Origin: Gammaproteobacteria bacterium
Lineage (GTDB): Bacteria > Pseudomonadota > Gammaproteobacteria > Steroidobacterales > Woeseiaceae
DNA: 64,000 bases
Direction: 5' to 3'
NCBI GenBank assembly: GCA_024639825.1
Contig: JAHEGH010000007.1
Coordinates: 1 to 64,000, forward strand
This document shows positions 1-64,000 of the stretch, piece by piece (position 1 is the first letter of the stretch; every line of letters starts with the position of its first letter). The position numbers and the translations under genes were made by a program. Below the pieces are notes generated by a model. That model was not told the DNA's origin. It did not search any database and saw nothing but the letters and a program-made list of their open reading frames with translations.

Positions 1-36
1 ATTCGTTACGACGATCACTTACCCAGAAAGGCCCGC

Positions 37-1029
37 ATGACTTCCGTCCAACAGTCTCGCCGTAAGCAGTTCTCACGGAGAATCTCGATCTCCTGGAGAA
101 GTGCTTACCTTCTTGCCATTTTTGGGCAGCCCGCTCTGGCCCTCGCTGAGCCGGGATCAGATGAGTCCAAAGAGCCTCTAGAGCCGGCAATATCGGTCGA
201 CCAGGTTGGTTTGGAGCTGAGCAGTCCGCTTACCAGGTTCCGCGGCTTCTCCGTCGACATGGACTACAGGACGTACCAGGGGGACTTGCCCGAAGCCAAT
301 GACCAAACCGGGTTTAGAATGGTGTTTACGCCGTCGTGGCCGATTAAGTTGAGCAACGAAAAATTTCTTTTTCTGCGCGCTACCATTCCTGTCTTCGGTG
401 ACCAGCCCTATTGGAAGCCAGTTAGCTATCTCGACTATGCCGAATTCCTCATTCGTCAACTTCCATCCATTGATGAAACCACGGGTGGATTTTCCTATGG
501 CCACGACCACCTTGGCGATATCGGGATTGATATCGGCTATGGCGGCGTTAACGAGAACGGGTTTATCAGTATGGTAGGCATTGCCAATGTCGCACCTACC
601 TCCGAAGACCAGAGTGCCCGGCGCGGTCAATGGCTGATTGGCCCTGAACTGGCGTTAGGGCAAGTCACTAGCTGGGGCCTGTTTGGCGGACGGGCGAAGC
701 ACCTGACAAATATTGACGGTGAAGGAGCACAGGAGGTGAGCTACGACACCAATGAGACGACGCTCGAGTTGTTTTTCGCCTACGCCCTCGGCAATGGCTG
801 GCAGATCGAGTCCAACCCGATCATTCTGTATGACTGGGAAGCGGTTAGTGGCAACGAATGGTCCATACCTGTCGGAGTCGGAGTATCCAAGACCTTCATG
901 TCGGGCAGCAGGCCAATTAAACTCGGCCTCGAGGTCCAGAACTTTGTAGTCAGCGCGGATCGATTCGGGCCCGAATGGTTGATCGGTTTTAACTTGACGC
1001 CAGTTTTTTCCACTCAGCTGCTGAGATAA
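37..1029 (+). CDS. Exported outer-membrane-like beta protein, function unknown
   Basis: A 330-residue protein with a long basic N-terminus and a hydrophobic stretch ending near ALALAEP, which looks like a cleavable signal peptide. The rest is rich in alternating aromatic and polar residues with many Gly/Asn/Asp turns, as expected for a small outer-membrane beta-barrel or a periplasmic beta protein. The C-terminus is hydrophobic (PVFSTQLLR) but lacks the usual terminal Phe. An AGAAAGG Shine-Dalgarno lies about 6 nt before the ATG. It stands alone and converges on the phosphatase-like gene that ends at 1062. No catalytic motif is recognised, so barrel architecture is an inference. Confidence 0.7.
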   Translation: MTSVQQSRRKQFSRRISISWRSAYLLAIFGQPALALAEPGSDESKEPLEPAISVDQVGLELSSPLTRFRGFSVDMDYRTYQGDLPEANDQTGFRMVFTPSWPIKLSNEKFLFLRATIPVFGDQPYWKPVSYLDYAEFLIRQLPSIDETTGGFSYGHDHLGDIGIDIGYGGVNENGFISMVGIANVAPTSEDQSARRGQWLIGPELALGQVTSWGLFGGRAKHLTNIDGEGAQEVSYDTNETTLELFFAYALGNGWQIESNPIILYDWEAVSGNEWSIPVGVGVSKTFMSGSRPIKLGLEVQNFVVSADRFGPEWLIGFNLTPVFSTQLLR

Positions 1030-1061
1030 CGTCGACGTCACCGAATCCGGGAATGGATCAG

Positions 1062-1592
1062 CTAGTCGACGCCCAGGACTTTTTTGACGACCGGCTCCAT
1101 GCCCTTCAATCCCGCAGCCCTTCCCGCCTCGATAGCTGCTTCCGCGTCACCCGATTCGGCATACTCGCTCAACGCGAACAACGCTCCAACCCGGTTCGCG
1201 CTGGCACAATGGACGAGGACCGGTTGATCGTAGGCTTGAATCAAGGCTTGCAGCGCCTTGGCATTGGCAAAAGTAATCCCATCACGTCCGATTGGCAGGT
1301 TGATGTAGTCCATACCAAGTGATTCGACCACCGCGGCCTCGTCGAGCCCGCGGTCCTCACCCGCTGTGCGCAGATCGATGACGACGGCATAGCCGTTGTC
1401 TGCAAACACCTTAAAACCAGCCTCATTCGGCTGGCCGGCAGCGGTGACACCATCAACCGGCCGCACCTGATTCAGCTCAACAACAGCGTCGAGGTCCACC
1501 TTAAGGCTGCTGATCGCATCGAGATTCTTGTCACCCGCCACAGCAGCGAGACTGGCAAAGATCAAGCAAAGAACAAGGAAGAGTTGTTTCAT
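1062..1592 (-). CDS. Periplasmic DUF442/BLH-like phosphatase
   Basis: A 176-residue protein with a clear signal peptide (MKQLFLVLCLIFASLAAVAG). The mature part matches the beta-lactamase-hydrolase-like / DUF442 branch of the tyrosine-phosphatase superfamily. It has a TAAGQPNEAGF segment, a VIDLRTAGED strand and an active-site loop HCASANRVGA, with the nucleophilic Cys followed four residues later by Arg, as in rhodanese-like and BLH loops rather than classical CX5R phosphatases. It lies 21 nt downstream of the exported gene ending at 1614 on the same strand, so the two are likely co-transcribed. A second, diverged exported copy lies at 53038-53595. The substrate is unknown. Confidence 0.8.
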   Translation of the reverse strand: MKQLFLVLCLIFASLAAVAGDKNLDAISSLKVDLDAVVELNQVRPVDGVTAAGQPNEAGFKVFADNGYAVVIDLRTAGEDRGLDEAAVVESLGMDYINLPIGRDGITFANAKALQALIQAYDQPVLVHCASANRVGALFALSEYAESGDAEAAIEAGRAAGLKGMEPVVKKVLGVD

Positions 1593-1613
1593 AGCATTTA
1601 CTCGGTGATGACC

Positions 1614-3338
1614 CTAGTCAGCCAGCGTCATGCGACTGTTTACCTCGATACCGCGATCCGTAAAGTGCACGTTGAACGCCATACGATCGTACATTTCGCC
1701 AGACGATACCACAGCGTCCCGGATTGCCGCGCGCAGGGCCACAGGCACTTCCTCTCCCTCCTCGGAGTCGCTGCCCTCCATCGCTGCCTGACCAACAAAC
1801 TCGTAGTAACGTTTGGCATCGAAAGCCACGCTAATGAACGGCTTATCTTTCACGACCTCCGCCTGCAGCATCGCCTCGGCATTTGCCTCAGCACCCTCAC
1901 CAAGCGATACGGACAAGCCACCGCTCGACAGGGCCGCGAACGCCTGGTCCGCAATTTCGGCAAGCTGCGGCAAGTCCAGGATTTTTGCCTTGCCGTCGGG
2001 GAGCAGATTCAGGGCCGCTATCTCCGGACTCAACATGGCCGCCATGGTGACCAGTGCTTCCGCATTCTCCATGGCAAACAAGAAGCTGGCATCGATCGAC
2101 GACGGGGGTGTCTGTGTCGTCACATCCATGCCTTCAATATTCGTCACGTTCGCGAGGAAACCGCGGAAACTGTAGACCACCGGCGGCACGGGCTGAGCCA
2201 ACGCCGCCCTCCCTTTTACGGTGCTGTTCTGGAGGTCGGCAAGCGTTGCGCATTCAAACGGATCCGCTTCCATTACGTCCAGTCGTGCCTCGTAGAAACT
2301 GCGCATGGCCATAGGATCAAGACTCATCCCGAACGAAAACAGCCCGCCAAGATCAGGTCCCAGGCCTGGCACTGCTGCGGGCAATGTCGCGAGCCCCGAA
2401 GCGATATCGTCCCTGAGCTCCACAACCATGCCGGTGTCCAGGTAACGGGAATTGACCGTCGTATAACCGAACACGATCCGCGGAGCGATCCCGGCGAGGC
2501 TCATGTACTCAGCCTTGCACTGGTCGGATAATTCGGTCATGCCATGTTTAGCCATAGCGAGAAACTCTTCGTTCTGGCCACCTGGGTCGCTGATGAACGC
2601 GGCGGCAATGCGTTCCACATCGATGAAACCCGTAAAATGATCCGTGAAGCCGTATTCCTTGTTCAGGGCACGGAACGTCTTGCTCTGGGCCAGGCTGCTG
2701 CGCGGCTTGGTCAGCCCCAGCGTGCGGGCAAGTCGTTCCTCGGTAAATACATTGGGTACGAGCGCTATCACCGCATCGCGGTTAATGGTCGCAATGATGA
2801 CTCGCATTTCATCGAGATCAACATAGCGAAACGTCTGCCCTTGCAGTGTGGCCGTCGGCAGCTTTTCGGAAGCTTTTGCTTCTATGCGTGCAATAGCTGC
2901 ATCAAATTGTGCGCTGTTTGAGAGCGCAATGCGGAATACCGGTATCAGGCCGTCACCGTATGCGGCAAACAGCGCATCGCGCCCGAGACCTGCATCCCGG
3001 ATTCCCTGGATACTCATGAGCGCCAGGAGCTCATCCACGACAGCCTGCAGCTGCTCGGCCTTTTCTGCACCGCCTTCTTCTGCAGACAACGCAACCAGCT
3101 GCTCGGACATTTTATACCGCAAAATCTGCCGATAGGCCGACAGCGTCTTGTCAATGGCCGGCTCGAATTTGTCCATGATCTCGTCAGGCAATGGTCGCGT
3201 GAACGCCATTACATAGGGCGTATCTTCCGGGATGTACTGCAACAGGTCCTTTGCCTTGCGCGCGGCGTCAGCATTTGCGGCAATCAGTAGCGCAGCGGCA
3301 GCGGCAACACAGGTGGCAATTCGAGCAAGGTGATTCAT
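1614..3338 (-). CDS. Large exported protein of unknown function
   Basis: 574 residues. The ATG at 3338 is chosen because AAGGAAAG lies about 7 nt upstream and it begins a signal peptide (MNHLARIATCV...NADAA). The frame is open further upstream, but that extension has no export signal. The mature protein is mixed alpha/beta, begins near DLLQYIPEDTPYV, and repeats motifs on 'sources' of Ala-rich helices and strands typical of DUF3352-like periplasmic proteins; that resemblance is loose. No catalytic residues stand out. It probably forms an operon with the phosphatase-like gene just downstream. Upstream, a 209-bp divergent spacer separates it from the GNAT gene. Confidence 0.65.
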   Translation of the reverse strand: MNHLARIATCVAAAAALLIAANADAARKAKDLLQYIPEDTPYVMAFTRPLPDEIMDKFEPAIDKTLSAYRQILRYKMSEQLVALSAEEGGAEKAEQLQAVVDELLALMSIQGIRDAGLGRDALFAAYGDGLIPVFRIALSNSAQFDAAIARIEAKASEKLPTATLQGQTFRYVDLDEMRVIIATINRDAVIALVPNVFTEERLARTLGLTKPRSSLAQSKTFRALNKEYGFTDHFTGFIDVERIAAAFISDPGGQNEEFLAMAKHGMTELSDQCKAEYMSLAGIAPRIVFGYTTVNSRYLDTGMVVELRDDIASGLATLPAAVPGLGPDLGGLFSFGMSLDPMAMRSFYEARLDVMEADPFECATLADLQNSTVKGRAALAQPVPPVVYSFRGFLANVTNIEGMDVTTQTPPSSIDASFLFAMENAEALVTMAAMLSPEIAALNLLPDGKAKILDLPQLAEIADQAFAALSSGGLSVSLGEGAEANAEAMLQAEVVKDKPFISVAFDAKRYYEFVGQAAMEGSDSEEGEEVPVALRAAIRDAVVSSGEMYDRMAFNVHFTDRGIEVNSRMTLAD

Positions 3339-3547
3339 GTCAGGTCTTTCCTTGATAATGATCAATCGAAGTGTACGCAGGCCGTACAAAATATCGGTGC
3401 GCGCCGTCATACACAGTGAACCCCGCAACGTTTTGGCCGCGGGTTCATTTCCTTCTCGAAGACGAGTGAAGATTGAATCTGACGGTCTGGTAGGTTGCGG
3501 AAGCCGCATGCCGTCTTGAGTTCACATTATCAAGGTACACTGACCGA

Positions 3548-4030
3548 ATGCAACTATCTGATATCAGCGCAGCAGACCTTGAGACCGTACTCGCACTGAA
3601 CGAAGCATCTGTGCCGCACGTAAACAGTATTGACCTGGAGCAGATGCGTTGGTTCGCATCGAATGCATTTTACTTTCGTGTTGCTCGAGTCGATGAGAAG
3701 TTTGCCGGCTTCCTCATTGGCCTCAGACCTGGCCTCGATTACGGGAGCGAGAACTACCGCTGGTTCTGTGATCAGTATGGTGATTTCGGGTATGTTGACC
3801 GAGTTGCAGTCGACGAGTCAGCGCGCAGGCTCGGCGTTGCGTCACGACTTTATGACGATTTTGCCGACAGACTGCGCGGCCACGTCGAACACATGACCTG
3901 TGAGGTCAATATCCGCCCGCCAAATGAGTCGTCGATGCGTTATCACGAGATGCATGGATTTGTGCAGGTCGCGACCCAGGAGACAGAAGGCGGCTCGAAG
4001 AAAGTCGCGCTATTGGAGAAAAAGCTGTGA
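3548..4030 (+). CDS. GNAT-family N-acetyltransferase
   Basis: 160 residues with the GNAT fold order. There is an N-terminal helix region (LNEASVPHVNSID), a central strand YVDRVAVDE, the acetyl-CoA loop region ARRLGVASRLYDDF (an R-x-x-G-x-A/G type motif), and a C-terminal strand with a YHEMHGFVQV motif near position 140. It would transfer an acyl group from acetyl-CoA to an amine; the substrate cannot be read from sequence. Its stop overlaps the GTG start of the next gene (GTGA at 4027-4030), which indicates translational coupling. No strong Shine-Dalgarno is visible, and a TACACT -10-like box at 3536-3541 sits so close that transcription could start near the ATG. Confidence 0.85.
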   Translation: MQLSDISAADLETVLALNEASVPHVNSIDLEQMRWFASNAFYFRVARVDEKFAGFLIGLRPGLDYGSENYRWFCDQYGDFGYVDRVAVDESARRLGVASRLYDDFADRLRGHVEHMTCEVNIRPPNESSMRYHEMHGFVQVATQETEGGSKKVALLEKKL

Positions 4031-5262
4031 GTGAAGCAAAGCGGAACAGGAACTACGACGTCATCGTCTATGGCGCAACCGGATTTACGGGGCAGCTGGT
4101 CGCGGCTTACCTCGCACGCCAGTACGGGGTGGGCGGCGATCTGGCTTGGGCAATCGCCGGCCGCAGTGAGGCGAAGCTCCGGTCAGTAAGGAAGTCGCTT
4201 GGCGACAGCGCCAGGGACCTCAACCTGATCGTGGCGGACAGCACCGATCGCGAGGCGCTTGCGTCACTAGCCGGGCAAACCAGGGTCGTCTTATCGACGG
4301 TGGGCCCCTACGCGCTGTACGGCTCTGAACTGGTCGCTGTCTGCGTCGACGCGGGCACAGACTATTGCGATCTTGCCGGTGAAGTGCAGTGGATTCGCAA
4401 GATGATCGATACCCACCAGGAGCGCGCGAAGCAGACCGGGGCACGTATCGTCCACTGTTGCGGCTTTGACTCGATACCGTCGGATATCGGCGTGTGGTTT
4501 CTGCAGGACCACGCGCAAAAGGAATACGGAACCGCATGCCATTCCATCACGTTGTACGTGAAAGCAACCAAGGGGACTTTCAGTGGCGGCACTCTGGCCA
4601 GCATGGCCAATATCATCGAAGAGACCAGGCATGACCGATCGATCGCTCGGATCATCGCTGACCCGTATTCACTGAACCCTGAAGGTATGCGAGAGGGGCC
4701 CGACGGATACGACCAGCGACAGGTGCTGTTTGACGACGACGCACAGTGCTGGACCGCGCCATTTGTCATGGGCGGCGTCAATATGCGAGTCGTGCGCCGC
4801 AGCAATGCGGTCGCTGGCTTCCCATACGGTCGGGAATTCTCTTATCGGGAAACAATGATGACCGGCCGCGGTGTCTCTGGCCGGTCCAAAGGAACCATCG
4901 TTACCCTCGGCCTCGGAGGTCTCGTTCTGGGAATGAGCCTTGGCCCTACGCGACGCTTCCTGCAGAAATTTGTATTGCCAAAACCTGGCGAAGGACCGTC
5001 ACCTGAGCTGCAAAAAGCGGGATTCTTCAAGCTGATGCAGATCGGACACTTGCCCGACGGCCAGACCCTCCGTACGCACATCACCGGTGACCAGGATCCA
5101 GGCTACGGCTCAACCAGCAAGATGCTCTCGGAATCGGCTGTATGCCTTGCCAGGGATGATATCCAGACAAATGGCGGAGTGTGGACACCGGCTTCGGCCA
5201 TGGGCGCACCCCTTATTGAAAGACTTCGGCAAAATGCGGGATTGACCTTCGAGGTCGTCTAG
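4027..5262 (+). CDS. Saccharopine dehydrogenase-like NAD(P) oxidoreductase
   Basis: 411 residues. The N-terminus has a Rossmann nucleotide-binding motif (VIVYGATGFTGQLVAAYLA) followed by WAIAGRSEAKL, as in the saccharopine dehydrogenase / trans-acting enoyl reductase family. The segment YCDLAGEVQWIRKMI and HCCGFDSIPSD are hallmark motifs of this family. A hydrophobic stretch around residues 290-310 may contact membrane or lipid substrate. The actual substrate is unknown, and bacterial members are rarely true lysine-pathway enzymes. Translation starts at GTG 4027, overlapping the acetyltransferase stop, so the pair is co-expressed. The 3' end overlaps the convergent DUF1684 gene by four bases. 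Confidence 0.85.
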   Translation: MSEAKRNRNYDVIVYGATGFTGQLVAAYLARQYGVGGDLAWAIAGRSEAKLRSVRKSLGDSARDLNLIVADSTDREALASLAGQTRVVLSTVGPYALYGSELVAVCVDAGTDYCDLAGEVQWIRKMIDTHQERAKQTGARIVHCCGFDSIPSDIGVWFLQDHAQKEYGTACHSITLYVKATKGTFSGGTLASMANIIEETRHDRSIARIIADPYSLNPEGMREGPDGYDQRQVLFDDDAQCWTAPFVMGGVNMRVVRRSNAVAGFPYGREFSYRETMMTGRGVSGRSKGTIVTLGLGGLVLGMSLGPTRRFLQKFVLPKPGEGPSPELQKAGFFKLMQIGHLPDGQTLRTHITGDQDPGYGSTSKMLSESAVCLARDDIQTNGGVWTPASAMGAPLIERLRQNAGLTFEVV

Positions 5263-6194
5263 TGCCCTGCCCCGCCTGAGTAGTGCAGATTGGGATCGTA
5301 TTTCTCACCGGCATCGATCCGTACCGCCAGCCTGTTGCGCGGTGACGCCACCGGGCAGGTTGAGAAATCGTTGAATGCACAGGGCGGGCTGTAGGCCTTG
5401 TTGAAATCGAGGATGGCTTCGCCACCGTCGGTTCCGGGATCGTCCATGTAGACAAATCGTCCTGCACCATAGGTTTCGCCACGATTGGTCTCATCCCCAA
5501 AAACAATGAAGAGGCGATTGTTGGCCGACGTTTCCGCTTCCAGCTGGTAGAGCTGACCATCCAGTTCGAACTCCACGACGCCCGGGGATTCAGGGAACTG
5601 CTGGAGGCCCTCGATAACTGTGTTAACCGTGATGGTTCTGGGCTCATCGTATTTTCGAAGCGTTGCCACCACGCGCTGTGCCGGATCGATGTCGTAGTAA
5701 GGGAGTGGACCGAAGGTTGCGACAAACGGGTGCTCGTAATCTCTAATCCGGACCGCGAGCTTGCCACCGCGTTCAATGACACTCCAGGCCAGCGACGCAT
5801 GCGAGAGCATGATGCCCTTCCCCGTTACGTCCGCTGGCATCATGACATCTGTTACCGGCTGTCCCTCGTTGAAGACTTCGACACCTTCCTCGACGACCAT
5901 GCGGATGCCATCGTCACCGACGTGAAATTCGCCGATTCGGGCGGCGGCCGATGCCGGCATTACGATGTCGTTTGCCGTATCGGAACCGATGGAATAGACC
6001 CCGGGCTCGAGCCAGTGAAGTCCAATCTGGTTCAGGAATCCTGTCGGTGCCAGAAGATTATCGAGCCGCCCCTTGCGCCAATCCATGATTTCCTGCTCAT
6101 AGGCGTCAAGATCCAGCTCTGCCCCGGCTGGCCCGCAAGCCGCCAGTAACAGCGCCGTTAACATGATTCCCGTTCTTCCCAATACGCTTGTCAT
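5259..6194 (-). CDS. DUF1684 lipoprotein
   Basis: 311 residues beginning with a lipoprotein signal (lipobox LLAAC, Cys about position 20). A GGGAAAG Shine-Dalgarno precedes the ATG. The mature part has DUF1684 hallmarks: a DWRKGR helix, FLNQIGLHWLEPG, the FGPLPYYDI segment, and a C-terminal block with GRFVYMD, ILDFNKAYSPPCAFN and CPVASPRNRL that is highly conserved in the family. Its biochemical role is unestablished. It is likely anchored to a membrane facing the periplasm. It converges on the saccharopine-dehydrogenase-like gene and is divergent from typA, with about 70 bp between the starts. Confidence 0.85.
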   Translation of the reverse strand: MTSVLGRTGIMLTALLLAACGPAGAELDLDAYEQEIMDWRKGRLDNLLAPTGFLNQIGLHWLEPGVYSIGSDTANDIVMPASAAARIGEFHVGDDGIRMVVEEGVEVFNEGQPVTDVMMPADVTGKGIMLSHASLAWSVIERGGKLAVRIRDYEHPFVATFGPLPYYDIDPAQRVVATLRKYDEPRTITVNTVIEGLQQFPESPGVVEFELDGQLYQLEAETSANNRLFIVFGDETNRGETYGAGRFVYMDDPGTDGGEAILDFNKAYSPPCAFNDFSTCPVASPRNRLAVRIDAGEKYDPNLHYSGGAGH

Positions 6195-6227
6195 ATCTTT
6201 CCCATATCAATTCACAGACCGGGTCTC

Positions 6228-6233
6228 TATAAT
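6228..6233 (+). promoter_or_regulatory. Candidate typA -10 box
   Basis: A perfect TATAAT lies 30 bp upstream of the typA ATG, giving a predicted leader of about 24 nt. The matching -35 region (about 6205-6210) is poor, so this is a tentative sigma-70 promoter. Confidence 0.45.
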
Positions 6234-6263
6234 CCGCGCCCACTCTTCACAACGCAGCCCCAA

Positions 6264-8090
6264 ATGTCTGATATTTCAAAACTTCGCAACATCGCGATTA
6301 TCGCTCACGTTGACCATGGCAAAACCACGCTGGTCGACAGGATGTTGCAGCAATCCGCGACCCTCGGTCCCCGCGCGGTCGTACCCAATCGCGTTATGGA
6401 TTCCAACGATCTCGAGCGTGAGCGCGGCATTACTATCCTGTCGAAAAACACGGCCGTCAACTGGCAGGACTATTGGATCAATATTGTCGATACGCCGGGG
6501 CATGCTGACTTCGGTGGCGAGGTTGAGCGGGTACTGTCGATGGTCGACAGTGTGCTGCTTCTCGTGGATGCCGTCGAGGGCCCGATGCCGCAGACACGCT
6601 TCGTCACGCAGAAAGCGTTCGCGCAAGGCCTGGTGCCCATCGTGGTCATCAACAAGATTGACCGCGATGGGGCCCGACCGGACTGGGTCATCGACCAGAC
6701 CTTCGACCTGTTTGATCGCCTGGGTGCGACCGATGAGCAGCTCGATTTTCCGATCATCTATGCGTCCGCGCTCGAAGGCTATGCCAGCGAAGACCCGAAC
6801 GCCCGTAGCGGTGACATGAACCCGCTCTTTGAAACCATTGTTAAGCATGTGCCCCACCCGGACGTGGATGCAGAAGGGCCATTGCAGCTGCAGGTCTCCA
6901 GCCTCGACTATGACACCTATGTCGGTGTACTGGGTGTCGGTCGAATTCGCCGCGGTACGTTGAAAGCAAACTCATCGGTAAGCGTTGTTGCGCCCGACGG
7001 GACTTCCCGACGCGCCCGGGTGCTGGAGCTGTTCGGCTTCCATGGCCTCGAGCGCAGGCGCTCAGAGAGCGTGTCGGCCGGTAACATCGTCGTCTTCAGC
7101 GGCATCGACAAGCTGGGTATCTCGGATACCCTGTGTGATCCGGAGCATGAAGAACCCCTACCTGCCCTGACCGTCGATGAACCCACCGTCAACATGACGT
7201 TCCAGGTCAATAAATCACCGTTTGCTGGCCAGGATGGCAAGTTCCTGACCAGCCGCCAGATTCGCGAACGCCTCGATCAGGAACTCAAGCACAACGTTGC
7301 CCTGCGCGTAGACAACACCAGCGATCCGGACAAATTCCGAGTGTCGGGTCGCGGTGAACTGCACTTGTCTGTGCTTGTGGAGACGATGCGTCGCGAAGGA
7401 TTTGAACTCGCCGTATCGCGGCCCGAGGTCATCATGCATGATGTTGACGGCGTCGAGCATGAACCCTGGGAGCAGCTGACGGTCGATTTTGACGAGGAGC
7501 ACCAGGGCGCAGTCATGACGCGGCTCGCCGATCGCAAGGGCGAGCTGCAGAACATGTTCCCCGATGGTAGGGGCCGCATTCGTCTCGACTACAAAATTCC
7601 GACTCGAGGTCTCATCGGCTTTCGAACGGAGTACCTGACGGCAACCTCTGGAACGGGCCTGATCTATCATGTACTCGACAAATATGCGCCGCGCGTAAAA
7701 GGGCCAATCGCCCAGCGAAACAATGGCACTCTTGTGTCAATGGTCCAGGGCAAGGCACTCGCGTATGCGCTGTTTAATCTCCAGGAACGCGGCAAGCTGT
7801 TCATTGGCCACGGCGCGCCAGTTTACGAGGGCATGATCGTCGGCATTCACAAGCGTCAGAACGATCTCGTCGTGAACCCGACGAAGGCAAAGCAGCTGAC
7901 GAATATCCGTGCAGCCGGCACAGACGAAAACCTTATTTTGTCGCCACCATTGAATTACTCGCTCGAACAGTCACTCGAGTTCCTTGACGACGACGAGTTA
8001 CTGGAAGTAACGCCAACCACGCTGCGGTTACGCAAGAAGTTACTGACGGAAACGGATCGCAAACGGGAATCACGCCAGAAGGCATCGTGA
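6264..8090 (+). CDS. typA: Ribosome-associated GTPase TypA/BipA
   Basis: 608 residues, the usual family length. The translation-factor GTPase motifs are in order: AHVDHGKTT (G1), RGITI (G2), DTPGH (G3), NKID (G4) and SAL (G5). These are followed by a beta-barrel domain II ([11 protein letters not shown]) and the BipA-specific C-terminal half ([18 protein letters not shown] and [13 protein letters not shown]). It binds 70S ribosomes and supports subunit assembly and stress or cold adaptation. There is no obvious Shine-Dalgarno before the ATG. Its TGA overlaps the GTG start of srkA (GTGA), so the two are probably translated in tandem. Confidence 0.97.
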
Positions 8091-9082
8091 GCGACTCGGC
8101 TACACTGGCATTTGCCGATCTACAGCCTGAGGATATTGTTGCAACGCTCGAAGACATGGGCTTCGCCTGCGACGGACGCTTTCTCGCGCTGAACAGCTAC
8201 GAGAATCGGGTCTACCAGGTTGGTATCGAAGACGATGTGCCTGTGGTGGCCAAGTTTTATCGACCCGGCCGCTGGAGTGATGCAGCCATCCTCGAAGAAC
8301 ATGCCTTCGCGACGGCGCTCGACGAGCAGGAAATTCCGGTCGTTCCTCCGCTGGTCCATGATGGCTCGACCCTGCACCATGCGGGACATCACAGGGTCGC
8401 GGTCTATCCGTGCCGGGGTGGCCGAGCACCTGATCTCGATAACTACGAACTCCAGACCCAGCTTGGGCGACTCGTCGCACGCATCCATCTCGAAGGTGAA
8501 GTGTCGCGATTCAAGCATCGGCCAAGCATCGATATCGATAGCTACGGTACCGAGTCGGTCGAGTACCTGCTCGACAACGACTACATCCCCGACGATAACC
8601 GCCCTGCGTATGAGAGCATTGCCGAGCTTGTACTCGATGGCGTTGAAGCCTGTTATCGGCGTGCCGGTGCCACTCGCGAAATCCGCTTGCATGGCGACTT
8701 TCATCCCGGCAACGTGCTCGTTAAGGAAGACCAGTTACACATCGTGGACCTCGATGACTGTCGTCACGGACCCGCCGTCCAGGACCTGTGGATGTTCCTG
8801 TCAGGCGACCGCGAAGAACAGCAGCCGCAACTAAAAGCCCTGCTCGAAGGCTACACTGCGTTTCGAGCTTTCGACGCGCGCGAATTACACCTAATCGAGG
8901 CTCTGCGCAGCCTGCGCATCATGCACTATGCTGCGTGGCTGGCGAGGCGTTGGGAAGACCCGGCGTTCAAGGTCGCATTTCCGTGGTTCGACAGCCGCCG
9001 TTACTGGGACGATCATGTGCTCGCACTGCGCGAACAGGTCGCCCTGATGCAGGAACCGCCGCTGGAGTGGCTGGACTACTAA
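8087..9082 (+). CDS. srkA: Stress-response kinase SrkA (YihE/RdoA)
   Basis: 331 residues, matching the YihE/SrkA family. The N-terminal lobe has LNSYENRVYQVG and VAKFYRPGRW. The catalytic loop is LHGDFHPGNVL near residue 207 and the metal-binding segment is VDLDDCRHGPAVQDLWMF. It is an APH-fold Ser/Thr kinase of the cytoplasm that in enterobacteria counteracts MazEF-linked and Cpx-linked death. The GTG start overlaps the typA stop by four bases. The 3' end nearly touches the convergent amidotransferase gene, with 2 bp between the stops. Confidence 0.93.
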   Translation: MSDSATLAFADLQPEDIVATLEDMGFACDGRFLALNSYENRVYQVGIEDDVPVVAKFYRPGRWSDAAILEEHAFATALDEQEIPVVPPLVHDGSTLHHAGHHRVAVYPCRGGRAPDLDNYELQTQLGRLVARIHLEGEVSRFKHRPSIDIDSYGTESVEYLLDNDYIPDDNRPAYESIAELVLDGVEACYRRAGATREIRLHGDFHPGNVLVKEDQLHIVDLDDCRHGPAVQDLWMFLSGDREEQQPQLKALLEGYTAFRAFDARELHLIEALRSLRIMHYAAWLARRWEDPAFKVAFPWFDSRRYWDDHVLALREQVALMQEPPLEWLDY

Positions 9083-9084
9083 CG

Positions 9085-9837
9085 CTATCGAGACGGAAGA
9101 CGCTGCTTGCGCGGGCCGATCTCGAAACGATCGATCCAGCGCGAGAACGTTTCGTAACTCAATTGCTCAAGGGGGCCAACAGACGTGTTCGCCTGTTGGC
9201 TTATCGCCGCGGGATCAACGTTTCCTTTCTCCTGCTGCAGCGTCTCCTGGTGTGCCGGCACCGATAGCCAGCGATCGATCAACGGACGATTCGTCTCCAG
9301 ATGGAACTGGAATCCGTAGACGTGTTCACGGAATCGAAAGGCCTGCACAGGGCTCGCCGGCGAGCGGGCAAGCAATTCTGCGCCGGGCGGCAAAGTCATG
9401 CCGTCTTCATGCCATTGGAATACTTCCTGCTTCGGTGCGAAGGTCGATAGCACGGGGTCGCTGAGCCCTGCCTCGGTCATCTCGACGTCGTACCAGCCGA
9501 TCTCACGAACCCTATTGCGCGAAACCTGCCCGCCAAGTGCCTTGGCAAGCAACTGGGCACCCAGGCAAATACCAAGCACCGACATATCCCGGTCAACCGC
9601 CTCCCGAATAATCTCGACTTCGGTGATCAGGTTCGGGTAGCTGTCGATCTGGTCGGAGTTCATCGGCCCACCCAGGACGATCAGCGCTTCATAACCGTCC
9701 AGAGTAGGACGAAATTCCGGCTCACGGCCAAAATTGACGTAGCGAATTCGGAACCCGGCGCCCTTTAGCAAGGGGTCCAGTGAACCAAGCGGCTCGTAGG
9801 GAACATGCTGGAAGACAAGCACCTTGGGCCGGGCCAT
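9085..9837 (-). CDS. Class I glutamine amidotransferase-like protein
   Basis: 250 residues of the GMP-synthase-like GATase1 family. The nucleophile elbow GICLGAQLLA places Cys at about 91. His179 and Glu181 occur in YGFQFHLE, completing the Cys-His-Glu triad. The oxyanion strand is LGGPMNSDQ. No synthase domain is attached, so it either hydrolyses gamma-glutamyl substrates on its own or works with an unlinked partner. The ATG at 9837 opens the family-typical start (MARPKVLVFQH). It is a monocistronic minus-strand gene facing srkA. Confidence 0.88.
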   Translation of the reverse strand: MARPKVLVFQHVPYEPLGSLDPLLKGAGFRIRYVNFGREPEFRPTLDGYEALIVLGGPMNSDQIDSYPNLITEVEIIREAVDRDMSVLGICLGAQLLAKALGGQVSRNRVREIGWYDVEMTEAGLSDPVLSTFAPKQEVFQWHEDGMTLPPGAELLARSPASPVQAFRFREHVYGFQFHLETNRPLIDRWLSVPAHQETLQQEKGNVDPAAISQQANTSVGPLEQLSYETFSRWIDRFEIGPRKQRLPSR

Positions 9838-9980
9838 TCACAACTCCTGATCTTATGATTTGCACTGGAGGAACGGTACCACTAAAGTTGATCGGGCTTG
9901 AATACAGCATTTCCGGGAACTCTGTGCAATGGGAAGGCTCTGACTAAGCAATAAACCGAACTCGCGTGGATTCTATCTAG

Positions 9981-10700
9981 TTGATCGAAAAATTACGCAC
10001 TGCAATAGCTGCTGGTCTCGCAACCCTGCTGATGGTTGGTTGCAGTTCGACTGTGACGATGGAAATGCCAACTATTCCCGAGCCGCGGATGGAGAAAATC
10101 GGGGTCGATGTCGCGGTCCGCATTCCTGCCGAGTTTGAGCACTTTGTGCATGTCGAGCAGGTCCTTGGAAAGGAAACCTGGACGATCGATCTCGGCCGCT
10201 CCAACGCCGCGTTCTTCACGCAATTGTTTGGCCACATGTTTGATTCGGTCATTGTCCTTGGGCCCGAGGATGATCCGCGGGATCACCAGTTTGACGCACT
10301 TATCGAACCCTCAATTGATGGCTTCGAATTCTCCACACCCGGCCAGAGCCAGTCGGAGGCGTTTGCTGTCTGGATTCGTTACCGAATGTCAGTATTCGAC
10401 AGCGTCGGCAATCGCGCTTCCAGCTGGACCGTCAATGCCTACGGCAAGAGCCAGAAAGAAGAATTGGGCGGCAGCGATTCACTGAAGCGAGCGGCCGTGC
10501 TCGCTATGCGGGACGCGGCGGCGCTCATTATCATGCAGATGGAGCGGGCCACCAATATCAGTCAGCTGGCGAATGGCCCGTTGCAGCCGGCGTCAACAGA
10601 GTCGGAAGCTATGGTCGCCGGTACCGAACAGGAGAGCGAAGAACCGGCCAGCGTCATCGGCATCTTCGCCATCGGAGGCATTGACGATGCGGCAGAGTAA
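9981..10700 (+). CDS. Lipoprotein of unknown function (first of a pair)
   Basis: 239 residues starting at TTG 9981, the only start that keeps the lipoprotein signal (LLMVGC, Cys about 21). No strong Shine-Dalgarno is visible, so initiation is uncertain. The mature part has beta-strand segments (KIGVDVAVRIP, DALIEPSIDGFEFSTPG) and a segment AVWIRYRMSVFD...GNRASSWTVNAYGKS, reminiscent of outer-membrane-associated curli-, LptE- or TolB-like accessory lipoproteins, but no family is securely recognised. It overlaps the next lipoprotein gene by 14 bp in another frame, so the two probably form a functional pair. Confidence 0.7.
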   Translation: MIEKLRTAIAAGLATLLMVGCSSTVTMEMPTIPEPRMEKIGVDVAVRIPAEFEHFVHVEQVLGKETWTIDLGRSNAAFFTQLFGHMFDSVIVLGPEDDPRDHQFDALIEPSIDGFEFSTPGQSQSEAFAVWIRYRMSVFDSVGNRASSWTVNAYGKSQKEELGGSDSLKRAAVLAMRDAAALIIMQMERATNISQLANGPLQPASTESEAMVAGTEQESEEPASVIGIFAIGGIDDAAE

Positions 10701-11337
10701 GTTCCTTGTGGTTTTCATTGCCTTTAGCCTGACCGGCTGCATCACATCACGCATCGAAGATGCGCGAGAGAATGTCACCGGCCTCAAGGATGGCCAGTCC
10801 GTGGTCATCATGGCCAAGAGTTACCACCAGGGCAATGAGACCGAGGGCGACTACCTTGACTGTATTGAAAAGGCACTTGGCGCGGGCTCAAACGGAATCA
10901 GCGTTGTTCCGCACCAGAAGTTCGTTGACAGACTGTTCCCGTGGTTCGAGCCGCGCACCGCACCGGCAGATACCAAGGGACTCCCTGCATTGATGGATCG
11001 CCCGGGTGTGAAAAGTGCGGTTAAGGATATGGGTGTTCGCTACGTCGTCTGGCTCGACGGCGATACTGAACGCGTGGCCGAAGGTGGCAGCCTCTCCTGT
11101 GCCGCGGGGCCGGGCGGCGGTGGCTGTTTCGGATTCGCCTGGTGGCAAAACGATGCTGATTACGAAGCCGCAGTTTGGGATCTGGACGACTATGAGTCGG
11201 CTGGCACCGTTTCTGCCGATGTCAGCGGCACTTCGTTCCTGCCGGCTCTGGTTATCCCAATACCATTGATCGCCCGCACACAGACAAGGGCCTGCAAAGG
11301 GCTCGCGCAACAACTACGGGCCTTTATCGTTCAGTAG
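10687..11337 (+). CDS. Lipoprotein of unknown function (second of a pair)
   Basis: 216 residues from ATG 10687, chosen because it begins a lipoprotein signal (MRQSKFLVVFIAFSLTGC). The frame is open further upstream, but that part lies inside the preceding gene. The mature region contains SVVIMAKSYHQ, a Cys-containing helix YLDCIEKAL, a strand VRYVVWLDGDTE and a Gly-rich segment with GGGGCFGFAWW. The same layout is seen in small exported 'stress' lipoproteins, but no function can be assigned. It overlaps the preceding lipoprotein gene and converges on the NlpC/P60 gene. Confidence 0.7.
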   Translation: MRQSKFLVVFIAFSLTGCITSRIEDARENVTGLKDGQSVVIMAKSYHQGNETEGDYLDCIEKALGAGSNGISVVPHQKFVDRLFPWFEPRTAPADTKGLPALMDRPGVKSAVKDMGVRYVVWLDGDTERVAEGGSLSCAAGPGGGGCFGFAWWQNDADYEAAVWDLDDYESAGTVSADVSGTSFLPALVIPIPLIARTQTRACKGLAQQLRAFIVQ

Positions 11338-11343
11338 GCACGC

Positions 11344-11856
11344 CTAGTAAGGCCGGCCGGCCCTGATCAATGCCGCTCTGTAAAATGGCGCGTCCAGCGA
11401 CTCTACGGAGACCTTGCGTCCCGATTGCGGGGCATGCACGAACCGTCGCTCTCCAAGATACAGACCAACGTGCGACATTTTTCCCTCAACCCTAAAGAAC
11501 AGTAAGTCCCCGGCCCTTAGCTCACTGCGGCCGACGGGACTCACCGCCGACCAAAGCTGGCCAGTGGTGCGTGGAACCTTGAGACCAGCCTGCCGGTAGG
11601 AATACTGCACGAGACCGCTGCAATCGAAGCCGCTTGGGGAGGTACCCCCATAGCGATAAGGGGCGCCAACCTGGTCAAGGGCAAAAGCGGCCGCACGCTG
11701 ACCCGCTGTCGTCCTGACAGGGGAAGAGGCAGGCTGGCCCACTGACCCGCGTTCGACAGGCGATGGCGCAGGCGGGTTTGAACCACAGGCAGCCAGTGCC
11801 AACACTGTGATTGCTAAAGAGAAAACGCGAATTATGTGAGCAGGCTGCGCTATCAT
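11344..11856 (-). CDS. NlpC/P60 peptidoglycan endopeptidase lipoprotein
   Basis: 170 residues from ATG 11856, supported by GGAGT seven nt upstream; a GTG three codons earlier is less well placed. The lipoprotein signal ends LALAAC (Cys24). The C-terminal C40 domain carries the catalytic triad: Cys79 in GFDCSGLV, His129 in MSHVGLYLG and His141 in FVHAPQSG. It probably cleaves the D-Glu/mDAP bond or a cross-link in peptidoglycan at the outer membrane inner face, as MepS/Spr does. It is close to MepS in size, but the orthology is not certain. It converges on the lipoprotein pair. Confidence 0.9.
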   Translation of the reverse strand: MIAQPAHIIRVFSLAITVLALAACGSNPPAPSPVERGSVGQPASSPVRTTAGQRAAAFALDQVGAPYRYGGTSPSGFDCSGLVQYSYRQAGLKVPRTTGQLWSAVSPVGRSELRAGDLLFFRVEGKMSHVGLYLGERRFVHAPQSGRKVSVESLDAPFYRAALIRAGRPY

Positions 11857-11913
11857 CTGCGTCACTCCGAACTACAACAGCGTCAAATATAGCCTTTGGC
11901 ACCTTAATCTGGA

Positions 11914-13206
11914 ATGAACTGCCTCTCAGCTTTTAAAAAAACTCCCGGCTCCTGGGGCCTTCTGGTCGCGCTGGCATCGCTCGCCGCATGTGGTGTGCCA
12001 ACGTCAGAGTCCGCTGATCGCGCTAATAACCGCGAGTACAGCATGCACTACACTCTGTCGCCCGACCCCGCCACCTCGACGGTTCTGGTCGAAATGCGCC
12101 TGCGGCAACCCCGAGATCTCGTGCGTGAAATATCCTTTCCAGTCAGCGACCTGGTCAGCGACATGAGTGGCGACGGTGATCTGCAGGTCCATAACAACCG
12201 CGTTCAATGGCAACCTCCTGCAGATGGCGGCACACTCGAGTGGCGGGTCCTCGTGCGCCAGGAACGTGGCGACAACGCCTTCGATGCGCTGCTAGATACC
12301 GAGTGGGGCATTTTTCGTGCTGAAGATGTAATCCCGCGTGCGCGCACGAGAACACTCAAGGGCTCGGAATCGCGAACCACCCTCGCTTTCAACCTGCCCG
12401 CCAGCTGGTCTGCCATCACGGAATACTCAGCATTGGCGCAACCCATCGTCATTGATCGAGCGGAGCGGCGCTTTGACGAGCCCACCGGCTGGATCGCCAT
12501 GGGCAAACTTGGCGTCCGTCGCGAAACAATTGCCGGAACTCGCGTGGCCATTGCGGCACCGCAGTCTCACGATGTACGTCGCATGGATATGCTGGCGCTG
12601 CTCAACTGGACCCTCCCCGAATTGCATGAGGTACTACCGGACACCCTCCCTCGCCTGACTATTATCAGCGCCGGCGAACCTATGTGGCGCGGCGGGCTGT
12701 CTGCGCCGGCGTCGTTTTTCCTGCATGCCGATCGCCCCCTCATCAGCGAGAACGCGACAAGCTCGCTGCTGCACGAAGTGATGCACACAGCGCTCGGGCT
12801 GCGGCCACGTGAAGGAAACGACTGGATTGTCGAAGGTCTGGCCGAGTACTACAGCATCGAATTACTCCGGCGAGGTAATGCGATTTCCAAAAGCCGCGCG
12901 AAGAAGGCATTCGCCCGGCAGGCTGAATGGGGTGCACAAAGCACTGCTCTCTGCGGCGGGGAATCCACCGCGGCGACCACCGCGCTGGCGGTCACCATCT
13001 TCAAAAAACTCGACCGCGAGTTACTGGAGAAATCTGAAGGCAAAGTGGACCTGGACTCCATTCTGCCAAACCTTGTGAATACAGACATAGACCTCAGCAG
13101 CCTGATTCACGTCGTGAAAGAGACAATTGGTGTAACACCCGACACACTTCACAGCGGCAATTTGCCCGGCTGCAGTAGTATGGCAACAGCTAACCAGGAG
13201 CTCTGA
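11914..13206 (+). CDS. HExxH metallopeptidase-like lipoprotein (M61-like)
   Basis: 430 residues with a lipoprotein signal (VALASLAACG). The N-terminal half is beta-rich (MHYTLSPDPATSTVLVEMRLR), as in M61 glycyl-aminopeptidase-like proteins. The C-terminal half has a gluzincin motif LLHEVMHTALG followed about 20 residues later by WIVEGLAEYYS, in which the Glu would be the third zinc ligand. It is therefore likely an active zinc peptidase anchored in the envelope. The substrate is unknown. It lies 7 bp upstream of the Ycf46-type AAA gene on the same strand, so the two likely share an operon. Confidence 0.8.
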   Translation: MNCLSAFKKTPGSWGLLVALASLAACGVPTSESADRANNREYSMHYTLSPDPATSTVLVEMRLRQPRDLVREISFPVSDLVSDMSGDGDLQVHNNRVQWQPPADGGTLEWRVLVRQERGDNAFDALLDTEWGIFRAEDVIPRARTRTLKGSESRTTLAFNLPASWSAITEYSALAQPIVIDRAERRFDEPTGWIAMGKLGVRRETIAGTRVAIAAPQSHDVRRMDMLALLNWTLPELHEVLPDTLPRLTIISAGEPMWRGGLSAPASFFLHADRPLISENATSSLLHEVMHTALGLRPREGNDWIVEGLAEYYSIELLRRGNAISKSRAKKAFARQAEWGAQSTALCGGESTAATTALAVTIFKKLDRELLEKSEGKVDLDSILPNLVNTDIDLSSLIHVVKETIGVTPDTLHSGNLPGCSSMATANQEL

Positions 13207-13213
13207 ACGCAGC

Positions 13214-14704
13214 ATGGATGGACGTCACGACCTCGATCTTGTACTTCGATCCCGCACACCAATTGTCGTCATTGAGTCGCAGGATGAGCAACGCATGCTT
13301 GAGCTGCTGCAATCGATCACAGTTTCGCGAGCGAGCGATTCGTATGCGCCGCTGTTTCGATGGACAATTACCGATGGGCTGCAACGCATCGATATTTCGC
13401 TTGAGCCCCAGGCGATCAACGCACAGCCCACCGACGTCCTGAAGCATATCCGCGCGGTCTCCAAGCCTGGCATTTATGTCCTGCTCGACTTTCATCCGTT
13501 TCTCGAGGACCCGGTCCATGTGCGACTACTAAAAGACATTTGCATGCGCGCACAGGACATTAACCGGCAAATAGTCCTGATCAGCCACACTGTCAAGATT
13601 CCACAGGAACTCGAAAGTTTCTGTGCGCGCTTCGATATGGCTCTGCCGTCGGAAAGCGATCGCACGATGATCGTGAAGAAAGCCGCAAGGGAATATGCCA
13701 GGGACCATCCAGGTGCGCGTGTCCAGGTGGACCCCAAAGCGCATGAACTGCTGATCCAGAATCTCGCAGGGCTGACCTGGGCTGACACCGAAAGACTCGC
13801 GCGCAACGCTATCTATGTCGATGGCGCCATCACCCGCAGTGACCTTCCCGATGTCATGCAAGCCAAGTATGAACTGCTCAACCGAGGTGGGGCATTACAA
13901 TTTGAGTATGATACCGCCCGGTTTAACGATGTAGGTGGTCTGACCCGACTTAAATCCTGGTTACAGCAAAGACGCCCGGCGTTTCGTGGTGATGGCGACG
14001 CCGCACACCTCGATGTTCCGAAAGGCATCCTGCTACTCGGCGTACAGGGTTGCGGCAAGAGCCTTGCTGCAAAAGCAACAGCCGGCGTTTTCGGCGTGCC
14101 TCTTCTGCGTCTCGACTTCGGCGCGATTTACGACAAGTACCACGGTGAAACGGAGCGCAAGCTCCGCGAATCATTGAAAACCGCTGACATCATGTCGCCT
14201 TGCGTGCTCTGGATCGACGAAATTGAAAAAGGCATAGCCGGACGCGGTGGAGAAACCGGGACCACGCAACGCGTGCTGGGTTCGTTTCTTACCTGGATGG
14301 CGGAACGGCGCAGCAAGGTATTTGTCGTAGCGACCGCCAATGACATCAGCACCCTGCCACCCGAACTCGTTCGCAAAGGGCGATTCGACGAAATTTTCTT
14401 CGTGGACCTGCCCAATGACAGTGTCAGGACCTCAATATTCGCCATCCACCTGACGAATCGCAAACAATCGCTGCAGGCCTTTGACCTCGAAAAACTAACC
14501 GCTGCAACTGAAGGATTCTCGGGTGCGGAGATCGAGCAAGCCATCGTTTCGTCGCTGTACGCCGCCCATGCTCAAAACGAGCCGCTCGCAAGCAACCACA
14601 TCCTCGCCGAAATCGAGCAGACCCGGCCACTCTCCGTCGTCATGGCCGAGCGTATCGGCGCGATGCGCGACTGGGCTGCGGGCAGAACCGTGTCCTGCGA
14701 CTGA
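13214..14704 (+). CDS. AAA+ ATPase, Ycf46 type
   Basis: 496 residues. The N-terminal ~200 residues match the Ycf46-family regulatory part (TPIVVIESQDEQRMLELL; IYVLLDFHPFLEDP; VLISHTVKIPQELE). The AAA+ domain follows: Walker A GVQGCGKSLAAK near residue 280, Walker B VLWIDEIEKG near 335, sensor-1 VFVVATAND, and an arginine-finger-like stretch RKGRFDEIFFVDLP. The C-terminal lid has GFSGAEIEQAI. In cyanobacteria and chloroplasts this family is linked to photosynthesis and CO2 use; its role here is unknown. It is positioned immediately after the HExxH lipoprotein and before the FHA gene. Confidence 0.9.
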   Translation: MDGRHDLDLVLRSRTPIVVIESQDEQRMLELLQSITVSRASDSYAPLFRWTITDGLQRIDISLEPQAINAQPTDVLKHIRAVSKPGIYVLLDFHPFLEDPVHVRLLKDICMRAQDINRQIVLISHTVKIPQELESFCARFDMALPSESDRTMIVKKAAREYARDHPGARVQVDPKAHELLIQNLAGLTWADTERLARNAIYVDGAITRSDLPDVMQAKYELLNRGGALQFEYDTARFNDVGGLTRLKSWLQQRRPAFRGDGDAAHLDVPKGILLLGVQGCGKSLAAKATAGVFGVPLLRLDFGAIYDKYHGETERKLRESLKTADIMSPCVLWIDEIEKGIAGRGGETGTTQRVLGSFLTWMAERRSKVFVVATANDISTLPPELVRKGRFDEIFFVDLPNDSVRTSIFAIHLTNRKQSLQAFDLEKLTAATEGFSGAEIEQAIVSSLYAAHAQNEPLASNHILAEIEQTRPLSVVMAERIGAMRDWAAGRTVSCD

Positions 14705-14737
14705 CAGATTTAACTTAAGCCACTGATTTTTTGGGCA

Positions 14738-14772
14738 CGCCTCATTGAGGCGCAGTCCTTGCGTGATAGACT
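14738..14772 (+). promoter_or_regulatory. Promoter with dyad upstream of the FHA gene
   Basis: A 15-bp near-perfect palindrome (14738-14752) contains a TTGAGG -35-like box at 14745-14750. Sixteen bp later comes TAGACT (14767-14772) as a -10. The predicted +1 falls on or next to the ATG at 14779, and no Shine-Dalgarno is visible, so the mRNA may be leaderless. The dyad over the -35 may be an operator. Confidence 0.4.
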
Positions 14773-14778
14773 GCGCGG

Positions 14779-16209
14779 ATGACTAATGAGAAAATTAAAA
14801 TAAACGAATTAGTCGCGGATGACGACGATCAGACCGCCGAACTCGAAGCGGTAACGTTCCGCCAGGATCATCCGTCGCATGTTGACGGCATGCTGGAGTC
14901 CGAAGAACACACCAGCAACTTTGACGAACATCGCAGCAGCGATGCGCGGACGATCAGCAAGCTCCAATACGATATCGAACAGCTGCGTGCCAAGTGGCTG
15001 GGACTCGAAACCGAAATCGTAGCGCGCGAGGAACTCGCAGAGAGACTTAACACCGACATCGCTGACTTGCGTGAATCTCTGTCGCGCAAGGAGAAACTCC
15101 TTAAAACCCGCGACCGCAATATCAAGGCACTCAAAGCCGAAATTCGTAGTCGCGACGAACGCCATCGCTCTGTCACGGCGGAGCTGAAGGATGAAATAAA
15201 AGCCACACGCAGAGCCGTGCGCGAAATTCCGGAACCACCTCTGTCTGCGCGTGTACAGGACACGCTCGCAAATGACGAGAATCGCCTGGCGCGTTCTGAA
15301 GCTTATGCCGATTCTCTGCGGCGCAGACTACAGGACGTACTTACACTGCAGGACGAATTGCAGAGCGAGCGCGATCGCGTTTCCGGGGCACTGGCCGAGA
15401 CGATTGATAAGAACAGGCATCTTGAAGAAGCGCTGGCCAACGCGGCGGACGACAAGCTGCAACTTGAGCAGGAACTTGGGGCCATTGGTGAAAAACATGC
15501 CCAGGAACTTCGCATGCTGCGCTTCGAGCTCGGAGAGGCTCAGGAAACTGTTGCTCAATCCGAGGTCCTCACTACCCAACTCGCCTCTGATCTCGTCGAT
15601 ACCAGGAGTTTCAAGGAGGAACTCGAGCGCATGATATGCGATAGCGATGAGCAATCCAGCAAGCGTATCGATGAACTTGAGAAAGAGCTGGCGAAGATGA
15701 CGCGCGTCGCAAACGACTTCGAGCAGAAGCTCGATGCGCGTAGCGATGCCATCAATGTCCTCCTTTCGGAACTCGCACGCAAATCCGAGCAAATGGAGTC
15801 TATTAATGAAATAGGCAACGTAATTTCGGATATCGATGTCCGCATTTCCGAGCAGTTTGACGAAGCCGACCAGGCCCAGGCGCAGGCACACAAGTCACCG
15901 GAGCGTGTTACCAGGGTCCTGGTAGGAAAGGTTGGCAAGCAACTACTGCGGTTTCCACTGTTTAAGGATCGCCTGACGATCGGCCGGACCGACGACAATG
16001 ACATTCAGCTGAACGCCGTGTACATCAGTCGTCGGCATGCCGTGGTGCAAGCTGATGGTGATTCCACACGGGTCATCGACTGGGGCAGCAAGAATGGCGT
16101 TTTCGTCAACTCTACCCGGGTAACCGAGCATTTCCTCAAGAATGGCGATATCGTCACGATCGGCAATGCGCACTTTCGCTACGAAGAGCGACCCAAGCGC
16201 GACAGTTGA
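14779..16209 (+). CDS. Coiled-coil protein with C-terminal FHA domain
   Basis: 476 residues, highly charged. Residues ~50-360 are long heptad-rich coiled coil. The last ~90 residues form a forkhead-associated domain: LTIGRTDDNDIQL, ISRRHAVVQ, DWGSKNGVFVN and LKNGDIVTIGNAHF, with the canonical Gly-Arg, Ser-x-x-His and Asn-Gly residues that bind phosphothreonine. It probably tethers phosphorylated partners at a filament or cell-envelope site. No kinase is encoded next to it except the distant srkA. It is followed by a Rho-independent terminator at 16215. Confidence 0.87.
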   Translation: MTNEKIKINELVADDDDQTAELEAVTFRQDHPSHVDGMLESEEHTSNFDEHRSSDARTISKLQYDIEQLRAKWLGLETEIVAREELAERLNTDIADLRESLSRKEKLLKTRDRNIKALKAEIRSRDERHRSVTAELKDEIKATRRAVREIPEPPLSARVQDTLANDENRLARSEAYADSLRRRLQDVLTLQDELQSERDRVSGALAETIDKNRHLEEALANAADDKLQLEQELGAIGEKHAQELRMLRFELGEAQETVAQSEVLTTQLASDLVDTRSFKEELERMICDSDEQSSKRIDELEKELAKMTRVANDFEQKLDARSDAINVLLSELARKSEQMESINEIGNVISDIDVRISEQFDEADQAQAQAHKSPERVTRVLVGKVGKQLLRFPLFKDRLTIGRTDDNDIQLNAVYISRRHAVVQADGDSTRVIDWGSKNGVFVNSTRVTEHFLKNGDIVTIGNAHFRYEERPKRDS

Positions 16210-16214
16210 ATTGT

Positions 16215-16240
16215 GAGCGTAATCACGCTCTTTTCTTTCC
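16215..16240 (+). terminator. Rho-independent terminator after the FHA gene
   Basis: Stem GAGCGT / ACGCTC with an AATC loop (16215-16230) is followed by a U-rich tail (TTTTCTTT). It lies 6 bp after the FHA stop codon. Confidence 0.7.
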
Positions 16241-16286
16241 AATCGGTCTAAAGTTTGCTTCTACGACAAGGAAGCGAGACAGCACG

Positions 16287-16571
16287 ATGCTGACTACCAC
16301 CGCAGGGACGCCGGTAAGACTGACTGATACGCAGCAGGTCACGCACAAAACAGGCAACACCATCTCCAGAAAGATATGGCTGCCCAAGCTTCTCTACAAC
16401 GCGCTGCCCTATTTCTACCTGGTTGCCGGGTTCATGGCTTTTTTCGCAACGCTGTACATTAGCGAGTGGTTCTGGGTACTCCCACACTACCTGCTGTTCT
16501 CGGCGGCATGCATTCATTTGGGCTTGCTGGTTTTTCGGCGTCGCCGTCGCCCGACGGACTCCGACGCTTGA
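16287..16571 (+). CDS. Small two-helix membrane protein
   Basis: 94 residues from ATG 16287, preceded by AAGGAAG about 13 nt upstream. An upstream in-frame start at 16206 would lie within the terminator and is less likely. There are two hydrophobic helices (YNALPYFYLVAGFMAFFATLY and WVLPHYLLFSAACIHLGLLVF) and a basic C-terminus (RRRRRP), consistent with a cytoplasmic tail. No family is recognised. It may be co-expressed with the next small membrane protein, 55 bp downstream. Confidence 0.6.
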   Translation: MLTTTAGTPVRLTDTQQVTHKTGNTISRKIWLPKLLYNALPYFYLVAGFMAFFATLYISEWFWVLPHYLLFSAACIHLGLLVFRRRRRPTDSDA

Positions 16572-16625
16572 CCTGAACCAGCACCTAAGCAACGATAACG
16601 GCCCTACTCCCACGGGCGTCGTATC

Positions 16626-16925
16626 GTGACTGACATTGCAGGCAAACATCCCAGCCCCAGAGGCGAATCACTTAAGAAAGAAGCCGCACTCTTCACCGGC
16701 ATGCTGTTCTTTGGTCTCGTAATACTGCCAATCGCAGTCTGGTTCGTCGGCAAAGCAGTTTTTGGTGTCTATGGCGGCATGGGCTACGGCGATTTCTTCG
16801 GAACGCTGATTGGCAAGGTACGCGATGGCGACCTGGCCGCATGGTTCCTGGTCCTGTCGCCGTGGCTGGTCTGGCAAATAGCTCGATTGATAGCATTTGG
16901 CTGGCGCGCAGCAGCGAAACTGTGA
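16626..16925 (+). CDS. Small two-helix membrane protein
   Basis: 99 residues from GTG 16626; the Shine-Dalgarno is weak. Two transmembrane stretches lie at LFFGLVILPIAVWFVGKAVFG and AAWFLVLSPWLVWQIARLIAFG. It is lysine-rich at the N-terminus, consistent with the N-terminus inside. No motif suggests a function. It follows the preceding small membrane protein in the same direction. Confidence 0.6.
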   Translation: MTDIAGKHPSPRGESLKKEAALFTGMLFFGLVILPIAVWFVGKAVFGVYGGMGYGDFFGTLIGKVRDGDLAAWFLVLSPWLVWQIARLIAFGWRAAAKL

Positions 16926-17055
16926 CCCGTATCACAATTCCGAAACATCAAGCCCTCTTATGCCCCAGGAGTTTGTAGCATTTCGCGGACTTATATTGCA
17001 CTCTGCATACGTACTCAGATGAAATTAATTTACTCGCCACACCGGTCACAAGTTC

Positions 17056-17424
17056 ATGCTGGAGAGACTGAAAAACTGGTTTAAAAACCGCTTCAATGCT
17101 GAAGATTCGGCGCCATCGCCGAAACTCCACATGACTGGCGCCCATGCTGCGCCGCCGCGAGTTCGCCCACCACAGAAAGTACCCCGCCGCAATCCGGAAT
17201 TCGTCGATGCTGATGCCGAGCTGTCGGGCGAAATCGAGAGCAATGGCCCGGGCAAGAACGTATTGATCCGCAACAAGTTTGTTCGGGAAGACACAGGAAC
17301 TCATGAAACCCTGAAGATTCTCGATGACTCGCTGGTTGACTCTGGCGAGGAAGCAGGCCTCGACCCCTACAATACCGGCGGCTTCGATCGCTCAAAGAAT
17401 TGGGACCGCCGCTTCAGCAAATAG
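17056..17424 (+). CDS. Small cytoplasmic protein of unknown function
   Basis: 122 residues, hydrophilic, with an amphipathic N-terminus (MLERLKNWFKNRF) that could bind a membrane surface. A proline-rich basic middle (RVRPPQKVPRRNP) and an acidic, Gly-rich C-terminus (GLDPYNTGGFDRSKNWDRRF) resemble scaffolding or adaptor segments. No family was recognised. It ends 12 bp before the YkvA-like gene on the same strand, so the two are likely co-transcribed. Confidence 0.6.
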   Translation: MLERLKNWFKNRFNAEDSAPSPKLHMTGAHAAPPRVRPPQKVPRRNPEFVDADAELSGEIESNGPGKNVLIRNKFVREDTGTHETLKILDDSLVDSGEEAGLDPYNTGGFDRSKNWDRRFSK

Positions 17425-17436
17425 TATTATCCGCAT

Positions 17437-17970
17437 GTGACTATGCGAATCTCATTTGAACTCGACGACAATGACCTGAAGCACTTCCGTCTCATAATGA
17501 ATGAGGCGCGCAAGGCTGCACGACGTTTGGCGCCCGAGGATATCGTTGCCGCCGCCGAGGATCTGCTGAAAGAAGTCCCGAAGTCCGAAGCGCCCGGTTT
17601 TATTGTCGAACGCCTCGAGCGGCTGCGCCTTATGATCCAGATGCTATCGGATATTGACTGGCGCCTTCCGCACCAGGACGCGACGCGCGTGCTCAACGCC
17701 CTCGCTTATTTCGCTGAACCTGAGGATCTGATTCCCGACAACATTCCCGGGTTAGGCTTTCTGGACGACGCTATCATGATCGAACTCGTCGCTCGCGAGC
17801 TGAAGCATGAAATGGATGCCTACCAGGACTTCTGCGATTACCGACAACGACTGTCGCAGACCGGTGACGGCAGCGCTGCCAGTCGCGAAGGATGGCTCGA
17901 CGCTCGCCGCAAGGAACTTCAGGCGCGAATGCACCGGCGTCGGGGCCGCGGGGGCCGGTTGCTGAGCTAA
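17437..17970 (+). CDS. YkvA-family (DUF1232) protein
   Basis: 177 residues. The start is either GTG 17437 or ATG 17443; the former is given. The hallmark DUF1232 block is YFAEPEDLIPDNIPGLGFLDDAIMIELV near residues 88-115. The rest is charged and helical with a very basic C-terminus (RMHRRRGRGGR). The protein is probably cytoplasmic or peripheral at the membrane. The function of this family is unestablished. It is downstream of the 122-residue protein and convergent with the small membrane gene at 17990. Confidence 0.72.
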   Translation: MTMRISFELDDNDLKHFRLIMNEARKAARRLAPEDIVAAAEDLLKEVPKSEAPGFIVERLERLRLMIQMLSDIDWRLPHQDATRVLNALAYFAEPEDLIPDNIPGLGFLDDAIMIELVARELKHEMDAYQDFCDYRQRLSQTGDGSAASREGWLDARRKELQARMHRRRGRGGRLLS

Positions 17971-17989
17971 GAGAGATCAGCCGCTGGTT

Positions 17990-18274
17990 CTACGGCCAGA
18001 AGTAGTACCCGGTCGCAAACAGGCCACCCCACATCGCGGCCTGCGCCCAATAGCGCCAAACCTGGTTTTTTACGAGGCTGTAGAAACTAACGCCGGAGAT
18101 CAGGGTCATACCGAGAAAGACGGACGCGCTGCGGAGCACGGGGTCAAACTCGCCTTGCAGACGCGGATACTCGTCCCCAAGGATCAGGATGACAATGATG
18201 ACGGCTGTCAGGCTGAACGTGATCGCGAAGCACGATCCGAGAATGATCAGCGTGACAACAGACAATGGACGCAT
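17990..18274 (-). CDS. Small three-helix membrane protein
   Basis: 94 residues with three hydrophobic segments: VVTLIILGSCFAITFSLTAV, VFLGMTLISGVSFYSLV and AAMWGGLFATGYYFWP. No motif identifies a function. The ATG at 18274 is the natural start. It is divergent from prc, with 48 bp between the starts. Confidence 0.65.
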   Translation of the reverse strand: MRPLSVVTLIILGSCFAITFSLTAVIIVILILGDEYPRLQGEFDPVLRSASVFLGMTLISGVSFYSLVKNQVWRYWAQAAMWGGLFATGYYFWP

Positions 18275-18322
18275 AGATTATTTTCCATAACGGTCAGAAA
18301 AACCGCGTAACATTGAAAGAAT

Positions 18323-20527
18323 ATGACGAATATGCCCTTGATCCACGGGCGCAGGACAACTAGCCTAGCTCACAAATGCTCAGGCCGAAACCCTTTGGCA
18401 CGATTGGAGATTGCTTTGACGAAATACGGATATCGCCGCATTAACTGGCTGGCAGGATTGGGCCTCGCGCTCGTCTCCTGGCCTGCGCTAAGCAACAATG
18501 CGGCAGTCGACCAGGAGAGCTTTCTCTTCCCCGAACCGCGCCACGAAAAAATCGGCGAAATCGTCACACAGTTCGTGCAGCAGCAACACTACAACCATGT
18601 TGCCGTCGACGATGAGCTGTCCTCACGCGTACTTGACCTGTTCATCGAGTCTCTCGACAGCAACCGGATGTACCTGCTAAAGGGCGATATCGAGTACTTT
18701 GAAACCTATCGTTACGAGCTCGATGATCTTGTCAAGAGCAAGCCGCTTGATCCTGTTTTCGAAATGTACCAGGTGTATCAGACACGGGTGCGCGAGCGCC
18801 TGACTTTTGCCCTGGAGCAGCTTGACACCGAACCTGATTTCACGAAGGACGAGACCTACCAGTTCGATCGCTCGGAAGAGCCCTGGGTTGAGAGCTCGGC
18901 TGAACTCGATGATATCTGGAGGCAGCGGGTCAAAAACGATGCGCTGAACCTCGCGCTGGAAGACGAATCCTGGGAGAAAATCCAGGAAGTTCTTGGCAAG
19001 CGCTACCGGGGATACATCAAACGGCTCAATCAGCTGAACAACGACGACGTGTTCGAGCGTTTCATGAACACCTTCGCACACGCGCTCGACCCCCACTCCA
19101 GCTACCTGTCGCCGCGAAACTCGGAGGAATACCGCATACAGATGAGTCTCTCGTACTTCGGTATCGGCGCGTCGCTCCAAACCGATGAGGATTTCGTCAA
19201 GATCGCAGGCATCATCCCTGGAGGTCCGGCGGCAATCGACGGCTCACTGAAGGCCGAAGACCGGATTACCGGTGTCGCGCAGGGCGCGGACGGTGAAATT
19301 GTCGACGTAATCGGCTGGCGCCTCGACGATGTGGTCGAGCTGATCAGGGGCCCTGCCAAATCCGTTGTGCGGCTGGAAATCATCCCCGCCAACGCGTTGC
19401 CGGGCAGCCCCAAGAAATTTATCGACCTCACACGCGGTCAGGTCAAACTCGAAGAGCAGGCCGCCAAGAGCGAAATCGTCAAGATTCAGCGCGATGGACG
19501 CGAATGGTCAATTGGTGTCATCGACGTGCCCAGCTTTTACCGTGACTATCAGGCGCTGAGTAACGGCGACAAGGACTACAAGAGCACCACCAAGGACGTG
19601 CGGCGTCTGATCACAGAGCTTGAAAAAGAAGGCATAGACGGCCTGGTGGTCGACCTGCGCGGCAACGGCGGCGGTCACCTGACCGAGGCTACGGCCCTTT
19701 CCGGCCTGTTCATCGATAATGGTCCGGTCGTCCAGCTGCGCAACGCGAATGGCCGGATCAGCCGCCTGGACGATCCTGACCCGGTTCCGCGCGTGGCCTA
19801 CAGTGGCCCGCTGGCGGTTCTCGTCGACCGCTACAGTGCCTCGGCATCCGAGATCTTCTCGGCTGCCATCCAGGACTACGCACGTGGCGTGATTATCGGC
19901 CAGCAAACGTTCGGCAAGGGCACCGTGCAAAATCTTTACTCGCTCGACCAGTATATTCGCAGCGAGGATAATGAAGGTTTCGGTCAGCTCACGCTGACGA
20001 TTGGCAAGTACTACCGGGTTACCGGCGAAAGCACACAGCATCGCGGTGTGGATCCGGACATCGCGCTGCCGTCGTATATCAATGCCGAACTGATTGGTGA
20101 AAGCGTGCGTGACAGCGCCCTGCCCTGGGACACGGTGCAGACCACCCGATTCAGGGCCGGCAAACCGCTCGAAGGCATGATCGAATCGCTGACGGTGGCG
20201 CACACCGAGCGCTCCAAGGACGATCCGAATTTTCAGTTCCAGCTGGAGAGCATCCGCGCAGCCGAGAAAATCCGGGCTCAGAAGACAATTTCCCTGAATA
20301 TGGAAGGGCGGCGCGCTGAGCACGAGCAGGACCTGCAACGCCGGGTTGATCTCGAGAATGAACGTCGTGCGGCGCTTGGAATCGAACCCATCGAAAGTCT
20401 GGATGATATTGAGGACGAGGATTTCCCGGACATCCAGCTGGATCAGGCTGCTGGCATAGTCGCCGACCTGGCCACAATGCGCGAGGTGACAACACAAACG
20501 CCCAGGACAGCCCAGATACAGCGCTGA
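18323..20527 (+). CDS. prc: Tail-specific protease Prc (S41A)
   Basis: 734 residues, slightly longer than the E. coli enzyme because of an N-terminal extension before the signal-like segment WLAGLGLALVSWPALS. The N-terminal Prc domain (NRMYLLKGDIEYFE) is followed by a PDZ domain (GIGASLQTDEDFVKIAGIIPGGPA) around residues 270-340. The peptidase core has DRYSASASEIFSAAIQDY with nucleophile Ser507 and TFGKGTVQN with general base Lys532, 25 residues apart as in E. coli. It degrades periplasmic proteins with exposed C-termini and processes cell-wall enzymes. It stands alone; the next gene has its own promoter. Confidence 0.95.
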   Translation: MTNMPLIHGRRTTSLAHKCSGRNPLARLEIALTKYGYRRINWLAGLGLALVSWPALSNNAAVDQESFLFPEPRHEKIGEIVTQFVQQQHYNHVAVDDELSSRVLDLFIESLDSNRMYLLKGDIEYFETYRYELDDLVKSKPLDPVFEMYQVYQTRVRERLTFALEQLDTEPDFTKDETYQFDRSEEPWVESSAELDDIWRQRVKNDALNLALEDESWEKIQEVLGKRYRGYIKRLNQLNNDDVFERFMNTFAHALDPHSSYLSPRNSEEYRIQMSLSYFGIGASLQTDEDFVKIAGIIPGGPAAIDGSLKAEDRITGVAQGADGEIVDVIGWRLDDVVELIRGPAKSVVRLEIIPANALPGSPKKFIDLTRGQVKLEEQAAKSEIVKIQRDGREWSIGVIDVPSFYRDYQALSNGDKDYKSTTKDVRRLITELEKEGIDGLVVDLRGNGGGHLTEATALSGLFIDNGPVVQLRNANGRISRLDDPDPVPRVAYSGPLAVLVDRYSASASEIFSAAIQDYARGVIIGQQTFGKGTVQNLYSLDQYIRSEDNEGFGQLTLTIGKYYRVTGESTQHRGVDPDIALPSYINAELIGESVRDSALPWDTVQTTRFRAGKPLEGMIESLTVAHTERSKDDPNFQFQLESIRAAEKIRAQKTISLNMEGRRAEHEQDLQRRVDLENERRAALGIEPIESLDDIEDEDFPDIQLDQAAGIVADLATMREVTTQTPRTAQIQR

Positions 20528-20536
20528 TTCCTGGGC

Positions 20537-20577
20537 TTGACCCGAAAAGTCGCGGTGTTATACTCGACTATAACACC
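20537..20577 (+). promoter_or_regulatory. Promoter overlapped by a perfect 24-bp palindrome
   Basis: TTGACC (20537-20542) and TATACT (20559-20564), 16 bp apart, form a sigma-70 promoter. The -10 lies inside a perfect inverted repeat: nine-base arms GGTGTTATA and TATAACACC (20554-20562 and 20569-20577) around a 6-bp centre. There is no U-run after it, so it is more likely an operator for a dimeric repressor than a terminator. Confidence 0.55.
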
Positions 20578-20618
20578 TAGCCGATTGCGTAATGGCAATC
20601 ACCGTTAAGGGGCAAGCC

Positions 20619-21002
20619 ATGGCAAGACGGCAGAAACAGCCTAAGCAGGTCCATATCGCAGAAGTCGCGGCGATCCTGGTGCTGGCCGGCTGTTTTGCGG
20701 CGCCTGTAGTCGCTGCCCCCGACCACGACCCTCTCTGCTACAGCCATCTCGAGGCGACCTTGAAAATCAAGGCCGACACGATGTCCACGACGATTGACGC
20801 GGTCGCCGACGACCATGTGCTGAAACCACGTGTTGAAGCAACGGCACGCAAGATCTTTACCGACAGCGAAAACGAATCCGAGACCGAAGAAAGTAGCGAG
20901 ATCGAATCTGACGACGACAAGGTGCCCGCTCCTCGCCTGCGTTCACTCTCAGACAACGAATTGGTGCCGTTCAGGCGCCAGATGTACCGCAGAGATATCT
21001 AG
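20619..21002 (+). CDS. Exported acidic protein of unknown function
   Basis: 127 residues from ATG 20619, preceded by AAGGGG at good distance; an ATG nine codons earlier lacks this. A basic N-terminus and hydrophobic segment (VAAILVLAGCFAAPVVAA) form a signal peptide. The mature part has one Cys (PLCYSH), a helical section and a very acidic stretch (DSENESETEESSEIESDDD), then a basic end (RRQMYRRDI). No family is recognised. The gene is controlled by the palindrome-overlapped promoter just upstream. Confidence 0.6.
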   Translation: MARRQKQPKQVHIAEVAAILVLAGCFAAPVVAAPDHDPLCYSHLEATLKIKADTMSTTIDAVADDHVLKPRVEATARKIFTDSENESETEESSEIESDDDKVPAPRLRSLSDNELVPFRRQMYRRDI

Positions 21003-21022
21003 AACCGTTTGAGCTTCGCCTG

Positions 21023-22057
21023 TTAGCGGCTCAATACCTTCGCTACTCCGAAGTAATTCTCTCCGAGAATGCTTGCTTCCGACTGGTGCACAACCCCGTT
21101 TGGGTCGATATCGAAAATGGTTGCGACGGTACCTGGTACCGGTACTGCATCGTCATCGTTCCGGAATAATGCTGTCTTCGCGATCATCTTGGCTCGGGTC
21201 TTCAGTAGCTCCGCGAAATCTCCCGCCTGCTCCACTTCTTCACGCCGGCGGGTCAACCGCTGCAGCAATTCATCGCACTCGTACTTGGTGCCATAGTTAA
21301 CAGCCCCAACGCTTTTCTCGCTGGATTCTTTCGCCAATCCGACAAGATTGTCCTCGGCATAGTCGAGGTACAGCTGCTGGACGAACGCCAGGATCATGAA
21401 ATTGATCGAACGCTTTGCAGCGATATCCAACCCTTGATGTGCCGGAGGATCCAGTGTCTCAACGCGTGCAAGATCCTGCAGTAACTCCTGCTCCCTGGCT
21501 TGTGCCGCAACAATAGAAGCTTCGAGACTCACGACCTGTGATGCCTGTGAACGACCGCGCAGCATCTTCGTAATGCTGCCCATGGTCAGTAATTTGTGGC
21601 GCTCCGACTGCAACTGGTCTTCCAGCATCTGGACTCGCAGGCGTTGCTCCCCGATTTTCTTCTGTGCCTTCCTGGACGACTTCTTGCGCTTCTCGTTCCA
21701 GGAAACCAGTACCTTGCTGTGCACCCGTAGCTCGCGCTGTTGTTTCAGCTGCTCTGCAAATCGCACGATCTTTGACTCGCAATGGGCGGCCAGGCGGCGC
21801 ATCTGGTAAAAGACGACAACGTTGTGAACCCATTCAGGATCCAGGAGTAGCGACTCAAGGTGATTCAGCTTCTGCTGCACCCGCTCTGTCGCGCCCTGAT
21901 GTGCCTTGATCCGATCCTGTAGCTGGTACTTTTCGTTACGTAACGCGGCGAATTCCTTCTTCAGCTCGGCACGATTACGAAACAGATCCACGAGTTTGTC
22001 CGTGTCCTGCGGCTGCTGTTCCGGTTCGTTCTTGAAGATTGTCGTGATGCTCGCCAC
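21023..22057 (-). CDS. Coiled-coil protein of unknown function
   Basis: 344 residues from GTG 22057, chosen because AAGAGA lies just upstream; a TTG at 22096 is the alternative. Residues ~25-200 are mainly coiled coil rich in Leu, Gln, Glu and Arg. The C-terminal third is helical (FMILAFVQQLYLDYAEDNL) and ends with a beta-like segment (GTVATIFDIDPNGVVHQ). It lacks signal peptide and membrane segments, so it is probably cytoplasmic. No family is assigned. It is convergent with the acidic exported gene and lies 106 bp downstream of the DUF1249 gene. Confidence 0.6.
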   Translation of the reverse strand: MASITTIFKNEPEQQPQDTDKLVDLFRNRAELKKEFAALRNEKYQLQDRIKAHQGATERVQQKLNHLESLLLDPEWVHNVVVFYQMRRLAAHCESKIVRFAEQLKQQRELRVHSKVLVSWNEKRKKSSRKAQKKIGEQRLRVQMLEDQLQSERHKLLTMGSITKMLRGRSQASQVVSLEASIVAAQAREQELLQDLARVETLDPPAHQGLDIAAKRSINFMILAFVQQLYLDYAEDNLVGLAKESSEKSVGAVNYGTKYECDELLQRLTRRREEVEQAGDFAELLKTRAKMIAKTALFRNDDDAVPVPGTVATIFDIDPNGVVHQSEASILGENYFGVAKVLSR

Positions 22058-22163
22058 GGCTTGTCTCTTTACATAATCCCAGGCATTCGCACCCAATGCG
22101 GTGCGCTACTGAACGTAATGATCTCAGGCCTGGAATAGCGAAACGCGGACTGAATCGACAGTT

Positions 22164-22619
22164 TTAGCGTTCGAGTACGAGGTGTCCCTGCTCGGACAGG
22201 TAGTCGAGCCACTTGTTGAGGACCATATTGCGACGCCAGCGACGGCTCAGTTCCCTGCCATGCTCCTTCACCAGCTTGCGTAACGTCACGTGACGCTGCG
22301 TGGTGCCGATGGCCATGACCTCGGCAAGCCGTCCGTCAAGATAGGCACGCACGGTCATGTCCGGATCGATCAGCAGGCCATCATCGGTTTCGAAATGGTA
22401 GGTGAGAGAAAGGGTTACCGTGTACCGGCAGCGTTCCAGTATCTCGACATGCAGGTCGCAATCACCGGCCACTCGTGAGCGAAAACAGCCGTCCAGACGC
22501 GCGATCTCGGGGATCAGACGTAACAGGCGCAGGTAATTGCTCTCGTACACAGCCATCAATCCCACAAAACTGCGGGGCTTTGCGGCGGTCTCCGGAACCA
22601 GGTGTGAATCGAGCAACAT
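22164..22619 (-). CDS. DUF1249 family protein (YqiB-like)
   Basis: 151 residues from ATG 22619; an upstream in-frame start is unlikely because it adds Cys-rich residues absent from the family. Conserved DUF1249 features include MAVYESNYLRLLRLIP, a charged beta segment (DLHVEILERCRYTVTLSL) and DPDMTVRAYLDGRLAEVMAI. In enterobacteria the relative YqiB sits near parE and cpdA. No biochemical role is established. It lies just downstream of ppsR on the same strand, 32 bp after the ppsR stop. Confidence 0.85.
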   Translation of the reverse strand: MLLDSHLVPETAAKPRSFVGLMAVYESNYLRLLRLIPEIARLDGCFRSRVAGDCDLHVEILERCRYTVTLSLTYHFETDDGLLIDPDMTVRAYLDGRLAEVMAIGTTQRHVTLRKLVKEHGRELSRRWRRNMVLNKWLDYLSEQGHLVLER

Positions 22620-22651
22620 GCCGTCAATATAGCAGCACATGACCGGCAATA

Positions 22652-23476
22652 TCAGGGTCGAACTCTGCGCTCTACCCCGGTACTATCAAGAATTCTGCTC
22701 GATATCTCCTCGATCGAGAACATCGTCGTGTTGACGCTCGGTATGCCGTAACGGCGAAATATTTTCTCCGCCTCCCGAAGTTCGAAACGCACTTGCTGCG
22801 CCGAAGAATAATTACCCAGCGGCCGCCGCTCCTTGCGTATCTCGCGCAGCCGTTCGGGCGCGATCGTCAGGCCAAACAGCTTGTGCTTGTGCTCCAGCAG
22901 AAAATCCGGCAGCTTGCCATTTTCCAGCTCATCGTCGGTCAGCGGGTAGTTCGCCGCGTAGACACCGTACTGGAGGGCAAGGTACAGACAGGTGGGCGTC
23001 TTGCCGGAGCGTGACACACCAACGAGAATCACATCCGCCACGTCGTAGTTGCGGCTCACACCGCCATCATCATTGGCCAGCGCGAAATTTGTCGCCTCGA
23101 TGCGTTTCATGTAGGCATCGATATCACTCACGCCGTGCGCGCGCCCCGATCTGTACTCCGGCGCCTCGTCAAATTCGTCCGCGAGCGACTGCAGGAATGC
23201 ATCGAAAATATCGAGATGCAGCCCCGCTGATGTTTTAACAATCTCCCGCAAATCAGGCTGCACCATCGTCGAAAAGACGATAGGACGGACGGCCGCATCC
23301 TCGGCCGCCGCATTGATGGTCCGAACTGCCTCGTTCGCCTTGTCATCGGAATCTATAAATGGCAGAGTCGTCTGGCGAAAATTCTGGCCAGCAAACTGAG
23401 TAATCAGGCTGTGACCGAGTGTCTCTGCCGTGACACCGGTCTGGTCCGAAACAAAAAACACGACGCGCTCAACCAT
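22652..23476 (-). CDS. ppsR: PEP synthase regulatory protein (kinase-pyrophosphorylase)
   Basis: 274 residues from ATG 23476, the family-typical start ([14 protein letters not shown]). The P-loop [16 protein letters not shown] is near residue 150 and the DUF299 hallmark [10 protein letters not shown] is present. PpsR phosphorylates and dephosphorylates a conserved Thr next to the catalytic His of PEP synthase, using ADP and Pi, to switch it off and on. It is encoded divergently from ppsA with 46 bp between the starts, so the promoters are intertwined, the standard arrangement. Confidence 0.95.
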
Positions 23477-23522
23477 CGGTAGGATTGTCCCATTCCTGCC
23501 AAGGAACACAAGGGAGAAAGAC

Positions 23523-25889
23523 TTGGAGCAATATGTCATCAAGCTCGCAGAGCTTGGCATGGATGACGTTGAAACCGTCGGTGGAAAAAACGCCTCTCTC
23601 GGTGAAATGATCAGCAATCTGTCCAACCTGGGCGTCACTGTCCCGGGAGGGTTCGCAACCACGGCCGCGGCCTATCGTAAGTTCCTGAGCGTGGACGGGC
23701 TCGACAAGCGGATTCATAGCTTACTCGACGACCTCAATGTGGATGACATTGATGCACTAACCAGTGCGGGCGCAGCCATTCGCGGCTGGATCCTGGAGGC
23801 CCCGCTTCCAGACGAACTGATGCGCGACGTGGAGACGGCCTGGAATGAGATGAGCGCCGGTAAGGACATTGCCGTTGCCGTCCGCTCCTCCGCAACAGCT
23901 GAGGATCTGCCGGATGCATCGTTTGCCGGGCAGCAGGAGACATTCCTCAATGTACGCGGGATGGGCAACATGATAGAAGCCATGCATCAGGTGTTCGCAT
24001 CGCTGTTCAACGACCGCGCCATCGCCTACCGCGTCCACCACGGCTTCGATCACGCGGATGTCGCCCTCTCCGCTGGTGTACAGACCATGGTACGCAGCGA
24101 CATCGGCTCGTCGGGTGTGATATTTACGCTCGATACCGAAACGGGATTCCGCGACGCAGTGTTCATTACATCATCCTGGGGACTCGGCGAAACCGTCGTC
24201 CAGGGTGCTGTAAACCCGGATGAGTTCTACGTCTACAAACCGGCACTTGCGGCCGGCAAACTCCCTATTTTGCGCAAAAATCTGGGTAGTAAGGCCATCA
24301 AGATGGTCTACAGCGACAATCCCGAGCCGGGCAAGACGGTAGACACAGTCGATGTGGACGAAATTGACAGCCTCCGGTTCTCCATATCGGACGAGGACAT
24401 TATCGAGCTCGCCAGGATGGCATTAACGATTGAAAATCATTACGGCCGTCCTATGGATATCGAGTGGGGCAAGGATGGCAACGACGGCAAGCTGTACATC
24501 CTCCAGGCACGCCCAGAGACAGTGCAGAGTCGAAGCGGCAGGTCGATCCAGCGTTTCACGCTCAAAGACACGGGGGATGTCATCATCGTGGGACGCAGCA
24601 TCGGTCATAAGATCGGCGCCGGCACAGCCAAGGTCATCCGCTCCGTGGCCGAAATGAATCGCGTGCAGCCAGGAGATGTTCTTGTTTCAGACATGACCGA
24701 TCCCGATTGGGAGCCCGTAATGAAACGGGCATCGGCCATCGTGACCAATCGTGGCGGACGCACCTGCCACGCAGCCATTATCGCGCGCGAACTCGGCATC
24801 CCCGCGGTAGTCGGGTGCGGAGACGCGACTGAGCAGATAGCGGATGGTACAGAGGTTACGGTGAGCTGTGCCGAGGGCGACGAAGGTTTTGTTTACGAGG
24901 GTAGCCTGGATTTTGAGGAAAAGAACATCGAGCTCGACTCACTTCCCGAAATACCAGTAAAGATCATGATGAATGTCGGCAACCCGGACCGCGCGTTCGA
25001 CTTCGCCAATATACCGAATCACGGCGTGGGTCTGGCACGTCTCGAGTTCATCATCAATCGTATGATTGGTGTCCACCCGCAGGCGCTGCTCGAATACGAC
25101 TTGCAGGACACCGATACGAAGGCCGCAATCGACGACCAGATGGCAGGTTATCCTGACCCGGTCGAGTTCTTTGTCGATAAGCTCACTGAAGGTGTTGCCA
25201 CCATTGCCGCGGCATTCGCGCCCGAACCCGTTATCGTGCGCATGTCGGATTTCAAGTCGAATGAGTACGCTAATCTGATCGGTGGCAAACGCTACGAACC
25301 CGACGAAGAGAATCCGATGATCGGTTTCCGCGGCGCGGCGCGTTACGTATCTGAGAGTTTCAAGCCGTGCTTTGAGCTTGAGTGTCGTGCCTTGCGACGT
25401 GTGCGCGAGGACATGGGACTCACCAATGTGCAAATCATGATTCCGTTCGTGCGCACCGTACAACAGGCAAAAGATGTCATCGAGCTGATGGCCCGAAATG
25501 GCCTGGAACGCGGCAAACATGACCTCAAGGTGATCATGATGTCGGAGCTGCCCACCAATGCCCTGCTCGCGGATCAATACCTTGAGTATTTTGACGGCAT
25601 GTCGATCGGCTCGAACGATATGACGCAACTAGCCCTGGGCCTGGATCGTGATTCGGCGCTTGTCGCCGATACCTTCGATGAACGTGACGATGCTGTGAAG
25701 GCGCTGCTGGCAATGACGATATCGGCCTGTAAGGCTCGCGGAAAGTATGTTGGCATCTGCGGTCAAGGACCTTCCGATCATGCGGACCTGGCCCGTTGGC
25801 TGCTGGAACAGGGCATTGAGAGCATGTCGCTGAACCCCGATACAGTCATCGAAACCTGGATGTTTCTCGCGGGAGAAACCGTCGCCTGA
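23523..25889 (+). CDS. ppsA: Phosphoenolpyruvate synthase
   Basis: 788 residues from TTG 23523, preceded by a strong AAGGGAGA; this gives the normal family length, and the frame upstream runs into ppsR. N-terminal ATP-grasp: [36 protein letters not shown]. Phosphohistidine domain: [21 protein letters not shown] with His416. C-terminal TIM barrel: [18 protein letters not shown] and [10 protein letters not shown]. It converts pyruvate, ATP and water to PEP, AMP and Pi for gluconeogenesis. Regulation by PpsR is expected from the neighbouring gene. It converges on the SH3 protein gene. Confidence 0.97.
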
Positions 25890-25901
25890 GAACGGGAACC
25901 G

Positions 25902-26573
25902 CTAGAAACGATCGTAGCGTGAACGACGCTGCCAGCGAATGCGCGGCAGCCAGATTCCCAGGGCAATGCCCACCAGCAGCACCAGACCGCCGGCCATGAA
26001 CCAGTAACGGGTGGTCTGGCTCGCGAGTACCCGGTTTTCCTGCTCAAGCGTGTCCGCGCGTATTTGAGCGGCAGCCAGCTCGTCCATCAGCGATTTGTTC
26101 TGGTCATTAATCGCCAGCACATTCGCTGCCGTGCGTTTGATCTCGGCCAGTTCTTTCTCGAGACTCGCTTTTTCGCGCTCGAGCGTCGATATCTGCCGAT
26201 TCGCCGAATCGTACTGTCCCTTGATGGCGCCGAGCTGTGAATTCAGGGAGCTGCCGCGCGAGGTCGCATTGGTCAGCTGGCCCGTGAGAGTTTCGAGCTG
26301 TTCGCGTGCGCTCGCCTCATTCATCAGGTAACGAGTCAGCACCCAGCCTTCCGTACCACCCTGCGTTCGTACATGCGTGTAGCCACTTTCGGCATCGCGC
26401 TCGATCACCTCGAGCCGGGTGCCACTGCTGACCATGAGTTGTATGGCGTTGCTGGTGCTGGGACCGGATCTGAGCGTGATCTCGAACTGATCGGTCACCC
26501 ATGCGGACTGTGCCAGGGCGGTCGATGCTGCCAGTGAACTCACGAGGAGCGTGATATGGAGTAGTCTTTTCAT
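25902..26573 (-). CDS. SH3-domain exported protein (YgiM / TIGR04211 family)
   Basis: 223 residues from ATG 26573. Signal peptide MKRLLHITLLVSSLAASTALAQ. A bacterial SH3 domain follows (AWVTDQFEITLRSGPSTSNAIQLM; TQGGTEGWVLTRYL), then a coiled coil (residues ~95-180) and a C-terminal transmembrane helix (WFMAGGLVLLVGIALGIWLPRIRW) with a basic tail. This architecture is typical of YgiM/TIGR04211 proteins of gammaproteobacteria, thought to sit in the inner membrane facing the periplasm. Function is poorly known. It is convergent with ppsA. Confidence 0.88.
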   Translation of the reverse strand: MKRLLHITLLVSSLAASTALAQSAWVTDQFEITLRSGPSTSNAIQLMVSSGTRLEVIERDAESGYTHVRTQGGTEGWVLTRYLMNEASAREQLETLTGQLTNATSRGSSLNSQLGAIKGQYDSANRQISTLEREKASLEKELAEIKRTAANVLAINDQNKSLMDELAAAQIRADTLEQENRVLASQTTRYWFMAGGLVLLVGIALGIWLPRIRWQRRSRYDRF

Positions 26574-26628
26574 AATGTGGCAACTATAAGGCAAGGGGAA
26601 ATATCCTTCCAGCTAATATCGAAGTAAA

Positions 26629-27012
26629 TCAGTCGCTTATCGCCGACAGTTCGGCAACGTTTTGCTCCCAGTTTTGCCCGTCGAAGGCGGTGACTGTCAC
26701 TTTTTCCACTGTGTGCGGGTCAAGACAATGAACGTTGACGCTGACACCGTCCGGATGGGAGCGCGGAATATAGAACGACTTGACGCCACAGACCTTGCAG
26801 AAATAGTGCTGCGCGACGCCCGTGTTAAACGTGTAGGTCGTCAGCGCGTCCTCACCCTGCAACAATCTGAAGGCCTTTTTGGACACGTGCAGGTGGAGAT
26901 GACCCGACATGCGGCAGATGCTGCAATTGCAGTCCGTGGCCTCAATAACCGCCGGCGCATCGACTTCGAAGCGGACCCGGCCGCAATGGCAGCCGCCTGA
27001 GTGTGTTGTCAT
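26629..27012 (-). CDS. GFA/CENP-V family zinc protein
   Basis: 127 residues with the GFA (glutathione-dependent formaldehyde-activating) zinc signature: GGCHCGRVRFEV, CNCSICRMSGHLHLHV and FCKVCGVKSFYIPRSHP. The Cys pairs ligand zinc. The enzymatic role of most family members is doubtful; some are glutathione adduct-forming or structural. Its ATG overlaps the stop of the upstream methyltransferase gene by four bases (ATGA), so it is the last gene of an orn-DUF938-GFA operon. Confidence 0.87.
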   Translation of the reverse strand: MTTHSGGCHCGRVRFEVDAPAVIEATDCNCSICRMSGHLHLHVSKKAFRLLQGEDALTTYTFNTGVAQHYFCKVCGVKSFYIPRSHPDGVSVNVHCLDPHTVEKVTVTAFDGQNWEQNVAELSAISD

Positions 27013-27614
27013 GATTTGTCTTCCAAGATCCAGACCGCAACATTATTGTTCGAGGGTACAGCGTAAAATCGTACGCGTTGCAAACCAGCCGCCAATGCGA
27101 ACTCGTCGAGTTTCTCGATATCGCGAATACCCATGACAGAATCGCGCTGCCGCAGGTTTGCGTCAAAATCCGCATTGCTTTGCGCGTTGAATTCACCGCC
27201 CTGCCGGAACGGCCCGTAGAGGCAAAATACGCCACCGGGCCGCAGAGCTTCGGCAACCAGCGAAAACATTTTCCCGACAGCATCGATGCCCATGATGTGA
27301 GCGGTGTTTGCTGAAAATGCAGCATCGTAGGCGCCCTGATCTACACTGGCCTCGCGTACGTCCATGGACAGTGGCGGCGCAATATTCTTGATGCCCGAGC
27401 CATCAATCCACGCCCGGATTCCAGCGTGATTCTCATCGAGATCACTTGTCTGCCAATGCAAATGGTCCATCGCTGCGGCGAAAGCAACCGCATGCTGCCC
27501 TGTTCCCGAACCGATCTCGAGAACGCGGGAAGCGCTACCAAATTCGTTCTTTAATATTTCGAGTATGGGGGTCACATTACGCGCCGCGTACTCGCTGTAA
27601 GGCTGCTCAGCCAT
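27009..27614 (-). CDS. DUF938 SAM-dependent methyltransferase-like protein
   Basis: 201 residues from ATG 27614 ([18 protein letters not shown]), a conserved N-terminus in this family. The SAM-binding motif I is [16 protein letters not shown]. Further features are [15 protein letters not shown] and a [10 protein letters not shown] segment. The substrate is unknown. Its 5' end overlaps the 3' end of orn by eight bases and its stop overlaps the GFA start, so the three genes are translationally coupled. Confidence 0.87.
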
Positions 27615-28194
27615 TGTCACCGGAAATGTCGAGAACCTCAGCTGCAAACAGATTGTCGCGGTACCAGCTCAGCTCCTCGATTGAATCGCGAATGTCAGAG
27701 AGCGCCAGGTGTGCCGACTCCTTGACAAATCCTTTCGCAACGCCGGGTGCCCATTGCTGGGCCAGTATCTTGAGCGTACTCACATCGAGGTTGCGATAGT
27801 GAAAAAACGCCTCGAGCTCCGGCATCTCACGAGAGAGAAAACGGCGGTCCTGGCAAATGCTGTTGCCGCACATCGGCGAAGCACCCGTATCAACCCACTT
27901 CTGCAGGAAAGCGAGTGTCGCAGCTTCTGCCTCCGCTGCATCGACCTTGCTTTCAAGGACGCGTGCTGTCAGTCCTGATTTGCCGTGCTGACGAGTATTC
28001 CACTCGTCCATGCCTTCCATCGTTTCCTGCGACTGACGAATCGCGAATACCGGTCCTTCGGCAAGTTCATTGAGATGTTTGTCCGTCACAATCGTCGCGA
28101 TCTCAATGATCGTGTCGTTGATCGTGCACAACCCCGTCATTTCGAGGTCGATCCAGATCAGGTTGCTTGAGGCGTCGTTAGCGGGTGTGGTCAT
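27607..28194 (-). CDS. orn: Oligoribonuclease
   Basis: 195 residues. DEDDh exonuclease motifs: [10 protein letters not shown] (Exo I), a central SICQDRRFL with Asp (Exo II), and [14 protein letters not shown] with His and Asp (Exo III). It degrades 2-5-nt RNAs, including pGpG from c-di-GMP turnover. The ATG at 28194 is divergent from rsgA with 25 bp between starts, the standard gammaproteobacterial arrangement. The 3' end overlaps the methyltransferase gene. Confidence 0.96.
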
Positions 28195-28219
28195 GGTTCA
28201 CGCAGTCTATACTTCCGCC

Positions 28220-29110
28220 ATGAATCACGCCACGGTCATAGCTACGTACAGCCGACGCATGCGTCTCTCGCTCGCCGATGGACGCGAAGTTCAGGCGCGC
28301 ATCAAGGGCAAGCGCATCAAGCCCGTTTGTGGCGACCTGGTCGACGTGCAGCCAATTGAGAATGAAGAGGACTGGCTGATAACCGGTATTACCGAACGTC
28401 GCAACGAACTGACAAGACCCAACATGCGTGGCCAGATCGAAGTCCTCGCGGCAAATATTGACTATCTGATTGTTGTCGCTGCGGCAGAACCCAAGCCCGA
28501 CTGGTTCATCGTGGATCGTTACCTGTGCGCAGCTGAAATCATGGGCATTGACGCGTGTGTCGTTTTCAACAAGAGCGATTTGGGCACGTCATCCGTCCTG
28601 TATGAACTCGATACGTACTTCGACATTGGTTATGACGTGGTGGCCTGTAGCGCGCTGACCGGGGAAGGTATCGACAATGTACGCAAGCTGCTCGCAACGC
28701 ATCGCGCGATCATAGTTGGCCAGTCCGGCGTTGGTAAATCCAGCATCATCAACACGTTGCTTGGCGATGACGTACAGAAGACAGCGGAAATTTCCGACAA
28801 GTCCCGCGAAGGACGGCACACGACCGTCAACTCTGCGATGATCTCGTTGCCGAGCGGCGGTGTGATAATTGATTCACCCGGTGTTCGTGACTATGCGCCA
28901 GCGCTCGAATCAGCGACGATCGCGTCAAAGGGATTTCGGGAAATTCGCGATGCAGCCCAGGAATGCCGTTTTGCCAATTGCCGGCACCTGCGTGAACCTG
29001 GCTGTGCTGTGAAGGACCGCTGCGAAAGCGGTGTAATTAGTCCGCGGCGCTACGAGAGCTTCAAACGCATGGTGCACCTGACCGAGCAGCTTGCGGACGG
29101 CAAATACTGA
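28220..29110 (+). CDS. rsgA: Ribosome small-subunit assembly GTPase RsgA
   Basis: 296 residues from ATG 28220; the open frame upstream overlaps orn and is not used. Circularly permuted GTPase: OB domain (CGDLVDVQPIENEEDWLI), G4 VFNKSDLG, G5 ACSALTGEG, G1 GQSGVGKSSIINTL, G3 DSPGVRDYA. The C-terminal zinc knuckle is CRFANCRHLREPGCAV. It assists 30S maturation and GTP-dependently checks the decoding site. Its stop abuts the hinT stop, a tail-to-tail junction with no spacer. Confidence 0.96.
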   Translation: MNHATVIATYSRRMRLSLADGREVQARIKGKRIKPVCGDLVDVQPIENEEDWLITGITERRNELTRPNMRGQIEVLAANIDYLIVVAAAEPKPDWFIVDRYLCAAEIMGIDACVVFNKSDLGTSSVLYELDTYFDIGYDVVACSALTGEGIDNVRKLLATHRAIIVGQSGVGKSSIINTLLGDDVQKTAEISDKSREGRHTTVNSAMISLPSGGVIIDSPGVRDYAPALESATIASKGFREIRDAAQECRFANCRHLREPGCAVKDRCESGVISPRRYESFKRMVHLTEQLADGKY

Positions 29111-29461
29111 CTAGCCGGGTGGCCAGTCCATCTGCCTGCCGCCCAGTATATGCAGGTGAATGTGGAATACCGTCTGCCCTGCACTTTCGTTGCAGTTCAT
29201 AACAGCACGATAACCGTCTTCCGCAATTCCTTCCTGAACTGCAATCTCACGTGCCGCTGTATACAGGCTGCCAATGACTGTTTCATCGTGCACTTCGATG
29301 TCGTTTATTGTGGAGATGTGCTTGCGCGGGATGACCAGCACGTGCGTCGGGGCCTTTGCATTAATATCCCGAAACCCTATCGCCGTCTCAGACTCGTATA
29401 TGATTTCAGCAGGAATCTCGCCATTGAGTATTTTGCAGAACAGGCAGTTATCACTCGACAT
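29111..29461 (-). CDS. hinT: HIT-family purine nucleoside phosphoramidase (HinT-like)
   Basis: 116 residues with the histidine-triad signature HIHLHILGGRQM near the C-terminus and the N-terminal CLFCKILNGEIP zinc-like pair. It hydrolyses AMP-lysine and aminoacyl-AMP substrates. It is the last gene after recR (11 bp gap) on the minus strand, a common location. Its stop abuts the rsgA stop. Confidence 0.93.
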   Translation of the reverse strand: MSSDNCLFCKILNGEIPAEIIYESETAIGFRDINAKAPTHVLVIPRKHISTINDIEVHDETVIGSLYTAAREIAVQEGIAEDGYRAVMNCNESAGQTVFHIHLHILGGRQMDWPPG

Positions 29462-29472
29462 TATTTGTTCCT

Positions 29473-30072
29473 TCAGTCAACAGTACGGCGGCCGTAGAAC
29501 GCATGGGACAGCGTGCCGCCGTCTACGTATTCAAGCTCACCACCCAACGGTACACCGTGTGCGATACGGCTCGCCTTTACGCCACGCTGGGTTGCGAGGT
29601 CCGCAAGATAATGGGCAGTTGCGTCACCTTCGACCGTAGGGTTGGTGGCAATAATTAGTTCAGCGACCTCGCCTTGTCCTAGCCAGACGTCAAGCTGGCT
29701 GAGCCCCAACTCGTCGGGCCCGATACCGTCGAGCGGTGACAGGTGTCCCATCAGAACAAAGTACAGGCCGCGGAAGCCCGTCGCATCTTCCAGCGCCATT
29801 ACATCGGCAGGCGACTCGACGACACACAACTGGGTCGTGTCACGACCCGCCGCGGAACAGATAGAACACAAATCGTGCTCGGTAAACATGCGGCAGCGAC
29901 TACAGTGCCCAATGCCAGCGACTGCCTCGGCAAGAGCTGCCGATAAATTATTGGCGCCCTCCCGATCACGTTCGAGCAAATGAAACGCTATGCGCTGCGC
30001 CGACTTTTGCCCAATACCCGGCATGCAGCGCAGGCCATCTATGAGGCGAACCAGTAGAGGCGAATAGGACAT
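29473..30072 (-). CDS. recR: Recombination mediator RecR
   Basis: 199 residues, standard length. N-terminal helix-hairpin-helix ([20 protein letters not shown]), Cys4 zinc finger ([16 protein letters not shown]), Toprim domain ([38 protein letters not shown]). It loads RecA with RecF/RecO on gapped DNA. It lies 6 bp downstream of ybaB in the dnaX-ybaB-recR operon and 11 bp upstream of hinT. Confidence 0.97.
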
Positions 30073-30078
30073 CTGCGA

Positions 30079-30402
30079 TCAGAAAGGCAGTTTCATACCG
30101 GGCGGCAAGCTCATGCCGGAGGCCATTCCAGAGAATTTTTCCTGCACGGTCTTTTCAACCTTCCGAACCGCATCGTTAAATGCGGCGACTGTAAGGTCCT
30201 CGAGCATTTCCTTGTCATCCCCGATCATGCTGTCGTCGATTTCGACCTTCTGGACCTGGTGCTGGCACGTCATCGTAACGCGCACCATGCCGGCACCCGA
30301 CTCTCCGGTGACAGTGATCGACGCCATCTCTTCCTGGGCCTTCTTCATATCGGCCTGCATCTGCTGGGCCTGCTTCATCAGCTGGCCAATACCACCTTTC
30401 AT
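30079..30402 (-). CDS. ybaB: Nucleoid-associated protein YbaB/EbfC
   Basis: 107 residues, a small basic-acidic dimeric protein: [23 protein letters not shown] at the N-terminus and [18 protein letters not shown] in the middle, both family hallmarks. It binds DNA as tweezers-like dimers. It sits between dnaX (11 bp gap) and recR (6 bp gap), the usual operon. The C-terminus ends with [16 protein letters not shown]. Confidence 0.96.
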
Positions 30403-30413
30403 CTATAATTCCC

Positions 30414-32024
30414 TCAATCCGATTGCGACGGCTTAATCAACTCGATTGACTCCGTCTTAAGTTCTGCACCAAACATGTCTTTCAGTGCCTGCACATTGGG
30501 ATCGGCCTCGAGCGTCTGCCGTGCGGCCTCCATGCGCTCGTCCGCCATGCGTGACTCTTCCTGAACCGGGGTTTCACCTGTCTCGGCGCCAAGCTCGATG
30601 TCTACGCTCAGCTTCTCGCCAAAGTGCTCAGACAAGCGCTCGGCAAGTGCATCCTTGCGCTGGCGCGTAAGTAACGACTCGGATCGTGAATCGAGCCCCA
30701 GGTGGACTGTATTGCTCTCACGCCGCAGGTACGCGCAATTGCTCGCGAGTAGACGTGCTGCGCCAGTCAGCCCCAGTTGACCAACGAGCGCGCTCCAATC
30801 CGGCTCCGCCCAGGATTGTGTCGGCGCGGCCGCCTCCTGTTTCTTTGCCTGCACGGCTCTCGGCTTCGACGACGCCGCCTTAGCCGCCGGTGTGCGCGTT
30901 GCCGCACCACCACCCGGCGCACTGCCACCTTCAGCTGCCGCAGCCGGACGAAACGCCAGCATGCGCAACAATGTCATCTCCGCTCCGCTGCGCGGGTCGG
31001 GCGCGAGATGCAGGTCGCGTCGTCCCATTATCGCAACCTGGTAGAACAGCTGTACATCCGCCATCGGTAGCGCCTCGGACAACTCGGCGAACTCCTGCTC
31101 GCTGAGGTCATCTTCGCTATCACAGGTACCTACGATTTGGTAAACGGCGACGCGTTGCAGGTCTCGAGCGAGATCCTCCAGCAGACGCGAATAGTTCGGA
31201 AACTGTTCGTCGATCTCGCGAATTGCGCCGACGATACCTTTCGCATCATTGTCAGCCAGAAGCCGCAACAGCCGTACCACATGATCGCGATCGATAGTGC
31301 CGAGCATTTTCGCAACCTGAGGTTCCTCGATCTTGCCGCCGCAGTAGGCAATCGCCTGATCGAGAAGACTGAGCGCGTCGCGCATGCTGCCATCCGCGGC
31401 GCGGGCAATAGTTGCAAGCGCTTTAGCCTCCGCTTCGATGGACTCGGCTTCGCAGATATGGGCCAGCCGGTCGGATATCAGGCGCGGCGTCATACGCATC
31501 AGGTTGAACTGGAGGCAACGCGATAGCACCGTCGCCGGAAGTTTTTGCGGGTCAGTGGTCGCAAGCAGGAATTTCACATGCGGTGGCGGCTCTTCAAGCG
31601 TCTTCAACAGCGCATTAAACGAGCTCCTGGACAGCATATGGACCTCATCAATGAGGTACACCTTGTAGCGCCCGCGCGCCGGGGCGTACTGAACATTGTC
31701 CAGCAGGTCGCGTGTATCGTCGACCTTGGTCTTCGAGGCTGCGTCCACCTCGATCAGGTCCACGAATCGGCCTTCGTCGATTTCCACGCAGGCACTGCAC
31801 TCGCCGCAAGGCTGGGACGAGACACCTTTCTCGCAGTTGAGCGCTTTCGCCAGGATCCGGGCGATGGTCGTCTTGCCGACACCGCGTGTGCCAGTGAAGA
31901 GGTAGGCATGGTGCAGGCGCCCCGAATCCAGGGCGTTGATCAGGGCCTGGAGCACATGCTCCTGGCCAACAGTATCCGCGAAGTCTTTGGGCCGCCATTT
32001 GCGGGCCAGGACGAGGTAACTCAT
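30414..32024 (-). CDS. dnaX: DNA polymerase III subunits gamma/tau
   Basis: 536 residues, shorter than E. coli tau (643) mostly in the Ala/Pro-rich linker. AAA+ motor: Walker A GTRGVGKTTIARILAKALNC, Cys4 zinc insertion (CEKGVSSQPCGECSAC), Walker B DEVHML, and sensor ATTDPQKLP. A C-terminal domain (FGEKLSVDIELG) follows a low-complexity linker. No classical A-AAA-AAG slippery heptamer was seen, so a truncated gamma form by frameshift is not evident. It is downstream of ffs on the same strand, and upstream of ybaB-recR. Confidence 0.96.
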   Translation of the reverse strand: MSYLVLARKWRPKDFADTVGQEHVLQALINALDSGRLHHAYLFTGTRGVGKTTIARILAKALNCEKGVSSQPCGECSACVEIDEGRFVDLIEVDAASKTKVDDTRDLLDNVQYAPARGRYKVYLIDEVHMLSRSSFNALLKTLEEPPPHVKFLLATTDPQKLPATVLSRCLQFNLMRMTPRLISDRLAHICEAESIEAEAKALATIARAADGSMRDALSLLDQAIAYCGGKIEEPQVAKMLGTIDRDHVVRLLRLLADNDAKGIVGAIREIDEQFPNYSRLLEDLARDLQRVAVYQIVGTCDSEDDLSEQEFAELSEALPMADVQLFYQVAIMGRRDLHLAPDPRSGAEMTLLRMLAFRPAAAAEGGSAPGGGAATRTPAAKAASSKPRAVQAKKQEAAAPTQSWAEPDWSALVGQLGLTGAARLLASNCAYLRRESNTVHLGLDSRSESLLTRQRKDALAERLSEHFGEKLSVDIELGAETGETPVQEESRMADERMEAARQTLEADPNVQALKDMFGAELKTESIELIKPSQSD

Positions 32025-32078
32025 ATGAGATCAGATGCCTGTGGGGCTGGTTCCGGACGGACAAGTGTATCGTAAAGT

Positions 32079-32184
<106 letters not shown>

Positions 32185-32191
32185 GGCGGCG

Positions 32192-32220
32192 ATTATCGCC
32201 GCTGGCCCGCATCAATACAA
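32192..32220 (-). promoter_or_regulatory. ffs promoter
   Basis: On the minus strand, TTGTAT (32220-32215) and GATAAT (32197-32192) are separated by exactly 17 bp. The spacing to the predicted 5' end of the SRP RNA at 32184 is 7 bp, so this is a well-placed sigma-70 promoter. Confidence 0.75.
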
Positions 32221-32226
32221 ACGGTA

Positions 32227-33165
32227 TCAACCCCAGAGGTGGCTGTCTTTTTCGATGACCTGAGATGAAGAGCCAACGATCAGGGGGTCAGGACCGCGCA
32301 CAACGTGTTGGTCCTTACCCGGGTAATCGAGCTCTGCGAGGAAGTGCTGCATGCAATTTAACCGTGCACGCTTCTTATCGTCGGACTTGACGATAGTCCA
32401 TGGCGCGTCGGCCGTATCCGTATAGAAGAACATGGCCTCCTTGGCTTCCGTGTATTCATCCCATTTGCCCTGGGACTCCTGGTCAATGGGACTCAGTTTC
32501 CATTGCTTCAGCGGGTCGCCTATACGTGCTTTGAAGCGACGGTCCTGTTCCTCATGCGTCACAGAGAACCAGAATTTGAAGAGACGAATGCCAGAGCGCA
32601 CCAGCATGCGCTCAAGGTCGGGGACCTGGCGCATGAACTCGAGGTACTCGAGCGAGTCGCAAAAGCCCATGACCCGCTCCACGCCAGCGCGGTTGTACCA
32701 GGAGCGATCGAAGAACACCATTTCGCCTTCAGATGGCAGATGCTCGATATAGCGCTGAAAATACCATTGACCAAGCTCATACTCCGTCGGTTTCTCAAGC
32801 GCCACAACACGCGCCGCACGCGGGTTCAGATGCTCCATGAAACGCTTGATCGTGCCACCCTTACCGGCCGCGTCTCGCCCCTCAAACAAAATCACAATGC
32901 GCTGTCCCGTTTCCCGGACCCAGCTCTGTACCTTCAGGAGTTCTACCTGAAGCTCCTCTTTGTGATGCTCGTAGGCACCCTTTCGGATCTTGGTCTTGTA
33001 CGGATACTTGCCATTACGGAACAAATCCTTGATCTGTTCCGGGCTATGCCGCATCTCACCGAAAATATGGGACGGCGACGCCTTGTCGATATCCTTCTCT
33101 GGCTGGGAAATGTCGACAACAGTATCCGCTTCGCCTGCTTTCTTCTCAGTCATGGGGGCGCTCAT
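32227..33165 (-). CDS. ppk2: Polyphosphate kinase 2 (class I)
   Basis: 312 residues. P-loop: ILFEGRDAAGKGGTIKRFME; lid and Walker B region: FFDRSWYNRAGVERVMGF; further PPK2 hallmarks GIRLFKFWFSVTHEEQDRRF and WTIVKSDDKKRARLNCMQ. The family phosphorylates NDPs (GDP/ADP) using polyphosphate, or runs in reverse. The N-terminal ~45 residues are a charged leader before the catalytic domain. It lies upstream of the ffs-dnaX operon; the aldolase terminator at 33257 separates it from fba. Confidence 0.93.
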   Translation of the reverse strand: MSAPMTEKKAGEADTVVDISQPEKDIDKASPSHIFGEMRHSPEQIKDLFRNGKYPYKTKIRKGAYEHHKEELQVELLKVQSWVRETGQRIVILFEGRDAAGKGGTIKRFMEHLNPRAARVVALEKPTEYELGQWYFQRYIEHLPSEGEMVFFDRSWYNRAGVERVMGFCDSLEYLEFMRQVPDLERMLVRSGIRLFKFWFSVTHEEQDRRFKARIGDPLKQWKLSPIDQESQGKWDEYTEAKEAMFFYTDTADAPWTIVKSDDKKRARLNCMQHFLAELDYPGKDQHVVRGPDPLIVGSSSQVIEKDSHLWG

Positions 33166-33256
33166 CCAGGTTAATAATATTTCCGTATTTTCGGCTTTTC
33201 GACATCAGCCGAGAATACGGAAAATACACTATTGCCAGCATTTTGGCTGGCACAAG

Positions 33257-33281
33257 AAAAAGGGGCCGCAGGCCCCTTTTT
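33257..33281 (-). terminator. Bidirectional hairpin terminator
   Basis: Perfect 11-bp stem (AAAAAGGGGCC / GGCCCCTTTTT) with a 3-nt loop, flanked by A and T runs that make it active in both directions. It lies 27 bp after the fba stop and so ends the aldolase transcript. Confidence 0.85.
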
Positions 33282-33307
33282 CAGACATTCCGGATCTGGT
33301 GGTTCAA

Positions 33308-34198
33308 TCAGGTCGCAGAAGCCGCCGCAATACTGGCAATCGACGCATCGAGCGTGGCATCGAACTCTTCCTCGGACTGCTGTGCGCTCAGGCCCTCTGA
33401 CAGTGCACGCGAGAAACTCGCCACCATGCCGTGCTGGCGAGACAGCCGCTCATTCGCCTCCTCGCGTGAATAGCCGCCGGACAGCGCAACGACGCGGGCG
33501 ACATTCGGATGCGCGATGCAATCGGCGTACAGGCCGTCTTTTTCAGGCAACGTCAGCTTCAGCATGACAATCTCGTCAGCATTGAGACCGTCCAGGTGGC
33601 GCATGATCTCAGCGTGCAGAAGGCCCTCGGCCGCTGCCTTGTCCGGGCAATGAATATCTACCTCCGGCTCGATAATCGGTACGAGGCCCGCTGCAATAAT
33701 CTGGCGGCCGATCTCGAACTGCTGTGCCACAACTGCCTTAATCCCGGTCTCATTGGCTTCCTTGATAACGGAGCGCATCTTGGTGCCAAAAATGCCGGCC
33801 GCCACGGCTTTCCTGAGCAATTCATCGAGGTCGGGCATCGGCTTCATCACCTGTGCGCCGTCAACGACGTCTGCCAGGCCCTTGTCCACTTTCAGGAAGG
33901 GGACGACATTTTTTACATCCCAGAGGTAGCCTGCCGTTGACCGGCCCTCTACTTTGCGATCCATCGTATTCTCGAACAGGATGGCGCCGAGAATGCGGTC
34001 GCCGCTGAATGACGGACTGGTCATGATGCGCGTCCGCATTGCGTGTACGACGTCGAACATTTCCTCGTCGTTCGACCAGGCGTCGGGCGTTACGCCATAA
34101 AGGCCAAGTGCTTTGGGCGTGCTGCCGCCGCTCTGGTCCAGTGCAGCAATGAATCCTGGTGCGTTTTTGATTTTTTCAAGTTGGTCTGCGTTGCTCAC
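33308..34198 (-). CDS. fda: Class I fructose-bisphosphate aldolase
   Basis: 296 residues from GTG 34198, with AGAGG upstream. N-terminus [36 protein letters not shown], and [13 protein letters not shown] are class I features (Schiff-base lysine type, metal-independent), related to the short bacterial class I aldolases. The middle segment [14 protein letters not shown] contains a candidate active-site Lys, and the C-terminal segment is [19 protein letters not shown]. It interconverts fructose 1,6-bisphosphate with DHAP and GAP. It may operate in gluconeogenesis with the nearby ppsA, but that is inference. A strong terminator follows. Confidence 0.94.
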
Positions 34199-34575
34199 GA
34201 TAGCCTCTGAAATACAGGTTGAAAGGGGGTGGTGGCGCGATTCTACAGCATAATCCTGCCATGCGGGGCACGCGGTCTTATTCTCGCCGCCGGCGATACA
34301 TTAGCCGCGAAAAGCGTGCGCCAGTTGCGATGATCACCTAGCCGACCTCGGACAACCCCGCCGAGCATGATAAATGTCATTCTCTGTCCCCGTGCGTTTT
34401 GAGGCAGCGCATCCGCTATCTCCGGCTCCGGATCAAACCTGCAACTCCATCTGAGCCAGACCAGTGCCTGAATCACTTATGTTTATACCTATTTACATGC
34501 CCCAGACCCCATGCAATAACGCCCGCAATCGAAAAGGTACAGTCCTTTGACTATAGGTACGGTGGGGAACAAAGC
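34199..34575. other. Intergenic region between fda and the OFOR cluster
   Basis: 377 bp with no recognised gene. It holds the divergent promoter region for fda (a TAGAAT -10-like box at 34240-34245, minus strand) and the leader of the large plus-strand gene train. An in-frame open extension runs from 34399 to 34575 without a signal or Shine-Dalgarno and is not considered coding. A GGTGGGG element at ~34560 may serve as the Shine-Dalgarno for the ATG at 34576. No repeats or RNA were recognised. Confidence 0.5.
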
Positions 34576-36753
34576 ATGTCACACACACAGATCTCAGACG
34601 ACACCAAGTACTTGTTCAAGCGCGACAAGACGTGGTGGGTGAAACTCGCAGTACCACGGCCGCTACGTAGCGAACTAGGCTACGATTTACGGCGATCCTT
34701 GCACACGGACGACGTCGAGGCCGCGCGGAAAGCCCGCTGGGAGGCGATTGAGGAATTTCGCTCCAGGTTCGATGAGATTCGGGCTGAACAACATGGCGGT
34801 TCGGCTTCTGCAGTCATGAATCCGGTCGATAATGCGAACGAGGCCGATGATGCGGATCAGACCATGGAGGCGCGGGACGGCGTTCGCCAGGTAGACCAAC
34901 ATATCGTCGAAATCGTCAGCGATTCCGGCGAAGGCGCACAGAAGTGCGGCCAGGTCCTGGGGCTCGTGAGCGGAAAGATGGGCAATGGCGTCTGGACCGT
35001 TGAGATTATTCCAGCCGAAATCCAGCCACCTGCCCGGGAACGTCAGGGCGCCAGCGGAATCCGTGTCCGGATGGGCTCGAAGTACATGACCAACATGGGC
35101 GACGAGGCGGATATCGTCGTCGCGTTCAATGAGCAGGTGCTTTACTCCCGCATCTCGAACCACGCCTACAGGAAAGGCACGGTCGTGTTGCTGGAAAACA
35201 TGTGGGCAAAGGATCCCGATCCGAGAATTCGCGAGCAATACAAAGAAGCACTCGCCGACTTTGAGGAACAGGGACTGGTCGTCCTCGAACTCCCCATCCA
35301 GGAAGAGTGTTTAAAGCTTGTGCCGGACCCCCGCAAGGGCAAGAACATGTTCGTGCTCGGGATGCTCTGCCGAATTTATAACCGCGATATCGACATCGCA
35401 AAGAACGAAATCAGCAAGATCTTCAAGAAGAAAAGCGAGAAGGTCATCAAGATTAACCATGACCTGTTCGATGCTGGCTACGCTTTCGCGCGCGAAAACA
35501 TCAATTACGCGTTCGAGATACCCGCTTCTAAAGAGGATCGACTGAAATCGGCGGTCGTTATGAACGGCAATACGGCGGCCGGCCTTGGGGTTATGGCCTC
35601 AGGTATCGAACTGGTCTCGATGTATCCCATCACACCGGCAACGTCGGCATCACATTACCTCGCCGAAGATTTCCACCTGACCGGTGGCTTCGTTCATCAG
35701 GCCGAAGACGAAATAGCGGCGATCGGCTTTGCGATCGGCGCGTCGTATGCGGGCAAGACCGCTTGTACGATCACCTCCGGGCCCGGCATGGCGTTGAAGA
35801 CCGAGATGATCGGTCTTGCCATCATGGCCGAGCTACCACTGGTGATCATCAACGTGCAGCGCGGTGGCCCGTCGACTGGCCTGCCGACCAAGGTCGAACA
35901 GGGTGACCTGCTCTCGGCACTCTATGGTATACCGGGCGATTCGCCGAAGATTGTTATCGCTGCCGCCACTATCTCGGAGTGCTTCCACTTCGTGGTTATG
36001 GCACGCAAACTGGCCGAATCATTCCGCACGCCGGTAATCATGCTGACCGATGCCAACCTGGGCACGGGCGTGCAACCGATAGAACGACCCGAAGTAACGG
36101 AAGAGTGGTTTTCGGCACCGCTGGACCAGTCTGACTGGGACCCGGAGGTAGCACCGTACGACTGGGACAGCGAAACCGGTTTGTCGGAACGGCCTATCCC
36201 GGGTATGCGCGGTGGCGAGTACATCCTCACCGGGCTCGCGCACAATCGTCACAGCAAGATTGCCTATGACTCGGTATCCAACCAGGAAGGCATGACCATG
36301 CGCAGCCGCAAGTTTGCGGCCATGGCGGCAACGATGAAACCTCCCGAGATACACGGTGATCCTACCGGGGACCTGCTGATTGTCGGCTGGGGTTCAACGC
36401 TGGGCGCGATCGAAGAAGCAGTCGACCGGGCAAGAGCCGATGGTCAGAAGGTGTCCTCCGTACACCTCCGGTTCCTGTCGCCGATGGAGCCCGGACTGAA
36501 AGAAATTTTTGCGGGCTTCAAGAAAGTAATGACCATCGAAATCAATTACAGCGACCTGCCCGGTTCTTCGCCGCTTATCAACCAAGAGACCCGTCGTTAC
36601 TCTCAACTGGCGCTTGTATTACGCGCACACACTTTGATGGATATCGACTGTTGGTCCATGGTACCGGGCCATCCGTTGCAACCTGGCACTATTCATAAAG
36701 TGATCGATTCACGGCTCGCAGAGATGGAAGGAGCAGAAGCATGTTCGGCTTAA
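34576..36753 (+). CDS. korA: 2-oxoacid:ferredoxin oxidoreductase alpha subunit with integrase-like N-terminus
   Basis: 725 residues if translated from ATG 34576. Residues ~105-320 resemble the gamma (ferredoxin-side) domain, starting DQHIVEIVSDSGEGAQKCG. Residues ~335-590 are the PYR/alpha domain with YPITPATSASHYLAE near 350, followed by a transketolase-C-like domain (LLIVGWGSTLGAIEEAVD). It oxidises a 2-oxoacid with CoA and reduces ferredoxin. Residues 11-70 resemble DUF6538, the N-terminal domain of tyrosine recombinases (YLFKRDKTWWVKLAVPRPLR; RSLHTDDVEAARKARW). This is either a fusion, or translation starts later at M81 or M97, but neither has a good Shine-Dalgarno. Its stop overlaps korB. 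Confidence 0.88.
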   Translation: MSHTQISDDTKYLFKRDKTWWVKLAVPRPLRSELGYDLRRSLHTDDVEAARKARWEAIEEFRSRFDEIRAEQHGGSASAVMNPVDNANEADDADQTMEARDGVRQVDQHIVEIVSDSGEGAQKCGQVLGLVSGKMGNGVWTVEIIPAEIQPPARERQGASGIRVRMGSKYMTNMGDEADIVVAFNEQVLYSRISNHAYRKGTVVLLENMWAKDPDPRIREQYKEALADFEEQGLVVLELPIQEECLKLVPDPRKGKNMFVLGMLCRIYNRDIDIAKNEISKIFKKKSEKVIKINHDLFDAGYAFARENINYAFEIPASKEDRLKSAVVMNGNTAAGLGVMASGIELVSMYPITPATSASHYLAEDFHLTGGFVHQAEDEIAAIGFAIGASYAGKTACTITSGPGMALKTEMIGLAIMAELPLVIINVQRGGPSTGLPTKVEQGDLLSALYGIPGDSPKIVIAAATISECFHFVVMARKLAESFRTPVIMLTDANLGTGVQPIERPEVTEEWFSAPLDQSDWDPEVAPYDWDSETGLSERPIPGMRGGEYILTGLAHNRHSKIAYDSVSNQEGMTMRSRKFAAMAATMKPPEIHGDPTGDLLIVGWGSTLGAIEEAVDRARADGQKVSSVHLRFLSPMEPGLKEIFAGFKKVMTIEINYSDLPGSSPLINQETRRYSQLALVLRAHTLMDIDCWSMVPGHPLQPGTIHKVIDSRLAEMEGAEACSA

Positions 36754-37694
36754 AAGGTGACTGGTCTCTCGAGGTCAAAAATCGTTATTTCACGTTAGAA
36801 GATTATAGTGGCGCAGAGCCGCGCTGGTGCACCGGTTGCGGCGACCACGGCATCCTGGCCGCGGTACATCGAGTCTGCCGGGAATCCCAGATAGAACCGG
36901 AGAAGACCGTTGCGGTGTCCGGCATCGGCTGCTCAAGCCGCCTGCCCCACTATATGAGTACCTACGGCTTCCATGGTCTGCACGGACGTGCGTTGCCCGT
37001 GGCCTGCGGCGTCAAGTCGCGCCGCCCTGACCTGGACGTCTGGGTGGCCACCGGTGACGGTGACTGCTTCTCGATCGGGGCCGCGCACTGGATCCATGCG
37101 ATGCGCTACAACATGGACATTACCCTGCTGGTATTCGACAACGGCATCTACGGCCTGACCAAGAAACAAACGTCGCCCACTACGCCGATGGACGTGCCAA
37201 CCAACACCCATCCGTCGGGCGCATTACTGCCGCCACTGAATCCACTGAGCGTGACGCTGGGTATTACCAACATCTCATTCGTCGCCCAAATCGTCGACTG
37301 GAATGCCCCGCTTCGACACGAAGTCATAAAAAAAGCACATGAGCACAAGGGAACCAGTTTCGTTCGCATTATTCAGCGTTGCCCGGTCTACGTGGAGTCA
37401 ATCGGGAAGGCACTGCAGGACGAGCCCGCTCGAATGCAGTTGCTGACGCATGAAAAAGGCGTGCAGGTTGACGATTCGGTCAAGAAGTTATTCCCGAACC
37501 ATGCGGAACACGATCCGTCCGATCTCGGCGCTGCGCGCGCGCTGGCGGAGGACAACAGTGTCTTGCCTTTGGGAATTCTTTATCACAATCCCGGTGCACC
37601 ACAGTACGACATGATGTCTTCGGTCGGCATGGATATGAGTATCGACGACAAGCTGGCCGGCATGAACCAGGCCCTCGATCACTTCGCCTTGTAA
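36741..37694 (+). CDS. korB: 2-oxoacid:ferredoxin oxidoreductase beta subunit
   Basis: 317 residues with the thiamine-diphosphate and Fe-S motifs of the family. The N-terminal cluster ligand pair is WCTGCGDHG (Cys30 and Cys33), with a further Cys in GIGCSSRLP. The TPP-Mg motif is GDGDCFSIGAAHW near residue 105, with DNGIYGLTKKQ. The substrate (2-oxoglutarate or pyruvate) is not decided by sequence. It overlaps the 3' end of korA by 13 bp, so the two subunits are co-translated. The next gene follows after 30 bp. Confidence 0.93.
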   Translation: MFGLKGDWSLEVKNRYFTLEDYSGAEPRWCTGCGDHGILAAVHRVCRESQIEPEKTVAVSGIGCSSRLPHYMSTYGFHGLHGRALPVACGVKSRRPDLDVWVATGDGDCFSIGAAHWIHAMRYNMDITLLVFDNGIYGLTKKQTSPTTPMDVPTNTHPSGALLPPLNPLSVTLGITNISFVAQIVDWNAPLRHEVIKKAHEHKGTSFVRIIQRCPVYVESIGKALQDEPARMQLLTHEKGVQVDDSVKKLFPNHAEHDPSDLGAARALAEDNSVLPLGILYHNPGAPQYDMMSSVGMDMSIDDKLAGMNQALDHFAL

Positions 37695-37724
37695 CCCATA
37701 GCTGCCATCTAGCGGACCGACATA

Positions 37725-40187
37725 ATGAATTCCGTATCTGACAAGAAGAACGACAAAGTCGACATGGGCGAATCGGAGGGTAGCGAAGGCGCCAACGTTA
37801 TCGACGTGCTCCGCCGCTTCCACTACGGCGAGCCTGTAGCGACCGCGAATACCATCAAACCCGCGGGCGCCGTCTTACCGGCACTGCTCAATCCCTACCG
37901 GGATGCGTCGGGGATTCGCTATCAATATCCGCTATACCTGGCGCCGCCCGATGGCACAGACCAGGTGACGCTGGCCAAGCCGGCCAGTGAGTATCTGCGT
38001 GATTCACTCGAAGCTCTGGCACCGGGCGACGATAACGCCAGGATCCTGAAAGATAACCTTCCATGGATAGATCGGTATATTCGCCAGAAGCTGGAAGATC
38101 CTGATCCGGTTGACGCACCCGCGCTGTTTGCAGAGGCGGCAGCAGCATTGCAGGACCAGCTGGATCTCGAGCAATCCAGTCGTGAAAAACTGGCGGCCGA
38201 TCTCGAGCGCCTTGAAGCCACCATCGCGCACGGCGGGACGTTCCTTGGTTACGGGCCGCACGCTTCACTGCACCTGATGGTGCATGCAATTCGTCACCGA
38301 CACGAACACCAGCGCGAGGCATTCAGCCAACAGATCAATAAGCACATTCATGGTCTGCGCTCCCTGCTGGAGGTCGAGAAGGCCAAGGCGGCAGAATCGA
38401 ACAAAGCCGGCGACGGCAAAAGCGCTGCCGGTGCCGCGTCTAACTACCTGGACACCGGCGCCTTGTCCGAGATGCTCGGGCAACGTGCTCATGGATCGGT
38501 GGACATGCCGGAGGAGCGGCGCGAACGCATTGCGCAGGCACTGCAAGCATTGCAGGCCTGGCAGGATGATCCGGTGCTGGTCAAATTCGTCGGCAAACTG
38601 GACGACCCATCGCTAACCGATCTGCCTGTGCTGGAAGTCGTTGAAAGCAGCAATCCATGCACGACGTCGACGGAGATTTTCATACAAGATGCCGCCGAGT
38701 TCGCACGGCTGTTCGCGGCCGCCCGAATTGCGGCGCTGGAAATTAACGATCACTACGATCCGGCCATTCATGATTCCTGGTTCGCCAGTTTTGACTGGCA
38801 GGCATTTTCTGACGAAGAAATGCAGCTGGTAACACGCGTTGTGGCGCTGGTCTCCGCTGACTATCTCGCATGCGAGGGCCTGCCGTCGTTCTCACGTTTG
38901 CTGGGGTCGCGTCTGCCCGTTCACGTGCTGACCTGGGTTCGTGCCTACGACAATCCGGCAGTACAACCCGGCGAAGGCCCGTTCGATGCCTATCGCTTTG
39001 AGTTGGCCTACTTCGGTGTGGGTCACCGCCAGGTGGTAATCGCACAATCGTCTGCCGCACGTCACGACGATCTGCTGTCAGGTTTTTTGTGCGCGCTCGA
39101 CAGTAATCGCACAAGCCTGCACCTGATCAACCGTGGCACTCAGACAAAGACGAAGAAACCACTGCTCGACGCGTGGTTCGTCGCAAGTGCAGCACTCGAG
39201 AGCCGCGCACATCCGTTCCTGCTGGTTAACCCCGATGGGGGCGATCACGCTGCGGAACGCATCCGTTTTGGCGGCAACCCGCAAGCGGACAATGACTGGC
39301 CGATCGAAACACTCGAATATCGCAGTGCCGACGGCGAGACGACCAAGATGGACCTCGCGTTCACGTTCGCCGACTACGCGTTGCTCATTCCTGCGTTGCA
39401 CGAGAATTTCCGCGTGGTACCGGTGGGTTTCGAATCGCCGGACCTCGTGACCGTCGATGAATACCTCAAGGCTGACGAAAATCTCGTCGATCGACTGGTA
39501 CCGTTCGTCTGGGGTATCGACGAAGACGATATCCTCACAAGACTGGTGGTATCTCGTGCCCTGGTGTTCGCATGCCGTGATCGCCTGAACTACTGGCACA
39601 CGCTTCAGGAGCTCGCCGGAATCCAGAATTTCTACGTCGAAGAAGCTATCGACCGGATTATTGAAGAACAACAGGCAGCGATCGACGCCGAGCGCGAACA
39701 ACTCAAGAAAGAGCACGAGGAACAACTGGAAAGCGCCCGTTCGGAGGCCGCCGGTGAGGCCATGGGACAACTCGTCGATGTATTGATGGGTGCCGATCTC
39801 TCCGGAATGCTCGCGAGCGGCAGTCAGATTGCCAGCATGCCCGCAAGCGCACCCGCAGCGACTCAGGAACCAGCCGAATCCGCCCCTGAAGCCGAGGCCC
39901 CGGCCGAAGTCGAGGAAGAGGACGAGGATGAGTTGAGTTTCGACGAGCCCTGGCTCGACACTGCGATGTGTACAACCTGCGACGACTGCATGGGCGTCAA
40001 CAAGATGATGTTCGCTTACAACGACGATAAGCAAGCGATCATCAAGGACCCGAGAGCAGGAACGTTTGCCGATCTCGTGGCAGCCGCCGAAATCTGCCCC
40101 GCAAAATGTATTCACCCAGGCAAACCCCTGGATCCGAATGAGGCGGGACTGGACGAATTAATCGCCCGCGCCGAACCGTTCAACTGA
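37725..40187 (+). CDS. Large PFOR-related accessory protein with C-terminal Fe-S domain
   Basis: 820 residues, not assigned to a known family. Part of it resembles the TPP-domain half of pyruvate:ferredoxin oxidoreductase (LPVHVLTWVRAYDN; SAARHDDLLSGFLCAL), but no Mg-TPP motif is found. It shares a LQELAGI-plus-coiled-coil tail with the giant protein at 41029 (YWHTLQELAGI versus NWRTLQELAGI). The C-terminal ~80 residues bear five Cys: Cys749, 752 and 755 (CTTCDDC), then Cys791 and 795 (CPAKC), suggesting one 4Fe-4S cluster. An acidic linker lies between. Its stop overlaps the rnfB ATG. An electron-transfer link from KorAB to RnfB is inferred. Confidence 0.6.
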   Translation: MNSVSDKKNDKVDMGESEGSEGANVIDVLRRFHYGEPVATANTIKPAGAVLPALLNPYRDASGIRYQYPLYLAPPDGTDQVTLAKPASEYLRDSLEALAPGDDNARILKDNLPWIDRYIRQKLEDPDPVDAPALFAEAAAALQDQLDLEQSSREKLAADLERLEATIAHGGTFLGYGPHASLHLMVHAIRHRHEHQREAFSQQINKHIHGLRSLLEVEKAKAAESNKAGDGKSAAGAASNYLDTGALSEMLGQRAHGSVDMPEERRERIAQALQALQAWQDDPVLVKFVGKLDDPSLTDLPVLEVVESSNPCTTSTEIFIQDAAEFARLFAAARIAALEINDHYDPAIHDSWFASFDWQAFSDEEMQLVTRVVALVSADYLACEGLPSFSRLLGSRLPVHVLTWVRAYDNPAVQPGEGPFDAYRFELAYFGVGHRQVVIAQSSAARHDDLLSGFLCALDSNRTSLHLINRGTQTKTKKPLLDAWFVASAALESRAHPFLLVNPDGGDHAAERIRFGGNPQADNDWPIETLEYRSADGETTKMDLAFTFADYALLIPALHENFRVVPVGFESPDLVTVDEYLKADENLVDRLVPFVWGIDEDDILTRLVVSRALVFACRDRLNYWHTLQELAGIQNFYVEEAIDRIIEEQQAAIDAEREQLKKEHEEQLESARSEAAGEAMGQLVDVLMGADLSGMLASGSQIASMPASAPAATQEPAESAPEAEAPAEVEEEDEDELSFDEPWLDTAMCTTCDDCMGVNKMMFAYNDDKQAIIKDPRAGTFADLVAAAEICPAKCIHPGKPLDPNEAGLDELIARAEPFN

Positions 40188-41029
40188 TGAATAATCTGCT
40201 GCTTGCGCCGGCCATCATGGTTGGGATCGGCTTGTTTTTCGGTGCGGTCCTGGCGATTGCGCAGCGTTTTTTGAAGGTCGACGAAGATCCGCGCATCGAA
40301 GCAACCAACGAGTTGCTGCCAGGCACCAACTGTGGTGCCTGCGGCCAGCCCGGTTGTCTGCCGTTCGCTGAAAAACTGGTAAGCGGCGAAGTCGACCCGG
40401 GTCAGTGCACGGTCAGCACCGACGAAAATATTGAACAGATTGCTGAGTATCTCCAGGTCGACGCCGGCCGCGCCGAGAAACTGGTCGCGCGTTTGCGATG
40501 CGGTGGCGGTGGCCTGCAGGCACACCAGATCGCAGAGTATCGCGGCTTCGAGGGCTGTCGCGCCGCGGCGGTCGTGTCGGGCGGCGGCAAGGGTTGCGCC
40601 TGGGGCTGTCTCGGCCTGGCGGACTGCGAGCGTGCTTGCACGTTTGACGCAATTCACATGAATGCGAACGGGCTTCCCCAGGTTGATACGGAAAAATGCC
40701 GCGCTTGTCCTGATTGTGTCGCGGCCTGTCCCAAGGATCTCTTCGAACTCGTACCGCTTAACCAAAATCTGTATGTGCAATGCAATATTCCATTGGCCGG
40801 CGAAGCTGCAACCCAACTCTGCGCAGTGGCTTGCGACGCCTGTGGCAAGTGTGCGGCCGATGCAGCTCCGGGACTGATAACCATGGAAGGAAACCTCCCT
40901 GTCATCGACTATTCCTCAGGCGGCGAGCCCAGGCCCGACGCTGTCTTTCGTTGTGCGACCCGATCGATCGTCTGGCTCGAGCGTGAGCAGTTCCAGAATC
41001 AGGAATCCAGAAAGGCGGGGGGTGTCTGA
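40187..41029 (+). CDS. rnfB: Rnf electron-transport complex subunit RnfB
   Basis: 280 residues. N-terminal membrane helix (LLLAPAIMVGIGLFFGAVLAIA), then the Fe-S domain NCGACGQPGCLPFAEKL, followed by a CAWGCLGLADCERACTF cluster, then two ferredoxin-type motifs (CRACPDCVAACP and CAVACDACGKCAAD). RnfB takes electrons from ferredoxin and passes them to the membrane subunits. The length and extra cluster near the C-terminus resemble the longer clostridial/Rnf2 form. The ATG overlaps the preceding stop; the stop overlaps the next gene's ATG. Confidence 0.95.
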   Translation: MNNLLLAPAIMVGIGLFFGAVLAIAQRFLKVDEDPRIEATNELLPGTNCGACGQPGCLPFAEKLVSGEVDPGQCTVSTDENIEQIAEYLQVDAGRAEKLVARLRCGGGGLQAHQIAEYRGFEGCRAAAVVSGGGKGCAWGCLGLADCERACTFDAIHMNANGLPQVDTEKCRACPDCVAACPKDLFELVPLNQNLYVQCNIPLAGEAATQLCAVACDACGKCAADAAPGLITMEGNLPVIDYSSGGEPRPDAVFRCATRSIVWLEREQFQNQESRKAGGV

Positions 41030-44000
41030 TGGCTGGTATGCGCAGTATCGCGATTCACTGGTACCGCAAGGTGTTCGGAGCACCTGCAGGATCGGACATT
41101 CGGGAAGAAGGTCTGGACACCGTGCTTGACGGTCATTCCGCGGTCTCGATTTCCGAAGCCGCCATCGCCAGCCGTGCCGTACATGCCGCGGAAGGACCCC
41201 GGGGGATGGTCGCGGCGGCCACGGGTCTGGCATTGGCCGGCCGGCGCGCGACTGCATTCCTGTCCGGCACAGATATCGCTGCAACACAGGATCTCCTGAC
41301 TTCGGCAGCTGGCAAACACGCACCGCTGGTCCTGCACCTCGCGACACGCGCGGTCGCTGCGCACGGGGCCACGCTGGGTAGCGGCCACGAAAGTGTCCAT
41401 CTAAGCGCAGACACCGGCTTCTTCATGTTGTTTGCCGCCAATGTTCAGGAGGCCGTCGACTTCACTTACATCGCCAGGCGCGTTTCTGAAGAATCTCTGG
41501 TTCCCGGCATGGTCATCATGGACGGCGAGCAGACCGCCCTCGCCCCGCAGGACACGCGACTCTTGTCGCCGGCGCAAGTCAGTGGTTTTCTGGGCTCGGC
41601 GCATACACAAATTGAATCGCCGACGGCCGCGCAAAAACTTCTGTTTGGCGAGACCCGGCGCCGCGTTGTGGCCTGGCACGATCTCGACGAACCCGCGCTG
41701 ACTGGCGCACTGTTCGAACAGGACAGCTTCGCGCTCGGCGCCTACGCTCGCCGACCATTTTTCGATGCTTTTGTCGAGGAGTCGCTGGAGAAGTCCTTCG
41801 AGCAATTTTCACGCAAGGCCGGTCGACACTACGAAGCCGTCTCACGCTACCGACTGGACGACGCAAAAACTGTACTGCTGGCGCAAGGTTCCGCGATCGA
41901 AACAGCAAGAGTTGCTGCTGACTTCCTTCGCAAAGAACACAAGACAAAAGTGGGCGTACTGGGCATCCATACACTGCGACCCTTCCCTGCCGCCGCGATC
42001 AACGAAGCGCTTGCAGGTTGTGATCAGGTCTTGGTCCTCGAACGCATGGACGCACCCCTGGCCGGCGAACCACCGCTTAGCCGTGAAGTTCGCGCAAGCC
42101 TGGGCCGCTTGGGAAGCAAGCGGCGCCCGACCTGTTCCCCGGTCATCTACGGTGTCGGCGGATTGCCACTGCGTGTTTCCGACCTCGTCGCACTTGGTAC
42201 CCGTGCGGACCCGTCTTTGGCTACGCCTGTCTACCTGGGCGTGGCATTCGATGATACGTCAGGAGAACAACCCAAACGCGAGGTTCTTCTCGATGCATTG
42301 CGACGCGCCTATCCCAACGCGGCCGAGCTCGGTATTCGCGCTCCGGCTGGTGCTTCTGCGCTGCAAAAAGACGATACGCTAACGCTTGCGATACACCGAG
42401 TTACCGGTGACAACAACAAGGGATTGCTCAGCGTAGCGGGAGCCGTGCTGCAACAACTCGAAGAGGGTCGGATACGAAGCCGGCCAGCGATTTCCTGGGA
42501 CCACTGGTCCGACACGCGCGTCGACTGGCTAACCCAGGGCGATGATTCGCTGCAGGACCCCGGCGACGAACTCGTTGCCGACGTCGCGCTGTTTGTCGCG
42601 CGCGGTGAAATCCTGCTCGGCAAGGATAAGAAGGCCTTTGCTGTCCCGCTCGAGGCTGACAATGCCGATGTGCCAGAGGCCCTGCTGGGTGGATTGTTTG
42701 GCGTATTGCAGGGCGCCGGACTCATCGATCACAAAGCACGGCAAATCCTTGCCGCGCGCAGACGTCTGCTGGAGAGCGTAGATTCAAATCGCCGCGACCA
42801 GATGATGGCTGCATTCCAGTCAGGCCTCGAACAGGTTGCCGAGATCGAAGTCCATTCGACCCAGGCGGCGCATGCCGAGGATCGCTGGGACGGTGAAGCT
42901 CCGGCGGCTGTCCGTCATCTTGGTCGCGACGACGATCACTTCGCGAGCCTGTCCCGCTTCTGGGATCAGACAGGGGTGCTTTACCGTGACGGCCAGGGCA
43001 ACCGGCTGACCGCAGACCCGTTCCTCGCAACCGGCACGATGCCGCCTCTGAGCTCTACTTTTCACGACACCAGCGGCGCGCGCAGTCATTTGCCCACATT
43101 CGATCCGGCTCTGTGCACAGGCTGTGGCAAATGCTGGACACACTGCCCTGACAGTGCGATCGGAGTGGTCTCATCCAATCCAGCCGCGCTTTTAGATGCC
43201 GGTATCAACCGGTCGGGTGCTGATGCCGTGCGGCAGGTATCGAGTAAGCTCGCATCACGCATGATCTCGAGTAACAGGAAAAGCGAAGAGGTCGCGCCAA
43301 CATTCGGCGAAATGCTCGACGACGCCTACGCCTGGCTCAAGGACAAGATGCCGCTGCCCGACGATCGCAAGCAGGCGATCGAAGAGGGAATCGGTAAAAT
43401 TCGCGCTGAGTTTGGCGCGCTACCGGTGGCTGTCACCAAGCCCTTTTTCCATGATGCCGAGGCGCTCAAGAAAGACAGCGCAGAATTGCTGTCCGTCGTC
43501 ATAAATCCGGAAGCCTGCAAGTCCTGCGGCCTCTGCGTCAGCAACTGCGAGCCTGAAGCACTGCGCCGTACCGAACAGGATGCAGCTGTGCTGGGCAAGG
43601 CACGCGAACTCTGGTCTATCTTCTCGTCCACACCCGACACGGCCTCAGAAACACTGGAACGCGTTGCCCAGGACCCCGACATTGGCGCCATGGCGGCCAT
43701 CCTGTTGTCTCGCTATTGCCAGTTCGCGCTACCCGGCGGAGATCCGGCGGAAGCGGGATCCGGTGAAAAAATAGCTGTCCGGCTGGCTTTGTCAGCAACG
43801 GAGTTCCACCAGCAGCCTATTGTGCAGCGATTTGCGAAAACACTGGCGGAGGCCGGTGAGTCAGTATCGTCGCTAATCAATGAAACGCTTTCCGGTACGC
43901 TCGCGGTCGAGGACCTCGACGCGGTTACCGAAAAACTGAGAAGCACCACGAGCCCGCGTGTCGATCTGCAGGACCTGGCGAACAGCGTCGGGGATGCAGC

Positions 44001-45294
44001 GAGTGATCATTCGATCGATACTGACTATCTCCTCAGGCTGATCGACCTGTCGAGCCGCATCAACGCCTCACACCACCGGCTCGTTGCGGGAAAACACGGC
44101 CTTGGGCGTGCACGCTACGGTCTCGCCGTCGCCGGCGGCAGTACCGCAGCCTGGGCCGGCGCATTTCCACACAACCCGTTCCAGGCACCGGTGCTCATCG
44201 ATATGAGCGGCGACGCGGCGCAATTATCCGCCGGCCTGATCGAAGGTCACCTGGACGAAACCGCGGAATTGGTTCGCCTGCTGCGCCTCGCGCGCCTCGA
44301 GGTCGATCAACCGGATGGGGCCGACTGGAAGCGTGAAGCACTTGCAGGCCTGCGCTGGCAGGACCTGAGCGCCGAAGAAGCGGCGCTTTGTCCGCCGCTC
44401 ATACTGATCGGCAGCGATGAAATGCTTGCCGGACAGGGACTGAGTCAACTGATCTGGCTTCTGAACTCGGGTCTCCCGGTCAAGGTGCTCGTACTGAGCG
44501 CGCTCGACTTCGGGCTTCTCGACGAACCAACCAACAATCCAAGAGCAAGTCTCGGCCTGCTCGCCCTGGCGCAGCGCAACGCGTTCGTCGCGCAGACCTC
44601 CGTTGCCGATTCCGCCCACCTTGGCGAGAGCATGCTGCGGGCGCTCCGCCACGAAGGCCCTGCCCTGGTCCAGGTATATGCCCCCAGCCCTGAGCGGCAC
44701 GGTTTTGCCCCACGGCAGACGCTCGTGCAGGCGCAGCTCGCAATTCGCTGCCGCGCGTTGCCATTATTTCGTTATGACCCTAATGCCGAGGGAGTATTCG
44801 GGTCGCGAATGTCTCTGGACGGCAACCCTGACGATGGCGAGCAGAGCGTTTCGCTGGCTGACTGGGCGCTGGGACAAAAGCGCTTTGCATCGAGTTTCCA
44901 GACACTGGCGGATGATGTAGCTGCAACGGTCCCGTTGCACGAATGGCTGCAACTGGACGCGAAGAACCGCAAAGGACAAACCCCCTGCATCACCACACAC
45001 GATGACGATGTAGAGCAGCGCCATGCCGTGTCGGCAGAGCTTGCCACCGCGGCCGGAGAGTGTCTGGCAAATTGGCGAACCCTGCAGGAACTCGCCGGCA
45101 TCGTGACTCCCTTTACGGAGCGGCTGGAGCAGGAAATTCGTGCCAGCGTCGCCGCCGAACACCAGGCGGATCTGGACGCGCAGAAGAAAGCCTCTGACGC
45201 CGAAATTCGAGAGATCCAGGAAAAGACACAGTCCGAGATCGCAAGCAAGATCCGCAGTCGCCTCCTGCAGCTGGCGTCGCGGAAGCGGGACTGA
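41029..45294 (+). CDS. Giant degenerate PFOR-like Fe-S protein in the rnf operon
   Basis: 1421 residues. The domain order mirrors pyruvate:ferredoxin oxidoreductase. An alpha-like N-terminus (AVSISEAAIASRAVHAAEG) and a domain-II-like part (TVLLAQGSAIETARVAADFL) are followed by a gamma-like part. Two 4Fe-4S motifs come next, Cys696/699/702/706 (CTGCGKCWTHCP) and Cys830/833/836/840 (CKSCGLCVSNCEP). The C-terminal half resembles the TPP domain. The Mg-TPP motif (usually GDGWAYDIG) is replaced by GSDEMLAGQGL at ~1128, so thiamine-based catalysis is probably lost. It is wedged between rnfB and rnfC. A scaffold or electron relay is more likely than an enzyme; this is inference. Confidence 0.65.
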   Translation: MAGMRSIAIHWYRKVFGAPAGSDIREEGLDTVLDGHSAVSISEAAIASRAVHAAEGPRGMVAAATGLALAGRRATAFLSGTDIAATQDLLTSAAGKHAPLVLHLATRAVAAHGATLGSGHESVHLSADTGFFMLFAANVQEAVDFTYIARRVSEESLVPGMVIMDGEQTALAPQDTRLLSPAQVSGFLGSAHTQIESPTAAQKLLFGETRRRVVAWHDLDEPALTGALFEQDSFALGAYARRPFFDAFVEESLEKSFEQFSRKAGRHYEAVSRYRLDDAKTVLLAQGSAIETARVAADFLRKEHKTKVGVLGIHTLRPFPAAAINEALAGCDQVLVLERMDAPLAGEPPLSREVRASLGRLGSKRRPTCSPVIYGVGGLPLRVSDLVALGTRADPSLATPVYLGVAFDDTSGEQPKREVLLDALRRAYPNAAELGIRAPAGASALQKDDTLTLAIHRVTGDNNKGLLSVAGAVLQQLEEGRIRSRPAISWDHWSDTRVDWLTQGDDSLQDPGDELVADVALFVARGEILLGKDKKAFAVPLEADNADVPEALLGGLFGVLQGAGLIDHKARQILAARRRLLESVDSNRRDQMMAAFQSGLEQVAEIEVHSTQAAHAEDRWDGEAPAAVRHLGRDDDHFASLSRFWDQTGVLYRDGQGNRLTADPFLATGTMPPLSSTFHDTSGARSHLPTFDPALCTGCGKCWTHCPDSAIGVVSSNPAALLDAGINRSGADAVRQVSSKLASRMISSNRKSEEVAPTFGEMLDDAYAWLKDKMPLPDDRKQAIEEGIGKIRAEFGALPVAVTKPFFHDAEALKKDSAELLSVVINPEACKSCGLCVSNCEPEALRRTEQDAAVLGKARELWSIFSSTPDTASETLERVAQDPDIGAMAAILLSRYCQFALPGGDPAEAGSGEKIAVRLALSATEFHQQPIVQRFAKTLAEAGESVSSLINETLSGTLAVEDLDAVTEKLRSTTSPRVDLQDLANSVGDAASDHSIDTDYLLRLIDLSSRINASHHRLVAGKHGLGRARYGLAVAGGSTAAWAGAFPHNPFQAPVLIDMSGDAAQLSAGLIEGHLDETAELVRLLRLARLEVDQPDGADWKREALAGLRWQDLSAEEAALCPPLILIGSDEMLAGQGLSQLIWLLNSGLPVKVLVLSALDFGLLDEPTNNPRASLGLLALAQRNAFVAQTSVADSAHLGESMLRALRHEGPALVQVYAPSPERHGFAPRQTLVQAQLAIRCRALPLFRYDPNAEGVFGSRMSLDGNPDDGEQSVSLADWALGQKRFASSFQTLADDVAATVPLHEWLQLDAKNRKGQTPCITTHDDDVEQRHAVSAELATAAGECLANWRTLQELAGIVTPFTERLEQEIRASVAAEHQADLDAQKKASDAEIREIQEKTQSEIASKIRSRLLQLASRKRD

Positions 45295-45298
45295 TGCG

Positions 45299-46639
45299 AT
45301 GAAGGCATTTCGTCGACTGCGCCGCAACTTTGAGCACGGAGTCCATCCGGCTCATCACAAGCAGCAGACTGAGAATCTGCCGATTCAACGCGTGCCCTTC
45401 GGCAAGGACTATGTCATGCCGCTCGGCCAGCACATAGGCGTTCCGGCCCGGGCCATTGTTACTGCGGGCGAGCGCGTGCGGCGTGGTCAAATGATCGCGG
45501 AGCCAGGTGGTTTCGTCTCAACGAGCCTCCACAGCCCGGTGACGGGGACGGTCAAAGAGATTGGTAATTTTCGTGGCGTCGACGGTCGCTTTGCACCGGC
45601 GATAGCGATCGAAGCCGACCCCTTTGCGACACAACAGGTCGATGCCGGCGCTGCCGTGGACTGGCAGGCGTTATCGACAGAGAAATTCATCGAAGCCGTA
45701 CAAATGGCGGGCATCGTCGGCATGGGCGGTGCAGCCTTTCCGGCCCATGTGAAGCTGTCGGTGCCCGACGGCGTCAGGATTCGTTCTCTCCTGATCAACG
45801 GTGCCGAATGCGAGCCCTATCTGACCACCGATCACCGGCTCATGCTCGAGCGACCGGAGGCGCTGCTCGAAGGCGCCGAAATCATGCGCCAGAAGCTCGG
45901 CGCCGAGGAATCGGTTATAGGTATCGAAGCCAATAAACCCGATGCGATCGCCATTGTTCAAAAACACATCCAGCCGGGTACCCCGGTGCGCGTCGTGCCT
46001 TTGAAGGTCAAGTATCCGCAAGGCGCCGAGAAGATGATGATCAAGAGCGTCTTCGATGTGGAAGTACCGGCCGGGCAACTGCCACGTGACGTTGAGGTTA
46101 ACGTCAACAACGTCGGCACAATTGTCGCAATTGCGGATTATTTTCTGCGCGGCATACCGTTGATCGAACGGGTCGTGACGGTTGCCGGTCCCGGCGTCAC
46201 CTACCCCGCCAACCTGATCGTGCCACTTGGGACACCCGTGCGTGACGTCGTGAAGTTTTGCGGCGGCCTCAAGCCGGGCACGCGAGAGATCATCATGGGC
46301 GGGCCAATGATGGGCCGGCCAATCGCCAGTCTCGATGTACCCATCCTGAAGGGTTGCTCCGGCGTACTGGTGTTTACCGAAGAACAGACGGCCAGGCGCA
46401 AGGAATATCCGTGCATCAGTTGCGGACGCTGCCTGGAAGCTTGTCCGTATTTTCTGAACCCGTCCCGGCTTGCGCGCCTCTCCAAGTCACGTATGTTCGA
46501 CGAGATGAAAGCGTACAACGTCTTTGACTGTGTCGAATGTGGCTGTTGCACTTTTTCCTGTCCGTCCAATATCCCGATCGTGCAGCTCATCCGCACGGCA
46601 AAAGACGACCTGACCCATCGCAAGGAGCCCGACGCATGA
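45299..46639 (+). CDS. rnfC: Rnf complex subunit RnfC
   Basis: 446 residues from ATG 45299. N-terminal biotin-lipoyl-like region (GQHIGVPARAIVTAGERVRRGQ), a Rossmann-like nucleotide domain with GMGGAAFPAHVKL for FMN/NADH binding, and two 4Fe-4S motifs CISCGRCLEACPYFLNP and CVECGCCTFSCPSNIP. It binds NAD(H) on the cytoplasmic side. Its size is close to clostridial RnfC and lacks the long repetitive E. coli C-terminus. Starts 5 bp after the giant gene's stop; stop overlaps rnfD (ATGA). Confidence 0.95.
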   Translation: MKAFRRLRRNFEHGVHPAHHKQQTENLPIQRVPFGKDYVMPLGQHIGVPARAIVTAGERVRRGQMIAEPGGFVSTSLHSPVTGTVKEIGNFRGVDGRFAPAIAIEADPFATQQVDAGAAVDWQALSTEKFIEAVQMAGIVGMGGAAFPAHVKLSVPDGVRIRSLLINGAECEPYLTTDHRLMLERPEALLEGAEIMRQKLGAEESVIGIEANKPDAIAIVQKHIQPGTPVRVVPLKVKYPQGAEKMMIKSVFDVEVPAGQLPRDVEVNVNNVGTIVAIADYFLRGIPLIERVVTVAGPGVTYPANLIVPLGTPVRDVVKFCGGLKPGTREIIMGGPMMGRPIASLDVPILKGCSGVLVFTEEQTARRKEYPCISCGRCLEACPYFLNPSRLARLSKSRMFDEMKAYNVFDCVECGCCTFSCPSNIPIVQLIRTAKDDLTHRKEPDA

Positions 46640-47655
46640 AGAAAAGCGATCCGGACCTCCTGCTCTTTCACGCGCCGCTGTTGCGCCAGGGCATGACGAC
46701 GCCGAAGGTGATGCGCGATGTGCTGATTGCTCTCGCACCGGCGACGGCCGCATCGATGTGGTTCTTCGGACTCAGTGCCATCCTGATTCTCGGCGCATGT
46801 ATTGGCGGCGCGGTTGCGGCGGAATGGTTATTCGCCGACAGGCAGGCTCGCAGCGATTCGCTGCGTGACGCCAGCGGCATATTGACCGGACTCCTGCTCG
46901 GCCTCACGCTACCGCCGGGCCTGCCGCTGTGGATGGCATTCCTTGGCGGCTTCGTCGGCATCGCACTTGGCAAGGTCATCTGGGGCGGGCTGGGTCACAA
47001 CCTGTTCAACCCTGCGTTGCTCGGTCGTGCATTTTTGCTCGCCACATTTCCGATCGCCATGACAACCTGGGTACCCGCTGTCACCGAAGGCGGTTTCCTG
47101 CAGATTTATCCGGGTAACCTTGCACTGCCATTCATGCAGGCGCAGATCGACGCCATGAGTTCCGCCACGCCACTGGGCATGTTGAAATTCGAAAGCGAAG
47201 TCACCCCGCTTACCGACCTGATGTTGGGCAATGTCAGCGGCTCGCTTGGCGAAACCAGTGGACTGCTGCTTCTGCTCGGAGGCGTTTATCTTTGGCTCCG
47301 GCGCGACCTCGACTGGCGCATTCCGGTGAGCATCCTGCTTACCGTGGTTGTTTTTTCAGCCGTTCTGGGCCTCTTTGATGCGGCACGTTTCCCGACACCG
47401 CTGTTCTCGGTCTTCTCGGGCGGCCTGCTGCTCGGGGCTATTTACATGGCAACCGATCCCGTTACTTCCCCGGTTACACCGAAGGGTACGTGGATCTTCG
47501 GCATCGGCACGGGCGTCCTTGTCATGTTGATCCGCGTATTCGGAGGACTCCCGGAAGGTGTGATGTACGCGATCCTGCTGATGAATGCGGCGACGCCGCT
47601 GATCGATCGGTACACGCAGCCCAGGGTGTTTGGTCGCGGGGGCGACACCAAATGA
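46636..47655 (+). CDS. rnfD: Rnf complex subunit RnfD
   Basis: 339 residues from ATG 46636, which overlaps the rnfC stop by four bases. Multiple transmembrane helices (ILGACIGGAVAAEWLF; GILTGLLLGLTLPPGLPLWM; LLLLLGGVYLWL). A covalent flavin attachment motif of the S/T-x-A-T type occurs at SSATPLGML. It is an integral NqrB-like subunit that helps transfer ions. Its stop overlaps the rnfG ATG. Confidence 0.94.
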   Translation: MKKSDPDLLLFHAPLLRQGMTTPKVMRDVLIALAPATAASMWFFGLSAILILGACIGGAVAAEWLFADRQARSDSLRDASGILTGLLLGLTLPPGLPLWMAFLGGFVGIALGKVIWGGLGHNLFNPALLGRAFLLATFPIAMTTWVPAVTEGGFLQIYPGNLALPFMQAQIDAMSSATPLGMLKFESEVTPLTDLMLGNVSGSLGETSGLLLLLGGVYLWLRRDLDWRIPVSILLTVVVFSAVLGLFDAARFPTPLFSVFSGGLLLGAIYMATDPVTSPVTPKGTWIFGIGTGVLVMLIRVFGGLPEGVMYAILLMNAATPLIDRYTQPRVFGRGGDTK

Positions 47656-48335
47656 CCACCGACACAATCAAGCAGGCGGCACCCCCCAGCTCGCTGCGTC
47701 TCGTCCTAACGCTGGCTATCGCAGGGCTGATATCGGGTATCGCAATCATCGGCATCTACGAATCGACGCTGCCGACCATTACCGCGAACAAGGCTCGCGA
47801 ACTACGCGAAGCGGTTTTCAAAGTTCTGCCTGGTGTCAGCCAGATGCAGGCCCTGGTTTACCGGGACGGCGAACTGATCACCGTCGAGAAACCGGATAAG
47901 GACGAGCCGGTTATCTACGGAGGCTATGACGAAGCGCACGAATTCGTGGGCTATGCAATGCCGGCGGCGGGTCCCGGGTTCCAGGACACCATCGCCATCC
48001 TGTACGGCTACAAGCCTGGGGAAAAACAGGTTGTCGGCATGGAAGTACTCGAGAGTCGGGAAACGCCCGGTCTGGGTGACAAAATCTACAAAGATGCCGT
48101 ATGGGTTGGCGGTTTCAGCGCGTTGTCCGTCGAACCCGAAATCGTCGCCGTGAAGAAAGGCACCAAGAGTAAGCCCAATGAGATCGACGCAATTACCGGC
48201 GCAACGATCTCTTCGAAGGCCGTTGTTCGGATCATCAACGAAGCGCACACCGCGTGGACGGGAAAATTGCCGCCGGCGGGATCTGAGCCACCGCTCCGAG
48301 AGACAGAAACAGCGAGCACCGAGGCAGGACAATGA
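47652..48335 (+). CDS. rnfG: Rnf complex subunit RnfG
   Basis: 227 residues from ATG 47652 (ATGA overlap with rnfD). One N-terminal transmembrane helix (LVLTLAIAGLISGIAIIGIY) and a periplasmic FMN-binding domain with the flavinylation motif DAITGATISSKAVV near residue 185; the Thr is the covalent attachment site. It is flavinylated by ApbE, which is not encoded in this window. The C-terminus overlaps rnfE. Confidence 0.94.
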   Translation: MTTDTIKQAAPPSSLRLVLTLAIAGLISGIAIIGIYESTLPTITANKARELREAVFKVLPGVSQMQALVYRDGELITVEKPDKDEPVIYGGYDEAHEFVGYAMPAAGPGFQDTIAILYGYKPGEKQVVGMEVLESRETPGLGDKIYKDAVWVGGFSALSVEPEIVAVKKGTKSKPNEIDAITGATISSKAVVRIINEAHTAWTGKLPPAGSEPPLRETETASTEAGQ

Positions 48336-48976
48336 AGAAAAACGAGTCCTACGAAGAATTCATCAAGGGCGTCTGGCGCGACAACCCGGTGTTCGCCCAG
48401 GTGCTCGGCATGTGTCCAATGCTTGCCGTCACCAACTCCGCAATTAACGCAGTCGCGATGGGCATGGCAACACTATTCGTCCTGGTGGGATCGAGCTTCC
48501 TGGTATCCAGTTTCCGCAACTGGATTCCCAAGCAGGTGCGCATATCCTGCTTCATTATCATTATCGCGACGTTTGTCACTATTGCGGACTACACGCTACT
48601 GGCGCTCGTGCCGAAAGTGCACAAGGAACTGGGCGCGTTCATTCCACTCATCGTTGCGAACTGCCTGATTTTGGGTCGACAGGAGGCGTTTGCCTCTCGA
48701 TACCCGACGCGACTCGCGGTGATGGATGCCATCGGTATGGCCGTGGGCTTCCTGGTGGCGCTCCTGTCGCTCGGTATCGTCCGCGAAATCCTTGGAGACG
48801 GGGCGCTTTTCGGGGTCAAGCTCTTCAGTGAAAATTTCGAACCCTGGGTCATCATGATTCTGCCACCCGGCGGCTTTCTCACGCTCGGAGTCATCCTGCT
48901 GTTCTTCAACTGGTTCAAGTTCAAGAAAGATGAGTTCTTAGAAGACGTCGCTGAAGCAGAGAGGAGCGGTAGCTGA
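48332..48976 (+). CDS. rnfE: Rnf complex subunit RnfE
   Basis: 214 residues, an integral membrane subunit related to RnfA and NqrD. It carries the conserved LGMCPMLAVTNSAINA and ANCLILGRQEA segments whose Cys residues ligate the intramembrane [2Fe-2S] shared with RnfA. The ATG overlaps the rnfG stop, and its stop overlaps the rnfA start by one base. Confidence 0.95.
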   Translation: MKKNESYEEFIKGVWRDNPVFAQVLGMCPMLAVTNSAINAVAMGMATLFVLVGSSFLVSSFRNWIPKQVRISCFIIIIATFVTIADYTLLALVPKVHKELGAFIPLIVANCLILGRQEAFASRYPTRLAVMDAIGMAVGFLVALLSLGIVREILGDGALFGVKLFSENFEPWVIMILPPGGFLTLGVILLFFNWFKFKKDEFLEDVAEAERSGS

Positions 48977-49554
48977 TGGAAAACCTCCTCTGGATATTTG
49001 TGAGCGCCGTTCTGGTCAACAACTTCGTGCTGACCTATTTTCTCGGGCTGTGTCCGTTTCTTGGCGTATCCAACTCGCTTGAGACCTCATTCCGGCTCGG
49101 GCTTGCCACTACCTTCGTGATGTTGGTGACGGCCATTTGCGCGTGGATCCTCAACACCTATATCCTGATTCACGCGCCGTACCTCAGGCTGATTTGCTTC
49201 ATCGTGGTCATTGCCAGCACCGTGCAGTTCATCGAGATGCTGATCAAGAAACTGAGCCCTGCGCTCTTTCGTGCGATGGGCATTTTCTTGCCGTTGATTA
49301 CGACAAACTGCGCGATCCTGGGTCTCGCAATCTTTGCCACCAACCGCGGCTATGGCTTCTGGGAAGGCATCATCTATGCGCTCGGCGCCGGCGTTGGCTT
49401 CACGCTCGCGCTGGTGCTGCTTGCGGGACTGCGAGAGGAGTCTGAGTTATCCAGCATACCCAAGCTGATCCAGGGTACGGCGATGAACCTGATCATTGCC
49501 GGTATACTGTCTATGGCTTTTATGGGGTTTGCCGGACTGTTCAGTACGACCTGA
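48976..49554 (+). CDS. rnfA: Rnf complex subunit RnfA
   Basis: 192 residues. Membrane subunit with LGLCPFLGVSNSLETS and TTNCAILGLAIF, the Cys motifs matching those of RnfE. Paired inverted-topology RnfA/RnfE form the ion-conducting core. Its position at the end of the operon, after rnfE, differs from E. coli (rnfA first) and resembles clostridial rnf operons, where A follows E. A small cysteine-rich gene follows 15 bp later. Confidence 0.95.
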   Translation: MENLLWIFVSAVLVNNFVLTYFLGLCPFLGVSNSLETSFRLGLATTFVMLVTAICAWILNTYILIHAPYLRLICFIVVIASTVQFIEMLIKKLSPALFRAMGIFLPLITTNCAILGLAIFATNRGYGFWEGIIYALGAGVGFTLALVLLAGLREESELSSIPKLIQGTAMNLIIAGILSMAFMGFAGLFSTT

Positions 49555-49569
49555 GGAGTACTTGCTGGA

Positions 49570-49725
49570 ATGCTGACGACCTATATTATTCCGCTTCTCG
49601 CCATTGTCGCCCTGTGCGCATTCTGGGCGATCTTCCAGACCTGGCTTTTCAAGCACGATCCGGACGCGGAACGGCGGTCCGTCAAATGCGGTGGTTGCGG
49701 TCGTAAAGAGGAATGCAACCGCTAG
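49570..49725 (+). CDS. Tiny Cys-rich membrane protein, possible Rnf maturation factor
   Basis: 51 residues from ATG 49570, with GAGGAG about 11 nt upstream. A single membrane helix (IIPLLAIVALCAFWAIFQTWLF) is followed by a charged linker and a Cys-containing tail KCGGCGRKEECNR. The layout (one TM, then a short Cys-rich tail) resembles NqrM, the maturation factor for the related Na+-NQR, and FeoB-associated Cys-rich proteins. It is the next gene after rnfA on the same strand with a plausible ribosome-binding site, so a role in Fe-S loading of Rnf is inferred. Confidence 0.55.
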   Translation: MLTTYIIPLLAIVALCAFWAIFQTWLFKHDPDAERRSVKCGGCGRKEECNR

Positions 49726-49765
49726 TATCGTTGACGCAGCGCGTTTGGCTCGGTATCACTGTGGC

Positions 49766-50491
49766 ATGCTGCGATGCCAAAATTGCCAGACCACCTTCAC
49801 GGGCGACTTCTGCCCGGCGTGTGGTCAGAGAAATATCGACCTCGCGCGACCCATCCGGGTATTGATTGGAGAGGTCCTCAGGGAGACATTCGAACTTGAC
49901 GGACGCGCTGCTCTGACGGTTAAAACCCTCTTCCGCCATCCGGGGCGCCTCACCTACGAGTTCCTCGCCGGTCGCCGCCGCACCTATACGCCACCATTGC
50001 GGCTTTACCTTGCTGTCAGCATCTCGTTCTTCGTATTGGTCGCCTGGCTCGCACGCAGCGGTATTCTGCTCGAGCCTGGACAAGACCCGAGCTTCGATGC
50101 AGCCGTCCAGGCGGGCTTCTTGTCTGACGACTTGCCCCGGCTGATGTTCATCCTGCTGCCAATGTTTGCTTTGCTGATGAAGCTTGTCTACCGCAGTCGA
50201 CTGTACTTCGATCACCTGATCTTTTCGATCCACTTGCACAGCGCAGCCTATGCAGTTCTTGCATTGATGCTGCCATTAGAGGATGTGGCCAACCGACATC
50301 TGGCCCTGATGATTCTGCAACTGGTGCTGCTTGGGTACTTTCTTACATACTTCTTGTTGGCCGTTCGTCGGGTGTATCAATCAAACTGGCTCGCGGTTCT
50401 GTACAAATCCGCGATTGTATTATTCGGCTACATGATGATTGTGTCGGCAGTGATCGAGAACACGAGCACCTTCAGGATCATCGCCGATTAG
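49766..50491 (+). CDS. DUF3667 zinc-ribbon membrane protein
   Basis: 241 residues from ATG 49766. A zinc ribbon (CQNCQTTFTGDFCPACGQ) at the N-terminus is followed by about five transmembrane helices (LYLAVSISFFVLVAWLA; LMFILLPMFALLMKLVY; AVLALMLPLEDV; LQLVLLGYFLTYFLLAV; AIVLFGYMMIVSAVI). This arrangement is characteristic of DUF3667, function unknown. The open frame upstream overlaps the small rnf-associated gene and is not used. It is probably outside the rnf operon proper. Confidence 0.8.
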   Translation: MLRCQNCQTTFTGDFCPACGQRNIDLARPIRVLIGEVLRETFELDGRAALTVKTLFRHPGRLTYEFLAGRRRTYTPPLRLYLAVSISFFVLVAWLARSGILLEPGQDPSFDAAVQAGFLSDDLPRLMFILLPMFALLMKLVYRSRLYFDHLIFSIHLHSAAYAVLALMLPLEDVANRHLALMILQLVLLGYFLTYFLLAVRRVYQSNWLAVLYKSAIVLFGYMMIVSAVIENTSTFRIIAD

Positions 50492-50533
50492 CCAGCAGCA
50501 CGATCACCTGTTTCACTCTGAGACCGATGAATA

Positions 50534-50947
50534 TCACTCAACCGCTGGAATCTTTCTAACCAACGCTTTCAGGCACTCACTACGCATTGCGATATCTTCC
50601 TCAAGCAGCTTAATTTCACCCAGTAATTCAGCCGCTATGCTTTCTTTGCTGGTTTTCGCAATGAGGATCGCCTGCAACTCCTTCACCGCAGCGCGAAGCA
50701 TCGGATGGGTATTCAGTACGGCTGATTCCTTCTCATCCCCCCCTGCGGCCGCAGCAACGTCCTCCTGCACCCGAGGGAACTGGTAGGTCCTGCTGGACGT
50801 CAGGAAAGAGCCCGGTGGGCGCTGGTAGACGATCCTCAGTACATCAACAAGATTGATGCTCGTGATGTAGTAATTATCGATCTGCTTTGGGCTTTCTACG
50901 CCCATCTCAGACAGCGTTGGATAGGGATTTGTCTTCTTCTTGGTCAT
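50534..50947 (-). CDS. DUF3461 family protein
   Basis: 137 residues. The N-terminus YPTLSEMGVESPKQIDNYYI and the segment DVLRIVYQRPPGSFLTSSRTYQFPR are diagnostic of DUF3461. The C-terminal half is helical (LEEDIAMRSECLKALVRKI). A small cytoplasmic protein of gammaproteobacteria with no assigned function. It is convergent with the DUF3667 gene and divergent from the CLC channel, with a 262-bp spacer. Confidence 0.88.
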   Translation of the reverse strand: MTKKKTNPYPTLSEMGVESPKQIDNYYITSINLVDVLRIVYQRPPGSFLTSSRTYQFPRVQEDVAAAAGGDEKESAVLNTHPMLRAAVKELQAILIAKTSKESIAAELLGEIKLLEEDIAMRSECLKALVRKIPAVE

Positions 50948-51029
50948 GGTCTCAGCACCCCTGCAGTACCTGGATATTCAAATCCGGCGCGCTCAAATGA
51001 CGCCCCGGCCGGCTAATAGTGACAAATAC

Positions 51030-51043
51030 TGACAGCGCTGTCA
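51030..51043. promoter_or_regulatory. 14-bp perfect palindrome
   Basis: TGACAGCGCTGTCA is fully self-complementary and lies in the divergent spacer between the DUF3461 gene and the CLC gene. It may be a small operator. It does not match the LexA box. A TATACT box near 51152 may belong to the CLC promoter. Confidence 0.35.
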
Positions 51044-51209
51044 TCTATGCAGCCTTCTGCGGGCTGAATTGAAGGGGTTGCCACGTATTCCGAGCCTCTC
51101 ATGAAGGCACAGTACACCTATTTGCGGGTGCGGGCGGCTTGCGACCCGTCCTATACTGTCTCTGAAATCAGAATAACAGGCAGCGCACTATCACCTCGAA
51201 CCGAACTTC

Positions 51210-52922
51210 ATGATTAGTCGCATATCCATCCTGACCTTACTGGGACTGGTCATCGGCGTCATCGTCGGCGTCCTGGCCGTCAGCTTCGTGGAAGTCGTGC
51301 TGTGGCTCAACGATTTATTCGGCATTTCGCCCAACAGCCGCGCATCCATACTGGATCGCCAATGGCTGACGATTATGACGATTGGCATTCCCACAATCGG
51401 CGGATTGCTTGTCGGCCTTTTGAGCCTGATGTTGCCCGGCCATCGATTTCACAGCCCGCAGGATGTCATCAGGATAGCCCAGACCACGCACCCCACCATG
51501 CCCGTCAAACACGGTCTGTTATCGACGCTGGCTGCCTGCCTGTCTCTCGGAGCGGGGGCTTCCGTCGGCCAGTATGGTCCACTCGCTCACATGGGCGCGT
51601 CCATTGGCGGGTGGATCAGCCACATATTCCAGGGCGACCGATCTTTGCGCATGATTAGTATCGCCTGTGGTTGTGCCGCAGCTATCTCGGCGGCATTCCA
51701 TGCACCTCTGGCGGGACTCGTTTTCTCCCGCGAGGTCGTCCTTCGCCATTATTCGCTCAGGGCCTTCGCGCCCATCGCCGTTTCATCGATCCTGGCCTAC
51801 GTTGTTTCACACCTCGTCTTCAAACGGCTGCCGCTGTTTCGCGTGGAGGAACTTACGGTCGCGAAGCCGCTGGAGTACCTGGTTTTCATCATGATCGGCG
51901 TTGCAGGCGCCTTCGTCGCCACTGCCTTCATGCGTGCGATCGAGATCGCCGGCAACCTGTCAAGAAAGCTGGCCTGGCCGGCGCCCGTCAAGACAGCACT
52001 GGCCGGGCTTGCTCTCGGAATTGTCGCGACGCAAATTCCCGATGTTCTCGGCATAGGCCAGGAAGTGCTGCGCCAGGCGATTACCGGCCATCATCTGGAT
52101 GCAGTTCATCTCGCACAGCTCATGCTTGCAAAACTACTCGTAACTGCCCTTTGCCTCGGATTCGGGTTCGCCGGAGGCGTGTTTTCGCCTGCCCTGCTCA
52201 TTGGAACGTTGTACGGCGCCCTGATAGGCACCGGCGCCGAATGGCTTGTCGGTGATCAACATTCACCGATCGCCATCTATGCTATCTGCGGCATGGTGGC
52301 CGTAACCAGCCCTGTCATCGGTGCGCCATTGACTACTGTGTTGATCGTCTTCGAGCTTACTCAGAATTTCGATCTGGCGACGGCCGCGCTCGCGAGCGCG
52401 GCGTTTGCCAACCTCATTGGTGTTCGCATCTACGGCCGGTCCTATTTTGACGTGCAGCTGAATGCCCAGGGCTTCGACCTGAGCCAGGGACGCGACAAGA
52501 TTGCCGCACAACAGCACAGCATTGCTGGTCTCGTCAGCCAGGAATTCACATCAGTAGACGCGAGACAAACGCTCAGAGAGATTCAAGACAAGCTCGTTCA
52601 GGACAAGCGCAGCGAGGCTTATGTCGTCGATGCGGATAACTGTTATATCGGCACCCTGACTTTGCACCGGCTGATGGAGTTTTCCGCGACCGGCGTCTCT
52701 CCTGACGAGTCCGCGGGAAACCTCGCCGTACCCGAGTCGCTGGTGCTCGCGCCCGACGATTCGATCTGGAGCGCAATGTCGGGATTACAGGATTTCGTCG
52801 GTGAGAGCATCCCAGTCGTGGATAAGCAACGACTGGCAGGCGTAATCTTCGAATCAACCCTGGTCAGCACCTACCTGGATGTCCTTGCCGAAGTCCGGAA
52901 AGACGAGCACGCGGCCATGTAG
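51210..52922 (+). CDS. CLC-family chloride channel/transporter with CBS domains
   Basis: 570 residues. About ten or more hydrophobic segments form the CLC core; the pore motifs are GAGASVGQYGPLAHMG near residue 115 and GGVFSPALLIG near 320. Two CBS domains follow (VSQEFTSVDARQTLREI; AVPESLVLAPDDSI). In the first motif, the gating glutamate of G(K/R)EGP is replaced by Tyr122 (GQYGP), so proton-coupled exchange is probably lost and passive chloride conduction is likelier. That gating role is established for CLC-ec1; its loss here is inference. It stands alone. Confidence 0.92.
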   Translation: MISRISILTLLGLVIGVIVGVLAVSFVEVVLWLNDLFGISPNSRASILDRQWLTIMTIGIPTIGGLLVGLLSLMLPGHRFHSPQDVIRIAQTTHPTMPVKHGLLSTLAACLSLGAGASVGQYGPLAHMGASIGGWISHIFQGDRSLRMISIACGCAAAISAAFHAPLAGLVFSREVVLRHYSLRAFAPIAVSSILAYVVSHLVFKRLPLFRVEELTVAKPLEYLVFIMIGVAGAFVATAFMRAIEIAGNLSRKLAWPAPVKTALAGLALGIVATQIPDVLGIGQEVLRQAITGHHLDAVHLAQLMLAKLLVTALCLGFGFAGGVFSPALLIGTLYGALIGTGAEWLVGDQHSPIAIYAICGMVAVTSPVIGAPLTTVLIVFELTQNFDLATAALASAAFANLIGVRIYGRSYFDVQLNAQGFDLSQGRDKIAAQQHSIAGLVSQEFTSVDARQTLREIQDKLVQDKRSEAYVVDADNCYIGTLTLHRLMEFSATGVSPDESAGNLAVPESLVLAPDDSIWSAMSGLQDFVGESIPVVDKQRLAGVIFESTLVSTYLDVLAEVRKDEHAAM

Positions 52923-53037
52923 CGCGTGAAGGATGTTTTTATCCTGTCACACGACATTTTTAAGTAGTCTGACTAATCGAGAAAGAATAACGGGGTCCTG
53001 CGGGACAAGGTCCAGACCCCCTCTCCGAGAAAGCAAG

Positions 53038-53595
53038 ATGACAGCCAGATCCGCAAAACTTCTTTTCGCGCTCGCATGCTACCTGCCGGTTCAGGTGGTA
53101 CTTGCCGGGCAACTCGAAGAAATCATCAACTATCGCGAGTACTCGGCGACACTGTCGAGTTCCGGACAGCCGGACGCGAATCAACTGGAATATTTGCGGG
53201 ATGCAGGATTTGAGCGGGTTGTATTTCTCGCCTTCAATGATCATGAGGCCGCCGTTCCCAATGAAGATAGGATCGTAAAGAACCTCGGCATGGACTACGT
53301 TCACATCCCGGTGGATTGGAGCGCGCCGTCAATGAGTGACTTTTATTCTTTTGCCGGCGCACTGCAGCGCGAACCCAACAAGAAAACCGTCGTGCATTGC
53401 CAGGTCAACTTTCGGGCTTCTGCGTTCAGCTTTCTGTATCGCGTAATCTACGAAAACGTGCCGGTGGATCAGGCCAAGGAAGACATGAATACCGTATGGG
53501 TACCGAACGATACCTGGAGAGCGTTGATTTTTAGCACCCTCGAGGAAAACGGCATTTCACCGCATTGCGACAATTGTCTTTGGGAAAGCGACTAG
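53038..53595 (+). CDS. Exported DUF442/BLH-like phosphatase (second copy)
   Basis: 185 residues from ATG 53038; the preceding open frame lacks a signal peptide. Signal peptide MTARSAKLLFALACYLPVQVVLAG. It shares features with the protein at 1062: SSSGQPDANQLEYL, YVHIPVDW and the active loop HCQVNFRASAF (Cys followed four residues later by Arg). It ends with a C-terminal Cys pair (HCDNC) absent in the first copy. The substrate is unknown. It lies alone after the CLC gene. Confidence 0.8.
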   Translation: MTARSAKLLFALACYLPVQVVLAGQLEEIINYREYSATLSSSGQPDANQLEYLRDAGFERVVFLAFNDHEAAVPNEDRIVKNLGMDYVHIPVDWSAPSMSDFYSFAGALQREPNKKTVVHCQVNFRASAFSFLYRVIYENVPVDQAKEDMNTVWVPNDTWRALIFSTLEENGISPHCDNCLWESD

Positions 53596-53694
53596 CCGGG
53601 GAAAACAAACGGCCACATGGCGTCCGGGCGCGTCAGCCCGTTTTTCCAGGATCAGGGCCCGTAATGCCAAACTGCCCCTGCGACAGTCTCGTAG

Positions 53695-54723
53695 TCAGAC
53701 AGCCGCCGCTGCCCTGGCGTACTCGCGATACGAGACCATTCGTTGCAGTCCCTCATCCCACAGGCAACATCGGAAGCATGCCCTGATGTCTTTTAGCGAG
53801 AGCGTTATTGTTACGGGCGATTGGAGCTCAGGTATTGCCTCCATCGCCTCGGGAAGTCGATAGAACGGGATACGCACATTCAGGTGATGGATATGATGAT
53901 AGCCAATGTTGCCTGTGAACCAACGCATGACGTTATTCAGCTTCAAGTAGCTGGAGGATTCCATCGCCGCTCGACGACTTGTCCATGTCTCCGCCGGCAA
54001 GACGTGCATGTTCTCGAAGCTGTGTTGAGCGAAGAATAAATAGCTGCCGATCATCGAAGCGATTGTCATCGGCAACAAGACAACAAAAAACGCGACATCG
54101 AAACCGCCCAGGATCCACAACGCCGCAATCAGGGTGCTGTGACCGAGCAGTACCAGCAGTGAATCCCAGTGCCGGGCTGGATTCCTCAGGAGTGGCAGTA
54201 CCGTAACGCTCAAGAAGAAGATCGTGAAGTACCCTGCAAGTATGGTCAGCGGGTGCCGCTCGACTCGATAGGCTATGCGCGTCGCGAGAGAAGCGTCACG
54301 CCACATTTCAGTGGTCATCATCGTAAAGGCGCCAACGCTGGCAGCATCAATCTTGCCTACATGACCATGGTGGAAATTGTGGCTGTTCCTCCACGATCGC
54401 GGCGGCGTGAGTGCAAGTGCGGCGTAGAGGCGGAACAACCACCAAGCAAGTCGGGACCGTGACAGAATCGCGTTGTGCATGTAGTCGTGGTACGTGATGA
54501 AGGCGCGCACCATTAACAAGGCCGACAAAATAGAGAACAACAAACGTAGAGGCCACACGGGTGCCAGGGCGGCACCGAATAGCGCGGCAAGCAACATAAG
54601 GAAAGTCGAGCCGACGACCCACCAGCTGGTCTTTGCGGACTCAACACCAAACGGCAAGGTTGCCTTGAAAAGTTCCCTGTCTGCCTGCACGTCGGATCTT
54701 GCTTTCCGGCTTGCTTCGACCAT
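53695..54723 (-). CDS. Membrane fatty acid desaturase-family protein
   Basis: 342 residues from ATG 54723, with AGGGA just upstream; an ATG at 54786 lacks one. Three His boxes bind the di-iron centre: HDYMHN, HNFHHGH and HHIHHL. Transmembrane segments flank them (STFLMLLAALFGAALAPVW; LLFSILSALLMVRAFI; TILAGYFTIFFLSVTVL). It likely introduces a double bond or hydroxyl in lipids; substrate and regiochemistry are unknown. It is convergent with the phosphatase gene. Confidence 0.9.
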   Translation of the reverse strand: MVEASRKARSDVQADRELFKATLPFGVESAKTSWWVVGSTFLMLLAALFGAALAPVWPLRLLFSILSALLMVRAFITYHDYMHNAILSRSRLAWWLFRLYAALALTPPRSWRNSHNFHHGHVGKIDAASVGAFTMMTTEMWRDASLATRIAYRVERHPLTILAGYFTIFFLSVTVLPLLRNPARHWDSLLVLLGHSTLIAALWILGGFDVAFFVVLLPMTIASMIGSYLFFAQHSFENMHVLPAETWTSRRAAMESSSYLKLNNVMRWFTGNIGYHHIHHLNVRIPFYRLPEAMEAIPELQSPVTITLSLKDIRACFRCCLWDEGLQRMVSYREYARAAAAV

Positions 54724-55057
54724 TTGCTTTCCCTCACGTGTCACGTCTTGCTCGCGAGCATTATGAATGGGCAGGCTTGTAAACATTATTGAAATTGCGC
54801 CAAATGTTACTCCGGGTGGGATGAGCGCTTCGCGAAGGTTGCTCTGTGATATTTCTTTGAAAATACAAAAACTTGCACGACACTCGACGATCGGCGACCG
54901 GCAACGTCATGACAATCACGTCAGACCGCACCGCTCACCGCGCAGCAAACAAACCGCTGTGTTCGCAAGGGAAGCAGCCCGATATGCGCAATTTCCCATA
55001 TACCCAAAGGCTCTAATTCAGATGTAGGCTCAAATTACTGCCAGAGGGTTTTGAAAC
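54724..55057. other. Intergenic region before the 4Fe-4S gene
   Basis: 334 bp without a recognised gene. It carries the divergent promoter region of the desaturase (minus) and, near 55040, the GAGGG Shine-Dalgarno of the 4Fe-4S gene. No terminator or RNA feature stands out. Confidence 0.4.
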
Positions 55058-56341
55058 ATGGCCCATACGACACTGCGAACAAGTTACTCCGCTCTGACCG
55101 ACAGGCTTAACCGTCATCCACAGGGCGCACCTCCTTCCGATCTCCTGTTCAAGATTCTGTCGATGCTGTTCAGTGAGGAAGAAGCCGGCCTGGTTTCACT
55201 GATGCCCATCAAACCATTTACGGCAAAAAAAGCCAGCCGTAACTGGAAGAAAAACCTCACCGAAACGCAGAACATTCTGGATGAGTTGGCTGACAGGGCC
55301 ATCCTGGTTGATTTCGAGCAGAACGGTGAAACAGTTTATGCACTGCCACCACCGATGGCCGGTTTCTTTGAGTTCTCACTGATGCGTGTCCGTGATGACA
55401 TTGATCAAAAAGTTCTAAGCGAACTATTTCATCAGTATATGAATGTAGAAGAGGACTTTATCCGGGAGCTATTTACCCGTGGTGAAACGCAGCTGGGGCG
55501 AACCTTCGTACATGAACCTGCTTTGTCCGATGAAAATGCACTGCATGTGCTGGATCATGAGCGAGCCAGCGAAGTCATTGAAACAGCAAGCCATATTGGT
55601 GTGGGACGCTGTTACTGCCGGCACAAAATGGAACATATGGGCAGGGCCTGTTCTGCACCGCAGGAAATTTGCATGACTTTCAACGTCACCGCGTCCTCGC
55701 TTACAAGACATGGATCTGCGCGTGAAATCGACAAAAAAGAATGTCACGACCTATTGGAAGAGGCCTATGACAATAACCTGGTGCAGTTCGGCGAAAATGT
55801 ACGCGAGAGTGTCAATTTTATTTGTAATTGCTGTGGCTGCTGTTGTGAGGCAATGATCGCCGCACGCCGCTTTGCAATTCTCAACCCGGTGCACACAACG
55901 AACTACATACCGGTAATTGACGAAGAAACCTGCAATGGCTGCGGCAAATGCGTCAATGTCTGCCCGGTCGAAGCGATGACCCTGGTTTCCGCCCATGATC
56001 CGGGCAAGCCCAGGATGAAAATAGCCAAATTGAACGTTGAACTTTGTCTGGGTTGTGGCGTGTGCATACGCAGCTGTAACAAACATGACAGCTTGTCTTT
56101 GGAGTCGCGTCCGAAGCGCGTTCTTACGCCATTGAACGGAACACACCGGGCAGTGGTCATGGCCATTGAGCGCGGCAAATTGCAGAACCTGATTTTTGAT
56201 AACCAGGTCTTATGGAGCCACCGCGCCATGGCCGGGGTATTGGGTGTGATCTTGAATTTGCCGCCGATTAAGCAGGTCCTGGCAAGTGAACAGGTCAAAT
56301 CCCGCTACCTGGAAACGCTAATAAGACATAGGAAGCATTAG
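55058..56341 (+). CDS. 4Fe-4S dicluster protein with N-terminal winged-helix-like domain
   Basis: 427 residues. Residues ~1-100 resemble a small winged-helix module (LFKILSMLFSEEEAGLVSL). A middle region holds CYCRHKMEHMG and a CNCCGCCCEA cluster, and two ferredoxin motifs follow, CNGCGKCVNVCP and CLGCGVCIRSCN. It resembles iron-sulfur redox proteins of anaerobes and sulfate reducers; the partner is unknown. The base composition looks lower in GC than its neighbours and it abuts a repeat- and tRNA-rich stretch, so it may be acquired. No signal peptide. Confidence 0.75.
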   Translation: MAHTTLRTSYSALTDRLNRHPQGAPPSDLLFKILSMLFSEEEAGLVSLMPIKPFTAKKASRNWKKNLTETQNILDELADRAILVDFEQNGETVYALPPPMAGFFEFSLMRVRDDIDQKVLSELFHQYMNVEEDFIRELFTRGETQLGRTFVHEPALSDENALHVLDHERASEVIETASHIGVGRCYCRHKMEHMGRACSAPQEICMTFNVTASSLTRHGSAREIDKKECHDLLEEAYDNNLVQFGENVRESVNFICNCCGCCCEAMIAARRFAILNPVHTTNYIPVIDEETCNGCGKCVNVCPVEAMTLVSAHDPGKPRMKIAKLNVELCLGCGVCIRSCNKHDSLSLESRPKRVLTPLNGTHRAVVMAIERGKLQNLIFDNQVLWSHRAMAGVLGVILNLPPIKQVLASEQVKSRYLETLIRHRKH

Positions 56342-56390
56342 ACAGCGCCCACGCGAACCGCACTCGGCAAGCCATGACAAAAAGGAAAAA

Positions 56391-56485
56391 AAGGGGACAG
56401 TCACCTATCAGAAAAGGGGACAGTCACCTCTCAAAAAGGGGACAGTCACCTTTTTAGGTTCACCTTTTTAGGTGACTGTCCCCTT
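56391..56485. repeat. REP-like repeats (three direct, one inverted)
   Basis: AAGGGGACAGTCACCT occurs at 56391-56406, 56414-56429 and 56436-56451. The reverse complement, AGGTGACTGTCCCCTT, occurs at 56470-56485. The last direct copy and the inverted copy form a strong hairpin. This is the layout of REP/BIME-type elements mobilised by RAYT transposases, although no transposase is present here. Confidence 0.7.
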
Positions 56486-56496
56486 TTTGTTGTGAC

Positions 56497-56511
56497 TGGC
56501 GGAGAGAGAGG
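56497..56511. repeat. Direct repeat of the tRNA-Ser 3' end
   Basis: The 15-bp sequence TGGCGGAGAGAGAGG here is identical to the complement of the tRNA-Ser 3' end at 56628-56642. The pair is 131 bp apart in the same orientation. A repeat of a tRNA 3' end is typical of an attachment site left by an integrated element, here with most of the element gone. Confidence 0.5.
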
Positions 56512-56598
56512 AATAGGCGCTACGCGCCCGGGCATGCCGCTGCGCGGCTGCGTTTGTCGAACAGGGTTCAAATCCTCAACCCCCTCGGCAAAAATGCA

Positions 56599-56620
56599 AA
56601 AGGCCCCGAAAGGGGCCTTT
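56599..56620 (-). terminator. Terminator of the tRNA-Ser transcript
   Basis: Perfect 9-bp stem (AAAGGCCCC / GGGGCCTTT) with a GNRA-type GAAA loop on the plus strand. On the minus strand it is a GC-rich hairpin followed by U-rich sequence, 8 bp after the tRNA 3' end, so it would end that transcript. Confidence 0.7.
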
Positions 56621-56627
56621 CTCATTT

Positions 56628-56718
56628 TGGCGGAGAGAGAGGGATTCGAACCCTCGGTACGGTATCACCGTACACTCGCTTTCCAGGCGAGCACCTTAAA
56701 CCACTCAGCCATCTCTCC
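56628..56718 (-). tRNA. tRNA-Ser (anticodon GGA)
   Basis: On the minus strand a 91-nt tRNA begins GGAGAGAT and ends in an encoded CCA. The anticodon loop reads CTGGAAA, giving GGA for serine codons UCC and UCU. A long variable arm (stem GTACGGT / ACCGTAC) and the T-loop GGTTCGAATCC confirm class II serine tRNA. The acceptor stem pairs GGAGAGA with TCTCTCC. It is flanked by a terminator and by the tRNA 3'-end repeat on the downstream side. Confidence 0.97.
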
Positions 56719-56735
56719 GAATTTTGTGCTTTTGC

Positions 56736-56993
56736 CTAACCCACCGCCGGTGGCATATCGACGCATTTGCCGGGAAGCGGCTTGGCCGCCTCAGGATCGG
56801 CCTTGGGAATCGGCATCTCGGCAAACTCGTCCAGCTGATCCAGACCTTCCGGCGCAACCACGCGCTTCCCCACTTCGCGATTCTGATATTGCAGCCCCTC
56901 GTCGCAATCAACCACCACCACTGAGTCATTGCCGCCACAGCCCGAAATCGCCGCACCCAGTACCAGGACCGCCACCAGCTGGCTCTTGTTCAT
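56736..56993 (-). CDS. Short BamC-like lipoprotein
   Basis: 85 residues with a lipoprotein signal (LVLGAAISGC, Cys19). The mature part has a segment with YQNREVGKRVVAPEGLDQLDEFAEMPIPKAD. That resembles the unstructured N-terminal stretch of BamC (NlpB), which binds BamD. Its location immediately downstream of dapA matches the dapA-bamC order of enterobacteria. Only the N-terminal stretch is present; the two helix-grip domains of full BamC are absent. The name is inferred from position and motif. The ATG overlaps the dapA stop by four bases. Confidence 0.6.
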   Translation of the reverse strand: MNKSQLVAVLVLGAAISGCGGNDSVVVVDCDEGLQYQNREVGKRVVAPEGLDQLDEFAEMPIPKADPEAAKPLPGKCVDMPPAVG

Positions 56994-57880
56994 ACGTTCT
57001 TCTCCAGATCGACGCCCGCCAGGCGCATCGCCGATCGCATATCTTCATGGTACTTCTCTGAGTACGGTGTCAGGGGCAGCCGTATATTGGGCTCTATAAG
57101 CCCCATTTGACTAACGGCCCATTTAACCGGAATCGGATTGGACTCCACAAACAATGCCTTGTTCAACGGCTGCAGGCTATCGTCCAGAGCCTTCGCTTCC
57201 TCGGCCTTCCCTTCACTGGCAAGCCTGCACAATCTGGCCACCTGTGCAGGCGCGACATTACCACTAACGGTCACTACGCCATGGCCGCCCTGCTGTATGA
57301 ACGGGCACAGCGTAAAGTCATCGCCGCTGTACAGCATGAAGTCCTGATCGACGAGTTCCTGAATCTGCCGCAAGCGCTCCAGATCCCCGGTCGCTTCTTT
57401 CAAACCAAAGATATTATCGTGCTTCGCGAGCCTGGCGACTGTCTCAGGCAACATGTCCGCAACCGTACGTCCCGGCACGTTATACATGAGCAACGGCTTG
57501 TCGATGCCGTCCGCAATCGCCGTGTAGTGCTGAAATATGCCTTCCTGCGTTGGCTTGTTGTAGTAAGGCACCACAGCCATATACGCGGCAAGACGTGGAT
57601 CCGCCACAGCCTTCGATAGCTCGATCGATTGGAACGTCGAATTAGAGCCAGTACCGGCGACAATTGGAATTCGCCCCCCGGCAATCTCGACAGCTCGCCC
57701 GATCAACTCGATGTGCTCAGACCGCTTCAACGTGGGCGACTCACCCGACGTACCAGCGATTACCAGACCGCTCGAACCGTGCTCGACATGAAAATCGATC
57801 AGGCGCTTGAGACTTGCATAATCGACCCGATTATTGCCGTCAAATGGCGTAACGAGGGCGACCAGGCTGCCGTAAAACAA
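56990..57880 (-). CDS. dapA: 4-hydroxy-tetrahydrodipicolinate synthase
   Basis: 296 residues from TTG 57880; AGGAAAG about 4-7 nt upstream supports this start. Schiff-base Lys161 occurs in GLKEATGD and Tyr133 in LMYNVPGR. Other family motifs are GTSGESPTL and VVPYYNKPTQEG. It condenses pyruvate with aspartate-semialdehyde to start lysine and mDAP synthesis. It is divergent from gcvR and coupled to the BamC-like gene (ATGA overlap), matching the gammaproteobacterial arrangement. Confidence 0.97.
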   Translation of the reverse strand: MFYGSLVALVTPFDGNNRVDYASLKRLIDFHVEHGSSGLVIAGTSGESPTLKRSEHIELIGRAVEIAGGRIPIVAGTGSNSTFQSIELSKAVADPRLAAYMAVVPYYNKPTQEGIFQHYTAIADGIDKPLLMYNVPGRTVADMLPETVARLAKHDNIFGLKEATGDLERLRQIQELVDQDFMLYSGDDFTLCPFIQQGGHGVVTVSGNVAPAQVARLCRLASEGKAEEAKALDDSLQPLNKALFVESNPIPVKWAVSQMGLIEPNIRLPLTPYSEKYHEDMRSAMRLAGVDLEKNV

Positions 57881-58029
57881 GAGACTTTCCTCGCCACAAA
57901 TGAGGCGGCGATGTTACTGTTCATGTGCGGTGCTGGCAAGGACTGTCGGCGTGCGCTCTCCGCAGGATCAGGATACTCGACAAGACGCCTCGAAAACAGC
58001 GGGTGAAAACCAAGGATAATTCTAGAAAT

Positions 58030-58560
58030 ATGTCACAACTTCTTGTTATTTCAGCAATTGGCTCCGACCGAACCGGCGTCGTTCAGGACCTTACTAAAGT
58101 GATACTGGCGTGCGGCGGAAACATCGAAGAAAGTCGCATGACCACGCTCGGCTCCGAATTTGCGATGTTGTTGCTGGTTTCCGGCAACTGGCACCTGCGT
58201 AGCCGCCTGGATCGTGAGCTTGAGAAGCTCGGTGAAACGGGTGACCTGCAGATTTCGGTCAAGGAAACTGATGCCAAACCCGTGGCGGCAAATCGCATGC
58301 CGTATCTCGTCGATGTCCTGGCACTGGACCAGCAGGGACTCGTATTCAACCTGGCCGAGTTTTTTGCCTCGCGAGATATCGAAATTGCGGATGTCACGAC
58401 CCACAGTTACGCTGCGGCGCACACCGGTGCGCCCATGTTCTCTGTGCAGATGTCGGTCAACGTACCCTCGACGGTCCACGTTGCACAGCTGCGTGACGAG
58501 TTTCACGAGCTGTGTGAGAGCCTGAACCTCGACGCTATGTTCGATGCAGCTAAACCCTGA
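58030..58560 (+). CDS. gcvR: Glycine cleavage regulator GcvR (ACT protein)
   Basis: 176 residues from ATG 58030 (MSQLLVISAIGSDRTGVVQDL). Two ACT domains: the first contains CGGNIEESRMTTLG and the second is LALDQQGLVFNLAEFFASRDI. GcvR binds glycine and controls GcvA. The Shine-Dalgarno is weak (AAGGA about 15 nt upstream). Its place opposite dapA and upstream of bcp is conserved. Confidence 0.93.
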   Translation: MSQLLVISAIGSDRTGVVQDLTKVILACGGNIEESRMTTLGSEFAMLLLVSGNWHLRSRLDRELEKLGETGDLQISVKETDAKPVAANRMPYLVDVLALDQQGLVFNLAEFFASRDIEIADVTTHSYAAAHTGAPMFSVQMSVNVPSTVHVAQLRDEFHELCESLNLDAMFDAAKP

Positions 58561-58592
58561 ACCACGCCCTCAACTAACCCTGGAGAACCGAA

Positions 58593-59060
58593 TTGAGTGC
58601 ACCCAGCATGAACCGAGTCGTCCGTGACTTCACCGCAGATGCAACGGGCGGCAAGACGGTCCGCCTCAAGGACCTGCGCGGCAAAAACGTCATTATTTAT
58701 TTCTACCCAAAAGACAGCACGCCCGGCTGCACGACCGAAGGCCGGGACTTCAGTGCGCTGCACAACAAGTTCAAACGCGCCAATACGGTCATTTTCGGCG
58801 TATCACGCGACAGCATAGCCTCGCATGAAAAGTTTAAGGAAAAGCAGGGCTTTGCCTTCGATCTGCTATCGGATCCTGATGAAAAGTTGTGCAATCAGTT
58901 CGACGTTGTCCACGAGAAGTCCCTGTACGGGCGCAAGTTCATGGGCATCGTACGCAGCACATTCCTGATCGACGCCGATGGCAAACTGCGCCGGGAATGG
59001 CGCAAAGTGAAGGTCGCCGGCCATGCTGACGAGGTACTCGAGGCGGTCAAGGCCCTGTAA
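58593..59060 (+). CDS. bcp: Peroxiredoxin Q / Bcp
   Basis: 155 residues from TTG 58593 with GGAGA upstream. Thioredoxin-fold peroxidase with peroxidatic Cys46 in STPGCTTEGRDF. The usual resolving Cys five residues later is an Arg (Arg51), so it is a one-Cys type that needs an external thiol. It reduces H2O2 and organic peroxides. It lies 32 bp after gcvR, as in other gammaproteobacteria. Confidence 0.94.
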   Translation: MSAPSMNRVVRDFTADATGGKTVRLKDLRGKNVIIYFYPKDSTPGCTTEGRDFSALHNKFKRANTVIFGVSRDSIASHEKFKEKQGFAFDLLSDPDEKLCNQFDVVHEKSLYGRKFMGIVRSTFLIDADGKLRREWRKVKVAGHADEVLEAVKAL

Positions 59061-59124
59061 ATTCAGGGAACGCGCATCGCTCCTGCCAGTCGGAGAGTGA
59101 TATCGCCCTATCGTTGAGAAGTTG

Positions 59125-60630
59125 ATGAATACAAGCTCCATCAAACGCCTGTTGCTGGTCGCTACGCTCGGCACGCTGGTCTTCGTAGCCGGCGCCGGTG
59201 CGGACGATATCAACCTGCCGGACATGGGAAGCCCGGCCGACGCAATTCTGAACAACTCCGATGAAGCTCGGATTGGCCGCATGATCATGCGCGATATCCG
59301 CAACAGCGGCCAGGTAGTCGAGGATCCGCTCATTACCGAGTACCTGAACGACATCGGCAGCCGCATCGCCGCCCAGTCCAACAAGGGCGATCATGACTTC
59401 ACATTTTTCGCCGTCGATGACCAACGCATCAACGCGTTTGCCCTGCCAGGCGGCTTCATCGGCGTCCATACCGGCTTGCTGGAGTCCAGCCGCAACGAGG
59501 ACGAGCTTGCCGGCGTCATCGCACATGAAGTCGCCCACGTAACACAACGCCATATCGCGCGGGCCATTCACGCCAATTCCCGGCAGAGTCTGCTGACAAC
59601 CGCCATGATGCTTGGCGCGATCATCGTTGCTGCCGCGGGCGGTAGCTCCGACGCGGTTATGGGGTCCATGGCCGTCGCCCAGGGGACCGCCATACAACAG
59701 CAGATCAATTTCACTCGCAGCAATGAATACGAAGCCGACCGCGTCGGCATTGCGGCACTTGCCGATGCCGGGTTCGATCCCTACGGCATGGCATCATTCT
59801 TCGAAGTCATGTCCAGGCAACAGACGTCGAGCCCGGAAATGCGCGCACCGGAATTCATGCGGACGCATCCGGTAACAACTGCGCGCATCGCTGAAGCTCG
59901 CAACCGCGCCCGCGAGTATCCGCAGATTCGCAGCGATGATTCGATCAGCTACGGCATCGCCCGCACGCGCATTATTGTGGCGCGCTTCGATACAGCAAAG
60001 GAGGCCGTGGCGTACTTCGAGGCTCGCGATTACGAGGTGCAAAACGACATCGAGCGTTATGGCCGCGCTGTTGCCTATCAACGCGCAGAAGACTATCTGG
60101 GTGCCCTGGAACTCTTTGAGGAACTGCTCGACAAGGACAAGTCAGTCATTGCCTACCATATCGGTCTCGGCCAGACGCTCGTCGCGCTGGACCAGACGAG
60201 TGATGCCAACAAGACCTTCGAGCAAGCCCTGGAACTGTTTCCGCGGAACATCCCATTGGTCATCGAGTATGGTGAGCGCCTGCTGGAAATGGGCCAGGCC
60301 AAGAAAGCACACACCTTGTTGCTGGACCTGATGAACAACGTGCCACCGACGCCGGAGCAGGTGCGCCTGATTGCGCGCGCGGCGAGTCAGGCTGGCGAGG
60401 AAGCAGAGGCCTACTACTACCTATCCGAGTATCGCCTCATGGTCGGCGACCTGACTGGCGGTATCAGCTATCTGCAACAGGCGCTGCGTCTACCCGAACT
60501 CCAGGAAATCCAGCGCGCCCGTTTCGAAGCACGGATCGACTTCATTCAGGAATTCATGAGCGAGGAACAACTGAAGCAGTTGCGCTCTTCGCGCCAGGTC
60601 GGCCTGGCTTGGGATGATTCACTGCGATGA
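59125..60630 (+). CDS. bepA: Periplasmic M48 metalloprotease/chaperone BepA
   Basis: 501 residues from ATG 59125 (a TTG one codon earlier is possible). Signal peptide (LLLVATLGTLVFVAGAGAD). Zinc site: HEVAHVTQRH with EADRVGIAALAD as third ligand region. The C-terminal half has TPR repeats (AVAYQRAEDYLGALELFEELL; HIGLGQTLVALDQTSDANKTF). It assists assembly and degradation of LptD and other barrel proteins at BAM. Four bases of its 3' end overlap mlaA. Confidence 0.95.
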   Translation: MNTSSIKRLLLVATLGTLVFVAGAGADDINLPDMGSPADAILNNSDEARIGRMIMRDIRNSGQVVEDPLITEYLNDIGSRIAAQSNKGDHDFTFFAVDDQRINAFALPGGFIGVHTGLLESSRNEDELAGVIAHEVAHVTQRHIARAIHANSRQSLLTTAMMLGAIIVAAAGGSSDAVMGSMAVAQGTAIQQQINFTRSNEYEADRVGIAALADAGFDPYGMASFFEVMSRQQTSSPEMRAPEFMRTHPVTTARIAEARNRAREYPQIRSDDSISYGIARTRIIVARFDTAKEAVAYFEARDYEVQNDIERYGRAVAYQRAEDYLGALELFEELLDKDKSVIAYHIGLGQTLVALDQTSDANKTFEQALELFPRNIPLVIEYGERLLEMGQAKKAHTLLLDLMNNVPPTPEQVRLIARAASQAGEEAEAYYYLSEYRLMVGDLTGGISYLQQALRLPELQEIQRARFEARIDFIQEFMSEEQLKQLRSSRQVGLAWDDSLR

Positions 60631-61361
60631 CTCGGTTAGCGACAATGTTGCTCGTAATTCTGGGTACGAGCGGCTGCGCTACGGTACCCCCTGGCGATCC
60701 TGTGGACTACGACCCTTGGGAAAAGATGAACCGTAGCCTGTACCAGCTTAACGATGCGGTCGACAGCGTATCGCTGCGACCGATCGCAAAGGGCTACAAG
60801 AAAATATTGCCGGAACCGATTCGCAACGGGATTACGAACTTTGGACGCAACCTGGGTGGCCCGAGAAATTCGGTCAATAATTTCCTGCAAGGAAAGCCCG
60901 CCCGTGGATTCAGTGAACTTGCACGATTCGTGGTGAACAGCACTGTCGGCATCGGCGGACTGATTGATGTGGCTACCGCCAGCGGCGTTGAAGCCTTTCC
61001 AGAAGGCTTTGGACAGACTGCCGCAGTATGGGGTGTGCCTTCCGGACCCTACGTTATGGCCCCGTTTCTCGGTCCGCAGACGCTACGGAGTCTCGTGTTG
61101 TTGCCTGCCAACATCGAGCTCGACGTCTTGCATCATGTGGACAGTTCTTCTGTACGGGATCGCTTGTGGGTACTTCGCACGATTGATCTCAGGCACCGTG
61201 TGCTATCTCTGGAAGACTTGATGCAGGACTCGAAAGACCCGTATGTGACGCTGCGAGAGTCGTATCTTCAGAACGAGAGGTTCGAGATCTACGACGGCAA
61301 CCCGCCAGTGGAAGACGATGACGAGTTTTATGATGAGTTCCTGGAAGACGAGGACTACTAG
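60627..61361 (+). CDS. mlaA: Outer-membrane lipid-asymmetry lipoprotein MlaA
   Basis: 244 residues. Lipoprotein signal (LLVILGTSGC). MlaA/VacJ motifs: DYDPWEKMNRSLYQLND, NNFLQGKPARGFSELARFVVN, GQTAAVWGVPSGPYVMAPFLGP. It removes phospholipids from the outer leaflet and passes them to MlaC. Its start overlaps bepA by 4 bp. The C-terminus is acidic. It is convergent (4-bp overlap) with mlaB. Confidence 0.96.
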   Translation: MTRLATMLLVILGTSGCATVPPGDPVDYDPWEKMNRSLYQLNDAVDSVSLRPIAKGYKKILPEPIRNGITNFGRNLGGPRNSVNNFLQGKPARGFSELARFVVNSTVGIGGLIDVATASGVEAFPEGFGQTAAVWGVPSGPYVMAPFLGPQTLRSLVLLPANIELDVLHHVDSSSVRDRLWVLRTIDLRHRVLSLEDLMQDSKDPYVTLRESYLQNERFEIYDGNPPVEDDDEFYDEFLEDEDY

Positions 61362-61702
61362 ACCACGTCTTCTTCCGGTGCTTCGATAAAGCCTGCCCAG
61401 CGCTCGCCGCGCGTCAGCAAATGCTCCACTTCCGTCGTCCTGGCTATCGCAAGAATCTTCTCGGGCATCCCTGTAAAGCGAATCTCACGAACGCTGTGAT
61501 TCGCCCACGTGACCCATTCGAGCAGCAGTGCGAGGCCAGCCGAGTCGCTCATGGTGACCTCGGAGAGATCAACCTCGAGCTGGGTGTGTTCGTCAAACGC
61601 CCCTTCACTGGCCCTGAGAATCTTCTCGGCGGTATCGAACGTCATTTCGCCGCTTAGAGCGAATCGCCCGTCGCCCAGATCCTCAATCGTAAATTCGCTC
61701 AT
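61358..61702 (-). CDS. mlaB: STAS-domain protein MlaB
   Basis: 114 residues, STAS fold with a DLSEVTMSDSAGLALLLEW core; the Ser cluster there corresponds to the MlaB Thr/Ser region contacting MlaF. It stabilises the MlaFEDB ABC complex. It ends convergently with mlaA and is the last gene of the mlaFEDCB operon (5 bp after mlaC). Confidence 0.93.
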   Translation of the reverse strand: MSEFTIEDLGDGRFALSGEMTFDTAEKILRASEGAFDEHTQLEVDLSEVTMSDSAGLALLLEWVTWANHSVREIRFTGMPEKILAIARTTEVEHLLTRGERWAGFIEAPEEDVV

Positions 61703-61707
61703 CGCAC

Positions 61708-62310
61708 TTACTCGGCCGAAATGCCTGCCTCGTCTTCGAGCCGCTGGATCACAGCATCGAGACTGGATGCTCGAATCTCCGAATCGAGCTCGGCACGAAA
61801 GTTACGGACGTAGGATACGCCCTCAATGACGACGTTAAAGACCAGCCAGCCTGCCTTGCGTTTGACTAACTCGTAGTCAACCGCAACCTTGCTGCCGTCA
61901 TCCATCTCGACTGTACTCCGCACCCGTGTGCGCTTCTTGGTCGCATCTCCGCGGTACGGCAGGACCGTGATCATGTCCGGGTCGAACTCAAGGATCCCGT
62001 CTGCGTACTTGCGCAACAAAGCGCGGTAGAACGCTTCAATGAATCTGGCCTGCTGCTCTTCGCTCGCAGTACGCCAATGCTTTGCAAGCACCACCTGCGC
62101 GGCAAAGCGCTGATCAAATCGGGGCATAAGTATGCCGTCAATGATCTCGTACAGCTCCTGGCGGTTGGCTGACAGCTCATCCTTGCGACCATCAAGTTGC
62201 TCTGCAAGCAATACAACTGAACTCTCGATTACCGCATTAGGAGAATCTTCTGCAGTCGCCGATGCAGTGCCGAATGCCAGCAGTGCCAACGTAAGTAAAA
62301 ATTTGCGCAT
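61708..62310 (-). CDS. mlaC: Periplasmic phospholipid-binding protein MlaC
   Basis: 200 residues. Signal peptide MRKFLLTLALLAFGTASATA. MlaC/Ttg2D motifs: DELSANRQELYEIIDGILMPRFDQRFAAQVVLAKHW (split here: MPRFDQRFAAQVVLA), FIEAFYRALLRKYADGIL and DDGSKVAVDYELVKR. It shuttles phospholipids between MlaA and MlaFEDB. Its start shares one base with the mlaD stop. Confidence 0.94.
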   Translation of the reverse strand: MRKFLLTLALLAFGTASATAEDSPNAVIESSVVLLAEQLDGRKDELSANRQELYEIIDGILMPRFDQRFAAQVVLAKHWRTASEEQQARFIEAFYRALLRKYADGILEFDPDMITVLPYRGDATKKRTRVRSTVEMDDGSKVAVDYELVKRKAGWLVFNVVIEGVSYVRNFRAELDSEIRASSLDAVIQRLEDEAGISAE

Positions 62311-62786
62311 TAGTCGGAATCCTCATCGCTTGACCCGGCGTTCACAAGAAACTTGCCGATCAGGTTCTCAAGGACGATCGCCGACTGCGTAAACAGGATC
62401 TCACTGCCGTCCTCCAGGTACATATCAGAGCCTCCTGCCTGCAGGCCGATATATTGGCTACCGAGAATACCGGATGTCAGGATGCTGGCATCCGTGTCAT
62501 CGGGTATCTGGTCATACTGTGCATCGATAACGAAGTGCACGACGGCTTCAAGCGTCGTTGCATCGAACGCAACTTTTGTGACTCGTCCGATCGTCACGCC
62601 TGACATCGTCACAGGCGCACGTGTGCGCAAGCTGCCGATATTCTCGAATCGGGCCTCTACCGTATATACGGACTCCGCTTTGAAGTCGTCGCGGCCCGTC
62701 GTCTGCGTCGTCAGGAAGAACAAAGAGCTCATCCCGAGCAACACGAACAGGCCGGTGCCAATTTCTACTGAACGAGTTTGCCGCAT
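62310..62786 (-). CDS. mlaD: MCE-domain protein MlaD
   Basis: 158 residues. One N-terminal membrane helix (IGTGLFVLLGMSSLFFL) and an MCE domain (FENIGSLRTRAPVTMSGVTIG; ILGSQYIGLQAGG). It forms the hexameric periplasmic ring of the Mla inner-membrane complex. It lies 9 bp after mlaE and is one base short of mlaC. Confidence 0.95.
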   Translation of the reverse strand: MRQTRSVEIGTGLFVLLGMSSLFFLTTQTTGRDDFKAESVYTVEARFENIGSLRTRAPVTMSGVTIGRVTKVAFDATTLEAVVHFVIDAQYDQIPDDTDASILTSGILGSQYIGLQAGGSDMYLEDGSEILFTQSAIVLENLIGKFLVNAGSSDEDSD

Positions 62787-62795
62787 TCTATTTCC

Positions 62796-63569
62796 TCAAA
62801 TCATCGCTGCGGTGATCATAAAATCAAAAACGAGAACCGTTATTGCCGTAATTACAACCGTACGTGTTGTTGCGTGCCCAACGCCTTCTGCCGTTGGCAC
62901 CGTATTATATCCTTCCCAAACCGCGATCAGACTCGCCGCTACGCCAAAGACAACACTTTTGATGATGCCCTCGTTGACGTCTGATATCTCGACGGTCAGC
63001 TGAATCTGCTGCCAGAACGAACCGACATCCACCTGGAACACTTCCACACCGATCAGGTGCGCGCCGTACATACCAATAGCGCTGAAAATAGCTGCCAGGA
63101 ACGGCATGGCGATAACACCGCCGAGAAACCGCGGAACCAATACGCGCCGTACCGGGTTGACCGCCATCATTTCCATCGCTGACAGCTGGTCCGTTGCTTT
63201 CATCAGGCCAATCTCAGACGTCAGCGCTGTTCCTGCCCTGCCCGCGAACAACAATGCGGTCATGACTGGCCCAAGCTCTTTAACGAGCGCGAAAGCCGCC
63301 GCCACACCGGTCCAGTCCTCCGCATTGAATTTGGACATATTCGAATAGGCCTGCAGCGCCAGTACCGCACCTACGAATAAACCGCAGACCATGATAATGA
63401 CAAGCGACTGGGCGCCGGCATTGTGCACCTGCTTGATGACAAGGCCCATGCGGGTCGTCAGGATCGCCGGCGAGTATCGGAGCAGTCGCAGGAAGAACAG
63501 CTGAAACGCACCAAAGGTCCGCAGGAATTCGACGAAATTATTGCGGAGGTCTGTGAATGTTTGTTTCAC
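62796..63569 (-). CDS. mlaE: ABC permease MlaE
   Basis: 257 residues from GTG 63569. MlaE/YrbE permease with about five to six helices (VIIMVCGLFVGAVLALQAYSN; MTALLFAGRAGTALTSEIG; GGVIAMPFLAAIFSAIGMYGA) and the conserved GLMKATDQLSAMEMMAVNPVRR loop. It works with MlaF. Its start overlaps the mlaF stop by four bases (GTGA), as in known mla operons. Confidence 0.95.
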   Translation of the reverse strand: MKQTFTDLRNNFVEFLRTFGAFQLFFLRLLRYSPAILTTRMGLVIKQVHNAGAQSLVIIMVCGLFVGAVLALQAYSNMSKFNAEDWTGVAAAFALVKELGPVMTALLFAGRAGTALTSEIGLMKATDQLSAMEMMAVNPVRRVLVPRFLGGVIAMPFLAAIFSAIGMYGAHLIGVEVFQVDVGSFWQQIQLTVEISDVNEGIIKSVVFGVAASLIAVWEGYNTVPTAEGVGHATTRTVVITAITVLVFDFMITAAMI

Positions 63570-64000
63570 TCGGTATCCCGCCCCAGTAACTGCTCTTCAT
63601 AGCCCGGCGCCTGGAAGTGAAACGCCACCGGCCCATCTGCCATGCCATGCATGAACTGGCGTACCAGCTCCGAATTGGCGGTACGCAACTCGTCCGGACT
63701 GCCAGACGCGGCCACTTTGCCGTCCGAAAGCAGGAAACTGCGATCGGCCACAGTCGATATTTCCTCAACGTCGTGACTGACCACGATGCTGGTAATGCCG
63801 AGCGCATCATTCAGACGACGAACCAGGCGAACGATAACACCGAGCGAAATGGGATCGAGGCCAACAAACGGTTCATCGTAAATCAGGATTTCGGGGTCCA
63901 TAACCATGGCGCGAGCCAGCGCTACGCGCCTTGCCATGCCGCCTGACAGCTGCGCGGGCAACATGTCAGCAGCGCCGCGCAGGCCCACTGCGTGCAGCTT
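63566..64000 (-). CDS. mlaF: ABC ATPase MlaF (3' part; continues past window edge)
   Basis: The last 144 residues of the protein; the frame is open to the window end at 64000, so its 5' end and Walker A lie outside. Signature LSGGMARRVALARAM, Walker B ILIYDEPFVGLDP, D-loop and the H-loop VVSHDVEE are visible. It powers Mla phospholipid transport. Its stop overlaps the mlaE start. Confidence 0.94.
   Translation of the reverse strand, partial: KLHAVGLRGAADMLPAQLSGGMARRVALARAMVMDPEILIYDEPFVGLDPISLGVIVRLVRRLNDALGITSIVVSHDVEEISTVADRSFLLSDGKVAASGSPDELRTANSELVRQFMHGMADGPVAFHFQAPGYEEQLLGRDTE

Follow-up and report, generated by a model that had tools for sequence, protein, structure and literature searches.

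For many aerobic and sulfur-oxidising bacteria it is an open question how low-potential electrons are transferred between central carbon metabolism and ion-pumping membrane complexes, and whether this requires free ferredoxin. The question is raised in concrete form by a gene train in the window (the whole 64,000-nucleotide stretch of DNA analysed here). Eleven open reading frames (ORFs) without internal stops lie on the plus strand between positions 34576 and 49725, in the order korA, korB, a gene for an 820-aa protein, rnfB, a gene for a 1421-aa protein, rnfC, rnfD, rnfG, rnfE, rnfA and a tiny Cys-rich ORF, as listed in the initial annotation. Seven of the ten junctions overlap: korA/korB by 13 bp, 820/rnfB and rnfB/1421 by 1 bp each, rnfC/D, D/G and G/E by 4 bp each, and rnfE/A by 1 bp. 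The overlaps originally named (4 bp at rnfC/D and rnfD/G, one base at rnfE/A) are correct, and the statement that the genes overlap or abut from 40187 onwards holds for most junctions, but not for two small gaps, of 4 bp (1421/rnfC) and 15 bp (rnfA/tiny ORF); korB and the 820-aa gene are separated by 30 bp.

The Rnf genes are readily recognised. RnfB (40187..41029, 280 aa; TIGR01944, 81 bits, cut-off 68.7), RnfC (45299..46639, 446 aa; TIGR01945, 519.6 bits, cut-off 245.95), RnfD (46636..47655, 339 aa; TIGR01946, 340 bits, cut-off 207.05), RnfE (48332..48976, 214 aa; TIGR01948, 226.8 bits, cut-off 213.4) and RnfA (48976..49554, 192 aa; TIGR01943, 238.4 bits, cut-off 229.3) all exceed their family cut-offs, and RnfG (47652..48335, 227 aa; TIGR01947) lies slightly below its own (95.9 versus 102 bits); RnfC, RnfD and RnfG were scored as slightly longer ORFs, opening at 45140, 46537 and 47490, and 45299 is a chosen start codon for rnfC. 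The last ORF (49570..49725) encodes 51 aa with a CGGCG...C motif and one hydrophobic segment; it matches no Pfam family above cut-off, and its homologues recur 3' of rnfA in many kor-type loci.

The first two genes encode the likely catalyst. KorA (34576..36753, 725 aa) is a 2-oxoacid:acceptor oxidoreductase alpha subunit with fused gamma and alpha parts and an N-terminal DUF6538 segment (residues 12–69, E 1e-9); it scores 502.7 bits with TIGR03710, above the curated cut-off of 482.75, and its best PDB match is 6n2n_A, the OGOR of Magnetococcus marinus (E 2.6e-84). KorB (36741..37694, 317 aa), the TPP-binding beta subunit with the proximal [4Fe-4S] cluster, falls below the curated cut-off of TIGR02177 (229.6 versus 261.9 bits), but 6n2n_B is its top match in the PDB (E 7.3e-52), and it is thus better described as working like an OGOR than as a certified member of the family. 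Its four cluster cysteines and GDGD/N TPP residues are kept in all 14 KorB rows, that of the window included. This suggests that KorAB is a catalytically intact enzyme of the 2-oxoglutarate:ferredoxin oxidoreductase type, and the sucCD and mdh genes of relatives hint at 2-oxoglutarate as its probable substrate.

Both giant proteins are PFOR-like, as had been proposed, the larger according to Pfam, NCBIfam, PDB sequence and fold comparisons, the smaller according to BLASTP and profile comparison. The 1421-aa protein (41029..45294) has a PorA-like part (residues 52–389), two [4Fe-4S] motifs (Cys 696–706 and 830–840) and a PorB-like C-terminal part with neither an intact TPP motif nor proximal-cluster cysteines. 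It adopts the PFOR fold of domains V–VI in its model, with modest Foldseek TM-scores against PFOR rows (0.43–0.46, rmsd 7.6–11.8), and does not reach the NCBIfam PFOR equivalog cut-off (136.7 versus 911.35 bits). Judged from its sequence, it is a catalytically degenerate PFOR descendant that has lost the catalytic residues and retained the relay cysteines. The 820-aa protein (37725..40187) resembles the 1421-aa protein in BLASTP (E 1e-17), and its profile aligns with the C-terminal ~900 residues of a longer PFOR-like family (hhalign probability 100, E 2.8e-91). It lacks the PorA half of PFOR, and its family profile matches Ferredoxin I (1dax), the cysteines of the ferredoxin domain being Cys 749, 752, 755 and 791. 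Its structure model is too poor to rely on (pLDDT 62.8), with a weak fold match (best E 2.6e-3). Judged from sequence and profile, this protein is a degenerate copy of the C-terminal part of a PFOR-ferredoxin fusion, with the terminal ferredoxin domain kept.

We consider it fairly likely that these genes form a membrane-anchored OGOR operon in which KorAB performs the chemistry and the giants serve as a dead, PFOR-shaped electron adaptor to Rnf; the electron path, complex, substrate and direction are all putative. KorAB would interconvert 2-oxoglutarate plus CoA with succinyl-CoA, CO2 and two low-potential electrons, and the two giants, catalytically inactive, would have been kept for their iron-sulfur clusters. 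The proposed electron route links the KorB cluster to the ferredoxin domain in the 820-aa protein, this domain to the two [4Fe-4S] clusters in the 1421-aa protein, and these in turn, through RnfB and the other Rnf subunits, to NAD(H), with coupled ion movement.

In which direction would such a module run? The initial annotation sent electrons from 2-oxoacid oxidation straight into Rnf, but the neighbouring genes of relatives suit reductive synthesis at least as well. Both sucC and sucD lie beside the giant in seven loci (L059, L063, L071, L152, L155, L156 and L157), mdh lies 3' of rnfA in L056, L058, L156, L157 and genome G129 (L170), and FrdA/TfrA-like, NuoF-like and Fe-S genes lie 5' of korA in several relatives. 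These genes point to 2-oxoglutarate and succinyl-CoA as substrates and suggest the reductive direction, in which Rnf would use the ion gradient and NADH to drive electrons uphill to KorAB, which would then make 2-oxoglutarate. This direction is marginally favoured over the oxidative one for relatives with the extended operon; in the window's own species either direction may apply, and loci L028–L030 of its genus showed no sucCD, mdh or NuoF-like genes next to the operon. The TfrA-like protein had no match at E 1e-60 in eight of the genomes (G000, G003, G006, G018, G021, G035, G425 and G443), and ATP-citrate lyase (PF16114) was found in none of 24 genomes, in a search without any control match.

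The oxidative reading is quite plausible, if short of an even chance. KorAB would oxidise 2-oxoglutarate and the giants would pass the electrons to Rnf for NADH formation and ion pumping, as an energy-conserving alternative to OGDH. Oxidation of 2-oxoglutarate into Rnf and NAD is thermodynamically downhill, sucCD could harvest ATP from succinyl-CoA, and OGDH E1 is missing in four of the kor-rnf genomes (G197, G313, G412 and G429). However, OGDH E1 scores above cut-off in the other 14 of 18, including the window's genome, which means that completing the TCA cycle does not in itself call for the module, and a plain replacement of OGDH by KorAB is rejected as a general rule. RuBisCO, found in 12 of the 18 genomes (plus one weak match), also argues against oxidation, as do the FrdA/TfrA-like and NuoF-like proteins, which resemble an NADH-linked fumarate reductase that would suit a reductive branch.

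A dedicated KorAB-Rnf module, as originally envisaged, is supported by recurrent synteny of korAB, the giants and rnf. Other genomes repeat the order korB-820-rnfB-giant-rnf, and the arrangement is thus more than chance. Among 42 distinct homologues of the 1421-aa protein, where the sequence left room, the upstream side carries rnfB in 35 of 38, an 820-type gene in 29 of 32 and korB in 27 of 30, and the downstream side carries rnfD in 20 of 24; the homologues are therefore not found mostly away from korAB and rnf. An 820-like ORF follows korB in 29 of 30 loci with room, L055 being the one true miss. These counts are not independent, since the giants or the 820 profile served to find the loci and many of the loci are related; loci were assigned by hand, from alignment-table rows or, in the case of pieces and class loci, by the reference nearest to them, with a later residue check of the class loci. 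Exceptions occur: within the stretches examined, rnfCDGEA is not beside the giant in L059, L060, L065, L068 and L154, and rnfB is not beside it in L055, L057 and L062, in L057 despite 2.5 kb of available upstream sequence. A tubeworm symbiont and Thiomargarita-type genomes are cases in which the giant lies away from rnfCDGEA.

Such exceptions raise the alternative that KorAB and the 820-aa protein form a free-standing module that feeds soluble carriers or NAD(P) enzymes and is linked to Rnf only as a genomic convenience. In three genomes the stretch examined contains korAB and an 820-like gene but no Rnf genes; in G049 and G067 korAB-820 without Rnf lies beside glutamate-synthase/Nfn-like genes, and in G049 OGDH E1 is represented by two sub-cut-off pieces. 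L059, with a NuoF-like gene adjoining korAB and no rnfCDGEA, fits the same idea. However, in 18 of the 21 genomes where an 820-like ORF stands alone, it is accompanied by rnfB and a giant, which makes this explanation unlikely.

The residues that the giants have kept bear on the two remaining alternatives. The eight domain-V cysteines that ligate the medial and distal [4Fe-4S] clusters are kept in all 29 tabulated 1421-type (kor-type) rows, whereas the PFOR catalytic Glu, the full GDG signature, the TPP-site Asn and any proximal-cluster Cys are each found in none; the roles of these positions are those in PFOR structures, partly aligned to 6cin. The same pattern occurs in all eight further full-coverage class loci (L150 and L152–L158). 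The four ferredoxin cysteines are kept in all 24 proteins of the 820 type, and are also present in the L159 protein. The claim that the giants are relays or scaffolds rather than enzymes is borne out by the loss of catalytic residues. Degenerate enzyme folds often become scaffolds, and the 820 model contains long predicted helices; a scaffold for assembly or maturation of Rnf or KorAB, carrying no electrons, is nevertheless rather improbable, given that the relay and ferredoxin cysteines have been retained while catalytic residues have been lost. That the giants remain active as two independent oxidoreductases acting on other substrates and are mere operon neighbours, as their size, conservation and PFOR fold and the middle Asp of GDG still present in 23 of 29 kor-type giants might suggest, is very improbable and is rejected on the lost catalytic set of the 1421-type proteins, the 820-aa protein moreover lacking its PorA half.

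The origin of the proposed adaptor may be read from a longer form, an apparently active PFOR-ferredoxin fusion. Among 58 long-form rows, the eight cysteines are kept in all, and the Glu, GDG, Asn and all four proximal cysteines in 57 each. Rnf operons from several phyla contain this form, with korAB almost always absent (820 in 0 of 47 loci, korB in 1 of 45, sucCD in 0 of 44, mdh in 0 of 36); one locus, L043, which contains a run of N, has no rnf genes within 19 kb. Together with the dead giants beside korAB, this suggests that a PFOR in an Rnf operon lost catalysis as KorAB took over. The ancestor of the adaptor would be an active fusion of the kind still found in many Rnf operons, and its catalytic site would have decayed in two complementary copies upon recruitment of KorAB. 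A tree was built by a quick method from 69 of 87 rows, with an arbitrary root. Rnf operons whose PFOR is apparently active, and those in which KorAB has catalytically replaced a decayed PFOR, would provide a natural before-and-after series.

At its most specific, the adaptor reading is tentative: the two-paralogue pseudo-PFOR would hard-wire KorAB to Rnf as an ion-gradient-driven 2-oxoglutarate synthase, with Rnf running backwards and the electrons that fix CO2 onto succinyl-CoA bypassing free ferredoxin. If so, one operon in the relatives would hold most of a reductive C4 branch (malate dehydrogenase, NADH-linked fumarate reductase, succinyl-CoA ligase and KorAB) with its own electron pump. 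A built-in electron wire between central carbon metabolism and the membrane would be unusual, and this operon is a specific example on which such direct wiring can be tested. Should the module indeed run reductively, this would account for how Gammaproteobacteria with RuBisCO could power a reductive TCA carboxylation; the part of PMC6315080 considered here poses that question for tubeworm symbionts.

Searches of the main text of openly licensed papers gave no description of a PFOR gene inside an rnf operon or of these giants. A close biological parallel lies in tubeworm symbionts, for which the sections consulted suggest that Rnf may aid a reverse TCA cycle in which the OGOR has four subunits, place a dimeric korAB next to TCA genes in the symbiont of Escarpia laminata (PMC6315080), and report that korAB and a 'PFOR-like' gene both drop under H2S limitation (PMC11636981). 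Another Escarpia symbiont (L059) has korAB-820-rnfB-giant-sucCD, whereas the same sections of both papers describe no degenerate PFOR site, 820 protein or PFOR-containing rnf operon. The operon shares all six subunit genes with the Rnf complex (RnfABCDGE), but a PFOR-derived gene sits between rnfB and rnfC. PFOR itself (Desulfovibrio africanus 1b0p, Moorella 6cin) has the PorA-like, domain-V dicluster and PorB-like parts and the fold seen in the 1421-aa protein; here, in contrast, the catalytic Glu, TPP signature and proximal cluster are gone, and the PFOR-derived parts are split over two proteins. The two-subunit M. marinus OGOR (6n2n) is the nearest PDB relative of KorA and KorB, with the TPP and KorB cluster residues kept, but in the window KorA carries DUF6538 and the enzyme shares its operon with Rnf and the two degenerate PFOR proteins.

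The operon under study runs without a break in the order korA-korB-820-rnfB-1421-rnfC-rnfD-rnfG-rnfE-rnfA-51aa (34576-49725, plus strand), where 820 and 1421 are giant proteins of 820 and 1421 aa derived from pyruvate:ferredoxin oxidoreductase (PFOR). All of its ORFs are intact, seven of the ten junctions overlap and intergenic gaps do not exceed 30 bp. The profiled flanking genes look unrelated to it: polyphosphate kinase 2, an aldolase-like ORF, DNA polymerase III gamma/tau and recR on the minus strand, and, downstream, a DUF3667 gene, a CLC channel and others. Of the Rnf subunits, A, B, C, D and E score above their model cut-offs and G slightly below. KorA scores above the cut-off of the 2-oxoacid:acceptor oxidoreductase alpha model, and KorB below that of TIGR02177; the four cluster cysteines and TPP residues of KorB are present in all 14 homologues examined. 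The nearest solved relative of both is the 2-oxoglutarate:ferredoxin oxidoreductase (OGOR) of Magnetococcus marinus (E 2.6e-84 for KorA, 7.3e-52 for KorB). The N-terminal region of KorA contains a DUF6538 segment (34576-34800; E 1e-9), a domain usual in phage-type integrases. The segment is kept in the clade of the window, where seven relatives match it at 41-65 of 75 residues, and KorA of L058, L059, L063, L064, L067 and L071 lacks it. The 51-aa, Cys-rich, one-segment protein (49570-49725) matches no Pfam family over cut-off and is found again after rnfA in other loci; its design is presumably reminiscent of NqrM-type maturation factors.

Both giants are explained by a longer relative, a third set of homologues typically of 1630-1690 aa (the long form). 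It combines PorA, two clusters, a PorB part that has the TPP signature and the proximal cysteines, and a ferredoxin domain at the C terminus. This apparently active PFOR-ferredoxin fusion lies inside Rnf operons of several phyla (L038-L044, L072-L126), with rnfD downstream in 43 of the 44 distinct loci with room and same-strand rnfB in all 32 with room on both sides. Its hosts include Bacteroidota, Planctomycetota, Acidobacteriota, Myxococcota, Calditrichota, Hydrogenedentota and Pseudomonadota, among them Methylotuvimicrobium buryatense 5G (L106), Thiocapsa imhoffii and Flavobacteriaceae; at one locus, L042, a different korAB pair (30-33% identity; 15416-17433) lies upstream of the giant-Rnf cluster. 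In a profile comparison, positions 55-840 of the 820 family align to positions 740-1655 of the long form (probability 100, E 2.8e-91). Judged by sequence, 820 is the C-terminal half of the long form; it lacks the dicluster cysteines and the TPP motif and retains the ferredoxin domain.

Residues were counted in an alignment of 87 giants, comprising 29 rows of the kor type (1421-like) and 58 of the long form; we take the roles of the scored residues to be those assigned in the PFOR structural literature. The eight dicluster cysteines are all kept in 29/29 kor-type and 58/58 long-form rows. The catalytic Glu, the full GDG signature and the TPP-site Asn are each found in none of the 29 kor-type rows, and none of the four proximal-cluster cysteines is kept in any of them; the GDG position reads SDE in 1421, and its middle Asp persists in 23/29. 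Each of these features is kept in 57 of the 58 long-form rows, the misses being truncated or split rows (L118, L126, L111), and the ferredoxin cysteines are visible in 52, with the remaining six rows cut or split. The kor-type pattern recurs in eight more class loci that span the sites (L150, L152-L158), and the four ferredoxin cysteines are kept in 24/24 aligned 820-type proteins. A quick tree built from 69 rows separates the kor-type from the long-form giants by a branch with a support of 100, and L033-L035, three giants from a single family of the taxonomic order to which the window belongs, have their own deep branch.

The ferredoxin is lost from 1421 but kept in 820, and the dicluster is lost from 820 but kept in 1421. 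Because the kept parts are complementary, the relay of the long form is preserved by the two jointly, and its active site by neither. This complementarity is the strongest argument that sequence offers for a putative wire, in which electrons would pass from the KorB cluster to the 820 ferredoxin domain, the 1421 dicluster, RnfB, the rest of Rnf and NAD(H). The proteins would form a complex, with the hops in this order and the flow in one or the other direction, as we infer.

Synteny was scored around 42 distinct kor-type giants, over loci with room. Upstream, rnfB was found in 35/38, 820 in 29/32 and korB in 27/30, and downstream rnfD in 20/24; the loci are interrelated and were found via the giants or 820 themselves, so that these counts represent linkage, not independent events. 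The misses are L055, L057, L060, L062 and L068 (Thiotrichaceae or Thiomargarita) and L059 (Escarpia spicata endosymbiont). korB is followed by an 820-like ORF in 29 of 30 loci with room. Profile searches found a stand-alone 820-family ORF in 10 of 97 order genomes and, at E 1e-80, in 13 of 369 class genomes (15 matches, two of them long-form pieces), giving 21 genomes with two common to both searches. It lies beside rnfB and a giant in 18 of the 21 (the kor-rnf genomes), although rnf genes beyond rnfB are not present in the stretch taken from G193, G412 and G436. In the other three (G049, G067, G307) the ORF accompanies korAB, and the stretch taken contains no Rnf genes; glutamate-synthase-like genes, which we take to be Nfn-like, lie directly upstream of korA in G049 and G067. 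Glutamate-synthase/Nfn-like genes adjoin korAB-820 without Rnf at L045 (9475-11868) and L160 (1-1392). At L159, korAB is followed by a divergent 820-like protein of 972 aa (strongest profile stretch at positions 62-660, four ferredoxin cysteines aligning at the end), and here too the stretch taken is free of Rnf genes.

In relatives, the operon is joined by genes of the TCA cycle. Between the giant and rnfC, L063, L071, L152, L155, L156 and L157 carry sucC and sucD, which in L059 come directly 3' of the giant, and mdh follows rnfA in L056, L058, L156, L157 and genome G129; long-form loci have sucCD in 0/44 and mdh in 0/36. A NuoF-like gene lies upstream of korA in L059, L063 and L152-L157 (profiled in L059 and L156), preceded in G312, G129, G197, G313 and G412 by genes for a flavoprotein and a small Fe-S protein (65-86% and 69-87% identity to the G197 counterparts in the other four). 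Those of G197 and G129 were profiled as FrdA/TfrA-like, below the models' cut-offs, and as 2Fe-2S/4Fe-4S proteins. Together, these neighbours account for most of the TCA cycle's C4 half, and the substrate pair of KorAB is therefore likely to be 2-oxoglutarate/succinyl-CoA; an NADH-linked fumarate reductase would suit the reductive direction. The sucCD, mdh, NuoF-like and flavoprotein/Fe-S neighbours are absent from the window operon and its nearest kin. At E 1e-60, the TfrA-like protein was found in G197, G129 and G429 and had no match in the other 8 of 11 genomes searched, G000 included. 2-Oxoglutarate dehydrogenase E1 is present in 14 of the 18 kor-rnf genomes, including that of the window, and missing in G197, G313 and G412 (one genus) and G429 (weak match only). 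RuBisCO is clear in 12/18, with one further weak match, versus 12/97 order genomes. At L155, from a single-contig genome in which korA is broken up into several ORFs, through either a genuine gene split or decay, a LysR regulator on the opposite strand between the NuoF-like gene and korA (17212-18132) is closest to CbbR (243.5 bits, below the cut-off of 450), which hints at a link to Calvin-cycle regulation.

Neither the korAB-820-rnfB-1421-rnf arrangement nor a PFOR-Rnf unit of the long-form type was found described in the openly licensed literature searched. Rnf and korAB are each noted, separately, in Thiomargarita (PMC4853749, PMC4914600). For a tubeworm symbiont, Rnf has been proposed to aid a reverse TCA cycle, alongside an Hdr-Flx complex and an OGOR of four subunits; a dimeric korAB adjoining TCA genes is also mentioned (PMC6315080). 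PMC11636981 reports that korAB and a 'PFOR-like' gene drop together under sulfide limitation; if these are the same genes as here, their joint fall fits co-regulation.
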